The notes under the pieces are model-generated. The model was not told the origin of the DNA. It made no database searches and saw nothing but the letters and a program-made list of their open reading frames with translations. From Nemania diffusa (Eukaryota; Ascomycota; Sordariomycetes; Xylariales; Xylariaceae), in assembly GCA_038501195.1 (NCBI GenBank), contig JBBPUQ010000005.1, positions 3,100,001-3,164,000 of the forward strand: a stretch of 64,000 nt of DNA. The letters are read 5' to 3'. The position numbers and the translations under genes are program-made. Shown in pieces: positions 1 to 64,000 of the stretch. The stretch's first letter is position 1; each line of letters begins with the position of its first letter.

Positions 1-1130
1 GCCCCTTTACCAGCACTAATACCCCTTTTCAGCTTCATCCCGGAGAGCCCCAGATATCTTATTAGCAAGGACAGACATGAAGAAGCCTTCAAGGTAATCG
101 TCAAATACCACGCCGAGGGAGACGAGAACTCGGAATTTGCCAAGGCCGAGATGGCTGAGATCAAGACGACGATCGCCATCGAGCTCGAGCACTCGAAACG
201 ATCCTGGATGGACCTGGTCTCCACCCCTGGTAACCGGCGGCGACTCCTCATCGGCTCGCTCGTCGGCGTGATGACGCAGCTTTCCGGCAATGTGGTCATC
301 TCGTACTATCTAGGCGACATCCTAGCACTCGTGGGGTTCACGGACCCTCAGTTCGCCGCCAAGTACAACATCGGCAACCAGGTCTGGGGTCTCGTGTGCG
401 CCGTGGTCACGGCACTTATCGTGATGCGGTTCCGGCGCCGCACCATGTATCTCTTCGCCATCTCGTGGATCCTGGTCGCCTACGTCGGCTGGACCGCCTC
501 CGCCGCCGTGGCCATCGAGCAGCACAACGATGCCGCCGCCAAGCTCACCCTGTTCTGGATCTACTTCTACCAGCCTGGGTACAACATCGGCTTCAACGCC
601 CTGACGTACAGTAAGTGGGGAATGGCATTAAACTCTGACGCGAGCACTAACTTGCTCTCTTAGCGTTCTTGGTCGAACTCTTCCCTTATGCGATGAGAGC
701 TCGCGGTATCACCGTCTTCCAGTTCTTCGGGAAGGCGGCGCAGGTAAGTCGACATGACTAAATACCCTAGAAAAGCCACCACATCGCTGACAATGAATCA
801 GTTCTTCGGCACAAACGTGAACCCCGTCGGCTTGGATCCAGTCCATGGCATCGGCTGGAAGTTCCTGATCGTATACTCGGTTTGGATCCTCATCGAGGGC
901 GTCCTCATCTACTTCCTCTGGCCCGAGACTTCGGGCCGGACCCTGGAGGAGCTCGCGTTCCGTACGTTTTGCCGATGTAGTGAAACTCGTAAAATGATAT
1001 TGATACTGATTCGTTTCCGCCTGTAGTGTTCGAGGATGACGAGCGCGTACGCAAGACGGCCGAAGCTGTTGAGCACGAGATCCATCATAACGGCTCTGTT
1101 TCCGAGGAGACTGTGAAAGAGGCGGCTTAA
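1..1130 (+). CDS. MFS sugar transporter, 3' portion (5' end outside window)
   Basis: C-terminal part of a sugar/H+ symporter of the major facilitator superfamily, a plasma-membrane protein. Open from base 1 in frame 1, so the start lies upstream. Exons 1-610, 664-743, 802-961 and 1027-1130, with GT..AG introns in frame. The visible protein has PESPRYL (the family's PESP motif at the end of TM6), then six hydrophobic segments, the loop ELFPYAMRARG, FQFFGKAAQ, and the C-terminal family motif PETSGRTLEEL. The tail after the last intron is short and charged. Similarity is to the hexose/lactose-permease type; the substrate cannot be read from this fragment. Followed by a 1.4 kb spacer. Confidence 0.9.
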
Positions 1131-2552
1131 GTTTGCGATGGGGTCTCGGGTAAGGGTTTTCTTACGCGGAAATCTAGGCATGCCTAATTGTACTCGGTGG
1201 AAATAATCATATACGGTGTTTGTCAACAGCAGTTTGCACATGGGTAAATAGGTATGATATTAGCATCGGATCTCTCTACCCTGTATACATGATTTAGACG
1301 CAGTCCGTATCTGACTGTAAACCTCATGGCGTGTCATTATTTAGCCTTTTAGCTTGCCATTCATCAAAAGCGTGCTCCCTGGTACATCTCAGTGTCAAGT
1401 TTATCTCTCACGGATGTAGTTTGTAAACATAATTATAGTCCTGCTTATACATGGAGTGCATTATAACTTTGAATGGGTCATTCTATTTCCGCGAAAGGAT
1501 GGATATACGGGTTTTATGAGTGGATGAAAATATCAACTTTTCTCCTTTCAGTGCTGCATACAAGCTTGGAGCATGTTTAAACTCTAAAACATTTCATATG
1601 GGATCGAGACAATAATAGACATGCATCTAGGAATTCTCTTCACACTTATTCTATCTAGCTTTGCTTCTTATCCCCTTGTAGTCCCGTTCCTCATTTTCTC
1701 CTTAGGCACATATGACTATTCCCACCCCTATACTATATTTTCAGCATCTTTCGCATGCTGAGTTCATATCCTCGAGTCCCCGGGCTCTCGGGGATGACAA
1801 TTTAGGCCTTATAAAGTGAGCCGACAACAGGGGAAGCCTATGCGCTCAACCTATGCCTACCCTCCTCTGCATCGCGCTTAGGCTCTTCTCTACTCGAGAT
1901 CCTACTATCTTACTATGTGACTTCGAGCACCAGAATCTGTAGAGACACGGAGAATAGAATGGGACGATAGCGGGGTAGTTCCGTAGTGCTCATCAAATTA
2001 GTTCCCGGGCAGGTCACGAAAACCTAATAAATGTGAGGCCTTTGGTTTTAATTCATGCTACCTGGCATTTCATTTGCATTCCCTCTTCTCTTATGGCTAC
2101 AACCCAGAGTCGTGTACTCATACATTGGCTATGAGCTGTATATGTTGGTTATTCGAGACCTGGGGCCTAACGGGAATTCCCCTGTCTCGCATTTCGAGGT
2201 AGTGGGTATATACATATAGCACCGAACTGAGCTTCCATACTCCGGCATCCCTAACAACTCTTGTGACAGGTTAGAACCTGAGATATTCACACACAAACAT
2301 ACCTAGAAGTAAATGACTTCTGAGTTGCTGTGTCTAGCACCCCACGACAAATTGCTTAGCTAGCAAAGAGACATAGACAACCACGTAGTGCGTGATATGA
2401 GGTGTGTCACGGAGATGTATGACATATGAGCTCGGCGAATTATAGATACGTTGCTGAGATGATGCGATGGCGTTCTCAGTGGATTTGACATGGCGATAGT
2501 TGCGTGTCGTCGGCACGCCGATATACAAAACGGATCGATATAGTTTAATCCT
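1131..2552. other. Intergenic spacer, no gene seen
   Basis: Downstream of the transporter and of the convergent Mim2-like gene. AT-rich, with no reading frame that resembles a known protein and no recognisable RNA gene. It presumably holds the 3' UTRs of both neighbours. Confidence 0.5.
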
Positions 2553-2953
2553 TTAGAGCGTTGCTGCTGCCTCGACGGCACCTACAACCTTAAATGTCTT
2601 TTTGCTTGTCCAGTTGATTTCCACATTATGTGTCCATTCCATGTATCGAGCCCAGCCTGTACAGAGAAGTTAGTAGCCTATTCTACACTCTATCGCTTGA
2701 AACACAAGCGATACACCGGCGGTGACGTACTCCAGTATGCAAACTTGCGGCCGAAATATTTCCCAACAAAGGGTACCAGTATCATTGTTAGGAGGAGTTG
2801 GAGCTGCTCCAAGCTCTGCTCCCATTCCTTCTGGGCATCGTAATCGTCCTCATCGGACTCGAAGCTCTCGGTAGTTGTGGAAGGTAGAGAGTCGACGTCG
2901 TCTAAATCGGAGACGGAGACATCGGGGATGGCGAAGGAGTCGGAGAGCGACAT
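2553..2953 (-). CDS. MIM2: Mim2-like mitochondrial outer-membrane import protein
   Basis: Small protein of 108 residues. Exons on the minus strand are 2953-2731 and 2656-2553; the intron has GT..AG ends and a GCTACTAAC branch site. The N-terminal 45 residues are acidic and Ser/Asp rich. A hydrophobic segment follows (about residues 50-66, LQLLLTMILVPFVGKYFGRK), then FAYWSWARYMEW created by splicing, and a short tail ending EAAATL. This fits the fungal Mim2 family, the partner of Mim1 in the MIM complex that inserts alpha-helical proteins into the mitochondrial outer membrane. The family call rests on the tail pattern (GRK.AYW.WA.(F/Y)MEW) recalled from Mim2 proteins. The ATG at 2953 is chosen because upstream sequence in frame has no similar features. 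It faces away from eIF2-beta across about 900 bp. Confidence 0.65.
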
Positions 2954-3849
2954 GGCTTCAATTAATGTTGATCGTATTATGGTAGTAAGAAGTAAGTAGG
3001 CAGCGGTCGGAGCGCTACTGTTTCTTGGAGGCCCGACTATGCATCGGACTTGAAGAGTCCCTAAATCGCGATAGAAACGAGGTCGCCGATGGGACAGAAA
3101 GGGAGGTGAGGCGGCGGGAATGGGACGCCTGAGGCGTGAAGCTTGCGAATGTGCGACGACGTCGGTAGATAATACGTGCTGATTTCTCAAGAGATGTTTA
3201 TCGATGAGGATCCGGCAGTTATGTAGTTCGGGGTTTAGATTCTAGGTATTCTGGTATGGCAGTCGATTCAGGTTGCTTCATGGAGTCGGGATCGGAGATA
3301 GTGTCAACTCTAAGTTAAGCCTATTCGTATGTACTGCGTAGATACCTAGGTAGGTAGCTCCATACGCGTACGCATACGCAGTAGGTTATGTAGGGAGCTC
3401 TTGTTAAACTTTACCAGAGGTGCACGAACGTGGGTACTTGCCGGGCCGTCAGCGCACGGCTGAGACAACTATATAGTTTACTGTAGGCATGCCGACGACT
3501 CTCGAATATGACTCAGCGAGTGATGCCAGCTGGATTAGAAAGTAATTTGAACTACCACCTGGCTATGTTAGGTACATATGTACTGTGCCTGCGGAAACCG
3601 CTGCCCAGCTACCCAAATCGCCTCCCCTCTGATTTATTACCTTCGTCATCGCCCATTACTGCGTGCGCCCTCTCCAACTCTTATCATACAACAAACAACA
3701 CAATAACACTCGATCCCGAGCCCTCAAATAGTTACCTACCTCGACGGTAATACAGATACTCATTTCAATATCACCTCTACCTCGGTCATTTTCCTACATC
3801 AAACAACAAAAGTCATAACAGACTGGTCGGTCCGAGTCAGATATTCAAG

Positions 3850-5929
3850 ATGGATGCCACTGAGACAGTAAGTCACTTGTTACACCTGTGTCGCACTGCT
3901 TTTCGCTTTTCCTCTTTTCATTTTTTGCTTTGCTTCGGTTACCTAAGTAGGTTTTCTTTTGCTCGCCTCCAACATTGGTACAGTCACTGCTGCAACCCCT
4001 CCCCATTGGCTAGGTGCTCTACCATCTGCACCCTTCCAAACCCACCTAATTGTTTTATCACCCGCCTTATCGCCGGACGGCTCCACACGGCCCATTACAC
4101 CCTGTCGCCGCTATCGTATCCGCCCCTGTCGGCAGCCCGTCAGAAGGCTTGCCCCTCCCCCAATCTAAGTCCCAGTCTCTTGCTTGCCCTCGCCATTCGC
4201 ATTTCCACAAACACGTGACACTATTATCTACAGGTATTGTCTTGTGCTTCCCATTGGGCCATTGCCTATCCTTGTTTTGTTCTTTGATAATGGAACTTTG
4301 AATTATAGCGTCTGCACCTCAAACTTTGTTTAAGGTTACCGCAAGACTAAATTATATCTTTACTCTAGGAATCTCGGCCTTCTCTCCCTGACCGTAAACA
4401 ACGCAAATCCGTCGTCTTCAGTTCCGAAGCTATTGTCGTTCAACCCGACGGACAAGTCACCATGTCATCCACCGAAGAGAACAAGGAGGCTACTGCCATT
4501 TCTCACTCGACTCCGGCCGACGAGGAAGAGCCTACAACGCCCCCTGAGGATGGCGGCGCCCTAGATTTTGGAAAGAAGAAGAAGAAGAAGCCAAAGAAGG
4601 AGACCACTGAAGATGGCGAAGCACCTGCCGAGGAAGCTGCCACTGATGGTATTGACCAAACACTGAAGAAGAAGAAAAAGAAGAAGGACAAGGCGAAGAC
4701 TGAGGAGGAGTTTGCCGCCAAACTTGCCGCTCTGGGTCTCGGCAAGGACGGCGAGGAGAAGACGGACGAGCAAGCTGGTGATCAGGAGAAAGGTACTGGC
4801 ATCTGGCAACATGACCAGACCACCCCTATCACTTACAACCTCCTACTCGGACGCTTCTTCGATCTTCTCGCTGAAAAGAATCCCGATCACGCCTCTACTG
4901 GTTCTCGAAGCTACAAGATCCCACCTCCTCAGTGCCTCCGTGAAGGCAACAAGAAGACCATCTTTGCCAATATTGAGGATATCACTAAGAGAAGTGAGTT
5001 CCGCCCCAAGTTTTGTCTACATTACTTAGTTGTGTATTAACAAAATCCACAGTGAAGCGCAGTTCCGAACATGTAACCGCCTATCTCGTAAGCATCTCAC
5101 ACCTGCCTTTTATTTTATTTTTCTAATAACTTGCTAACTTTGCGCAGTTTACGGAATTGGGTACAACGTGAGTGACATTCCGGCGAGCCCCTTTGTTAGG
5201 CCTTGTCAGCCACGGGAACCATTTTGCGACTCAAAATTTTGCACTGAGAGCTCTTAATGCTCCGACGACCCGCATACGTATTGCCTTACTAACTGCATAT
5301 CTCAAGTGGCTCTGTAGATGGATCAAAACGTTTAGTCATCAAGGGCCGTTTCCAACAGTACGTTAGCGAACAATTACACTTTCTATACTATCGCTAACAT
5401 CGTTGAAGGAAACAACTGGAGAGTATGTTACGGAAATATATTATCGAATATGTTACTTGCCGTACCTGCAAGAGTCCCGACACAACTCTCGAGAAAGGAG
5501 AGAACCGACTTTGTAAGTCCTACCCTCCTTCGCACAACTAGTAGCAAGGATAGCGCCATACGCTACCATGGTGGTACTACCAGCTATGCATTGTGGTCCT
5601 GTGTTTGTTGCTGGGTTTTCGGAACATTTCCTCTTTAGGGTTCCTAATCAAACTTTCCCTTGGACAAGACGACGTTGCTAACTGTTGGTATTTTAGACTT
5701 TATGACTTGCAACAGTGTAAGTTATACCCCGAAAACCGCTCGAGCTCTATCGCCTCAATTCTATGGCATCAAGATGGCCTCGACAGAGCTTCTCAAGTTC
5801 CTTTTGAACTATTCATTTGCATAGAAGGCTTGTTACTAACATCATTTACAGTGTGGCTCACGTCGTTCCGTTACCGCAATCAAGAGTGGTTTCACAGCCC
5901 AGGTCGGCAAGAGAAAGAAGATGCAGTAA
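3850..5929 (+). CDS. SUI3: Translation initiation factor eIF2 subunit beta
   Basis: 316 residues from eight exons: 3850-3867, 4369-4993, 5053-5087, 5148-5167, 5307-5357, 5409-5512, 5697-5716 and 5852-5929. eIF2-beta joins alpha and gamma in the eIF2-GTP-Met-tRNAi ternary complex and contacts eIF5 and eIF2B through its lysine blocks. Visible features are two lysine-rich tracts ([10 protein letters not shown] and [10 protein letters not shown]), the central domain ending in [11 protein letters not shown], and a C-terminal C2-C2 zinc finger (CRTC...CNSCG). The ATG at 4462 is a tempting start. However, the 31 codons before it are open and basic ([17 protein letters not shown]), matching fungal orthologues, so I place the start in a six-codon first exon. 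Two internal acceptors are AAG rather than YAG, each preceded by a CTAAC branch site. Confidence 0.9.
3868..4368 (+). other. Long first intron of eIF2-beta with internal splice junction
   Basis: 501 nt, much longer than other introns here. Inside it CTACAG at 4228-4233 is followed directly by GTATTG, so an acceptor and a donor abut at 4233/4234. It could be removed in two steps (366 and 135 nt) or be alternatively spliced. No coding similarity was seen inside. Confidence 0.45.
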
Positions 5930-8575
5930 GGTATTCTTGCGCGTTTCTTGGAATTCCAAGTATTACTTTTCGGTTACACGGTATCTATTTCGGGACGAAT
6001 TTCGGTCGGCGAATGGGTATATGCAACGAGAGCTATGAGATGACTCGATCGTCACGAGACGAAATCCGCCCTACGCTTATGTCTAGGTGGGCTGAATCGC
6101 GTGTCTCTGTTAAATATGAAGTAGATAAGGCCATTCATGATTGGCTGCCTGTGATTCAGTCCAACTATAGGGGTATCGCAGACTACGGCTATACTGGTCC
6201 TCGGGAGTCTTACATTAGGACAGCAAATAAAAATTATAAACTATCTATTATAAGTGATCACTGGTATACTGGCACCTTTATACCCTAGATCTCACTTCTA
6301 GCCTAACTTAATCACCTATCTAAGTTAAAGTAGTGGTCTGTAGCCGATAATAAGTAAATTCTGTTAAAAATTATTGAATACTTTACGTGGCCGTGAGATT
6401 ATATTACAAATACCTTGAACACCGGTTACTTTGTTTCCTAGAAAACTGTAATCCTTAACACTGGGCACCAAAGCGTGTACCGTCTTATTGTAGCGGTACG
6501 GTGGTCTCACCCCTTTTTATAGCCGCCGAGCTAGGGCACCCATCCACTCCAGATAGGCCTTGACTTTAGGCACATTGTGAGAGTGATGGAACAGTAATTT
6601 CGTGCCGATTCCTGCGCTTTCGGCCCGGAGTCTGTCGCGAACCGGTGCCAGCGTACCTAGTTAGGACGTGCCTGCCGGTCAGTAGCTGTCTTGCGGCCTA
6701 TAGAGAGGCCTGAGATTTTCTGCGCTGCTTGTATCAACGTGACTGATTATTGCCCTCTCATTTAATATACACATCGTCACGCCGATGGCGACTAGAAGAG
6801 CATTGAGACGTGTTCTCGCTATCAGAACGCCACTAATCTCTGTGTTTGTTATTGGAATCAACACTGTAAGTACTTGCCGAGCCATAACTCTCACAACAAG
6901 CTCCCGTCTTCTTCTTCTGCTTCCAGCTCAGTTTGACAGCCAGCGGCCTGGGCTCACCATCGCTATTTCCCTCGCATTCTCGAGTGAAGCCGTAGCGACG
7001 CGCTCTCTGTCGGCGTTGTCATGGTCTTGTGCCGCCTCGTTGCTGCTGTTTAGGGAGGTACCACGTTGATTGAAACCCTGCGTCTCGTGACGAGCCCGCC
7101 CTGTTTAATTTGTTTCTCTGGTAGGCAGAGGCCACTTAGGTGTTCCAATATCGACGTGCTCCCGGTCTTTCTTCTTTGTCCGTGTCCGCCTTTTACACAG
7201 AGACGTTTTTGTTGTGCAGGTAGTTGGAAGGAATTGACTCGCTGAGCAGCACAACAGCGTTGTTGTTGCGCTTGCGGCGGAGAGTACCCAGACACAAGAT
7301 CGATCTCGCATCCAAAGATCAAGGTATTGGAATAGGGGAAATGTTGATCATGTGGCCTGAGATGCCCCTGGTTACGGGTGTCTGTCCGGCAACATGTGGG
7401 AAGTCTTCTACGGGGCTTGACACATCATTATCAGGGGAAAGCGGATGGCGTAATGACATCGTAGGAAAGTACGGGGTTGATTTAGATATACTCCGCTGAG
7501 TGGCGTAGAATATGAAGGTGTCGGGGAGATCGGGGACCTCGGCGGCGCCGACGGCAAGATATCCGGGCAACAGCTTAACTCGGACCTCTTGCGTCATGAG
7601 GAGGCGACGGCATGGGATTGCCCTCCTCGCAGAGGCAGCCATCATCGACAAATTTGCCATGAATCTCTAGCGAGCAAAATCATCAGCACTCACCTATATC
7701 CCTCGCATTACCATGTGCAGTATCCTTTGCGCTGCAACGCACAAAGACATCGTTCAGCGCCGCCAGACTGGGGAGTCCCTCGTCTGCGTCCTTATCGTAG
7801 GAGATTAATACCACTTCGGCCCCCGTGACCCCTTTGACGAGATGTTGCTCATACAGAGGGTAAGTAGATGAGAAAGTAGGGGCATACAAGTAGCAATAGG
7901 ATGAGCAAAAGGAGGTCCGAGGCGGTAGAATAACGGGGACAGATTCGATCTAGCTCGATATAATAACTAAAACAAATATATACTCATAAAAGGGTAGGTC
8001 GGACTAACACGGCAGCTACCTTAATGAGACCAAACCCTGGTGGTCTTCCAGTGCCTGCTGTATACATCAAGTGGCGTACCGATATGCCTCTATGGAAGCT
8101 CCTGCCGCTCCGAAACGCCGTGCTCCTTTCTTTCCTCGCCCGCTTTTACCTGTATTTGTTTTTCACAAGACTGCCGACCCCCGGAGTTGGCGGCGCTCGC
8201 GCCGTGGTAAGCTTTAGATTAGTCTCTACAAAGCAGGGTAGAAACGGGCATCGGCTCATCGTAGAGGTGAGTTTGTTTCGGTACTCGACATCTCCGGTCT
8301 GCCTGTCAACGAGATCATCTTGCGCCCAGATTGCTTCTATCAAGAGCTTCACATGGCTGTATGACCGTGATATAGCATTACCTTCTGATTCTCCATTCAA
8401 GTACTTTGATAAACTCTACTTGGTCAGTTGTTGCCTCATATGTATCCTCGGGGCCAAGTTGTACACGTCCGCTAAGAAGCCTAGAATGGCAATGCCTAGT
8501 GGTGTCGCATGAGATGGCTGGCTAGCTATTAGCATACTTTTGCATCATTGTGTTTTCATTGCTTGCCTTAGGACG
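5930..8575. other. Gene-poor region with unrecognised small frames
   Basis: No gene can be named. At 6785 a possible two-exon frame starts (MATRRALRRVLAIRTPLISV) with a canonical GTAAGT..CCAG intron, but it ends after about 45 residues and resembles nothing I know. On the minus strand, frames at 7889-7683 and 7660-7319 could be joined by a short GTGAGT..CTAG intron at about 7695-7668; the product is also unrecognised. These may be relics of a gene continuous with the decayed transcription factor next door. Confidence 0.35.
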
Positions 8576-9290
8576 AATACTCGGAGGCGCTGATAGGATC
8601 CTAATTCCTTTGCCATTGTCACCCCAATGTCGGAGGCTGAAGCGGCCCACAATATCGTTATAATAGATCCAATCCAGTAGGGAGCCCATATCTCCATCGT
8701 CGCCGTGAGATATGTCAAAGTGACCAGACCTAACTAATTTCTCCACGCCACACAAGTAAGAGGTAAGGCACCCAATCACCCCATGTAGTCGACGATTGTT
8801 GTACCTGAACATTTCCGTAGTGAAATGTGAGGCTCGTGGCATTACGTAGGTCTTGATATTATTGATTATACCTCGAATAAGTAGAGTAGCATGCCGGCGG
8901 CAACATGGTGGACCAGCTCGACCTTGCCAATAATTGTACCCTCACTTGCGCTTAACGCTTCTAGAGCCGAGACTTTCAACTCCAAAGCTTGTGACTGCAT
9001 ACCATAGCGGTGTAGTGACGAGAAGGCAAGTAGTGAGCGGAGGACAGCTGTGGTAGAGTCCGTGTCACCCGACAAGGACATGCGCAGTAGTGTCTAAGGG
9101 AAGCGAGTCAATGAACAGGGCGGAACTTCCCCCTTTTTTTGCTTCGGCTCGCTAAAGAGCTTACCGATTGTTCCCATCTTCAGATGGCGATGCATGTCAA
9201 CATCGGCTGGAGATATGTGAACAAACCGAGCTGCAGACGTGGAAAGATCTTTGTGGCCGGCTACGTTCTCAGGCGGCGAGTTGCCTACGA
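8576..9290 (-). pseudogene. Decayed fungal C6-type transcription factor (Fungal_trans_2-like)
   Basis: Three neighbouring pieces match the regulatory domain of Zn2Cys6 factors (PF11951 type). Near 9081-8872: LRSLLAFSSLHRYG, ALELKVSALEAL and HHVAAGMLLYLFE. After a 67-nt intron (8871-8805), 8804-8765 gives VQQSSTTWGDWVPYL. Then, one base out of frame, 8755-8630 gives CGVEKLVRSGHF and GSLLDWIYYNDIVGRFSLRHW. The expected continuation MAKELGSYQRLRVF follows in yet another frame near 8625. At least two frameshifts therefore break the gene. An upstream piece near 9270-9180 (VAGHKDLS) may also belong. I see no Zn2Cys6 DNA-binding domain. Sequencing error is the alternative to true decay, but the missing N-terminus favours a pseudogene. 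Confidence 0.6.
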
Positions 9291-10451
9291 TAGTTGAAGA
9301 GTATGGTGCCGTAGTTGGCGCTTTTGCTTTGGCCGCGTATACTTAATTGGCGCGCATGATGGCGTCGATTGGTTGTACAGAGTGCTTCCTTTGGAAGTTA
9401 ACTCCATAGCTAGTCTAATGCAGTGACTCGATAGGGGGCCGGCAACGGGGCGGCCATTATCGTAGTGGCGTGACAAGGGTAGTGAAGGGCTCCCCTTGAT
9501 CCTGACCAGTGCCGGCATAGGATATGAGTGCGCCAGATCTACTCAAATGCGTGTAGCTTTTACTCACCTTTGGAATAGACTGCGGCTAGGTTGGGGGAGG
9601 TCAGACAGATTAGACGGATTCAGGTCGAATTAAAAGAGGGGCAACCCGCTGTATCGGTACTAAATTGGTAGGGATATATGACTTTCTCCACAACGGATAC
9701 CCCACAGGGCTGGCAGGGGTCTTTGAGACTTGCCAATCTTTGCGCTTCTATTCCCGCCCCTACATGACGCTAGAGACTAGTGCCACCAGATTTAGATTAT
9801 TAGTGGGGCTATTTATGTACTATATGCTTATGTAATCTGCTCTATATGTAGGAGCTGCATTGAGACTATATAAATATGTAAGTAGCCTGGCAGTTCTTCT
9901 TTTTGATTCTACAGTTTACAATGGTATTCTGATCTACTGTCTTGATCGAGGTAGTCCTCGATCGCACCTCGTATCAGCCACTCTTGTGAAGTCCTGTGTG
10001 CACTTTTTTAGAGAGCGCTATGGTCTTAGATGTTGGCTTCGGACTTTCACGGCTTCCGTGCCTTGCGTCGTTGCAAAGTATTAGAGATATTACATTGCTA
10101 TGAGAGGGAGTCACGAGTCGGGATTATGACTGAATCGGTTTACATCAATTTAGTTCAGAACCTGTACTTTTTAAACCATACTAATTGCGCGTTCGGAAAC
10201 GGGAGGAGTCGGTCTATCCATGGCATATGAAATAAACCCAACTGGCCGCTGTGTATAAAGAGAGGCGGTGCTTTCTAGATACACTGACGCTACTGTTTGT
10301 CAGACGTACCTCTCTTGATCACCTGTTTAATTCCCCCTTAAATCTCTTTGCTATACTCGTCTCTCCCTCACTTTCTTCTACCTCCCTCACTCTTTTCCAC
10401 CCCCCTCGCTCTCTTCTACCTCCTCGCTCCCTTCTGCCTCCTTGCTCTCTT
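9291..10451. other. Spacer, no gene seen
   Basis: Contains unrecognised frames of under 80 codons and, at its right end, a pyrimidine-rich tract (listed separately). No RNA gene was found. Confidence 0.45.
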
Positions 10452-10470
10452 CTACCTCCATAACTTTCTC
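10335..10470 (+). repeat. Polypyrimidine imperfect tandem repeat
   Basis: A strongly C/T-biased stretch built from variants of CTCGCTCTCTTCTACCTC, CTCGCTCCCTTCTGCCTC and TTGCTCTCTTCTACCTC. It lies mostly just beyond the stop codon of the HET gene (10452), in its 3' flank, where the transcript would be purine rich. Confidence 0.7.
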
Positions 10471-12584
10471 ATCATCCGTATAATTTTGTTTGCTGCCTCT
10501 CCGCTTGTGGCTTTGCCGCTTGTGTCCTGTTCGTCGGCATTTTCTTCGTCGCTGCTATCTTTGTCTATATTCTCGTCGACCACGATGTCTATAACATCAA
10601 CAAATCGGTGCACCCTATCCCTACTTGAGTCGTCGTTGTCATCCTCACCAAAGAAGATCCGCTCAACGGAGACATATATATCTGCAACACCGATAATACT
10701 TATTCTCCATTCATCTCGAGGTACCGCCATATCGTGTTTATATTCTACTTCTCTCCAATTATAGAAGGCAAAAACGTACCCTTCGTTAAGGCTTGAGAAT
10801 ATGTGTGGGGTGAAACGTTCTTTGATAGTGGCGTGATTATTAGAGGCTCCTTGCTCTTGTGATATGCTGAGAGAAGTGCTTGTGGTTACAGCTGGCGGTG
10901 AATGGTAGAAAGGATATAGCCCTAATCTTAGCCTCCCACATGTTCTCGCCTGCATAGGGTCTTCATGTAAATGATCGAGAGCGTGAAGGCGTGCGATGGT
11001 GATTGCGAAGCCTAGATTAGGGGAACATAGGCTTTTAACTTCGTATAATATACCTGAAAACGAGGGAGGCACAGTACAGACTTGATTTAAACTGGCCATA
11101 TTGACCGCGGTGGATACGGTGAATGAGTAGTCAAATTTGTATATGCACTTTCTCAGTACCACATCTCCATTTTGAGCTTGAGGCGGCGATGCTGATCCCA
11201 TGGAAAACTTACTCCGGAATGCTCTCAATTCAAAATGGGTATATGTATTTATGGTAGGCTCACTGCAGACCATCATCTCGTTCATACGAGAGCCCCAGTA
11301 TCTGTCCGAGACAACTGGAACGACTGAATATTGAAACTCTGTATGCGATTTGTTCCACTGTCCGCATAAGAGTATGATATAAGAGAGTTTGATGATTTGA
11401 ACTATAAAATGACGTTTATTAATGCTTATTTAGGTAAGCTAGTCGCGGAGACGTGTCGGGGAGTTTTGCACTGCTTACCAATGGGTGGGTGCTTTAAATG
11501 AACTGCAACATTTACTGGCATAATATTAGCAATTTGATTAGATACAACCGGTAATTGCACATCTACAGTGCTGCGGCTCAAACCCGAAGCGGACGGCACC
11601 CGTTCGAATTTGAAAAATTCTGTCGAATTTGGAGCACGGATGATCTGACCAGAATTCGAAAAGTCCTTGGGGCGCTCAGCAAGTAGTCCAAAAAATCCAC
11701 GACCGACCTGGCTAGGGTCGTATGGTATAGGTTTCGATCCCCATAATTGTTCTTTATCGTCTACTGCATTCGAAGGTCTGTTGACGATCTTGCCCCAGGC
11801 AAACAGAGAATGATCTTCAGGATATTCCTGGATAAGAAGTTCTTGCAGTCGCCTGAAGGCTTTCAGCCCTTCACCATAGATAAGCGACATGTTCACATCG
11901 AAGATGCCAAGTAAACAGTAAGCCATATCCTCTTCGCGTGAGGTAGTTCGGCTTGCTGCCCACGACATACGCTGTGCAATACTCGCTTCATGAATACTTC
12001 TCCCGCTCAGAAACGGCTCATCGATACCGGTAACACCTGCAAGGTGGGCTGATAGTTCTGAACGTGTTCCTAGCGTCTTCCAGGTACTCGAGAAAAAAAT
12101 GACCTCACGAGGAGCAATCAGCTCCTGCAGCGTCCAGCCACGAGTTACCCATCGTGTATTTGCCACGTCAAACTTATTGTTTCTATCCGAAACATCGAAG
12201 AGATATACATAGCACACAGCAGCGTTGCTATACCATTGGAACATGGAATTGATAGCTTCGGATAACTCGGCACTGCTTCTCTTGTCGATGCAGCAACTTA
12301 ATATTATAGATTTAGTTGTTGTCTTGTCTCAATTAGCTTAAATTCTGGAACACTTACGTATCGACCCAAACCCATTCATGGCCATCGGCAGCTGCTTGTT
12401 GGCACAAGCTAATAATCTTGTGGAAGCCCTCCCTTTTTCGAACTTCTTCGGAATCCCTTCTTTTCCAGTCTCGGAAAGACACTTCCTCGTTGCCCCAGGT
12501 ATGGGATAGGATGGCGTAGGGTGGTGCTTGCCTATGAGAAATGACTTCATTCAACTCCTGGGTATGGGAATTGAGTAGCCACAT
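10452..12584 (-). CDS. HET-domain (heterokaryon incompatibility) protein
   Basis: 664 residues from three exons on the minus strand: 12584-12358, 12296-11479 and 11401-10452. HET proteins mediate nonself recognition and cell death between incompatible fungal individuals. The start MWLLNSHTQELNEV is the usual HET opening. Signatures are PPYAILSHTWG (about 21-31), VWVDTCCIDK (about 73-81, formed across the first intron), RGWTLQELIAPR (128-139) and EEDMAYCLLGIFDVNM (about 197-212). The first intron ends in AAG. The second donor (GTAAGCAG) joins in phase to TTTTATAG, giving an open exon whose first 38 codons precede an internal Met. The C-terminal 320 residues match no domain I know and end in an Asp/Glu-rich tail followed by a basic end (RMMRKLWR). 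No NACHT, ankyrin or WD repeats are visible. An in-frame ATG 43 codons upstream is rejected because the HET opening fits the chosen start. Confidence 0.88.
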
Positions 12585-14465
12585 TGCGAATGGTATGTTG
12601 GTGGTAAGTATATAGGTTAGTACACGGCAGTAGCTGCGTAGAGAAGAGGAATGAAATATGGAAGCAGAACCCTGAAATGGCTCTTGGTTGTGCGGGGATA
12701 TCTCATAGACCACGTATTGCCTGGTTTGGGGGCTGATCTAACGATTGGCTGAAGAACGCCCCCGATCTGCATGTTCTCTGGTCCAAGATTAGATTAGGCA
12801 GCAATCCGGATTGGTGTTTGAAGGATAACCCCGAGGACGAATCAACTAGATGATTTCAATGCAGGGAAATTCAAACTAACAAAACCACTCTTTAAGGCTG
12901 GGTTACTAACTAGAATTGTGTCCTCTCTCAAAGCTCAAGGGGGCAAAAGTTTAGCTCTGGCTAGTATGCTCTTATAAGTTATAAGTGTTTTTCCTGCTAG
13001 TTTCAACGTGTTGGCGTCAGAGATTTGCTACGACAGCGAGGACGCAGGCCTACTCAGCCACAACAAGCCGGATAGCACGCTACAAAAGGAAGCCGCTGCC
13101 GAGGTAGCATACATCGCCGTCTACTTGCGAACTTGTGGCGGCTAGACTAAAGTCGGTTGTCTCTTCATCATGGCGGCTTCCGATGGCCCAGGTCGCGTAA
13201 ATGGAGCGTGTGTGCATACGGCACTACTCTAGACCTCGCGAAGCACCCTAATAGCACAGCCAGCTCGAGCGTATTACTCGATAATATTGCTACCATCATT
13301 GATGACGGTACTAAGGCCACACCAAGACAACAAGCAGCAGCCCTCATCGCCTGGGGTACCAGTGGCGGCTCGCTTGGTGTCCAGCAACGCTTCTAATCAC
13401 GCATACACTACGTCGGCTTACCCTGCCGTATACACACTGGTTAGCATTCTCAGACAGGACAGCATGGCCCTCCTTCGATACCCCAATGATACAAGTTCCA
13501 TGTCTTGACTAGCGGCATTGTATTTGCTACCCTTTTATTAGCCCATGGCTGAGACGCGCTCGGCCCCGAGTGCTCCATCACGTATTGTATCAGTTACCAA
13601 AATATAAGAAAGCCAGAATGCCAGCTTTCTGGACTCAACTACAAGGGCGAGAAATAAACTAGGCATCCGATAGATGGACTTCGGGATGCATTTCCCCGTA
13701 TCTGCTGATTTGATTGCTTGGAGGCTATCATCAACTGACCTAGAAGACGGAGTCGAATAGGTTAACGCACTCTATTCGATATACACCCGCCGGCGAATAT
13801 TCTGAATGGATTTAGCTTAAAGACAGGGTCGCGATTTATATCATGTCAAGTTGAGGAACGATTTTATGTAGGTGAGTTGGTAGAGCACTAACTTACTTGA
13901 TTACGGAAATAAGGGCATCTCCCACTTGAGGTATTAGGATCAATGTTCAGAGTTGGCCCGTGAGTTCCTCGACATTTTAAAGAGCACAGTAGAGTGTACT
14001 CCAGGATAAGATGAAAAAGCTACTCGATAAGGTGGAGGGAAGCCGCACCGTGCTGTGTCGCCTGGTCGCCAAAAGCGCAGCCCGCGATGGGCAAGATTGG
14101 TCGAAAGGGAGCTCGGCGAAAAAGTACAGCAGTTAGTTCGAAGCTTCATACGTTAGATTTGCTGTTTTTGGTGAGGTCGGCGAGGCAACAAACACTACGG
14201 TATCGGCGAATAGGACGTCACCCCAAGCGCCCCCTATAGACCAATAGTAATGCTTAGGAAACTCGAACCATTTTTTGATCGCTCACATCCCTTCCCCTGA
14301 TGTGAGAGCTCAGGTAACCTATTTATTTGATTGGAGTCTGCACGAGCCATTACCCAGCCTATAAGTATAAGCTAGCTGCACAGCCTTTTCCAACATAGAT
14401 GGAAGTTCCCCTTTCATGCAGTAAAAATATTCATTCCCAGGATCACCAGCAATCAGAATCGCAAG

Positions 14466-14696
14466 ATGAGTTCCAGATCAATGGCGGCAGCAGACTCATT
14501 GTCGAAGAAAGAAAGATTCATCTACACAATAGAGATCGATAGTAAGCTAATATCTCTGGATGATCTCGTTCACAAGCTTTGCGACATGCTAGGTGCAGAC
14601 AATTTCCGAATAGAAGTAATGAATCTCCTCTTTAACTATAGGTCTCGACTTACAAGGTTTAGACGAGACATGACTTCTATCACATCAAATCGGTAG
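14466..14696 (+). CDS. Unrecognised small ORF
   Basis: 76 codons, MSSRSMAAADSLSKKERF at the start, polar, with no signal peptide or membrane segment and an Arg-rich end. It overlaps no better gene and resembles nothing I know. It may be chance or a relic. Confidence 0.15.
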   Translation: MSSRSMAAADSLSKKERFIYTIEIDSKLISLDDLVHKLCDMLGADNFRIEVMNLLFNYRSRLTRFRRDMTSITSNR

Positions 14697-15440
14697 AAAT
14701 TATAAGTTCGGTATACAATGATGTCCACTTATCTACTCTTATAAGAAATATGCTAATGAGTGAGACTTATAGGATCGTATACTCTACTAGTAGTTCAGAA
14801 CTCCTCAAGAAAGAGCAAGCAGCATCTTGCGCGCTGTAGATTCGAACACAAAGCGCAAAGGCGGTGGAGGTGATCACGGTCTAATATATCAATAACTACA
14901 AGCAGCCAAGGCCTCACCCTTGGCAGTCCTCTACTTTTAGTGGTGTCGTGATATGATAATGCAGTTTTGCCGGGTCTGAGGTCATGCGTGCGAGTTAGAG
15001 CAATAGACGATAGTTCGATTGTTATAATACCAGATGAGATATACTTGAATGTTAGCATGTAATTGCAATGCTTCTCCCTTGTTACCAACTGAGTCACAGA
15101 TACCATTTCTATTTCCATTTTATATACAGGTGAGTGTTTGTTTAGATATGCCTGCTAACCTTTATACACCATGTCCAACCTGATGGGGCCGCTGAGTCAC
15201 TGTCCACTTTTGTGACGGGGGTAGAGGCCGACCGGGGTAGAATCGGGTGTACGGTTGCCTTGGGATCGCCGCTTGATTACTCTGTACATGTCAAGAAACA
15301 ATGCACCCTCTCGCAATTTCTTGTATTGATGAGACCTTCGCCTAACCAAATTGGGCCCCCCTTGACTTAACCCCGCCGGATCTATCTAATCGATCAATAT
15401 TCTTTCGAGATTCTCTTTCCTTAGCGTTTTTCTTCGAGTC

Positions 15441-15447
15441 TATAAAA
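15441..15447 (+). promoter_or_regulatory. Putative TATA box of the kinase gene
   Basis: TATAAAA, 57 nt before the ATG at 15504, in a pyrimidine-rich leader typical of fungal promoters. Confidence 0.45.
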
Positions 15448-15503
15448 CGCGTTCCTACGAGATCAGCCTTCATTTTGCAACACTTCATGTATATTGGTAA
15501 CAA

Positions 15504-16801
15504 ATGGCGCCTCTCACCGAGTCAGAAGAACAGGTGCTCGCCCAGCAGGTGGTTGACCAGTTGTCACAGACGCCATATGCCTGCTCTGTGGTGACGAAGT
15601 TGAGTGGTGGGACGGCTAATTTTGTCTACCGTGGCAACTTACTTCAACCGCTCCCGGGAGATACAGGCTCGGTAGCTGCTGACACTATCGTGATCAAACT
15701 CTCTACCGAATTTTCTGCTGTCAATCGGGACTTTCCGCTTGATATCACACGATGTATCTTTGAGGAATCAATCCTCCATGCGCTGGTTGGCTTTTCACAG
15801 ACCGTCGACACCCCTACCGGACACGTACAGGTCAAGGTACCGCGAATCTACTTCTTCGATTCAGAAACACATACTCAGGTTCTGGAAGATCTCTACAATA
15901 CCATCGATCTGACTACCGTTTTAGAATCACCTAAGCTGAACCAAACTCTACCTGGATCTAGCCCGGAGTCTATCGGGCACGCCTTGGGCTCCTGGCTGCG
16001 CTTATTCCACTCCTGGGCATCGGTATCTAACCGGAGCACCCTTCTAGCACAAATTGGGCCTAATCAAGCAATGCGTCAACTAAAGTGCCTCATTACCTAC
16101 GATAGCTTCATAGAGATCCTCGAGCGTCATCCTGAGACCATAGAAGGCTACAAGGATACATTAGAAGATGTTAAAGCTACAGTAAAACATGAGTTTGAGC
16201 GACCAGTAGTCCAAGGAGATGAGGCTCGTGGCCTTATTCACGGAGACTTTTGGGCCGGCAAGTAAGTCAAGCCACTCTTTATTAACTTCAAGGCAACTCC
16301 AAGTGAAGGAACAATACCCGAATGTTGCTAAAACGGAATACTGATCACGGGTATTCGCGAAACAGCGTGCTTCTCCCGAACGGTCCATGGCGGGAAACGC
16401 AGCAGCCAGCCCAGAAGCCTAACAAACTTTTTATCATCGATTGGGAGAATGCGCAATTTGGCCACCGGGCCGTAGATGTCGGCGGGATTCTCGCTGACCT
16501 CTACGAGCGCAACCACTTCAAGGGCGCGGCCGCCAGCATTCCTATTATGAAAGGGTTCATGGATGGCTATGGCCCGATCAGTGACGAATTCGCATATCGG
16601 GTTGCAATCCACTTCGGCGTGCACCTGATTTGCTGGTACTATCGGCGTGATAGAAATGCTCGCTTGCCATACTCATTGCCTAAAGTCTTGTCTGCCTTGG
16701 TATTCGGGCGTGACTTGATCCTCAAGGGCTGGGCTAAGGACAGGGCCTGGCTTCAGACTACTGTACTCGGACCTCTGTTTGTAGGCGAAAACTCAGTATA
16801 A
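15504..16801 (+). CDS. Aminoglycoside phosphotransferase (APH)-fold kinase
   Basis: 397 residues, exons 15504-16261 and 16366-16801. A protein-kinase-like fold enzyme of the APH/choline-kinase superfamily, probably phosphorylating a small metabolite. Fungal genomes hold many members, most of unknown substrate, and antibiotic resistance should not be assumed. Visible features are a glycine-containing loop (KLSGGTANFVYRG, about 34-46), the catalytic Brenner-type motif HGDFWAGNVLLP (about 246-257; splicing joins G to N) and the metal-binding IDWENAQFG. The donor GTAAGT falls inside the Asn codon and the acceptor is ACAG at 16365. Both lobes are present, so the enzyme looks intact. It stands alone between long spacers, and no biosynthetic partner is adjacent. 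Confidence 0.85.
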
Positions 16802-18448
16802 GGGAAATTATGAATCTACATATTCCACCCTGAGTTACAGCCACCATCTACTTCCAAGGGCTGCTGATAAGAGATTAGGCTCATAAAGTTGAAGGGTTAA
16901 AGTTTAAGGGCTGAGAGTCCTAGAGAATCTTGAGGGCGATAACACTAGGCAGCAGTGATCACATCCACAGTCATCAAATTCTACATTGATATCGGTTCAT
17001 CTCAAAATTAACGCAAGATGGAGATTTTGCCATTAGGAGACACAACTCTCTGCATTCTATATTATTTCACCTCGTCTGTATGCAAGAAACACTCCTAAAA
17101 ACTACGTATGCAGACTACTCAAGTACACTAGCGTAGATCACCTTAGATGGCACTACTCGAGCTAGGAAAGCTCTCGTAGGTTGAATAGTATCTCAGGCTC
17201 TTCCGAATTGGCTACGGAGAGCGTTTTGAGGAGAACAGGCTTGCCGGTGTGGACGCCCTAGTCGAAATGCAGGCCGCTGGGTAGAGGAACCAGCGCAGCG
17301 TCGACATTTAGGTAGTTGATGATCTCTAGCACACAGGTTAGCAAACCCGGAAAATGTACTGAATAAATCTCACTGTCAGAGAATTCTCAGAGACTGAGTA
17401 TATAAAAATCACCTTTGTATGAGGTCCTCCTGTCGGGAATGCCATGCGACTTTAACTCTCTCGCGATTACGAGCAGCCATGGTTTGTTCAATAACACCAG
17501 GGTAGGATTTCACAGAGATAATCGAGGCTATGAGTCTTGTTCATTAAATACACACTATAAATAACAAGGTGATAAATGAAGACAAGTGGTGTAAGACAAC
17601 ATTCAGGCAATGTCAGCAGCCCCCAAGACGCCGAACCGGATGGATACGGCTAATTATGGACCCCATTACAGCGCTAGACCTTCTATAGAATAGGGTTTGT
17701 ATGTTACCCAATTAGGCAAGTCCCTAGCCAAGCAAATCACCGGATTCGCTGCAGGGAGTTCATGAGCAAGGTGGGATTTGGATGGTCCCTGTCCTTGGGC
17801 GGCTTGATTTTTTTCAAGAAACACGAGATTGCAAGAAGACAATGGCAACTTGAAGCTTGAATTTCGAAATTAGTAAGGACTCATATCAAACGAGGAAACG
17901 GTGGCTTAAAGGGGTCGATGCAGCTTTCACATTGCGCCTTTCTCAAGGCCATGCAGCCCATATCACCCAACTACCCAGCGGGCACCGATTAGGGAAAGTT
18001 GGTATCTCGAGGGAAAAACAAGTCATACACAGCGACGAGCATCGAATTGAACAAAGGATTAGATAGCCTACCTAAGCTAACCCGAAGCCGAATGTAGACT
18101 ATGTAAGGGATTGAATCCTGAATATCTTACTATACACAGTGGGTGAAGCCTCAGGTCGCCAAGTATCTTGATAGCTAGGAATAGCAGCCTCCTCCTGATA
18201 AGTGAGTGCCAAGGTTAAATTTTTACCAGAATGCCTAGGAACTACGATACAAATGTCGCTTGCTCGCTTATGCTAATGTAGAATACAAGCACTTAGTCAA
18301 TGCACTCACTCACTGCCAGCTAGTAACTCGGCTTTTCAGAAAAACATCTTGAACAAATTTCACTTTGTTCCTCGCTTGGGGGCATGCGAAAGAACATTCA
18401 AAAATATAAAATAAATCCAGTTCAGGAAATCTGGACAGGAGATGTAGT
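16802..18448. other. Intergenic spacer, no gene seen
   Basis: AT-rich, with only frames below 70 codons (17666-17848 on minus, 17857-18066 on plus) that overlap or abut and resemble nothing. Confidence 0.5.
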
Positions 18449-18548
18449 GACAAGAGTGGGACTTGAACCCACGCGGATTGCTCCATGAGGAAACTGTGCT
18501 AAGATTGATACCTTAACCTCACGCCATAACCAACTCGGCCATCTTGCC
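18449..18548 (-). tRNA. tRNA-Leu (anticodon AAG) with intron
   Basis: Minus strand. The acceptor stem GGCAAGA pairs with TCTTGTC. The D arm is GCC...GGC with GAGTTGGTTAT between. The anticodon stem is TGAGG/CCTCA. The loop TTAAGG places anticodon AAG at 18514-18512. A 19-nt intron (18510-18492) sits after position 37, the eukaryotic position. A long variable arm follows (class II, as in Leu), then the T arm GTGGG-TTCAAGT-CCCAC. CCA is not encoded. It reads CUU/CUC after A34-to-inosine editing. Confidence 0.95.
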
Positions 18549-19096
18549 TAACTATTGTTGCATGACTAATCGCGTCCAATCCTAGATTATAGCATCGCAG
18601 CGCACAGGCTCCAGCTTCGTGAAAGGAATAAATAAATAATGCATTAGGTAGCTTAAATGAGAACTACATATAAATTTAGGATAAATTTTCCAAAAGTGCG
18701 GAAGTAACGAAGGCCTAATGTTTGAAGAGCTGTTAAGCGTTGGTGCTGCAAGGAGCTAACTATCGTCAGAGGTTGCTTGGCGGACACATCACAAGGCAGT
18801 GGTTGCCATAGGCCCATAGGCACCTACTTATAAATAGTTGCGACGACCGAGTTCCTCACCGCCAATATAGTTTATCTATACATTGCAGGCGTAGATGTGC
18901 AAAGATGTTTTCATCTTTCTCTATATTTTAAAGTATACTTGGGTACCTACGTAGTTCGTCCTTGAACCACGCTGCCTACCTAATATTACACTTACTACTA
19001 GCCTCACTACCAAGACCACACAGCACTGAAGCAATCCGTTAAGTTCTACGCTGCCGACCCAGAATTCTAGGTTGACTTTCAATCTACACTTTCATA
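18549..19096. other. Spacer and CDC123 promoter
   Basis: Between the 5' end of tRNA-Leu and the CDC123 start codon. No other gene seen. Confidence 0.5.
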
Positions 19097-20155
19097 ATGA
19101 AGATCAGACTCGTCAACATCGATCCTCTCGAGGTTTCAGCAGATGTCGAACAGAGTTATTCATCACAGGCGCATGCAGATGACTCCGTACGCCCTCGTTT
19201 CAACACATCATTCCACACCGAGCGTGAAGCGCCTGATTTTCCGACAAGGCCTTCGGAGAAGCCATATTCATTCAAGCGATGGCTTCCTCTCATCCTCCGC
19301 TCACGCAGGCTCGCTGCCTCAGACGCGCAGGTCGTCGCGTTTTCGCGCTCGCAGGCCCGATTTCTTCTCCAAGTTACCGAAGCATCTATACTATCCGGTT
19401 CTATCAACCGCATCTACCGCGAGGATATCGATGAAGAAATTGCGCCTGCATTCGATGTTTTGACTTTTCCGCCAGAAGGGTTGTTCATGAGACTCGATGC
19501 CTGCTCTGCCAAAGATGGCGTGCAGGGCGTGCAGAAGATACCAGGGAACTCTCCTCTGCGCTCTGTCAGCGAGATTCTGCTGCTTCTGTTGACGTCGCTG
19601 CGAGCACGAAATGCTCTATTCAACGCCCTTGAGGAAAATTTTGAGGTATTTGAGCTGTTCTTTATTCCCTGGAACGGCCGTATGCGAAGTGAAAGGGAAT
19701 ATCGGGTCTTCTGTCCGCCTTTCCACTCGACAGATTCGCTACGTATTTCGGCAATCAGTCAGTATAGATGGCACATGCAGTGGCTTTTCTGGCACAAATC
19801 AGACGAGCTGCGGAAACAAGCGGTAGAGAAGATTGCCGAGGGGAGCGAGGCGATAGGGAAGCAGATCGCGGCAGAACTAGATCCTGAGGATGAGATGGAT
19901 AGCTTGCTGATGCGACAGGGGCTCACATTCGACGTGTTCTTCGATGAAGAGCGTGATCTCGTCCAGTTAGTCGAATTAAATGTGTTTGGTGTCAGGTCAG
20001 CATGTGGAAGCTGCCTCTTCCAATGGATTAGAGATAGGAAGACGCTGGAGGGCCGCGAGGAACCTGAAGAAATACAGTTTAGGGTAACTTACCAGGAGAT
20101 TAGCGAATACGACGAGACCCCATGGCTGTCCTCTGACGATGAAGATGAAGATTAG
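19097..20155 (+). CDS. CDC123: CDC123/D123-family protein (eIF2 assembly chaperone)
   Basis: 352 residues in one exon. Cdc123 is an ATP-grasp-fold cytoplasmic chaperone that binds eIF2-gamma and promotes assembly of the eIF2 trimer, so it acts on the same complex as the eIF2-beta gene 13 kb away. Family blocks in order: a hydrophobic N-terminal region, FMRLDACSAKDG (about 130-141), REYRVFCPPF (about 203-212), ISQYRWH (about 222), LVQLVELNVFGVRSACGSCLFQWI (spanning about 288-312) and an acidic C-terminal tail of Asp/Glu. The length fits the family. The first 60 residues are more divergent and Ser/Arg rich than I expect. Many fungi have more than one D123 gene, so this could be a paralogue. Confidence 0.85.
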   Translation: MKIRLVNIDPLEVSADVEQSYSSQAHADDSVRPRFNTSFHTEREAPDFPTRPSEKPYSFKRWLPLILRSRRLAASDAQVVAFSRSQARFLLQVTEASILSGSINRIYREDIDEEIAPAFDVLTFPPEGLFMRLDACSAKDGVQGVQKIPGNSPLRSVSEILLLLLTSLRARNALFNALEENFEVFELFFIPWNGRMRSEREYRVFCPPFHSTDSLRISAISQYRWHMQWLFWHKSDELRKQAVEKIAEGSEAIGKQIAAELDPEDEMDSLLMRQGLTFDVFFDEERDLVQLVELNVFGVRSACGSCLFQWIRDRKTLEGREEPEEIQFRVTYQEISEYDETPWLSSDDEDED

Positions 20156-23100
20156 TATGATGGAGAAGAGGATGTTCATCTTAACCCTACAGCTATGTTC
20201 TATAAAAAGCGTCAGGTGTCATATATTCAACTTACATTAGTTCTGTAGGCCTATATAAGGCTAGTAGTCCCTTTTCAACTTCGGCTGTAATATTAATACG
20301 GACCTTCGTAAGAAAACGATAATCGCGCCGCCCACCCGAAGTGCGTGATCATACAGCTGTAAGAATTATAACATCGGGCCTTTCCTTGAATTATATACTA
20401 CATCCAAGGAGCTATATATTATAGCTGCTTTTGAAACGTGTATCTCATAGCTTAGCCTGGCTGGATAAATCCAGCGCCGTTAAGTGAGATATAGAGACTT
20501 TATCTATTCCACATCATATAAAACTTAGAGTGATAGACCGCCTTGACGAGAGGCAAACCACTAACGATGAGCAGCCGGGGCATCAAAGGCTATCAAAATG
20601 TGCTTTAGACGACAAGAATGAGACATCCACAGCGCTGTTGAGTGGACGAAGGCGCATACTTTGGCAACACTCTCGCTCCTTAGTGGATTTACCAAGTTCT
20701 TCCCAGGTCAGTGTCTTCTTCACACTTCTCACAGATTTCAAAGTTAGCTGTATTAGGGGATGATTCAATAATAATGTAGTCATGATGGTTTTGCAGTCAC
20801 CCTTGTAGCCCAGCTACTGTAATTAGAAGCAACGAATTTTATGCAAATACGCACCGTTACCAGGCCGCTCCTACAAGTAATGCCATCTATCATATCTAGC
20901 TAGCACCTTCGCCAGTGCTTAGCCGTAGAGAATAGCCCCTTTTATATAGTGATAAGACTAGACGCCGCGACTAGTGCCCCTCCTGAGCTGGATGCCAACA
21001 TCACTAAGGCAATACACTACATCCTTCACAGCGCAAGAAGATGGGTTTCCTATACTTATCTTGCAGTTCGCGAGGTGGTTCCGCGGCATCAACGCGGCCT
21101 TTCTCGTCGTTCATGAGACCGAGTCCCATCACCAAGGTGTGCTTTCCGGACTGATGGCAACGATCATGCCGCATGCGTGCGCCGGGGGTTTGGACGCCCG
21201 CCTTGTTCTAAGGGCTCTATACTGCCGTTGACGCGACGTTGCAGGGGGCCAAGGGACCCATACCAGTCGTCAGCCTACAGCTTCTCTATATGATACCAAA
21301 CGAGACACTAGTGACACCCAATGACCCGTCCATGGCCCAGCGGCTGGCAGCTAGAGATCCAGAGACGATACGGTCAACCTTTGCCATGGGTTTGGGCAAG
21401 TTACCAGAAGGTATAGTATTCGTGTTGATCAACGGGGCATACTAGAATGGCACTAACGTCCTACTGAGAGGGTAGATACATGGGGGCTGAGGCACAAGTG
21501 ATTGCTAGTGCCATAGCATAGCTGAATTATCGTTAATTATTGACCTCCTGTACACTTCAAGTATCATATTGTAGGATTAATCCTAGAATCACCAACAATC
21601 ACTCGGGCCTAGCGCTATAAATGCCTACATATATAGTGAGCCTCTAGCATCTGGTCGAGAACGTGTTGTGTCGCACCATATAAATCGTACTAAATATTCC
21701 CCCGCTCATTGTTTTTGGACTATTACACACTATCTACACATCTCCCGAGACTATTCTTGGGATACGCGGCCAAGAATGTACAGCTCAAGTCTTGCTCCAT
21801 TATCCCACTCAAAATAAGCGCCTAGATTGTGAGAAGTGCGCTATCACATTTCGGGTCCTACAAACCGGGTCGAGATGCTTCAAACAAGGGGCTAGGAGTT
21901 AGGGAGGCGTATACGAAAATCCTATAAACTAGGTTGGGTTTAATAGCTATTCTGTATTCTAGGCGATAATGTTGTGACGGGTAGGTACCTAATATTGATT
22001 TCAGGACGCCAAATAATACTGGCACACCACACACCGCGAGAAGTCGTGGAAAGGTCACAAGCACAAGTATAGAATGCCAAATTAGCTGAACGATGTTCAA
22101 TCGCACAAATGAAATTGTGACCACATGACCGGCGAGAATGATCTAATCTTAGATGTAATATACCTGGTTGGCTACCCCATGACAGAAGGTAAAGTATATC
22201 GGTAGACTACGAATGTATATATCGTTAATGGTGGTTACGCATCACCGTAGTGTAGCAATAGGGAGGTGCACGCGTCTTGTAGTCGTCATGATGGTGTGAT
22301 CTCATTATTTGTTTATATACACCACCTCAATCCAACTCTATAGTGACATGGACAGCAGTAGGTATGTTAATCACACATAAGATATCAAGGTAAATCTCGA
22401 TGGCTAGAAGAATATCATTTTATTCTTGTTGGTATTTATTTCTTAGTATCTATTTCTCCGCATGATGCCAGAGTTGGTCAGAGACGCACTATTACTACGC
22501 AGGGTTGTAATTACTTGCTTCCCATCTTTTCGTCTTATAAGCACGAGATAGCCAACACCCCTGACGATTTACCAAGATCTTCGCTAACCAAAGTGCCTAC
22601 CAAAATCCCTGCTCGCAATCCCTTCAATGTTATTGGCTTATTCGAGGAGCGTTTCGTATCTGTGAACTTTGAACTTTGCCATATATTATATCGCTGAAGA
22701 TGATGGCCCTGAGGCGCGATTAGCAAATCAGTATTATAGGAATCATCGATGAGCGGGGGAAGCTACCGCTCATCCAGCGCTTCCGGATGTAAAGAAGGTT
22801 GAAAATGCCTATATCTCCTATTTTTCTTGACACCACCAATTGGCTGTGGGAGCATCATTTTGAGGTTGAAGATATGCTTAATGTGTCTGATGCAAGACAA
22901 ACGCTGCTAAGATGCGGGGAACGGTTTTGAAAGCTGCCATCTGGCTGCCATATGTATGATAGCATTCTTTCCTGGCACATATGCTTAATGTGCAGCGTCG
23001 AGGACCAATGGTATCAAAAATCGGATTGAGGGCTGTCTCCATCCCTACGAACTTAAATTCCCAACCCAACCCACAAGTGGGTGCCGTAACAATGTGGCAT

Positions 23101-24123
23101 CCATGTGACCTACTCCATAACGTATCCCTCGAACTGTGAAGTGGCTGATACAGTATGCTCGTACTGTCTGCGATGCGAATGATCTCCGACGGAGAGATCT
23201 CGGGGTGTAAATTGGAGCTTAAGGTTTACTCTAGAAGGTGTTTAAATAATTCTAGAACGTCGAGATCTGGCTGTGTGGATAATGGACTAAGCGCCGCGAA
23301 AAAAACGAACAGGTGGCTTCCAGGATGTTCACTAAGAAATTTGAAGAGCGATAGTTAGCATAAGAACTATAGGAAGAGTGATTCGTCAGAATAATATTCA
23401 AGAAGGCGCTTACATGGTCTCAACTCTAATGTGCTATATCACATCGAGTTTTCCCCGTGGCAATTGTGGAACTCTTGACGTCCTTAAGGCGAGGCTGATC
23501 CGGGGTTCAAACGCTCGGTCTCTCCTAAAGGCGTAGTCAAACTGATGCGAGTCGGTATGAGTGCTGATCGTGGCGTTTCAGGTCCGGGCTACCATGAGTA
23601 GTAAGGGTATCTTGCTCGAGCCGGCCCAACTGCGAGATTTCATGACTCTGAGATTGAGTGTCAAGGCACACCCGCGTGCTATGTGGAGACAAGTCGGAAT
23701 AGTGAAAGGTTAAATATCAATCTAGAACCATTCTGCCGCCATAAAGACACGTTTTAGCCCTGTCGATCACCTGGGGAAAAAAGATCATTATCTATTCCCT
23801 GAAGACTGCTTTGTGACGATAGTTTTCTGGGTGGCGAGGCTGTCGGTAGTTAGAGAGCTACTGGCACGCCAGTGCTATTGAATATCCATAGTTGGGCCGA
23901 GAGGATGATGGTTCCCCGAGGGACTTGTCACTGCCACGGAAAGGATGGGAGGCGGCCCGATAATGAAGCAGTTGAAGCCTGAAGCTTCGTCATTGACAGC
24001 GGCCAAGAAAGATGATCCTTAAGAATGTGTTATTGTCGTCGTCTCATCTAACATACCGCTTGGTCTCGAGTCAGCAACCTAAAGAGTTTGGGGTAGTAGA
24101 TCTGTGACGGAGGAAAAACGACG

Positions 24124-24150
24124 CCGTTAATACTCCTGCAGTATTAACGG
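24124..24150. repeat. Perfect 11-bp inverted repeat
   Basis: CCGTTAATACT (24124-24134) and its exact complement AGTATTAACGG (24140-24150) around a 5-nt centre CCTGC. It lies in the gene desert, so it is not an obvious terminator of a known gene. Confidence 0.8.
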
Positions 24151-26030
24151 TATATATTGTACGCAACAAGATCTGAGTCGTATCCCATGGGGAAGCCTGT
24201 AGCCATCACGATACTTCTTTCTATCGAAAATAACATTTAGTACATGTTAGTAGAAGCTACATATTGCAAAATTCTGGGGTCCTTGTGTAACAGCAATTAG
24301 TTCATGGGCGCGTTATACTTCAGTTACTGACCTGGGGATGCTGGGACTCGGGAGCATGCTACGAGCTCTCTTAGCTAGACAGAATATTTCTGTAATTGAT
24401 GCCAGATAGCATCCAACACATAGTCAGTATGATTCGGCCTAGAGGCCCCTTTGCCAAGCTCGGCCGTGTGGTTAAAACCTGATAATTGCAATAATAATGT
24501 GTTGCTCATCGATATGTATGTCTTTCTAGAAATCGCAGCCATAGACCAATCTAAGTAATGACACTCAAGCATTGGATACCACAAGGTAGAAGCTGTAGCG
24601 AGGTTTGAACCGTGACAACGAGAGCTGTAAAAAGTAAAAGGTTAACGCCCACCGAGCCAGAGGGTCATCGTATTAGTGGACAATACCTATGTCTAACAGT
24701 AAGTAGTACACGTTCAATCCTCGAGCAGGTTTGAAACGCCACAAATTACGTTGCCTGCCCCTATTCATCAAGGCAGATACACATAGATCAGATGCTCTAA
24801 GCCAATAGACTCTCTCGATATCTCTTCAGGGACTCTAATCGATTGGTCGAGAGCTAATGAGAATATTCCAGTCTTGGCACCGTGGATTTGTCTATGGCTT
24901 AGCCTTGAATGCCTGAGTAAGAGGCTATCTTATTATGACTAAACCGCAATCAGAGAAAGGCGACGATGGGCTGAGCTCGAAAATATCACCCGCGTCGGGG
25001 GGTATGCCTAGATAGGTAGGGAAAATCAGAACAACCGTGTACCTACAAATTTAAGGCCCCCTCATGCGCGCATAAGTGCCTCTCCTCCATTTCTTCTGTA
25101 ACATCAATACTACTTCGGAATTATCACTAGGTATACTTATAAACACTGTTCATAAGTGGAGTCCTGTGTCTTGGACATTCTTACTTCGCTATAGTTTACT
25201 GCCTCATTTTCTCTCATGTCGATTAATAATATGTAAGCTCCTCTCACAGCTCCTCCTGGGGCTTAACTATCCGTAAATATTATAACCCAGACGACTTCAG
25301 CCTTCTAGCAACGAGCGAGGTATATATATTCCTCAATAAATGCCAAGGACAATTTTCTCTTAGAAGGTTGAGGATATCGATAGCCAGAGTCTGGCGAAGA
25401 CTGTCTCAGTACTATTTGGTGACCGCAGACTTGCATGTGTTACAGAATGCAAGTAAGAACGCCCAGACAAGGCCTACTTAGTACAGTAAACTAACTTCTA
25501 GCGGGCTGTTAAGGCGATTACCGAGATGATGTGCAGCGCCCAAATTTGGCGCAAGGTGTCCCCCGCCCCTAGGATTTTCCTTGTTGGCAATCTCAATTGC
25601 TAGGGGTTTTGACCCTTGTACATAACCTGTAAATACGCATGGAGCCTGGAGGCGTAAGCCACAGCCACAAGAGCCCTATTTTGATCAGTGCAGTATCTAG
25701 TCCAGTCTTCCATGCCCTAAAAACTGGAGAGAAACCGGAAGAGATGAAGCTTCGGGGTTGGGTGAAGTGTGTCGTGTTACACTGATTTGAGTGTAACGGG
25801 GACTATAGCCCTGCCTATTGAAAGAATAATTACCACCAGACAAGAACTAATTTAGGGATATTTTGGGAAAGAGTACCGAGAAGCTGTGGTTAAATCATAA
25901 CGGCTATATATACATATAGCTCTAGAGGCCTATCCTGTCACAATCGGCGATACAGTCCGTCTCCATCTCAATCAAACGGTGTGTTGAAGCTGCGGTAACA
26001 CAGATCTGGCATAGTAACGGCACATGCAGA

Positions 26031-26044
26031 TATATATATATATA
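26031..26044. repeat. (TA)7 microsatellite
   Basis: Seven TA units in the gene desert. Confidence 0.8.
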
Positions 26045-28439
26045 GACAAGTAACACTCTTGTTTCAATGATAGCGGATATGTAAAGGATTGGTGCTCGCA
26101 GATACCCGGACAATCCGCGAGGGTACTAAATATCTACGTCCTCCAGCACTGAAGCATCCTAGAAAGAAACCAGTCTAGAGGAAAACGACACATCATCGAA
26201 TTGCCTACAAAGAGACAGCCAAAACATCCCGGCTGTCCATCCTCGACGCTAGGCAAGGAAGAATAGTTGGCTTGGGATCGACTACTGCGCGAGGTGCATG
26301 ATAAGGGGTGATCCCTGGAGTTCGAAAGCGGACGGACGCATACCGCAGGTGCTTGGCAACACACTCATGCTCTGCTAGTAGGAACGCCGCTGAAGAAGTT
26401 GACTGCAAGAGAAAACTTACTTTGTTTCCCGCCACATTTGGCTTCCCGAACCACGTGCCCGCGGATGAATGAGGATGGGAGCGAAGAAGCTTAGCACGGC
26501 TTCAATTTGACGTAAGAGGTGGTACCGGGTATGACAGCGGCCAACGTGATGTCTGACGGCATTCTTTCGAGTTATCATAAAAGGCCTAAGGACATAATAG
26601 CGGACTAGGTCATCTGTCGCAAACAACCTCGTATGGGCGATGGAAATATTACGTACTCTCCTAGATATTGAATTTCCGAAGTCGTCATCCTCATCGGGGA
26701 GCAAGTGGCTTTTTTCCATACAGCTTTCAATCGGCAAGAATAGACGCGCAAGACTCTATGTAAGTGCACAAATTATTAGGTCTTACGTAACTCCGGATTT
26801 CAAGTATGATCTTCGTACGACGTGTATGGACCATGGTGGTTGGTCACCGTTGGTGTGCATTCTCGACTGCAGCCTTTGCACTAAGTCCCACTGTCCCGGC
26901 AGCAAGACTAGTTGAACTATAATGTGTACATTGCCTACTGCATCAAAATGGTCTAATCATACAACAGCTCCTTATCTTATTTGGACGCTGATGTCTGCAT
27001 GTGCAGAACAGGATTAGACTTAGAAAATAGGCGAACTGCCGTACTTCCTATACAACGCAGAGCCTTTTCCGGCTTCCTTCACAGCCTGATGTTCAGTAAC
27101 AAAACTCTTCACGCCCCTGCACGCAATAGCGGCACCGGCATATCCAGTCTAGTGCTCCGAGTGGGTTGAGGGCGTGAAGTGCACTTGTTGAGCCCCCCGG
27201 GCGTTATACTCCATCCAGATAGTACAGGCGTAGGTATTCCACCATCCCCGAGCAGCCCAACGCGTCTGTGGGGCATATCTGCCTACCATATCTCCCCGAT
27301 TATGATGAGGGAGAGAGGGAAAACCAGGGGGGAGGGGTGACTTGGAGCCGGCCGGAATCACTTCGCTCACTTTCTTACTTACATAGGGGAGATCATCGAT
27401 TCTATTCTTACCGTATTTGACTAGCTCAAAAATGCTTGGGTGTCTCTCGCCCGACCTTGGCCTACTAAAATTACTGTACAATTATCACAGTGCTACTCTC
27501 CCAAATAGGTACCTAGGTGTAGGAGAGATTCGCGATGTTCAAAGGGCTGGCGGGCGCGCTCACCTTGCCGGTCCACTGTAGGAACTGGAGACAGCAGTGT
27601 TCCGCACGCACACTAACTCGCTCGTAGTCTTCTCTTAGTAGTCATAATTTCCCGAAGCCCGAGCAACTTGATTTTAATAACTAGTGTACATGTTCATCGA
27701 ATTCTGTCGATCACCTAGGAATTTGTTGAGTGTGTTTTTGTGCCTGTGAAAAACTTGCTGTCGGCCTCTCGTTGGCTTCGGGTATTACGGGAGCCAAAGG
27801 ATAAGTCTGCTATGGACCGATACTGTGTGGTAATCCCGTAATTCCTCAACTAGCGGCCTTTCCTAACAATATACTACAGCTTTATGTTATAGACAACGAC
27901 GTAAAAGAAAATACTTGGTGTTTTTAAAAGGTTCACAATGTCTTGTATGTGCATGTTATAAGTTTGGTCAAGTTCCAACGTTAATATTGGTGATGGTCTA
28001 AATCCAATACTTCATTGCGCAATCAGCGGAGTGCGTAGTATGGTATGATCTAAGGGGCTCCCCCGGATCCATTCTAGGCACGAGCAAACCATCAAATACT
28101 GAGTCAGGTTTCGTGGGGATAATTCGACGAGAAAATGGCTAGTAGAAGGCATATTGAACGACGTGAGTGATTCTTCTATTCTAGTGATAAACCCAGCGAG
28201 GGTAATATTGGATCAAGTTTCAATTCTCGTATGCATACACGAGACGCGCCTTGTCCATGCTATAATACCGAACATATAACTCCTTCCTATGAGTGCCCTA
28301 TAAAAGGGTTGAATAAACGCCAGCCTCCTCCATGGTATAAAGCCTCTGGGGGCTTTAGCACCTAGATTTCCCTCCCATTCTCCGCCGCCATATCGTCCCC
28401 AGAACGCCAAAGCGAATTGACCTGTTAGCCTCGCTCTTT

Positions 28440-30210
28440 CTATACCGACCAGCCATGCCCGAGACAAGCCTCCAGTCCAGGATAACGCCGTATAAAGTTT
28501 TCGTGCATGCCCCAATTTCGTAAATCCCATACATGTCCCGAGAACTCGTTAGTAGCGTAAATCGAGCCCGTGGAAAAATCAACCGTAAACGCCTCCGTAA
28601 TAGCCACCGGCCAGTTTCTCAGCCGCAAGTTTGTATAGTAATCGCGACGAAACTGGTCCGTGTTGTAGAAAGCCTGTCTCTCAATAATCGCGCTGCGGAG
28701 ATGAGGCCATAAAATAAAGTCCATCCACTGGGGGTGGGGTATTGCTTGTTGGTTGGGCTGCAGGGGGAAGATTTCCCTCAGCCCAATATAAGTTTCTCTC
28801 GTCGGTTGGACCAGCCAAGCGATCAGTGCCTTGAAAAGTAGAAAGACACCGACACGCTCTAAAGGGAGCTCGAGGCTATTTGCGTCGAATATTGATGTTA
28901 TAATATTGACAAGTGGAATATCAGGACCTGCCTGTGCCTGCGGACCCTGCAGACCGAGAGAACCAAGTAGATGCCCGTGGGCGTGTAGAAGAGGCCGAAT
29001 ATTTAGATTATGCGAGCCCATGAGAATCTCGCGGGCAGACTGCCCTCCAGCGAGATCCGTTAAGCGCCGGCAATTAGCAATATAGCCAGAGATGAGTGCG
29101 TCATCTTGGCAGCAAGCATTCGAGTTGAGCACTGGTATTCCCGAATACGATGGGCCCGAATGCCGTGCTAAATTTTCGCCAGAGACGCCTAGTAGTACAC
29201 CGGGTACACGTTCCACGGTGGTTGGTGGTATGTTGGAGAGATGGGCACGATGCCGATCTGTGGTGGGCATCCAAACTCTAGATGGAACTGATTAGACTTC
29301 AGCTCTGCAGGTACGATCAACAATGTTTGCGAGGGAAATTTACCTGACTTGACATCGTCAAATCCCATATCACTCGTGATACATGATGCGGCCGGCGAGT
29401 TGATCGTCGGTGGCATGCTTGATCTCTCGAGAATGGCAGACGAGGTATGAGCTGGAAAGTAATTGCTGCCAAAGTCATCTGGTGCTGCCGGAGACGACGG
29501 GCTTGAGACCGTTGACGGCAATGAACAGGGCACCGAAGAAGGCCAGACGCTTGTGGTGTCGTGGACGTTGCTGTACGGGGGCAGGTCTGACACCATAGGA
29601 TATTCAGGCGTAGAGTGCCCGTACGGAGACGCCTGAGAGCTTGAGTTATTGTATGCTGACAAATAATTAGCTTTGATACTCACAAAACTTGGAAGTGAAA
29701 CTGCGGTTTTTAAAATGGCTTTGAAGAGGGGCTTACAATTTGGGTACTGTAAAGCAGGTCCCGCATTACGGATTCCCAAGCTTTCTCGTAGGCGCCTAAC
29801 CTCGTCTTCGAGCGCCCTGTTTCTCCCTAGTAAATCTCGGACCGTCTGGTCTCGACTTTGCTGGCTCCGAAGCTCGTCTATTTCTCGCTCAAGATTTTCT
29901 ATGTGTTCCTTGGTGCGCGCTCGAATGGCTCTTTGAGCCTCTCGATCATTGGCACGCTTCCGAGCAAGCTGTGAAGGTGTGAGAGTAGATACGCTTCTGG
30001 TGCCTAAATAGCACTGTCAATGACAAATCCCGTGTTATGTGGTGTCAGGGCCGGCCTCTATAATAGATAAGACTTACCCTTACGTTTGCCAGCCTTGGCC
30101 TTGTCCGCGGTAGGCTTAGTCATATTGACTGATGATTCTGAGTAGTTTGATACAGCTGGAGAGGAATTACGAGATGAGGATGACGGGAGTGGGTGGGTGA
30201 GATGATCCAT
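28440..30210 (-). CDS. bZIP transcription factor with DUF3425 domain
   Basis: 519 residues from four minus-strand exons: 30210-30078, 30003-29737, 29655-29344 and 29287-28440. A nuclear DNA-binding regulator of the fungal bZIP-DUF3425 group, whose members often control stress or secondary metabolism. The basic region RKRANDREAQRAIRAR (about 59-74, with the N..A(Q/A)..R pattern) is followed by a leucine-zipper coiled coil (ENLEREIDELRSQ to RALEDEVRRLRESLG). A Ser/Pro-rich linker comes next, then DUF3425 from about residue 378 (LPLERVGVFLLFKALIAWL, IPHPQWMDFILWPHLR, NLRLRNWP). The start MDHLTHPL at 30210 is chosen; an in-frame ATG at 30339 would add 43 residues. The second intron (29736-29656) is 81 nt with no in-frame stop, so its retention would only add 27 residues. 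Confidence 0.88.
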
Positions 30211-30339
30211 ATCGGCAAAGTTGGGGCACGGATTGTGCCTTATGAGCAGCTCGAGGTTGTTTTTGGTGATCCTCCGTCGTATGCCTAGAGAGAGAGTTCC
30301 GATAGCAGGCTCGAGTTGATCAATGAATGAACAATGCAA

Positions 30340-32158
30340 GACCGCTGGGGTCTATTGGCGTCATGGGAGATAATATATAAAGAGCATCGAATGGGGCAGA
30401 AGCGCCCCACACACAACACGACCCTCCCTGTTGGCATTTCTTACAGCTGTGCTGAAATACAGAAGTAGTAGGTAGACTAACGAGCAGCCCCCTGTCCATT
30501 ATTATCGACGATGGTTAAGGAAGGGCAACCAGACCAACCCCTGTTGCTTTGGTGTCCTCAGTCCTAGTCTGGGACTCTCGCCAGTGCTGCGTACACCACC
30601 TACACTGCCTATTACACCACCTGTTACACCACATCGTTGGTCACGTACGCTGCGTTCTCTAGCCATTATGACCTGTGACATGCTGTGGCCTACAGTTTCA
30701 GTTTAGAGAGCTGATCACTAGAGGGTAGTCGATGACAGTTCAGCCGTGATTGGATGCGGTAATGCTTTCTTAATACTGGAAACCCGCGAGATCTCCGAGA
30801 TATGTGGTCTCTCTGTTGAATGGGTGTAAGACTTGTGCAAGACTTCTGGTAGTGGTGGTGTCGACGCCCATCCTCAGACTATTCTCAAGTAAATAGATGG
30901 TCTAATAGCAAGGATGGGTATAGTAAATAGACTTTACGCTACGAGCGCGCTATAAGTGGAGGTACGTAAGTACAGTAGTAGGCACATGGTAACCCACAAA
31001 CCCTGGTTGTTAGGTACGTCACACATACAGTATAGCCGTCGTGTAACGAAGTTTGCTATGAGTATGTGACATCCTGCTACTTACAAGCAGCATCATATGT
31101 AACGTACCGCCATGGCCAAATGGAGGGGATCGCTGGGCTATTGTCCCTAGGAGAGCTGCTACAGTCTCTTTGGGCATGGAGTATCGAACCTGAATTCTAG
31201 GTCTTTAGCCAAGCCTCTAGGAGTGGATACAACAAGCGCAAACTACCTAACCAACTAGAACAGATACCTACCTAGTTGACGTGGATCAAGGCATCTTCCG
31301 AAAAATGGCTGCTAGGCATACTGTACATTAGTGGCAGGGCGTCGTCTAAGCAGGTAGCTCACGGCCAGGAGCCCTATTGCTTATTGCCTATTATGTATCG
31401 ATGCTGCTATACACCAGAAGTATGATGAAAACACAACACCTTGGAGACTAAGTAATATTCATCCTTTTTCTTTCTTTAACGAGAAAGTGATAATAGTAAG
31501 ATCATCGTAACAAGCATGAGTGAATTAATAGACAAACGCATCTCAGCTCTGATATGAGGCCGCGAGGCCACCTAATACGAGCCCCCAAGTTGTCGTGTAT
31601 TTTCGAAGACATATGACGAAGTCTTCACACTGCCGGTGGACCTCGAGGCTCAGGCCAACTGCCGTGTTGTACGAAACGGTTACGCCGGCCAGTCGCCACG
31701 CGCAATCTTCTAGAAGTGTTGGAGGAAATCACTTAGCGATGACGGCGCGGTAAAATATGGGACGGGGCTCTTTCTGAAATTCTAGTGCTGCAACCAGCAA
31801 ACTCTGTTGTGTCTGCCAGCGCCTTGTTAGGGCTAAACGACCTCATCGTGCCTGGAGCTGGAGGCCCTGGCCGGAGTAACGGAGAGCCCTCATTGGCAAC
31901 TGATTGGACAAATGGAACTCCTCTGGCTCGCTCACCATACTCACAGAGCCGATCTAGAGTCCGGACAGTGTGTCTTAGAACTGTGACATAGACCTGTGGT
32001 CAGAGATTATGTATGGATGGTTTAAGCACGGTGCTGATGCTGACCACCAAGTCTGATTGATCTGGGCTTGGGGCGCGGCAAACTACAGGTTCATTTGCAC
32101 TTAAGAATGAGGCTATCACGTTCGATCTTATTTTGACCTTTGATACGTTGTGGTGTTG
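30340..32158. other. Spacer (bZIP promoter, 3' flank of pseudouridine synthase)
   Basis: No gene recognised. Short frames such as 31785-31991 (+) are unrelated to known proteins. Confidence 0.5.
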
Positions 32159-33622
32159 CTAATTGGCAAGTTCGGGGTTCTCGTCCTTCACTGCATCAAC
32201 TAGCTCGTCTAAATTGCCAACTTCGGTTGGGCCAGCGAAACCAGGCGGGGGTAAGGCCCAGTCAGGGAGAGGACTAACATAGCTCCAACTCCCCCCAGCA
32301 TCCTCATAACGCAAGCTATGCAGCCACAACGACAGCTCTTGCTCCCCGGGATCCGTGTATAGAGGGGTATCGCAGATCTCGCAGAGTTCCCCAGACATCT
32401 TTTCTGCTTTTTTCTTGTAATATTGATCTACCATTTCGTCGTGATAGGCGACGGCATCAGCCACATCTTCTTTTCCCATCCGGTTTAGTCTTGCCATTAT
32501 GTCTTCATCTGTATTCTCGAGGGCGTCGGGGTCATTGAACCCCAGTTTAATACCCCAAACCTTTTGATTTGCATAAATTGGATCGTTTTGGATGGGATGG
32601 CCCAGATGCTGCAGATGAACCCGAAGTTGGTGGGTCCTTCCGGTGACAGGGAGACAACGAACAATCGAGTATCCTTCCTTGCGTATCCACGGCATCGATT
32701 TCTCCTCGGCAGACTCTAGGGGGGAGCCGGAGACTTCACCGGGTGCCTCGGCGGAAGATGGCCACACTCGCGGCTCGCGGGGAGGATAGTAAGCCAGCTT
32801 CTTGAAGACGGTACGGGCGGATTTTCCCTCTGCCCGTACCCTGTTTAGGCCAAGTTTGGGAGATATCTGTAGAATAGGTTGATTGCAGACGACTTCTCCG
32901 TCGGGGAAATCACCAATGACTCTGGCAAGGTACTCTTTGCGGACAGATCGCTGTTGGATCTGTGCGCCGAGTCGCTCGGCAGACTGAGGGTGCTTTGCGA
33001 CAAACATAATGCCACTCGTCAGCCTGTCTAATCTGTTGCAAGGGTGGGCGATCCACTCTGGGCCGCGCTCAGACTTCATGATCTCGATAACCGAGTTGAA
33101 ATTGTAGCGGCCGGCAGGGTGGACAGGGATCCCGGACGGCTTGTTGATCACAATCATATCGTCGTCCTCGTGGAGAATGCCGATGGGCGCCGCCGACACA
33201 GGCGGCTCGTGTCGGTGTATGGTGTGCGACAGCAGATTGCCGTTCTTGAGAATGTGATTAGGGGCCACAATTTTGCCGTTTACGCATACCTGGCCCGTCT
33301 CGATGGCATGCTTGTAATAGGAGAGCGGGCGGTCTCTAAATTCGCTCTCGAAGACATCCAGCACTTCTCTGCCCCTCCACCTCTGCTTGCACCAGGTGTT
33401 GTAGGTATAATAGTAGGGCGCCACACGGCGCAAGCCGTTGTCGAGGTAGTACGGTGCAGGCCAATCCGGATCGGGCTGTTTTTCCGAGGCTGGCGTCTCT
33501 CCGTCGGATTTTTTCAGATCCTCTACAGACAGCGACTCAAATTCAGGTATCGGGACAGCTGCAGACGCAGTTGTTGACTCCGGCGACAATAACGGCGACA
33601 TTGTTCCGGTTGTTTGACTCAC
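32159..33622 (-). CDS. RluA-family RNA pseudouridine synthase (Pus9/Rib2 type)
   Basis: 487 residues in one exon. Isomerises uridine to pseudouridine in RNA; yeast Pus9 (mitochondrial) and Pus8/Rib2 (cytoplasmic) act at U32 of tRNAs. N-terminal block YYLDNGLRRVAPYYYTY and WCKQRWRGREVLDVF, then an S4-like RNA-binding stretch (SYYKHAIETGQVCVNGKIV). The catalytic domain has ILHEDDDMIVINKPSGIPVHP, the active-site loop HPCNRLDRLTSGIMF (Asp of RLD is the nucleophile) and TGRTHQLRVHLQHLGHPI. The tail contains a CEIC...C cysteine pair. No deaminase domain follows, so it is more like Pus9 than the bifunctional Rib2. Whether it is mitochondrial cannot be decided; the N-terminus is acidic and not an obvious presequence. 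Confidence 0.88.
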   Translation of the reverse strand: MSQTTGTMSPLLSPESTTASAAVPIPEFESLSVEDLKKSDGETPASEKQPDPDWPAPYYLDNGLRRVAPYYYTYNTWCKQRWRGREVLDVFESEFRDRPLSYYKHAIETGQVCVNGKIVAPNHILKNGNLLSHTIHRHEPPVSAAPIGILHEDDDMIVINKPSGIPVHPAGRYNFNSVIEIMKSERGPEWIAHPCNRLDRLTSGIMFVAKHPQSAERLGAQIQQRSVRKEYLARVIGDFPDGEVVCNQPILQISPKLGLNRVRAEGKSARTVFKKLAYYPPREPRVWPSSAEAPGEVSGSPLESAEEKSMPWIRKEGYSIVRCLPVTGRTHQLRVHLQHLGHPIQNDPIYANQKVWGIKLGFNDPDALENTDEDIMARLNRMGKEDVADAVAYHDEMVDQYYKKKAEKMSGELCEICDTPLYTDPGEQELSLWLHSLRYEDAGGSWSYVSPLPDWALPPPGFAGPTEVGNLDELVDAVKDENPELAN

Positions 33623-34142
33623 GGTCGGTCGCGCGAAGGGCCTTCTCGCACTATGGGCGAGAGTGAAAATCGAAGTCGAGCGCGGCAGTTTAGCTTAGAA
33701 ATAAATCTAGAACATGGTTTGGCTATGCTACGCTTGTAATGATATAATATGGCAAAGTCATATGAGTTAGATAGTGTTGATCTGGTATCTATCGCACCAA
33801 CGTGCCTCAAATGGATGGAAGCGCAATCATAGAAAAATTGGCGGTTGAGCGCGGCAGAATTTGACCCCTCGCTGACAGCCCGGGCGCCTGTGCCCTGTGC
33901 AGGCCCTGTAGTGTAGGTATACCGGTCCGGCACTGATCCCCTGCCCGGCTCCCAAGATACAGTACCTGATCTAGATAGGTACCTGCTAAGATGAGGTCCC
34001 CACAGCCAGAACCTCGGCTTCGGTCCCCAGCCTCATTCAACAAATAACGGCGACAAAGTATTTCCATCTATTTTCTATTTTCTCGTGATCGAATGAAGCT
34101 CTACTTTAATTTACTCACGTATATCTCATTTTGATTAACAAC
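33623..34142. other. Divergent promoter region
   Basis: Shared upstream region of the pseudouridine synthase (-) and the thioesterase (+). No gene seen. Confidence 0.5.
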
Positions 34143-34796
34143 ATGTCATCATCAAAGCATTTAAAAAGTAGAACTCGGCAGGATTACCCCTTCGTTCTGG
34201 AATATAGGACGCGATGGTAATTATGATGAACCCCATGAATGAGATCGCGTCCCCGAGACGCGCCTCTCTACACAAAAGAGATGCCCATCCTTACTGAATT
34301 CGATAGGAGCGACAATGATATGTATGATCACATGAACAACTCGGTGTACAACTTTCTGTGAGTAGGAAATTGGAATCATAGTCGCCGCGCCGCGCCGCGC
34401 CGAGCACCAGAAGGCTCCCCTTGACTAACGCAAACGGGCCCGGCCTGCAGCTTCGACTCGGTCATCAACTCCTATCTCATGGATAACTGCGGCCTACATC
34501 CGCCTACCTCAGCCCAGCATCCGCTGATGGCGCATACCCATTGCGACTACTTCTCTGCAATCTCATACCCCAAGGTGGCTGAGCTGTGCTTACGTGTCAA
34601 CAAGCTCAGCAAATCTAGCGTAGTCTACGAAGTAGCACTGTTCGAGAAAGATGTGGAGCAGGTCAAGGCTGTTGGTGAATTTGTTCATGTCTTTGTCGAT
34701 CGTGCTACTCAGCGCCCAAATGCCAATGGAATGAATGATCAGCTCCGCCGCGGCCTACAAAAATTACTCGTAGCCGAGTCTCCTAGCAAATTATAA
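34143..34796 (+). CDS. Hot-dog fold (4HBT-like) acyl-CoA thioesterase
   Basis: 156 residues from exons 34143-34216, 34307-34357 and 34451-34796. Probably hydrolyses acyl-CoA or related thioesters; the substrate is unknown. The order FVLEYRTRW, SDNDMYDHMNNSVYNFLFDSV (about 25-45), SYLMD, then ISYPKVAELCLRVNKLSKSSV, VYEVALFE and FVHVFVDR follows the 4-hydroxybenzoyl-CoA thioesterase pattern. The Asp and the DHMNN motif on the first helix are the usual active-site region. Joining the three exons restores this motif exactly, which supports the splicing. The first 14 residues are basic. It converges on the Gfo/Idh/MocA gene with only about 75 bp between stop codons. Confidence 0.82.
34383..34402 (+). 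repeat. Four tandem CGCCG units in an intron
   Basis: A 20-nt perfect array within the second intron of the thioesterase gene, very GC-rich against its surroundings. Confidence 0.85.
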
Positions 34797-34871
34797 TTAC
34801 CGCGCAACCCCGAGCCTCTGCGCAACCGCCTGGGCGGCTACCTCATCTAGGAGGCGTAATAGTACCTACAC

Positions 34872-36077
34872 CTACTGGTACTCTAGCTTTTGCTTCGCTC
34901 CATCCTGGTCACCGCTTGTCAACATCTTCTCCAAGAGTTCCAGATCCCCCAGTGCTAGCTCCGGTATCTGCTCAGGATGGGGCTGTCCAGAGATTAAAGA
35001 CTCTGCCCAAGCCTGCACTTCTTCTTTGACCCCAAAGCTCTTCTCGAAAACCTTCTCCTCAGTCGTGGCGTCTGCCCCGATACCACGAACCGTAACGACC
35101 TTGTCAGGGCCCGCCTGCACATAGCCATGTTCGCAGGCAATGTGGAAGTCAAAAGATGACATTGTCGTCCCCGCACAATGAATGTACGAGCCCAGGACGC
35201 CGGATTTGGTTTGTAGAACGGCGTTGATCGTGTCCTTGGGGGGCAGGTGGCTCATGACTAACGATGTCATCGCGATCACGCTAGCCACGGCATCCTCCTT
35301 GCCTAGCATCTTTCTGAGCGCGGCGGTATAATGAACACCTCCGTCGAGAAGAAAACCACCCTGGTGCTGGGGTACAGTACGCCAGGGGGTATTGTAGTAT
35401 TTGTTGCTTGTCTGCATCATAGAACACAGCTTTACAACAAAGCCAGTTATCCGACCCAACTTCTTGATCTCTTCTGCGGCGTAAAACCAGCCTTTCTGGA
35501 AGCGGAAGTTTTCAGCAATGGACAGGGTCGCTCTTGTCTCTGTCGAAACCTTTTTATAGTTCTCGATGAGTTTGATGGCTGCGTCGAGACTATGAGCAAT
35601 GGGCTTCTCCGCTAAGACGTGCTTGCCAGCAGCCAGGGCTTTCTCGGTGTAGCTAGACTGATCCATGATGGGAAGGGCCAGGATAAGTCCGACGATGTCT
35701 TTGCGATTCAAAAGCTCATCATACGACTTTTCCGGGCCAGATTCAGACGAATAAACATCCACGGTAGTACCACCATCAGCCAGAATCTTGGCGGTTTCCT
35801 CGGCTGATTTTAAAGAGCGCGACCAGACCGCTTTGACAGAAACCAGAGGACAGGCAAGGACGGCAGGCTAGATTCTCACCATTAGCCAACGGATCTTAGC
35901 AGGCATTCGTACTCATTATTTGACGGCATTGGGTGAGGCGGGATTCTACCAGGCGGCCTGTGAATCATCCGCAGCGGGTGAAAAAGCAGTACAGAACTGG
36001 GATATGGGATTTACCAAGTGCTGCTCCTTTATGAAAATACCCCCACCAACAAGAGCGATTCCCAAGGGTGCCGCCAT
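34872..36077 (-). CDS. Gfo/Idh/MocA-family NAD(P)-dependent oxidoreductase
   Basis: 352 residues from exons 36077-36015 and 35867-34872 (minus). The first exon supplies the Rossmann start MAAPLGIALVGGGIFIKEQH and the second continues L-PAVLACPLVSVKAVWSRS. Next come the cofactor-domain block LILALPIMDQ and the family motif AGKHVLAEKPIAH with the conserved EKP lysine. The C-terminal domain has NFRFQ, GGFLLDGGVHYTAALRKMLG (the GG.(L/W)D.G.H pattern with the catalytic His) and SGVLGSYIHC. The full length matches the family, so the enzyme looks active. The substrate is probably a sugar or polyol derivative but is not readable. It lies head to tail with the NmrA-like gene and 6 kb from the RiPP locus; a role there is possible but unsupported. 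Confidence 0.87.
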
Positions 36078-36759
36078 TTTGATTCAGTCTTAAAGACGTA
36101 GAGAAAATACGGCCGTAGCACACTGCGCAAAAAAGGAATTCTCTGGCAGCTCTCGCAAGAGACTAGGTCGGGGAGTAGTAGAAACTAATCGTCACAACGT
36201 CGATGGAGAGAAGTACAAAGAGCGAATGAAATAGAGTTCTATGTCTTTTATAGCTGGCACGGAGGAGCTTTCTTGTAATAGGTTCGAATCGCCCCTTCTC
36301 CGCTCGATGGGAGCCAAAGGATAGCCCGCCCCGTCCGATGCGGAGTCACCCAACTTGGCAATTTTAGCAGTCCTTGGATTTCGATTGGACAAGAGGTGGT
36401 CTACATCACGACGTTACGTCCCGTGTTTCACGTGCCGACTCACTTTATCGGAGCACACTGTCCCCTCATTCTCAACGATTCAATCACCAATTCCTATGCC
36501 GCCAGAGAGTATACAATCGGCCTGTTCGAAGATGGGGGCACGGCCCCGGCTGCTTCCACCAAGAGCTTTAATTCCAGACGCGTCTTGCACCTGAAAGTTT
36601 TTAACTAATCCCTTCACTCGTTGAAAGCAGCGAGTGAACTATAGAAGCCATAAATACGCCAACGTTACGTCCCAAAACTGCCGAGAATTGAGTCACCCGA
36701 CTATTATCATGTACGACGTACAGGACACCAATGACGTCTCAACAATTAACCGTCTTTCA
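36078..36759. other. Spacer between two minus-strand genes
   Basis: Upstream of the oxidoreductase and downstream of the NmrA-like gene. No further gene seen; overlapping plus-strand frames of under 80 codons appear by chance. Confidence 0.5.
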
Positions 36760-38019
36760 TCACGGCCTTCCTTCCCACACCCGGGAAAGGAATTCCTCGA
36801 CTGGCGTAAACTTATACTCGGGAAAGAGCTGGTTCATCTCATCTGACGAGTTCCATGCGCCCTTAGAGCTGCTAAGAAGTGTCCCGATACACACCATCTT
36901 GAGAAGGGCCTGTGCTTGGTCATCGGGAACTGCTTGGTGAACCGCTTCCAAGCTCCATGAGGCATTCAACTCTCCCGCCTCGAGATCTTCGGCTTTCACT
37001 TTTTCGACTGCAAATGGACGTCCTACGTAATTATCGTGTGAGTATACTAGTAACTTTTTTCTATATTGAAAGGCAGAACTATTCATACCTCGTACGTTGT
37101 TGCCGATCTCCAGAATTTGCGAGATCGAGACTTTGTTGCCACAGATACCTCCTGTAGTGGGCCACTTGCCGTCATAACCGACAGCTCGAGCGATGATGGC
37201 AGCAGCATCCGCCACGGTGGTTAGCGTCATGATCGCGTCCTCATGGCCATCTACGACAAGCGCACGTCTGTTCTGGAAGTCGAAAACAGTTTGGAGAGGA
37301 TCTACGTATTTCGATGTCTTGTGAGGGAAGGCAAAATAATCGAGGAACAGGCCAGGTTGGAATAGCGTATACTCGATGACCTAATGAGAGGCATTAATTA
37401 TCGTCCCTCGAAATGCAGGCATCCTTTCATCGAGCTAGTCTTACATTGTCTTTTTCATTTAGTTCTCTCAAGTATTCTCTCACTTTCTTCTTCCCCTGCC
37501 ACCAAACCATGTTATCTAGTCCTCGGCTATGGATCAAGTCAGTCACTAGTCTAATACACGATCGATGGGCGGATTTTTGTCATCACCTTCCGTACTCGCT
37601 CGGCGCGAAGCGCTTCACACCAGCACTGATGGCAGCATCGATTAAATTCTTCTGCGCCTTCTGATCGGGGTCCGAGAGCAGCTGGACGAAAGATAAGACA
37701 GTATGTGTTCCTCGGAGTGCCTCGATCAAAGCCCCCTTGTCGTGATAATCAGCGGTTTGCCACTTGATCCCAGGCGCAATAGCAACAGCTGACACCGACT
37801 ACAATTGCATGTTGTCAACCTCATATCCTTGTGGATGAAACACTTGGTGCGATACTTACGCCCCGAGTAAATATCGTTATGTCGTGTTTCTTTGCCGCCA
37901 CGAGAGCATCGACGACCTCTCGTGCAACCTCTACAAGGATTTCAGTTACAATATCTCAGGCGAGAACCAGGTAGACATGACTTACGCCCAGAACCACCAG
38001 CCACAACTACCTTGACCAT
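36760..38019 (-). CDS. NmrA-like / isoflavone-reductase-family NAD(P)-binding protein
   Basis: 317 residues from six minus-strand exons: 38019-37986, 37930-37860, 37798-37587, 37526-37445, 37380-37089 and 37022-36760. An atypical short-chain dehydrogenase related to NmrA sensors and isoflavone reductases. The Rossmann motif VVVAGGSGQVAREVV is assembled across the first intron. Then come DITIFTRG, HDKGALIEALRGTHTVLSFV, GVKRFAPSEYGS, W.GKKKVREYLRELN, VIEYTLFQPGLFLDYFAFP and GGICGNKVSISQILEIGN. These match the fungal family of oxidoreductases found in many metabolite clusters. The intron 37088-37023 is 66 nt, in frame and stop-free, so a retained form would carry 22 extra residues. Catalytic activity and substrate are unknown. 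Confidence 0.85.
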
Positions 38020-39274
38020 TTTGAGACTCTTTCGAGCACTTTTGCCAAGAGATCAAGTTTGAAATCCGTCAAGATATGAGGTATGTAGGGTAGGGTATAT
38101 ATCAAAATGGAATGATATCGCCGAATCTTTATACGCCATGTCGCTATTCGGGGTCTTGGGAATGGGTGATTGCGTTCGACCGCGGCGGAGTAGACCGACT
38201 CCCGTATTGGTTGTTCGGAGAGTCCGTGCGCAACCTTCCGCCGCGGTGGAGCTTTGCGGGTGATCAACATCTACAGCATAAGTGAAAACGATGGCAATAG
38301 CTGTCTAGAGTATTTCGAATGATCATTATATATCATTCCCTGGCCTGAATGTGCCTCTTTATCCTCGGGCTTACTCTTCTTAGTTATTCTAGCTCGTTCT
38401 GATCGTGTCGTCGCTATCGTGAGAATTGACCCCCAACCCCCACCAACCGGAAATAACTTCAGTCAAGTAGCATAGGATATTTAGCCAAACCAGAGCGCAA
38501 ATCTATTTATTTTCATTACGCAGTCTCAAGGATAATCAGCGTTTCGAAACAGTATGTTCCATTTTATTTAATTCTTTTTCCTCTTATAAGCTTTCATCCT
38601 ACAAGCAAAGACTCATTAACGCAGTGACATCACAGATTAGATTACGAGTGGGGGTTCTATACCAAACCACCCCTGCAATACCATTTCCTCTTTATTTTGT
38701 GTTACCATCATAAGTGTAACAGAAGGGCTTTCTATTAACAAATTGCCTAGAAAAGGGGGTGTCCTCTATGTTGATTTTGATACAAATACAGAATGCCACA
38801 TTGCATTATGGAGAAGATGCAAGCTCGCTATTGATAAGTAGAGGTGCTCTACCGCCTTTAATCATTAGTAGGTACTGTGATGCCTAAGGCGACCAGGGTA
38901 TAGCCAGATTCCTATTAAGGCAATTATCCGAATCTCTGAGTCTTACCCATCACAAGAGATGACGCGACTACACCTATGCATTGACCGTTTAGGTATGGGA
39001 TAGGCATCTCTGCGATAGGGCAATTGGAACAACCTCTCCGCTGACGGAACCCAACAACAACGGAACGTGATCCCGAGGGAGCTTACGAAGTCAGAAATTA
39101 GAATCCTGTTGCCTATACGGCGCCGCGCGGTCCTTCGCGTGGCATGAACCTTCAAGCGACATTCGCAATATTTAAAAGAGTGTGGAAGCTGTGTTAGAAT
39201 CCTGATTCCGTTTATTACAACTAAGCTCACAACTTCAATTGCGATAACCCCGACAAATTATCAATCAGATCAAA
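38020..39274. other. Divergent intergenic region
   Basis: Between the NmrA-like gene (-) and the GNAT-like gene (+). No gene recognised. Confidence 0.5.
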
Positions 39275-40011
39275 ATGTCGATCACGCCAACATTTCACAT
39301 CAGAGGTCTCAGCGACGGGCTCGAAGATGGTCAATTCATGATCGACGCGTTTGACGCCTCGCTCCTCTACCTCGCGACCATCGGCGGCGAAGGGCAATGG
39401 GGGTCCGTGCCATTCGCCGAAAGGCCGAACTCTAAGGATCGGATCAAGGTCTTCGAGCAAGCGAAGAGGTACCAGTCGACCGGGGAGGGCGATCCCGTCC
39501 GGATCTTCGTCGTCGAGGCCGAGATCCCCCCGTCGGCCGTGGCCGAGCTGCCGGCTACCGTGCGCGTCCGAACAGGCGATGCGGGGGAGAAGTACTTGGC
39601 CGTCGGGTCCGTCACGCTTTCGGAGGTGATGTATCCCCCCTACATGGCCACCTTTTTCGACCAGGACCCAATCAAGAAGGCGCTGGATGGGACGCAGGAT
39701 TACATCTACCTCGAGGCCCTCATCACGGACTACCGCGTTGGGCCGTGGCGCAAGGGTGCCGGCGCCGCGTTGATAGAATTTTCTCGGCAGTACTGCCTGG
39801 AGAAGGGAAAGCGGACCATATACGTAGATAGCTACGCCGGAAACGATGGGAAGCTTGTCAAGTAAGTACCCATACGTATAGCATAGCCTACTAAGCTTAG
39901 GTACTAACTCAGTCAAGATATTATGAAAAGCAGGGTTTTACGGTTGTGGATGGGTTCGAGGCTCCGACTACGAAATGGCCGGGGATGTTCTATCGCATGG
40001 ATGTGGCGTAA
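39275..40011 (+). CDS. GNAT-like N-acetyltransferase
   Basis: 226 residues, exons 39275-39861 and 39918-40011. Probably transfers an acetyl group from acetyl-CoA to an amine on an unknown acceptor. Supporting pattern: a central strand region YIYLEALITDYRVGPWRKG-AGAALIEFSRQYCLEKG resembling the acetyl-CoA-binding (R/Q)xxGxG/A helix, then the strand TIYVDSYAGNDGKLVK and, after the intron, YYEKQGFTVVDGFE (the C-terminal (Y/F)YE..GF motif typical of GNATs). The acceptor is TCAAG with branch TACTAAC; using the upstream TCAG would break this motif. The exon is GC-rich compared with its flanks. A stand-alone gene 2 kb from the RiPP locus; a role as tailoring enzyme is speculation. Confidence 0.75.
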
Positions 40012-41143
40012 CGGGTCCTTCAGGCTTGGTATTGTAGGATTCTCTTCATGAAGGTTCTAACACCGAACTAAGCTGAGACCTTAACCTAGCTAATACGTGG
40101 GTAGCGGTAACAAAGCTTGCCGTGTCCAGAGATAAACCTTTAGTCTCATTAGAGCGTCTCGAAGGAATGAGGTGAGGGCAGATGTTTCTCTGCAAAGGAG
40201 CAGTGGTACCTCATATCACGAGAACAGCCAGTCCATCAGGGTGACCTCTTCATCGCGAAAATATTATACTTACATCTTACCACCACGTGAGGCACAACAA
40301 GACACATTTTCTACCAGTTTCCCGGGGCTTCTATCCGGCATAAAGCCACGTAGCAGATAATGACTAGATAGTCTAGACTCTCGCGATCTCTAAAGCGGCG
40401 ATGGCGTGTGGAAAAATATATGAACACTACCGTTCGAGTCTATATGGCAGCTACCTATCTTCATTCTCGCCGTATCTCCCTTGTTATGGGATATGTCTGA
40501 AGTGTTGAGGGACGGCCCAATAGTTATGCACGCTTATGGAGAACTCTGCAGATCTAAGACGTTCTATACTATACCAAGCTATTTCGCTCACCGAGCATGC
40601 CATAGGGTCGAGTCTTCACATTCTATCTCCAAGCAAAAGTTCAACTTCAAGGAATTCAATTGGGTAGATTGCGAGTCGCATGCGCTCAATGTAATATCTG
40701 GCGCCTTATGTGATAACAGCCGTCTATTAATCGAGTGATTGACAGCTCATGCAGATGCGCTTCTTATGTTCCGGGGTGCTTAAGACTTAAGTTGGTAACC
40801 AGTGATACAACTACATATAATATCAGGCGATGAGCACATCGTTCTTTTCGAAGACGAACACGTTTGAAGTACCGGGCATCCCAATCATTTCAAATAGTAT
40901 TCAATGACATGATCGATCCGAATCCTCTTCCTTCTCAGCCATGCATTGAGAGTTCAGATTCATCCGGTTCTCATTCATCCTCCGTAGATATAGTCCCAGC
41001 TTCTTGAAAACTTACTCCATGACGGAATATAAGGGCGATATAATAGCTTTGCTTCATTCTAACCTCTGTTCTGAGTAAACGTGTATGTGAATAGTTTTTA
41101 ATCGCAATCCTAACAACAAACAACCCAACCCCAATCGGTTCAA
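40012..41143. other. Spacer, no gene seen
   Basis: Contains one unrecognised plus-strand frame of 85 codons (40481-40738) without domain features. No RNA gene found. Confidence 0.45.
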
Positions 41144-41414
41144 TCAATGCCCAGCATCTCTAGATAGACCCGCGTGTCTTCCTCGGAATTGAACACCCTT
41201 CGTAGTTTCCATCTTAGACTCGAGTGTCAACTTCTTCCAGCCCATCTCGTGCGTATATAGATTGGGCAGCTTGGATCTCACGGTCCGCTGCCATCGGTTA
41301 GAAAGCTTGTTATATGTGAGTGCGATTGGATAATTACGAACCGACCAATGGCGCCGCTACGGCCAGAGTAACCATAAATGCCATGGCGGTGACGATGTTG
41401 AGGTGGAAACGCAT
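41144..41414 (-). CDS. Small secreted protein beside the RiPP locus (splicing ambiguous)
   Basis: A clear signal peptide starts at 41414: MRFHLNIVTAMAFMVTLAVA, ending VAAP. Then comes a short intron whose acceptor is well defined (CTAACCGATGGCAG, exon from 41287). Two donors are possible. GTTCGT (exon ends 41342) gives 48 residues ending ...LEEVDTRV at 41214. GTCGGT (exon ends 41346) shifts frame and gives 70 residues ending at 41144, including NLYTHEMGWKKLTLESK. Neither product has the IWLW repeat. The position 0.6 kb upstream of a UstYa-type gene suggests membership of the locus, but it could be an unrelated effector-like secreted protein. Confidence 0.5.
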
Positions 41415-41843
41415 GATTGTATATCGAGGAACTAGGTATGGGCACGGGAATGAAATGACTGTCAGAAATATTTGCAGATCCTACTACTGGGTTTTATAAT
41501 TGCTGAGTTCACTTGAGAATTCTTGCCGGGGATTAGAAGCAGTTGTAGTATTTATAAAGACGAGTGTCTAACTCGGGTATTCTTTCACGTTTATCACCTC
41601 TCAGCCACGGAGCAATTATACCTTCCTTTTCATAGAAACATGCATATCGGGTAGACTGAATGATTGAAGAGTCGCTTATTAATTAATAATAGCTGGTATT
41701 AACTACAGGGTAGTATGATGACAAGTAACCGCCAAGGACGATAGAACGATGCTGCTTTAGCCAAGCTGATATCATCCACCAATCCCATTTGCCATTTACT
41801 ATGTTTCAATATCATAAATATAGATGCTGAATTGTTATCCATG

Positions 41844-41851
41844 TATATAAA
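41844..41851 (+). promoter_or_regulatory. Putative TATA box of the first UstYa-type gene
   Basis: TATATAAA about 180 nt before the start codon at 42032. The spacer 41415-42031 otherwise holds no gene; it is the shared upstream region of the small secreted protein gene (-) and the oxidase gene (+). Confidence 0.3.
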
Positions 41852-42031
41852 CTAATAACCCCTGCAGCTGAATTGAAGCTGCATACAAGCGAGTGTAGTT
41901 ACGGTGAACGTAACATTCTTTGTCGTATCTCTCATTTACCTGAAGCATTCTTCTCCCTATCCATATTACTTCTTCAGCATTCGGGTCTCTTTCTCTAACA
42001 ATATCGTCTGCACACGTGTAATTGCTTTCTC

Positions 42032-43267
42032 ATGGAATCAAATGAACTCAGATACTCGATTATTCGGGAAGATGCGCATTGCAAAGACGACGACTCGGAC
42101 TCTGAGTTGGTGACATTTATAAAGCCCACACTAGTTCAGCGAGATGGCCGACATTCTAAATGGCTTATTTTATTAAACCTTTTTACGTTTTTATTCTCGG
42201 TATGCCTCTTAACAGCGGCTAGTCTACGGTATAAGCAAGCCCTAGATCTTGAAGCAACAAGAATAGATCCACTACAGACTCGAGAATACGGTATGTAGTA
42301 CACTACTCTAGATTATTAGTTTTGATCTAATTCTTCCCTCTGTAGCGCCTGTTGTTGAGGCTGTTGGTCAGCGACGTCCTTCGCAATATCTTGGCGAATT
42401 CGGTCAACCGTCACCATGGCGTGGTCAACCTAATGCGAAAGTAGACGAAGCATGGAACAAGATTGCTAAAAGTCTGTCTTATAGCCGTTATCAGATCATC
42501 AGACCAGCTAACAAGTGCCTTAGAGGGTGCGATTTCTATAACTAAGCAAGAAATGGAGCGACTTGGAAAGCTACACAATAGCAGCGTGATTCTTCCCGTC
42601 GAGTCAGGAGGCGGATATATGGCTGTGAGTATAATTCGTAGTCGTCTGGCCTCTTTTCAATCTTTTTTTTTTCAGTTGAAATATTATTTAAAGTCTAATC
42701 AAAGGCTTAAATAAAATGGATAGTTGCTAACCCCAAATTTAACAGTCTATGGAAGCGTCACATCAAATGCATTGCCTCGTAGGTTTCCCGGCGTAGCGAC
42801 ACCAAACCGGATCCGGTCTCTTCTGAACCCGAGATAAATTCTAGGACATGCTCCGAAAGTTCTCGTACCGAGATTACTATGCCGATAAGGCCGCTGTTTT
42901 CTCGGACCCGTTTAAATTGCGCACGCACATGGGTATGACTATGCTATGAGATATTTTCTTTCTCCCTACGCATAACAGAGGATTCCTGCTAACCATAGCT
43001 ATGATAGACCACTGCATTGAGATGCTCCGGCAGGTGATAATGTGTTCGGCCGACCTGCACATCATCACCTACGACTGGGTCGATCATGTCGACTATCCCT
43101 GGCCCGACTTCAGCATCAATCGCCAGTGCCGAAACTGGGATGATGTGATGGAATGGGTTCGTCAACGAAAGGTGATGACTAGCGCTGCTCACGGTATACT
43201 CACACGACCCGATGGCGTCGCCACTAGACCCGTTGAGCCTGTGGAGTATGTCCATTTAGACCCCTAA
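42032..43267 (+). CDS. UstYa-family (DUF3328) oxidase, copy A
   Basis: 288 residues from six exons: 42032-42290, 42346-42471, 42524-42624, 42746-42778, 42845-42932 and 43008-43267. UstYa proteins are membrane-anchored, copper-dependent enzymes that oxidatively cyclise or hydroxylate fungal RiPP cores in the secretory pathway. Features: a polar N-terminus, one membrane segment (about 44-65, WLILLNLFTFLFSVCLL), YLGEFGQPSPWRG, the block ISITKQEMERLGK, VILPVESGGGYMAS, and the paired signature HQMHC (168-172) and HMDHC (201-205), followed by MLRQVIMCSADLHIITYDW. Both metal-binding motifs are complete. The third-exon acceptor (CCTTAG at 42523) is chosen by the CTAAC branch site; its donor GTCTGT is weak. 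It is convergent with the precursor gene, with 388 bp between stop codons. Confidence 0.88.
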
Positions 43268-43655
43268 GGATCTATCTAAGGATCTGCCAGACTTGTTAGC
43301 GAGGAAGCTTAGCGCACACTAGTCTCTACGTGTTAGACTCTACGGTACCTGCATGCAATACTATTTGTATACCAAGGACATTTTCAATCGGTCAACCAAT
43401 TAATTCCAGGTGCTTAGCATTGCCGAAATACCCGGGATAACTGCCGGTATACTTATTCGGTATAGCCGGATGAAGCACGCTTCTTCGAGTTAGGTGGATC
43501 AAGTCATATGAAGCTATCGTCCTATCCTATTTGAGAACAAATCACGATAGTCACAAAGCTTAGTTCTACGTACCATGAACCAGCTCGTTCACCGCCACCG
43601 CGAATAGCCAGGTTACCCAACGCGTGAGGTATCATCAGATGAGCTCAATACCAAT
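43268..43655. other. Convergent spacer
   Basis: Between the stop codons of oxidase A and the RiPP precursor. No gene seen. Confidence 0.5.
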
Positions 43656-44227
43656 TCACCACAGCCAGATGGCGTCGTTATCTTTTGGGACGTTCCCTCT
43701 TGGCTGGACCTGATCCTTCTTCCACAACCAGATAGCATCGTTGTCAGCATCGTTGTCCTTTTGAAGCTCTCCCCTCTTCTCCAAGTCGGATTTCTTCCAA
43801 AGCCAGATGGCATCATTATCCCTCTCAAGCTTGCCCTTCTTCCAAAGCCAAATCTCGTCACTATCCTTCTCATGTTCAGCCTTCTTCCAGAGCCAAATAT
43901 CATCACTGTCCTTCTCTAGTTGACCCTTCTTCCACAACCAGATAGCATCGTTGTCAGCTTCGTTGTCCTTCTCAAGCTCTCCCTTCTTTTCGAGCTCGGC
44001 CTTCTTCCATAGCCAAATGGCGTCATTGTCCCTCTCTATCTGACCCTTCTTCCACAGCCAGATGTCATCACTATCTTTCTGGGGGTCTGAGCGTTCTAGA
44101 GCTGGTTAGTTCGGAGAAACTCGAGGCGGATTCCCTAAGCTCACGACTTACTTTCACTTCCTACTGGGAGGGCAGACGCATAGGCGAGTACTAAAGGGGC
44201 AACAAGAGCAAGTTGTTTAAGCTGCAT
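43656..44227 (-). CDS. RiPP precursor with eight Kex2-type repeats ending in IWLW
   Basis: 171 residues from exons 44227-44152 and 44095-43656 (minus). Signal peptide MQLKQLALVAPLVLAYASA, a short LPVGSE, then a KR site whose Lys codon is completed by splicing. The rest is eight units. Cores are DSDDIWLW (units 1, 4), DSDEIWLW (5) and DNDAIWLW (2, 3, 6, 7, 8); seven are followed by KK and the eighth by the stop codon. Spacers are short and acidic (GQIER, AELEK, AEHEK, GKLER). Units 3 and 7 carry an added dibasic site and GEL(E/Q)KDN(E/D)A. This is the architecture of dikaritin (ustiloxin-type) precursors: secretion, Kex2 cutting at dibasic sites, trimming and UstYa oxidation. Flanking UstYa genes on both sides support it. 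A repeated structural or pheromone-like secreted peptide is the alternative. The exact core boundary is unknown. Confidence 0.88.
43659..44086 (-). repeat. Eight-copy coding repeat (core IWLW)
   Basis: Unit lengths vary; most are 15 residues counting the KK. Nucleotide repeats are nearly identical around GATGCTATCTGGTTGTGG in units 3 and 7. The order short-S, short-N, long-N recurs (units 1-3 and 5-7), which points to duplication of a multi-unit block. Confidence 0.85.
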
Positions 44228-44865
44228 ATTGGCGATCAATCGAATTCAATCTTGAGCTGGAGTATATGAATAACAGATTCTTAGTGTTGATCTTTTGTAG
44301 ATGAGAGGGAATCAGTCATTCCAGACGCCATGTTCAGGGAGACGGCCCCCTTTAAGCATCTATATCCTCTCGACCCCGCCCTCATAACCGAGGGCGCTGA
44401 CCAATATGTGGACTCTCGTCTTACATTCATAAGTCGCCACGTCTGTCATATTGAGAAATGCCGCGTGAGACTCGTCAGTGGCTTGAGATATCCCCCGCAC
44501 CTGGTATCTAATACGATCCTGAAGGAACGCTTTCATCGTCGGTGTAGGATCTCATCCGTTATCTGTGGATAGTTGTTGTACCATCATTCGTTTTTTTAGG
44601 AAGGTGAACACTTTAGCGCTAACCTACCATACGATAATAACCTGCTTGTCCTTGTTAAGGTCGATGAAATCAACAAGTTCTGATATCATTCGTGCACTGC
44701 GCGACATAGATTTGAGTATCTCGATCCTATGCTCCTTACCCCTCATCGTCGTCTTCAACAGAGCTGTGCAGAACTTATTCTTAAACGCACTAATACCCGA
44801 GAGCATTTAACCCCTCACTTTTGTCATTCTGCCAGCCGTCCAGTCTTGCTTCATGTGCCAGATTC
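44228..44865. other. Bidirectional promoter region of precursor and oxidase B
   Basis: 638 bp separate the divergent start codons of the precursor (-) and oxidase B (+). Small frames (44330-44572 +, 44806-44624 -) resemble nothing and lie where promoters are expected. Confidence 0.5.
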
Positions 44866-45806
44866 ATGACTGAGAAAATGAGTGTCATTCAAAAGGAAAG
44901 AAAACAGGTCTATTCGCCCATCCCGGACGATCAGTCTATCACAGAATCAGATGATTTCTTGTATGAAGATTTCAAGTCATCTCGTGCAAAGAAGTCTCGT
45001 TGGTCACGATGGTTTATCTGTGGCGGTATTGTAGTCTTCTTGGCATACTCTGCAGTCTTAGTCACAATCCCTTACCTATGGCTCAAGAAGGAAAGGCTAC
45101 ATGGCGCCAATGTTATTGACAGTAAGAGCGTCCTTTCGTTGATGATCTATGTTCTTGATGTTAACCCTATTATAGCCCCAATAAGGAAGCACATCAAGTA
45201 TGAGCCTACTTACTTCGGCCACACGGAAACATCTAAAGACTACAACCTCGTCGGAAAGCCGAGTAAGGAGCTAGATGCCAACTGGAGCTCCATTATGCAG
45301 TACTTCTACGCCGAGGTCCCGAAGGAGTTTATCCAATCCTTAGACCGAGAAAGAGACAGCATTCGGCTACCTAACGGGAATTACTTGGCCAACTACGCCT
45401 TTATTCACCAGTTACACTGTCTAGTAAGTGTACTATATTAGTTCCATCAGATTTCATGATCTAACCTAGTCCAAAGAAACGTCTTCACCAATCCTACTTT
45501 CCGGAAGTATATTGGCCCGACATGACAGAAGAGGAAAAAGAGTTACAACTTGAGCACAGCCGTATGTCTGTCTGTTTCATAGCCAGGTAGCTCTACACAC
45601 TTGTTAATTTAACTAACTCTGCCCTAGTACATTGTCTGCAGATGCTTGTGGAAGTCGTCATGTGCAAGGCCGATGAAACACCCCTCACCATGATCTGGTT
45701 TGACGAGAGTATATTGCCTGGTGGTAATAGAACGATTGCCCACGAGTGCAAGAACTGGGATACACTGATTGACGGAATGGAACAAGTGAAAATAGACCCC
45801 TTGTGA
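44866..45806 (+). CDS. UstYa-family (DUF3328) oxidase, copy B
   Basis: 255 residues from exons 44866-45121, 45176-45423, 45477-45561 and 45628-45806. Same enzyme family as copy A and divergent from the precursor gene. A polar N-terminus is followed by a membrane segment (about 49-72, FICGGIVVFLAYSAVLVTIPY), IKYEPTYFGHTETSKDYNLVGKP split by other residues, ELDANWSSIM, IRLPNGNYLANYAFIHQLHC (HQLHC 163-167), then KRLHQSYFPEVYWPD and the second motif HSLHC (195-199), VVMCKAD and a C-terminal ECKNWDTLIDGM. The third exon uses an AAG acceptor (45476); TAG at 45470 would ruin the frame. The first intron is 54 nt, in frame and stop-free. The start could also be the Met at 44878 or 44821; 44866 is a compromise. 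Introns fall at the same places in both HxxHC motifs as in copy A. Confidence 0.85.
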
Positions 45807-48800
45807 GTCATTTTCGTAGTCATTTTATCCCCGTCCAAGCGGATTTTGGAGCATCAAGCTCCCTTTCTAGATTACATTCATGTCCTGGGAGCTTATAATG
45901 ACTTCGAAGCACTCACATATCACGTTTAAAATGGCGATGGCTAATTCCCAGTATTACAGTACTCCCGGGCTTTTAGTTCATCCCAAGTACGGCCCTGTTG
46001 TACCCGATGGTAGAAACACAAAGCTAGATAATAGGATAGGCTATGTCAAGAATGCCACACCTCTCGATCGGACGAAGTGGCCTTGAACGAGAGTAATCTA
46101 GGGTCAAGAGACGTTTTAGCTTCGATAGATAACTATTAAGAAGACCATACGTCGCTTTAGCAAATCCAATTTACAAGATAGGTCGCGTATAGATAAGCAG
46201 TCAGGTAGAAGCTAGGTAGCAGTATAGGGGCAGGGTTCAATATTATGGATTCCTGAGTCCTCGTTCAAGAATAGGGGCGGACTCTACTCCTTATATAATA
46301 GTAGTAATTGTTACAGATACGCTTGAGGGTCCTACAGCGACCTAGCTGCGACTTTATAGCGTAACAATCACGATCGAGCGTCGTAATCATTTAGTACGAC
46401 TACAAATAATATAGCTTTCAGGCATATCCTGATTTCTATCATAACCGCCCATAATCCGAACGCATATACTTAGAGGAGGTCCACATTATGAAACACAGCT
46501 AATCCTAGGATATGATGTTCAGCCTGTTCATAGCTAATGAGGGCATATTAGACAACATCGATACCTAGCATACCTGACCATCATGTCTCGCAGAAGTGTC
46601 AGATAACTGCATAATCAACCCGCTAGTGATCAATTCATCTTTGTATTACGTCTTTCCCTATTTTATGCCCCTTTCTTTCTTCCAGTAAAGCTCAATTATT
46701 CACTCCTGGAAGGCTACAAACGGTCAAGGTTCCCAACCTTGACAACATTCTACTTTCGCATTCAGCATCAGTGGTGTTGTGGTTTAGCGTTGCAGTTCTG
46801 TTCCGTGACACTCGATATCTACAATATGCAAAGGCCCACGTATATTAACCCTACAGTCAGCGATATAGATTCCCATCTGGGAAAGGGGGTTCGCGCCGTC
46901 TGTCACCCCTGACGGCAACTGACCTAGTACTCTCGTACATTGGTCATATTATCCGGTTTGTGAATCTTGTCAAATATGAATATCGCCTTCGATTAAAGCC
47001 CAACATGACCGGCTTCTCTCCTTCACCCTAAAACACCAAGCCAGATCTACTAATGCTTCTAGCTCACTCACCTATGCATAGCTACTCACTATCATCTTGC
47101 CAACTTTATACAACCAATGCCCCTAATGTTCTTGAGAATCTTGCGAGGTCCATGCTACAAGGTTTTTGAATTCACTGGTGATAGAGGGGAAGAGCACAGA
47201 TGATGGCAGCGCATTAGGATGTTTCTAACAGTCTCTTTCTTTGAACTAAACAGAATAACGCTGTCTTAGAATGTGCGCAAAGCTAGACTAAAGGGTAGGA
47301 TTCTGAAGCGTTGCTTGTAGTAAATATGTGTCCCAACACTTTGTATACTCTTAATTAATTTAGAAGCTACTAACTACATAAGTATCATCCTATATTGTAT
47401 CGCTCCAGTACATCCTTCAAATCATACCTGTTCCCGCTAACACTTCGGAGCCCTCATTACGCAGAGGCTGAGGGCTGGTCTTGGAACTCGCTACATTCTC
47501 TACATTGCACCAAATAACGTATCGGAACATATCACATAATCACTCAGGTCTGGAGTTATCATCGTATGTATACTATATCATGATAGGTAGGTAACGTCCC
47601 GGTACCATGTCCTACCCTCAGGTATGTTCCAGGGGTGTGGGAAGAGCAGTTCGTCCCTATAGAAATATCATGTCCTTCAAGCCGGCGACTAAGCAGTTCG
47701 TTACGTTGGGAGTACACGACTAGCATCGGTATGAGCTCGGGCGAGACAGTGTAAATGGGATGAAGGTGGGAGATGTAAGTCGGCGGGTGGTCAAGTCGAC
47801 GCCATCTGTCGTCATATGATGCCATCGTATGTCGTGCGAGGTGCATGTGAGATACTATAGACACGCTAAATATCAGTGGAGATAATCAAACTAGGCAGAG
47901 TGAAAGAGGAAAATACTAGAGTGTAGCTTAAGGTATAAGAATCACTTGGCGGGGGAATCAGCCACTCTCTAATAGTATCTCGGGGACCTGTCTGCGTCTC
48001 TCTATCTTCACGAATAGTCAAGGCACGGCAGCAACCTGACCAAAAATAGGAAATTTCAAAAAGAAAGAAAAAGCGAGCAGAAACTCCGGGGCCAAACGGG
48101 GGATATGGGTGATTTATAATCGGCGCTCCCCTTTCGCCAAGGACAAGACGAGACGGGAACCAGACACCTTGATGGCCATCCCCATCCACATCCACCCATC
48201 AGCAAGTACCTTGATGGCCTTTCCCGCCCAACCCGCGTCACCCACACCAATCATTATCGTCAAGTACGCGAAATCGATCGTACCATTGCGGCCCCGTCTA
48301 TACCGTAATCCCCTTATTGTCCCAAACGGTAGCCGCGGATGTGGCCCCCTCGTCCGATCTGGGTAAGGACTGCACCCATTGTGATCCCAACTGCAATGGC
48401 GTCTTCCCCCCACGTGCCTACTGCCGCGTTGCATGTCTTTTCTAGAACATGTCTAACCTTACCCTCCCGTCACCTTTATTTTATGGGGTATCAGGGGTAT
48501 TTGGCTTTCTTAGGTAAGGATAGAGCCGCACTTTTGACTACATCTCATCATCCATCTATCGGGCTCATAAGTATAGCATACAAGTAAGCTATACATTTAT
48601 GATTTAGTTTCTTTAATATCATAAACTCAATTATTTCGTCCCGTGAAGCTAGGTTCCCGCTTTATTTAATGATGTTTACGACAGCGAGATACGTGATGAT
48701 TTGCAAGTGCGTTCTGTCCTTCTCTCAGTCTCCCCTGCCCATTTTTATAAGACTCCAAGGCGACAGAACCAATATTGTTGCAACACATAGTATTATTGTT

Positions 48801-49048
48801 CACATACGGCGCGGATTAGTTCATCTTCTATTTTAACTACAGTTAAATCACACATCATAGCACGGATATCGAACATAATGTTGATAGGATGGATGAGTTT
48901 TCATTGAACTATCTATCACTAATTCGAAACGTAAGAAGTCTATTGCCCCGTCTTGTTTCATTTAATTTTTTTTCATTGTATCATCAAGTCGTTCCCGCCT
49001 CTGAACCCGGCCGGTTAGCTCAGGTCCACCTCGCTTCTAGCGAGATGT
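45807..49048. other. 3.2 kb spacer, no gene recognised
   Basis: Unrecognised frames include 45880-46086 (+, just after oxidase B, unlike the family's C-terminus) and 47559-47864 (-, 101 codons, no domain). No transporter, peptidase or methyltransferase of the kind often linked to RiPP clusters is present. Confidence 0.45.
46723..46743. repeat. Perfect 9-bp inverted repeat
   Basis: GTCAAGGTT, spacer CCC, AACCTTGAC. Too short a spacer for a classical operator; it could form a hairpin. No gene is adjacent. Confidence 0.75.
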
Positions 49049-49628
49049 TTAGTGGCCGGGCATGTGGTCGAAAGCCTTCTCGAGCTTCTCGGTCATGAAA
49101 GGCAGCTTGCTGACACACCAGATCTCGGTATCCTGTTGTCATTGTGTGATTAGCCTCTCACAGAGCAGGTAGGGAATTGGAGACGGTGGTGTCAATTGGT
49201 GGGCAGCTATGGAGCTGTGGTGTAGACTTACGGGCTTGAGGGCCTTCTTGTCCTCGACGGAGAGGGTACCGGCCTTTAGGGCGATGATTGGGGGAGCGGC
49301 CTCGGGGTCGTGGTAGATGGGAGAACCGCACTCGCCGCAGAAGACACGGTGAACGGCCTTGCCAGAGGAACCGACACCAGCCCAGCTCTTGGTAGGGCCG
49401 GAGATGGTAAGCTTGTCCTTGGGGACGACAGCGACGAGAGCTATAGGGTAGTTGTGTTAGTCGATACGCGGCTCATATGCGAACGTCAACGCAGGTGGGG
49501 TTCGGCATACAGTAGGTAGATCCGGTCTGGCGCTGGCAGTCATCGCAGTGGTCGTAGGCGACGGTGAAGGGAGGCGAGTCGACAGTGTACTTGACCTGGC
49601 CGCAAAGGCAGTGACCGGAGAGACCCAT
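49049..49628 (-). CDS. GFA/CENP-V-fold zinc protein
   Basis: 136 residues from exons 49628-49511, 49440-49232 and 49132-49049 (minus). The family is named for glutathione-dependent formaldehyde-activating enzyme; most fungal members are uncharacterised cytosolic zinc proteins. The zinc-binding cysteines are clear: GHCLCGQVKY (CxC), AYDHCDDCQRQTGS (CxxC), FCGECGSPIYHD (CxxC). Further blocks are AVVPKDKLTISGP, IIALKAGTLSVED and the C-terminal IWCVSKLPF before the stop. The length matches single-domain GFA proteins. Splicing is supported by canonical donors (GTATGC, GTAAGT) and a GACTAAC branch site. The upstream flank has no linked gene. Confidence 0.9.
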
Positions 49629-52600
49629 TTTGTATGATGTAGTGGTAGAATCTGGTTTAAGAAGGGGTATATGAAGTTGATCGTTGTGTGGTATGGAAGA
49701 AGAGAATAAACGACACTGACAAAGGATTCCCCGGCCTCTTAAATACCAATTCCAAGAAAGCAAGAGATAGGAGAAGAAGAAGGATTCATTCATACATCCC
49801 GGTACCTAAACCTAATGCATACTACTGTACATACTATGTAAGGAGACTCCTATCAAATCATTTGAGCAGGGAGCTTTCCGGGTACGGAGAAGGTCGTCCT
49901 CCCCCCTCTCTCCCTCTCCCTCTACTACTGCTCTGGGTGGTAGATGCATAATTGCGAGGTCCAACCAGCATAACGGGAATTGTCTGACATGCAGAGCAGA
50001 TCCCATCGGGTGTCAGCATAGTAACTCAACTAACGTGCGGTGTGCAGTCAGCGTAGCCACTTGTATGTGCCAGCCGGGAATGGGCGTTTACTGTACCTCC
50101 AGAATGGGTCGGAAGTCAAGGCGGCGACCGTCTTGCTGTCTCGAACGGCGCGGGGCTTTGGTGAGTTTGTTTCTATGGTGGGGTAGATGCTCAGGTTGTT
50201 ATGCGCGCTGTTACGTCAGTGTGAAGACAAGGGTTGAGCCTAGCAGGTCTAGCAAGCCTAGGTGTCTAGTGTCGTGAATCTAGAGCTGTACCAAAAAAGA
50301 GGCGCCAGGCGATTTGCATTTCATGCCTATACCGATAATGGCAAATCCTAGCTCGCTCCCCGGCCGATTCGTCTTGTTAGAGGTGCCAGGTTGCAACCAC
50401 ATCTGTCTGCTACCTATCCACTCATAAGACGCGTTGTCATTCCCCTCTTATCCCAATCCAAGATAAAAGCATAATAGCTCCTTCGTGATAGTAGGTGATA
50501 AGTAGATACTCAATTCTTCAATCCTCAGCAGGACCTCAATCAATCGAGCACTCACAAATGATAGGTTCCCTACGCATAGATCAGGAATTTGAATTTGTCA
50601 CTGTTATTGTCCAATGGCTTATCGCTTAGTGAGACCCGTGGAATAAAGACCCCGTAGATGATCAGGCTGCAAATATCAAGGGCAACTCGCTGTCATGGGT
50701 TTTGTCGACCCCTCATAGCGGGGAGGATTTGGAATTTGGCAATAGGTAATCGAAAACCTTCGGAGCTAAAAGATGTTGTGCTTTGGTACCCATCCATGCA
50801 TGTAAGTAGTGCGTGCGGGTCAATCAATGGCTCCTTGTCCTTGTTCATAATACCTAGTAGCGGGCCACTGGCGGCAGGGCTTTATCTAGGGGGGCTGACG
50901 GATCTTAGGACGCTAAGTCAAACAGCCGCAGGTAGGGGGTCACCACCACGCCTTGTGCCCCCCACGATCCCATTATATTGGAATGCATAAAGAGTTCCCG
51001 CCTCATTAGGTATCTCAGGATCCCAGGTTGCAAGCTGCCTTGCTCCAATAGCTTTGAATTGGAACCGGCTCCGTAATGGGATAAGAGTTTGGAAAAGAAG
51101 GATCCAGTTTAACATTCGTATATCTTCGCCTTGTCGCCCTGTGAGCTGGAAGTAGACTATTTGCGATTGACTTCCAGAACAGGCATTATATGCAGCCCTG
51201 ACGTCTGAAAGCGGCGCCAAAGCGCACCGAATAGGATATCAAATAAATATGTCCCATGCGTATGGCGCCTATGCACAGTGCACCTGGTCGTTTCGTTGGA
51301 CGGGGGAAATCCCCGGTGTTTGAGATACTCAAATAAACAACGAAACATCGGTATACGTACCCGCGCGAAGAGGACAATTTGAGAAATAGTCTTATCGCTC
51401 GATCGGAGATAATGCACCTTACTTGAACTTTGCGGATACTACGCAGTAGATTCGGCTGCCGAGTCGCGTAGAAACCAACATGATGCCTAACCCGCACCAT
51501 GCGATTCGGTCCGCGATGAAGACCATTAGCATAGTGCCCGTATAAATACCGAGTCTTCCCCGTGTGCCAATACAAACCCGTATTTTATAAACGAGAGCCG
51601 GCAACCCCGCGGCGATCTTGAGGGTAGTCCAGATAACCTGCCGTGGCTATTGGAGGCTGCGGTCTTTTAAAGATCGGTGCTGGAAATAAGGTAAGTTTTG
51701 ATATCTAGGTAGTGCGACTTTTATCAAACTCGCAGAAAATCACATCGAAATCACGAGCCCGGTAGACGAATCTCAAATAGAACGCGGGCTAACGCCCCCA
51801 GATTCTAGATGCTCCGCAGTATCCAGCTTCCTGTCAGCCGCAGCAAACAGCCTCCGTTCATCACTCACAACTAAGACACCAGCCGGGACATATCACATGT
51901 TTAACAGCGATAGTGATAACTTGACTAAATATCTTAGATATTTTCGATAGTCAAAATCAATTGGGGCTCTAGGTTAGCGACAGGCAGTCTAATACTCTTT
52001 TTGGGGAGTCCAACTGCATAGCATATGCGAGCTCTCGCTCACAGCGAAGGGCTAAACCCCATTGCGATCGAAGGAAAATCGATAAAGCTACTCGATCGCC
52101 TACGAAACATGAATGAGGGCTTTTAGATCAGTGACGCTTGTGTGGGGCCAACGGCTTATGCGTAGCCTCTTGAGATGAATCAAGCGAGAGGTTTTGCATG
52201 GACTTTTGAGGACACACGAGGTCAATAGTATCGTCAATAGTCCTCTTGCCTTCTATATGAGGAAAGCGAATCGAATGCAAACGGATGAAATATTCATGTA
52301 TGGGGAATTGATACCAAATCTGAGAAGTCTTTTAAGGAAAGTTTCCTGTCTGATACAGACGCCGAGGCCGTAAGGACAGAACTGTTGTTTCCATCTCGAT
52401 ATATTTATCGTCTAGGGAGAGAATGTGCAGTTGTTTTCCTATCGAAAGCTTTGTCGCCGCTTTCGTTCTGCTGCCGACAAGTAGGTAAGTAATCAGCTGT
52501 CAGCCGCCATTCGCTTATCGTACGTATTCATAGCGTCTTCGGACTGAGGCTTCGGTGTTTCTCAGCTCGCAGTGTTCCCGACGCGATACGTCCGTAAACA

Positions 52601-53958
52601 CAAGGAATGCAAATAAGTATAAATAGACTATCCGACACCTCGGGGAGTTGAATCCAAAGAGATGGGCTTGGCAGACCTGCGCGTTAACTTCTTGTCAAAG
52701 TGCCTCGTAGGAATCGGCAACTTGACTGATCTCTTAATAGTCACACGACATGCGTATGGCCTAAAAGATATTTCGTTGTATTGTTTAAAATCCATCGACG
52801 CTTGCTGCTTTATTAGTCAGGCCACACACTTACCTAATATATAATAACAAGTCCGTCAATTGTTTCCCTCAACTCTAAATGACTGCTTCCTTGTATGAGG
52901 TTTTCAGCCGTACTAATAGTGGTCAATCGGGAGCCGTCCATATTAGTGACTTAGTCTTCCTACTACAGTCTCGAATTAATGGAGGAAGAAAGGATTCGGT
53001 AGATACGGCGAATAAGGTGGTAAATGATGATTGTCTAGCAAATATCAGTAGTAATGAACACTAAACGCCGCTACTTCGTTGTCTTGGGTAAGAGCACAGC
53101 GAGGGCTATGATATCACCAAAGCTGCTGATTGTAATCAGGGGAGCCTCTACAAGCCAGCTCTTGACCCCCGTTGCCGTCGGGATTCATAGAGGAGACATT
53201 TAGGTAAGGGAGGGGATCGAAGCACTGGCTGTAAATGAGCTGGAGTCGGGAAAGAGTGAGCTGTTTTGAGTGTCCAGAGACCTTAGGTAGGTGCCTAAGG
53301 CATAGGTAGCAGCTTGTTTAGAAGAAGGAATGAGCTGAGATTGCCGTAGGTACCTACTACCTAGCCGCCCTGTCAAGCCACTTTTTCTACACACCAGCCT
53401 CACTATAGACCTACCTCGTACTAAGCATGTAAGTACATAGGTAGGCACCCGACTGCCTCAACCAATAGGTATCTCAATCAAAATCGAATTCGCCGCAATG
53501 CAACACTTCCCCTTAGCAGGCTAGGCTTTTTTTTCAATGTCAATTACATGATTCAGATTTTGAAGCCCGAAATTTCCGGAGATCTGGAGCTGTCAGTTAG
53601 TCAGTCCTCGAGCCAATAGCCCCATTTTTACAGCTAAGCCACAGCTATGCCCCGCCGCACCAAGGCCGCCGATTGAGTCAGCGATTGCCGCCAGAGATCC
53701 GCTTTTCAGCCCACTCCTACGCCATCCCGATTCCTTGACATTCCACGGCTTAAATAAAGTTAACACATTTGACCAACTCTTCGCATCTGAGTTTGATTGA
53801 AGACAGCAACCTTTTCACCAACATCAAAGATTCCAGCTCAAGCTCAGGAATCACACATTTCCAGCCCTCACGATATCACTCGCCAACCAACAACGCGCAG
53901 TTAACACGACTTATATATCACCGCCCCCTCCAAAAACCCCGCCAAATCAACCATCAAG
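49629..53958. other. 4.3 kb spacer, no gene recognised
   Basis: Overlapping frames on both strands (for example 51186-51575 and 51157-51417, both minus) contradict one another and lack domain features. The right end (53280-53460) has several TACCTA/TAGGTA tracts and a long MBF1 leader. Confidence 0.5.
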
Positions 53959-54778
53959 ATGTCTGACGACTGGGATACCGCTACCAAGATTGGAAGCAAG
54001 ACACGAGGCGGCGGCGCCTCGCAGAGGGAAACAGTCGTGCGAGGAAACGCCGCCCTGAACGCAGCGAAGCGCAGCGGCGGTGCCCTCTCAACAGAGAAGA
54101 AGTACTCGACAGGCAACCAGGCAAGTCGATTCTCCATTTCCCCCACCGTCGCTATCGATCAGTCATCGCCCTCGAACCACCAACACACATGACATCACGC
54201 ACACCCATCATATGGTCACTCCATCTAGGTGGTTGTGTTTCCTATGCGTCTCTCCTGGATCCGAGTCGAATTCTTCCCCTCGTCTCGTGGCTAGCTTTCG
54301 CCCCCTTAAGTCCGCTCTCGGACCAACCAAATCGCACCAGCTTTTCTCTCCACAGTCCAAGACAAAACATCGAGCAGCTTCTCATTGCTTAAAAACTTCC
54401 CCAACCCAACGCAACTCCCTCCCAATTGTTCAAAAAAGAAAAGAGAAAACAGTGCTAACACCCCTTTCTCAGGTCGGCAAAGGTCCCGAAGGCCAGCACC
54501 TAACGAAGGTAGACCGCAGCGACGACATCATCAAGCCCAACACGGTCGGCAAGGTAGTGGGTGACGCCATCAGCGCCGCAAGGCAGAAGATGGAACCCAA
54601 GATGACGCAGAAGGACCTCGCCACGCGGTGCAATACCACTGCCGGTGTCGTCGGCGAGTTTGAGCGCGGAAGCGCCGTCCCCGACCAAAAGGTCATCAGC
54701 GCCATGGAGCGCGTCCTCAACGTCAAGCTACGCGGCCAGGGCATCGGCGAGCCCAAGTTCAAGCCCAAGGGGAAATGA
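53959..54778 (+). CDS. MBF1: Multiprotein-bridging factor 1 (MBF1) transcription coactivator
   Basis: 155 residues from exons 53959-54120 and 54473-54778. MBF1 bridges bZIP-type activators and TATA-binding protein and also acts on stalled ribosomes. The N-terminal MBF1 domain has [36 protein letters not shown] and, after the intron, [20 protein letters not shown]. The C-terminal HTH_3 (cro-like) domain has [38 protein letters not shown] and [11 protein letters not shown]. The intron of 352 nt starts with GCAAGT, a GC donor, and ends CTAACACCCCTTTCTCAG. No GT donor near 54121 keeps the frame, so the GC-AG reading is favoured. Length and order match the fungal family. Confidence 0.92.
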
Positions 54779-55737
54779 GCGAGCGAGCCAGTGTCGCACA
54801 CATACACTCTCACGACTCCTCCATTTCCGCCCCAAGAGGCAAAGAAATGAACACATGTTAACACGAATTTCGTTGCTAGCCGGCTACCTCCTTGGCCCTG
54901 TTCGGCGCTAGACTAGATACCGGCCAGTCACTTCGTTCAATCATGTGTGATGAGGCACGTGGGAGCGGAACCCGAAAGAAAAAAGTTCATCCTGTTTTTG
55001 TTTCCCCATAGCCGTGTGGAATGCGTTGATTAATGCCTTCGAGGCTAGGCGGGTGGACAGGCAGGCAGGCAGCATAGATGACATCACATTGAATGCGTGG
55101 CGTAGGTTGTTTTTCATCTCCCTTGGAGAGCCTGGGTGTTATCTAGTATTATATCGGGACGTCTTGCGACTCACATAGAGGAATAGACAGAATTCATCAT
55201 ACCGTATCGTAAATGGAGCCCATGTCGTGTTTGCAATAAAGTTGATTACTTACGACTTTGTCTTCACATCATCTGAATACCTTGACATAGGCATGATCTA
55301 CTTCATCCAGCCCCTCTCCCGGGCAGCACTACGAACAAAGACATCACAGATGACTAAACAGCCGCCAAACCACAGTCTTAACAATATTCATTTCGACTTC
55401 TCTGTGCTATACATACTACAATCTCTAGGATTGCAGTGAAACACTAATACCCAAAGTGCAAGCGCAAGTGGTATCCAGCGAACAGAAACCCAACAGGGAA
55501 CTCAAGCTTAAAGCAAGCTTAACAATGCTTTCCGCCATGCCATACTCCCCGTGACTTTTAGCCACGATGCGACGCAACGCAATGCCATGCCATACAGAAC
55601 CATGACTCGTGACTCCAAACGTGCAATGCAACCCTAACCAAACCTCCCAGGAACACCCAGAAAGCCAACCAGACGCAAACCCAGCATGTCCACCTCGTAT
55701 CTCCAGTCCAGTATCGTCCCCTTTATTAACAGCCTCG
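54779..55737. other. Convergent spacer between MBF1 and CDT1
   Basis: 3' flanks of both genes. The only frames are short (55227-55439 +, 55425-55631 -) and overlapping. No gene seen. Confidence 0.5.
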
Positions 55738-57279
55738 TTACTCCCGTGCTAGAACATCCTGCACCCGTCTCGCGATCTCAGGCTTGCCGAGCTGACAACC
55801 CGTCTCGACGACGACGTTCTCGCGCCCCGCGAGCGTGATGACGCGGACCCAGTCTGGCGCGACTTCGGTCGCGAGCAGGCGGACGCAGGCAGCGCCCTCG
55901 GGCTTCGAGATGCCCATGCGGAATGAGTCCTTGAGCTTCTCGAGCAGCGCCGCCATGGTGAAGCTGATGCGGCCGCCCATGGCGCCGTCGCTCGATGCGC
56001 GGCTGAGCATGCCGATGAGGGCGGACACCTCCTCCACGCGCTGGAGCGCGGCCCGGCGTTCAAGCTGCGCCGGCGACAAGCCAGCTGGAAGGGAGGCCTT
56101 CTGCAACGACTTTAGCCGGATGCGGTCTAGGAGGCTCATCTTTGGTGCTGCGGTATTGGCCTTTGGTGTGTCTGCTGTTGATGGCTTGGCGGCTGCAGCA
56201 GCCTTCTCTTGTTTTTTGATCGCGATGCCGTGCTTGAGGTCCTCGAGGCGCTGCTGCCCTTTCAGGAGGATGGGCGAGGCCTTAGCTACAGACTCGCAGA
56301 GTGTGACGGGGGCCTTGGGGAGCGTGGCGAGAAATCCTGATGCTCCCGTCGATGCATCGCCATCTGTATTGTTGAGGAATTCGGCCCACAGAGTGGTGAG
56401 ATTCGTGCGGAAGAGGGTATTCAGCTTGTTCTCATTCAGAGGCCCAAAACTGCGAGATTGTTCGATTTCGACACATATTTTGCCGCGTCCATAGTTAGAG
56501 AGATAGAAGGGGGTAGTGCTCGGTGATGGAGAGGATCCACCGAGAACACCTAAGCAGATTCGGATATCTGCATCCGTGACCTTCTTCTTACCCCAAGCGC
56601 GGGCGATGTTCGGGCACAGCAGTCGCACGTCGGCTGGTACATTCGAGCCATGGTGTGCGTAATGTAGCGTTAATGTCTTCAAGAATGCGGCATGGAGAGA
56701 TATAAGACTGAGAACCTCCTCGGGGAGCTTGCTGGACTTTGTGGGATTCACGTCTGACTCAATATCTGAACCCGCAATGGATGTATCCGTAGTAAGAGGG
56801 GATGAGGACCGGGATGGTGATGATTCAAGGCGCAGTTTCTTGAATAGTGCTCCAGTATCGATACTCGATATGTCAGAGTCGGAGATACTAGGGCTTCGAG
56901 CTCGCTTCCGTGGCGTGGGTTCGGGACGAGCTTTCTTGGGAGGACGACCACGGCCCCGTTTGACGGGCTGGGTTGGAGTTACTGTACTTGAAGATATGGA
57001 CTTGATAGTCGAAGGAGTAGCGATCTTATTCGGCCTCTCGTCGGCAGAAGAATCATCTTCTGTGGGTGGGATAATCTTGCGTTTTCTCGAGGCGGGTGTG
57101 ATGGCCTCGAGCTTGACATCCTTCTTGGGAGTTGACGGGCTAAGCTCCTTCTTGAGGTTGGCATTGCCGACAGTCTTAGAGACTCGAGCGAAACTGCTGA
57201 TATTCGATGATACATTTTGTTGAGAAGTCTTCGCCTTCGAACCGGCCACTCTCCTCCGCGGCTGCTTCATGGTAGGCAT
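55738..57279 (-). CDS. CDT1: DNA replication licensing factor Cdt1
   Basis: 513 residues in one exon from the ATG at 57279. Cdt1 loads the MCM2-7 helicase at origins in G1 with ORC and Cdc6. The N-terminus is basic and disordered with QNVSSNISSFARVSK, a PCNA-interaction (PIP)-like motif of weakened form, and an AT-hook-like KRGRGRPPKK (about 115). A geminin-binding/middle winged-helix-like region contains LPEEVLSLISLHAAFLKTL and LCPNIARAWGKKKVTDADI. The C-terminal MCM-binding winged helix contains MSLLDRIRLKSLQKASLP, LERRAALQRVEEVSALIGML and SFTMAALLEKLKDSF, the clearest family match. The open frame extends 32 codons further upstream; MPTMKQPRRR is taken as start because the upstream part is unlike the family. 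MKQ, three codons later, is an alternative. Confidence 0.85.
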   Translation of the reverse strand: MPTMKQPRRRVAGSKAKTSQQNVSSNISSFARVSKTVGNANLKKELSPSTPKKDVKLEAITPASRKRKIIPPTEDDSSADERPNKIATPSTIKSISSSTVTPTQPVKRGRGRPPKKARPEPTPRKRARSPSISDSDISSIDTGALFKKLRLESSPSRSSSPLTTDTSIAGSDIESDVNPTKSSKLPEEVLSLISLHAAFLKTLTLHYAHHGSNVPADVRLLCPNIARAWGKKKVTDADIRICLGVLGGSSPSPSTTPFYLSNYGRGKICVEIEQSRSFGPLNENKLNTLFRTNLTTLWAEFLNNTDGDASTGASGFLATLPKAPVTLCESVAKASPILLKGQQRLEDLKHGIAIKKQEKAAAAAKPSTADTPKANTAAPKMSLLDRIRLKSLQKASLPAGLSPAQLERRAALQRVEEVSALIGMLSRASSDGAMGGRISFTMAALLEKLKDSFRMGISKPEGAACVRLLATEVAPDWVRVITLAGRENVVVETGCQLGKPEIARRVQDVLARE

Positions 57280-58663
57280 TGTGACTGCACAACAACAACG
57301 GCGATCCCGTGGTAAATGAGGTCGCGATAATTCAGAGCGAGCACTTAAGAAGGCAAGACCAATTAATTGTGACACAATTGCAACAGTCTAAACGATTTAG
57401 AACATGCAGATCAAAACACAAGTGGCGATGCTGATGATGATGAATTGCTAGAAGCAAGAACACTCGGTTTGTTGTGAATGGAGAAAACGGGTAGAACAAG
57501 ACAGGGAAGGGAGACTTAATGGACATTAGAAGGGAGCTAAGGGAATGAAGGTCGCGACAAGGGGCGCGTCCTAAAGCGCGACAACCCCACATCGTAAGAC
57601 GCGACTTAGGAAATATTGGGCGCGTAAAGCACCCTCTGGCGCCAAAACGCCCCATTAAACAGCACGCTATGGCCAAGCCCATGTGGGGCGCATCGTGCCA
57701 AGACTCGTTTTTCTACTTTCTACAAAATATATCTTGTTTCCTCAACGACGAAAAACTAAACCCACTCTTATACCTAAGCTATTAATGACTAGATATCGTG
57801 CAAACCAAATCCTTCATCTCAACAACAAACTTCTCTTTTCTGAATTGGCCTGGATAGTTCTCTAGACCAAACAGCACTGGCGATGAGAGGCTATTTCTAT
57901 GTGTCCGGTGTCCACGTGATCGATCTACCATGCTCACAGACCACCACCTCGGCTTCTTCAGTAGGCAGATGGAGGTCATTGCGCTCTTGTTCACTCTTCA
58001 CTCCGTGCAAATACGTATGAACCTGTTCGACAACCCCAATATTCCCCACACAGTTTGCCATCAGCTCTGATGATGTAATATCCCGGGAACAATCCCGCGG
58101 GTTGTACAACAGCGCAAGCAATACCGGTACCCGCCAACCCCTCACCACAGTAGTGATACACCAAGTGAGCTATCACACAAAAAAAACTTCCCCTGTGCTC
58201 AATATCATGTCACGATCTCAGTGATTAATTATCAGCTTAATTCACTTTTTGCCCAGTGTTAAGCTAGGCGCCTTCTGCCGGCAAACTGCCTATAGGTACA
58301 CACGTGTAGACCAGTCTCGGCCTACCTTCGTCGATTAGGGTGAGTGGTAGGAAAATCCATCGCAATACCACTCTAATACAAATGATGGGTCGCGTTTACT
58401 CATCACAGAAAAAAAAATAACCTAGGGTCCAAGCCCTTGGCTCAAACGACAGCCCATACACGCCTTTCCCTCCGCTTTTGTGTAGACCTGATGCATCTGT
58501 TTCCCTTGTGCAATGCTAGTAACGCCTGGAATGACGAGAAACAAAGGAGAGAGAAACGCCTCCCCGCTAACAGTACAAATTACATCAAGAAGACTTCTTA
58601 TCCGTGGGCATGCGAACTGAGATATTATCGCTGCCCAGCCGAGTTCCACCGCCGACGCGACGA
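57280..58663. other. Spacer: CDT1 promoter, no gene recognised
   Basis: Overlapping minus-strand frames at 57782-58176 resemble nothing. GCGCG-containing stretches occur at about 57563-57620, where E2F/MBF-like ACGCG control would be plausible for a G1/S gene (GACGCGAC at 57599-57606). Confidence 0.4.
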
Positions 58664-58900
58664 TCAACCACGCAAGGCGTGCTGCCAGTGATCAGGATGA
58701 AAGCTGACGGGACTCGGCGGAGGAGGTGCAGGGACATCCCAGTCGTTCTCTTGGATTGAGCGGATCGGGGTTGTGTTATTCTTGCTCTTAGTGGACTCAA
58801 GCGTGGCATTCAGACTAGCGAAGAGATCCGATGAGCCTGCGAGATGGGTACCCTTTCTGGGTGGCGTCACGGGGACAGGGGCGACAATCTGAGTAGGCAT
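58664..58900 (-). CDS. Small proline-rich hypothetical protein
   Basis: 78 residues, MPTQIVAPVPVTPPRKGTHL at the start, then SSDLFASLNATLESTKS, and a proline run VPAPPPPSPVSFHPDHW near the end. No signal peptide, membrane segment or domain I recognise. It is probably real: 22 nt upstream of the ATG is the end of a tidy 49-nt leader intron (58971-58923, GTAAGT, CTAAC, TTCAG). Function unknown. Its transcript would start in the T/G-rich region to the right. Confidence 0.5.
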   Translation of the reverse strand: MPTQIVAPVPVTPPRKGTHLAGSSDLFASLNATLESTKSKNNTTPIRSIQENDWDVPAPPPPSPVSFHPDHWQHALRG

Positions 58901-58922
58901 GTTGACGAGATGTCTATGTTAT

Positions 58923-58971
58923 CTGAAGAGAGCGTTAGGGTTAGGTTGGTGGCGTTACGAGGCTAACTTAC
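58923..58971 (-). other. Intron in the 5' UTR of the small proline-rich gene
   Basis: GTAAGTTAG donor at 58971, CCTAACCCTAACGC branch region and CTCTTCAG acceptor at 58923, 49 nt. The exon after it runs straight into the start codon. Confidence 0.55.
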
Positions 58972-61900
58972 AGTTGGAAGGGAGTTAAGTCGGTGGTGAA
59001 GAGTGTAAATGTTGGCAACGAAGACCAAGATCGGAATTAATTATAAATTCAGTCTGTGTAGTGCAGGGGCTGATGTCGTGATATGCTTGAGCGAAGCAGC
59101 TCCTGGTATGCTTGTATGTCTGTATGTGTGAGCTGGAGGGAAATGTAGAAGAGGGTGGTGTGTGAAGTGTGAAAGAAGGAAAGGCCGAAGGAATAGGCGG
59201 TTGAAATATTAAGTATCAAGGTTTAGGTAGTAGGTTTGTGCGAGGTTTGACTCTGGTGCTGAGTCTGACGCACGCTGCTTTGCGTTGGTGGCTGTTTTGC
59301 TTGTTGGAAAGAGCGGTGGATGGGCTGATATGTAGTTAATAGAGGTAGGCAGGCAAGGGATCCAACCCACTGTCTGTATACTTGGGTACCTGTGTGGGTG
59401 TGCGTGCGTGCGCAGTCGGTAGGTAGGTGTATTATGTACGTGTAATTGCGTGGTTGCAGGTAATGCAATGTGTAGCAGGCAGGTATTCTGTAGGCAGAAG
59501 TAGAAGTAAGTACAGCGAATAGCCCGAGACAAACAATGCCCCCCCCGCGATTTGGGGCCTTAGATCTGGATCTATGTTGGGGTACGAGTATTTGCGTGTA
59601 ACGGCAGGTAACTAACTACCTGTGTTGTAGGTACTCCTGGGCAATTTGCGCGTAGTGTACCCCCAACGACGAGAACGAAGGCCAGGAAGGGCCGGGCCAC
59701 GCTAGGACTTGGGTCGGAGTTTTGTGAGATGTCGTTTAGATGAACTACCTACCTGATAGTCACTCACTACCACTAAATTGGCCGGTACAGCACTGTACTC
59801 TCTTCTCTTGCAAAGTCCCGCCCGAAGATGTCGGATTCCGAAAATAAGCAAAGATTATCAAGTCTTTTCTTAGCAAGGCTCGCTCGCTTAAGCAGGTGAA
59901 CCAGTCTAGGACAGCTTGGTCGCTTGGTTGGGTTGTTCAATGGACGGAGTGCTCGGCAGTGCTTATTAGAGTGTTTGGGTGAAGGAACACAAAATATAAA
60001 TTACAGGTCAGGGCTGCGTTAGGACGATCAAGTACATGAGATGGAATGTGTTGGCTAGTTGATTAAAGGTGAAAGAAGACCATAGCTTAGGCAGTGGGGA
60101 ATGTTGGGCGCATTTATCTCCGTATAACTATCTACCTAAGTTGTATGAGACCTCCGGCTTCTAAAGATAGGAGAAGATGGTGGGATGCGTCTGTTGTACA
60201 AACACCCTACGATGTAAGTATACAGGGCAAACAACAATCATCTGAACGAGGTACCTGTCTACATAGTTCTGCGTACATTGTTAGTGTAGGTAGTGTAGTA
60301 GTGTACATGTATGTAATTATGTGTGCGCTATCGTGTCCTGAAATACCTACTAAATTAAGATGATACAGAATAACCATCCGATATGTATTGCAACTTGGAA
60401 CCTAGTGTACATAGCGTGCATCTAGGTACGCGTATGCATGTACGCAGTATCTAGATAGGTACAGTAAATGATGGATATGGTGGATGAGAAGGCAAGGCCA
60501 GGGCTTTCAACAACTACGCTAGTGTAGCTCGGCACGTTTGGACCCCCATTTGCCCCAGATCCCGCCCCCCAAAAAGGGCAAATGGAAAAATCTGGGGCTA
60601 TTTCTTTTGGCTGTAAATGAAGGGAATAGGTAAATTGAATCAGGACCTGGAACATAGCCAATACAATTATTCAAAACCACTGCCAGCAGGTTTAACGTGG
60701 TACATACATATCCGCAACCTTCTCTCATTCGTGCAATTACCTCGGGTCCTCCCCGCGAGGCGGCATTGTCGGTCGCACTCTTTTTTTTTTGCGACTACTA
60801 AGCATCGCAAATATTAATATTACGATCCTGTGGCAGACACCGCTGGGCTTGGGAGGAATGGGGAATCCTGATAAGCAGGCTGTCTACTACGTACCTACAT
60901 ACGCAGACCAGGAGGTAGGTATGTCGTACCTAAAGGCCCGAGAGAGGCTTACTGCGCTACGAGTCGGTGCGCACAGTCACTTACACGTACGTGCCCACGG
61001 GTATCTCGAAACCTAGTCTACATGTGGGATCGAAGCCGTGTCTGTCCAACGCCCGCAATAACACGATCCTGCTAGTGCCATGACACGCATTGCGACACTT
61101 GTGCCCATGGCCTTGCTCGTATGATAGATTACCTACGGTATAGGGTTTCAGCATAAGCCCGCGTCTGCCTACATACCTACACACAGAGCACAAGGGATTA
61201 TACTATGCTTATAAATGAAATGTGTCCATGTCAGCCATTTCAGAGCACAAGGCTCTAGTTTTTCCTAGCTAAGGTACAGGTAATAAGCACCCGCGGCACC
61301 CTCATTCTACTCACTCTACTCCATATCTAATAACGGCACAACCCACACGGTTACTCGCACACCTCCTGTCGACAAATACCTGTATTAAAGAATTAAAGAT
61401 CGTGCATTCCACAGCTCCCCACGATAGAGTTATTTACGCACCTACATATTTAACTGATACTCGCACAGCAAATAAGCATCCATTTCAAGCACCATGGTAC
61501 CTAACTAGTGTACCATTCAGCTAGATACTATTAGACGCTTGGCTTTATTATAGGATTTTGTTTAAGCTATTTTGCTTTTCAAGAAGAAAGTTTATTTTCG
61601 ATAGGACGAATCATCATTAGGAAGCGCGGCTGCTACGCAACCATCCCCTGTACGACAACACAATACCAGCCTGATATGTCGAAGGATCTTGCTGTCTTAG
61701 GGCTGGGGTGTCTTTCTGACAAGATACGCTGGTAGGCTTACACGTGTTATCACAGCTTACCTGTTATGATAGTTGCGCTGCGAGTATGTCCATAGACGAA
61801 GTAGCTGATGGCGGAAATGCCTGTGTAAGTGAATTCCGAGGCATCGATCGCTTAATATATTAGGTACCGATCGATCGAGAGATCCTCTGTAGTAAAGTAT

Positions 61901-64000
61901 GTCGGCTTGTCATCCCAATCAATCAACCAGTCAATCAAACATGGGAAGGCGGCCCTGCAGGCGACGCGAATCACGTTTTTCCCCAGACTGCCCAGACACG
62001 CCAATGCTTCTAGTGGCACCGGTACCAGTAGCTCGCGAGATTGCATGCGACTAATACACTACATATGCGTAGCAAGGAGCACAGGTACCTCTATACTTGA
62101 TACCTTCGTAGGATGTTGGTAGTGCAACACATGCTGTATGTACATTCCTGGGTGTAGGGCTTTAGAAAGGCCTAATAGTAAGGCATTCGGCAGGACACGC
62201 ATGTAGATAATCGCTTAAGTTCTCTAGCACATCCAAATTATCTAGTGCGCTTTAGGAAACAGGGACGTGGGGTGCTAGACAAGACAGATACTGTAGCATG
62301 TTCTTACCTACATAAGGTATGTAGTTAATTCGGTCGATACAGAATACAGCAATGGCCGTGTTACCGTAACCATATTACACGCCGTAACTTGGTGTTGCGC
62401 TTCCTCTTTGCTTAGAGATTACACCTTCATGTCTCGGGAAATGCTACGAGGCCAGCATATGTAGTTCAAATTAAAAATGACGAGTCTGCACTGTAGATAG
62501 ATGATGGCAGAGGTGTTGGTTCTCTGTACTTTTATACTTGTCGCAGGCGTCTACTCTGTACCCAGTTAATTACTCTCTTTTCGGTGTTACCGTCCGGAAA
62601 AAAGCAGCGTGCTTCCGACAAGCAAAGTAACTACCCTGCCGTTCCGGTGTTTCGACCTTTCTGTCTCCTTCTACAGTAGGTATCTACCGCGTAAGTACAG
62701 TACATGCCTACAAGTATGTAGACGATGATACTAGATCTGCCGGGACTGTCGAGCTAAGTAACAAATGCAAATGCGTGGCCCCTTTTGGCGCCGTTTTAGA
62801 CGTTTGGGGGCGAGCCGGATCAAATTCCCAACTACCTACCTACCTAGGTAGATTAGGTAGGCTGCTACTCAGCTACTGTATCATACCTTGACAAAGTCCC
62901 AAAGTGGAGCCAGGCTGGGGAAGCGTGGGGAGCCCTCAGCTCTTTGGGACGCTTCCCCGACACTGGCTTTGCAGGCGGTGCAGCCCGCATGGCAGGCATG
63001 GGGTGAGCAGTATGCTTCGCCCCTTCTTGCATGAGACTTACTACCTACCTAGGTAAGTAGCCGTCTACTTACTGTGTGGGGGTTATGTAGCTGTCTATCA
63101 TATCATTCCAGGTAGGTTAGCTACCTATATTTACCTGTTTTTAGTTTACTAAGGTTGTTTTTCATTTGGTGTTATTTTTAAAGCAGAAATAAAATTCAAG
63201 CTCCGTCCGCCCTGGCAAAAGGGTTTATTCATCGTCCCTACATACACTATATTGACAGTGGCCAGGAATCAACACCATCCACGCCACGCCGTGAAACCTG
63301 GCCGGAATGATATGTCAATAGTTTGGGATGCCTATTAAACCGTCCGAGTTTTGCAGTCCCGTCGACCCAGGTTAAAACGACGATCGTAGTAGGTACATAC
63401 ATAGGACCCTAGTGTCAAGGGCTTATTAGCCTCGGGCGGATCACGGGCCCTGGCCGCTCGGGAAGAATTGTTCCAAGAATATTCTTTGCATGATTCCTTA
63501 CGGCTAAGAGTACCTAATTAAGGAGAAGGAAGTTCAAGGTTCAAGGGCCAGGCCAAAACCAGCAGAATCCAGGACACGTCCTTCCTAACACAGCCAGACC
63601 CAGCTAACACGCTACAGAGTGCCTACGACTGCGTACAGTGAGTTTGCTCTCTTCTCCCTTTCACCGGCTACCTACATACATACCTACATATACCTACCTA
63701 CATGTGGGTACATACTATCTACAACTATACGTATGTAGATTACCTGTGCCACTCGTGCCTGGGCAACAGGCCATCTACATACAGTAGGGATCCTGTTGGT
63801 GATGCTTGGTTCAGGCTTACTACTAAAATATTTGGTTCCTACACGGATCGCTCCAGCTCACTGTTCCGGTTTCCCGAGCCCAAGGGGTATCAAAGGGTAT
63901 TCTGACAAAAACACATCGATCTATCACCGGTCCCACGGGGTTCATTGTACACGTACCCTACATATTCTGTATCATACCATGTCTTTCTTTCTCTTCCCTC
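58972..64000. other. 5 kb spacer rich in TACCTA/TAGGTA tracts
   Basis: No gene recognised. Includes G/T-rich runs (59390-59420), a 13-T run near 60780 and clustered ACCT/AGGT tracts at 62830-62862, 63041-63060, 63110-63136 and 63668-63715. It may hold promoters of genes beyond the window. Confidence 0.45.
62830..63136. repeat. Cluster of palindromic CTACCTAGGTAG-type tracts
   Basis: CTACCTACCTACCTAGGTAG at about 62833-62852 and CTACCTACCTAGGTAAG near 63042-63058, with related AGGTAGGTTAGCTACCTA at about 63111-63128. Similar tracts occur at 3344-3357 and 53283-53370. Confidence 0.7.

Follow-up and report, generated by a model that had tools for sequence, protein, structure and literature searches.

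The 64,000-nucleotide window of Nemania diffusa DNA analyzed probably hosts two adjacent modules, each consisting of a precursor gene divergent from its own UstYa gene, the upstream one perhaps decayed. A minus-strand gene (44227-43656) encoding repeats with the core IWLW is flanked by UstYa-1 and UstYa-2, as reported in the preliminary description, which had placed a repeat precursor between two UstYa/DUF3328 genes. The finding that the UstYa-1 paralog of the same genome has a different precursor head-to-head, together with a short ORF at UstYa-1, favors two modules over a two-oxidase system. All gene models are derived from splice signals and relatives, not from transcripts. The features are:

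41214..41414, minus strand, short ORF for a secreted protein, modelled at 48 aa in two exons (41414-41342, 41287-41214)
42032..43267, plus strand, UstYa-1, 288 aa, 6 exons (42032-42290, 42346-42471, 42524-42624, 42746-42778, 42845-42932, 43008-43267)
43656..44227, minus strand, gene of the IWLW precursor, 171 aa in two exons (44227-44152, 44095-43656); signal peptide, then KR, then eight D.D.IWLW units
43659..44063, minus strand, stretch covered by all eight IWLW cores
44063-44052, 44018-44007, 43943-43932, 43898-43887, minus strand, IWLW cores 1-4
43853-43842, 43808-43797, 43733-43722, 43670-43659, minus strand, IWLW cores 5-8
44866..46086, plus strand, UstYa-2, 296 aa, 5 exons (44866-45121, 45176-45423, 45477-45561, 45628-45802, 45960-46086)

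The IWLW precursor

The signal peptide of the precursor was judged from hydropathy and from conservation among relatives. An alternative acceptor would place the start of exon 2 at 44101; the acceptor at 44095 was favored because KR directly follows the signal peptide in the relatives P0001 and P0002. IWLW occurs eight times, always in the form D.D.IWLW (8/8), and no more than two copies were found in any of 20000 shuffles of the residues past position 21. The core is invariant at the protein level over the eight copies, and its Ile and Leu codons vary. The repeats had been described as eight in number and bounded by dibasic sites: the number holds, as does the site at the C-terminal side, KK following seven repeats while the eighth is the C-terminal end of the protein. 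The N-terminal side is not dibasic, six repeats coming right after a lone K or R, and the other two after K and an acidic spacer of four residues. Past the signal peptide the precursor contains 16 Trp and neither Tyr nor Cys; Phe is likewise absent from the residue composition of this part. The Trp-only core is an unusual feature of the precursor.

A second IWLW precursor was not found in the genome, the whole-protein search matching only the two exons of the gene itself. The degenerate DNA pattern for [IV]WLWKK has eight matches genome-wide, seven in the precursor gene and one on contig 7. A structural protein, named in the preliminary description as a refuting case, is disfavored, as neither the precursor nor P0001 has a Pfam match and the repeats are Kex2-type units. 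A RIP-like composition was also looked for and rejected, the composite index varying from -0.31 to 0.03 over 40 to 48 kb.

The two UstYa genes and their partners

Both UstYa proteins match Pfam PF11807 (5.4e-56 for UstYa-1, 2.6e-39 for UstYa-2). As first described for membrane anchors and motifs alike, both retain a hydrophobic stretch near the N-terminus and both HxxHC motifs (HQMHC and HMDHC in UstYa-1, HQLHC and HSLHC in UstYa-2). AlphaFold2 models were poor, with a mean pLDDT of 55.1 for a UstYa-1 relative and 54.1 for a UstYa-2 relative, the membrane helix being the best part. Among solved structures, the UstYa-2 profile had no sequence match, and the UstYa-1 profile only 12 matches at chance level (E 0.95 and above).

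UstYa-2 and the precursor are head-to-head, their ATGs 638 bases apart. Position 45806, formerly taken as the end of the locus, corresponds to a TGA inside the last UstYa-2 intron; the fifth exon (45960-46086), which had been missed, gives the protein back the C-terminus common to the family and sets the true end at 46086. UstYa-2 has no close paralog in the genome, the best match showing 41% over one exon. In other fungi, three precursor relatives (P0001, P0002, P0003) were recovered by a search limited to proteins 0.55 to 1.75 times the query length. The start MQ[LIV][KR][QK]LA, repeated [IV]WLW cores and an end exactly at the last Trp are common to the precursor and its relatives (4/4). P0001 and the UstYa-2 relative P0026 both reside on a contig of 265514 bases in Xylariaceae sp. 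FL0255, P0002 and the UstYa-2 relative P0031 on one of 142785 bases in Xylariomycetidae sp. FL0641, the linkage being drawn from equal contig sizes, not from intervening DNA or distances. Precursor and UstYa-2 thus look like a conserved pair, and on these sequence data UstYa-2 is most likely the partner acting on IWLW peptides.

The search with UstYa-2, lacking the last exon, yielded 34 matches, that with UstYa-1 18. FL0255 and FL0641 are not named among the latter, 5 of which are nameless, with clusters shown by one representative. H..HC occurs twice in exact form in 26 of the UstYa-2 and 16 of the UstYa-1 matches; the 10 relatives without it are short models of 166-236 aa, among them P0014, whose second motif is longer by one residue.

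UstYa-1, which shares 88% identity with a partial protein from Nemania, is head-to-head with the short ORF (617 bases from ATG to ATG). Its best paralog in the genome (C3:2308709-2309922, locus L028) showed exon matches of 46, 64, 64 and 57% identity, plus a fifth, overlapping, of 40%. The ATG of this oxidase, which falls in the clade of UstYa-1, lies 693 bases, head-to-head, from that of a precursor that carries VQNTVY seven times and FINILY four times. The two loci share the head-to-head arrangement of precursor and UstYa and a final core that ends the protein; the L028 cores differ in that they bear Tyr, and lack similarity to IWLW. A second UstYa match is found on the other side of the L028 precursor, hence one precursor between two oxidases exists there as well.

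The similarity of the whole short ORF to the L028 precursor was reached in none of 5000 shuffles, and that of its mature part (score 37) in 18 of 5000. Against five other precursors encoded in the genome the mature part gave no match, with 504 to 1966 out of 2000 shuffles reaching the score. In genome searches the short ORF retrieved only itself (E 0.001), and the L028 precursor only itself (E 10), neither search connecting the two. The similarity is modest, and was spotted after the paralogous locus was known. The short ORF seems a candidate reduced precursor of UstYa-1, featuring one unit and no dibasic site.

Proposed use of the oxidases

In the intact module, the IWLW precursor would enter the secretory pathway and be cut past KK by a Kex2-type protease, and a carboxypeptidase would trim the lysines left on the peptides. 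Genome exon matches were found for P-domain (1), DPPIV_N (2) and Peptidase_S10 (14). UstYa-2, membrane-bound and, by family, a binuclear copper enzyme dependent on O2, would then oxidise the core, the likeliest chemistry being the loss of 2 H with formation of a bond between the two Trp, or from Trp to Ile or Leu. Tyr and Ile are two apart in the ustiloxin core YAIG, like the two Trp of IWLW. For IWLW the calculated MH+ is 617.3446 in linear form, 615.3289 less 2 H and 613.3133 less 4 H; the corresponding values are 1032.4785, 1030.4629 and 1028.4472 for DNDAIWLW, and 1049.4574, 1047.4418 and 1045.4261 for DSDDIWLW. The upstream module would have kept its oxidase, and of its precursor a single unit lacking a dibasic site seems to be left. 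Processing, cross-linking and secretion of IWLW peptides are inferred from sequence features, and product and function are putative. A further-reaching proposal, advanced tentatively, is that one UstYa copper oxidase may cross-link Trp in IWLW with neither a tyrosinase nor a second oxidase, that a Trp-linked family may extend across Xylariales and Thyridium, and that the adjoining sister module may be in the course of loss, its oxidase kept for reuse.

Besides the contig-size basis of the linkage and the modest similarity of the short ORF, further observations run against the two-module reading: UstYa-2 depends on an AAG splice acceptor; the L028 precursor, too, is flanked by two UstYa matches; and the Thyridium relative P0003 has no partner among the UstYa-2 matches, which far outnumber those of the precursor (34 vs. 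3), so that many genera yielded no precursor of this type in the length-limited search.

A single cluster, with the IWLW precursor as substrate of UstYa-1 as well as UstYa-2, is a rather unlikely alternative. Two enzymes, UstYa and UstYb, act on the ustiloxin precursor. The position of the precursor between both genes, all inside 4.1 kb, would fit such a scheme, as would the L028 layout, the motifs kept in UstYa-1 and its high identity to the partial Nemania protein. Genes for Kex2-processed repeat proteins (KEPs) that have a DUF3328 neighbour moreover average 1.7 of them (PMC7329392). Against this, FL0255 and FL0641, which have relatives of both precursor and UstYa-2, are missing from the names among the UstYa-1 matches, and the UstYa-1 paralog has another precursor head-to-head. 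The minimal two-oxidase system initially proposed is accordingly not supported, since precursor relatives pair with UstYa-2, and the UstYa-1 paralog with a different precursor. In a variant of this scheme, UstYa-1 was perhaps recruited once its own precursor had decayed.

It is improbable that the IWLW module is broken in this strain, UstYa-2 being truncated past the first HxxHC. Intron 2, at the HQLHCL/KRLH boundary, requires a non-canonical AAAG acceptor, which would be the lesion; a TAG 7 bases upstream is a standard acceptor, and splicing there would shift the frame. P0044 and P0049 read in frame through the same intron, and a Gln codon at its end fits a CAG acceptor. Yet a CTAAC branch-like site directly precedes the TAG, perhaps too close for use, the exon past intron 2 is conserved as protein, and a later exon encodes an undamaged family C-terminus. 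The P0029 and P0043 models miss residues at the same place, so a peculiar site may exist in other species as well. A lesion in this strain would leave other readings possible for related strains.

The release of unmodified linear peptides, signals or pheromone-like KEPs, with the oxidases as bystanders, for which Kex2- and Kex1-type proteases suffice and which would conform to the 6120 of 7878 surveyed KEPs that have no DUF3328 gene nearby (PMC7329392), is equally hard to credit, given that the pairing with UstYa-2 is seen again in two other fungi and that the alpha pheromones described in PMC6339444 have two Cys, the precursor none past the signal peptide, where XA/XP starts of the Ste13 type occur in 0 of 10 fragments.

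Comparison with known systems

Like KEPs, which are defined by a secretion signal and at least three similar repeats split by KR, RR or KK, the precursor is small and predicted to be secreted, and its repeats, more than three, are set off by Kex2-type sites (PMC6339444, PMC7329392). WLW is absent from the main texts of these two papers, and the family may be in their supplementary tables. It is common for a repeat precursor to adjoin a UstYa gene: 5 of the 20 further UstYa loci scanned in the genome have one, and 1758 precursors with a DUF3328 neighbour were catalogued in a survey from 2020 (PMC7329392). DUF3328 is a binuclear copper family with the site HxxHC(x)nHxxHC (PMC12435403).

Dikaritins (ustiloxin, phomopsin, asperipin-2a; victorin, epichloecyclin), of which only five were reported by 2022 (PMC10512285), have in common with the locus a signal peptide, repeated acid-flanked cores, a dibasic site and a nearby UstYa/DUF3328 gene (PMC6514808, PMC10512285). 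The dikaritin-type layout recognized at the outset, a Kex2-repeat precursor beside UstYa oxidases, is borne out by the PF11807 matches, and both oxidases carry the two HxxHC motifs of the copper site. The locus differs from dikaritins in three respects. Tyr, typical of dikaritin cores and not universal, is missing from I-W-L-W; in victorin, Phe replaces Tyr as the cross-linked residue (PMC9233826). The usual companions, already remarked as missing nearby, did not turn up in a Pfam scan: no tyrosinase, methyltransferase, S41 peptidase, transporter or zinc-finger regulator was found among 34 distinct ORFs of the window, 29 of them taken from 102 of at least 75 aa in 30-60 kb, a scan that short-exon genes may escape. 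Finally, another oxidase, itself paired with a candidate precursor, adjoins the locus. Lean clusters have a precedent in asperipin-2a, whose cluster consists of one UstYa homolog, a transporter and a reductase (PMC6514808); most of the companions, which are not strictly defining, are lacking there. A dikaritin with a Trp core was not found in the literature by titles and abstract starts, and a search on the string IWLW gave no fungal peptide by title among the matches listed. A Trp-only core plus one conserved oxidase would provide a two-gene test of indole coupling by DUF3328 enzymes.

The IWLW precursor and its flanking oxidase genes

In this genome (55.6 Mb, 16 contigs; the window is C5:3100001-3164000) the secreted eight-repeat IWLW precursor is encoded between two DUF3328/UstYa oxidase genes. 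Gene models were obtained by reading splice signals against relatives, and are predicted, not transcript-based.

42032-43267, plus strand: UstYa-1, predicted splice-site model checked against relatives
44227-43656, minus strand: IWLW precursor, flanked by the plus-strand UstYa-1 and UstYa-2
44866-46086, plus strand: UstYa-2, predicted splice-site model checked against relatives
45424-45476, plus strand: second intron of UstYa-2, AAAG acceptor required; models of relatives are also odd here
45960-46086, plus strand: fifth exon of UstYa-2, bringing back the C-terminus common to the family

Both oxidases pass the Pfam cut-off, and each has the two HxxHC motifs given in the preliminary description. 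The host is a fungus, probably of the Xylariaceae: identity reaches 91% between UstYa-2 and a Nemania abortiva protein, and 88% between UstYa-1 and a partial Nemania sp. protein. The UstYa-2 gene stands as first described, its end at 45806 does not, the fifth exon having been overlooked; 45804-45806 is a stop codon within the last intron. Intron 2 needs the AAAG acceptor, since splicing at a TAG that lies seven bases upstream would break the reading frame; this TAG is immediately preceded by CTAAC, and is perhaps too near to it for use. Among UstYa-2 relatives, the P0029 and P0043 models miss a few residues exactly at this site, and the P0044 and P0049 models keep the intron as coding sequence.

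The precursor consists of MQLKQLALVAPLVLAYASALPVGSEKR followed by eight units with D.D.IWLW; KK follows seven of them, the protein terminating at the eighth. Past the signal peptide it contains 16 Trp, and no Tyr, Phe or Cys. IWLW is invariant across units, while its codons vary (two for Ile, five for Leu), which indicates that the core is under constraint; the small non-synonymous count returned for IWLW by the codon script is an artefact of multi-step codon paths, the residues being identical. Outside this gene, the codon pattern for [IV]WLWKK recurs once, at C7:1156437-1156454 on another contig (locus L018).

Pfam matches of surrounding ORFs in the window:
28440-29291: DUF3425
32162-33694: pseudouridine synthase
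34425-34793: thioesterase
34872-35867: GFO/IDH oxidoreductase
49142-49805: GFA (two ORFs)
54059-54778: helix-turn-helix domain
55741-57387: Cdt1

The usual RiPP companions had been reported missing nearby, and no typical one was found by Pfam in 34 distinct ORFs, which include 29 of the 102 ORFs of at least 75 aa in the 30-60 kb interval, so that companions may be missed. At the window's end (62000-64000) the TpA/ApT ratio is raised (1.44; composite index 0.53), a composition suggestive of RIP-mutated repeats.

UstYa loci elsewhere in the genome

UstYa matches were grouped in 28 places outside the window; 20 were compared, and one other was covered as a short stretch. Scanning for repeated words beside dibasic sites revealed repeat precursors at five of the 20 loci and none at the remaining 15; the window yielded no further precursor of this kind.

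Repeat precursors at other UstYa loci (locus on its contig, then locus-relative positions):
L023, C3:5684500-5694400, 7037-7657, plus strand: SFKYPF units between KR sites, UstYa match about 2 kb off
L026, C6:2674500-2684400, 6777-7178, plus strand: DYIFIDLPD-KR units, UstYa match 1.5 kb off
L028, C3:2302000-2311900, 5399-6295, minus strand: cores of two kinds (VQNTVY seven times, FINILY four times)
L033, C9:816700-826600, 2325-2714, plus strand: YQLVVSVHDIEEPAP units near UstYa match
L035, C4:2234300-2244200, 6759-7487, plus strand: LPIALIESLIGKN...GSAYDEDVA units near UstYa match

The dibasic-bounded part of all five has Tyr and lacks Trp. The best paralog of UstYa-2, at L033, is distant (41% over one exon).

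Probable pairing of the precursor with UstYa-2

A search of 5.8 billion proteins returned three precursor relatives from 63 candidates: two Xylariomycetidae supplied one each (P0001, P0002), and the third is a Thyridium curvatum protein (P0003). Each features [IV]WLW and a terminal Trp; a second, distinct Trp-bearing unit is found between WLW units in P0002 (PSVIWPA-KR) and P0003 (NTMFWAG-KK). UstYa-2 gave 34 hits out of 205 candidates, in genera that we take to belong to Xylariales, Sordariales, Pleosporales and Coniochaetales, UstYa-1 18 out of 527. Precursor and UstYa-2 relatives are both listed with a longest contig of 265514 in Xylariaceae sp. FL0255, and of 142785 in Xylariomycetidae sp. 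FL0641; given the equal sizes, they are taken to share one contig in each fungus. Neither fungus is named among the 18 UstYa-1 hits, five of which are nameless, and clusters may hide members behind another fungus's name.

The closest UstYa-1 paralog among the 20 loci is at L028 (343.6 bits summed vs. 141.3 for the next), as in the whole-genome search. Its ATG is head-to-head with the L028 precursor, 693 bases apart; on its far side this precursor is flanked by another, more distant UstYa match, so that it, too, lies between two of them. In the window, the IWLW precursor is head-to-head with UstYa-2 (638 bases), and a 48-aa secreted ORF with UstYa-1 (617 bases). Two modules are therefore a likelier reading than the single two-oxidase system initially suggested, since the UstYa-1 paralog faces another precursor, and the precursor is probably linked with UstYa-2 in FL0255 and FL0641.

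The short ORF aligns with the L028 precursor at the signal peptide, and by EIQAAQ-SIYARDGLEEV against EVSAVQNTVYKRDAGEEV. The similarity was matched in 0/5000 shuffles for the whole protein and 18/5000 for the mature part; the latter is the fair figure, because whole-protein shuffling mixes signal and mature residues. The same test against five other precursors gave no signal. In genome searches the short ORF found its own exons only (E 0.001), the L028 precursor only itself (E 10). Featuring a GTTCGT donor, and AR in place of KR, the short ORF may represent a precursor that has decayed or one with a single core, or may be due to chance. What carries the two-module reading is the UstYa-1 paralog, together with the head-to-head arrangement and the equal contig sizes.

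Comparison with known systems

Figures excerpted from a survey of 1461 strains include 7878 Kex2-processed repeat proteins (KEPs), 1758 with a nearby DUF3328 gene, the latter with a W content rate of 20.5% (PMC7329392). Given these counts, and precursors at five of 20 loci here, the precursor-plus-UstYa layout is already known; less usual is the combination of a Trp-only core and a single conserved oxidase. Domains of candidate processing proteases are present in the genome: P-domain (one match), DPPIV_N (two) and Peptidase_S10 (fourteen). DUF3328 proteins are described as membrane-associated binuclear copper enzymes requiring O2 (PMC12435403), and one makes the ether cross-link of asperipin (PMC12186524). 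A cross-link of IWLW, its partners and the biological role are what we infer. The DY.I pattern of L026 units resembles the EDYXI motif described for ustiloxins and phomopsins (PMC6339444), and the acidic stretch before and basic pair after IWLW recall the ED and KR motifs described as flanking the ustiloxin core (PMC6514808).
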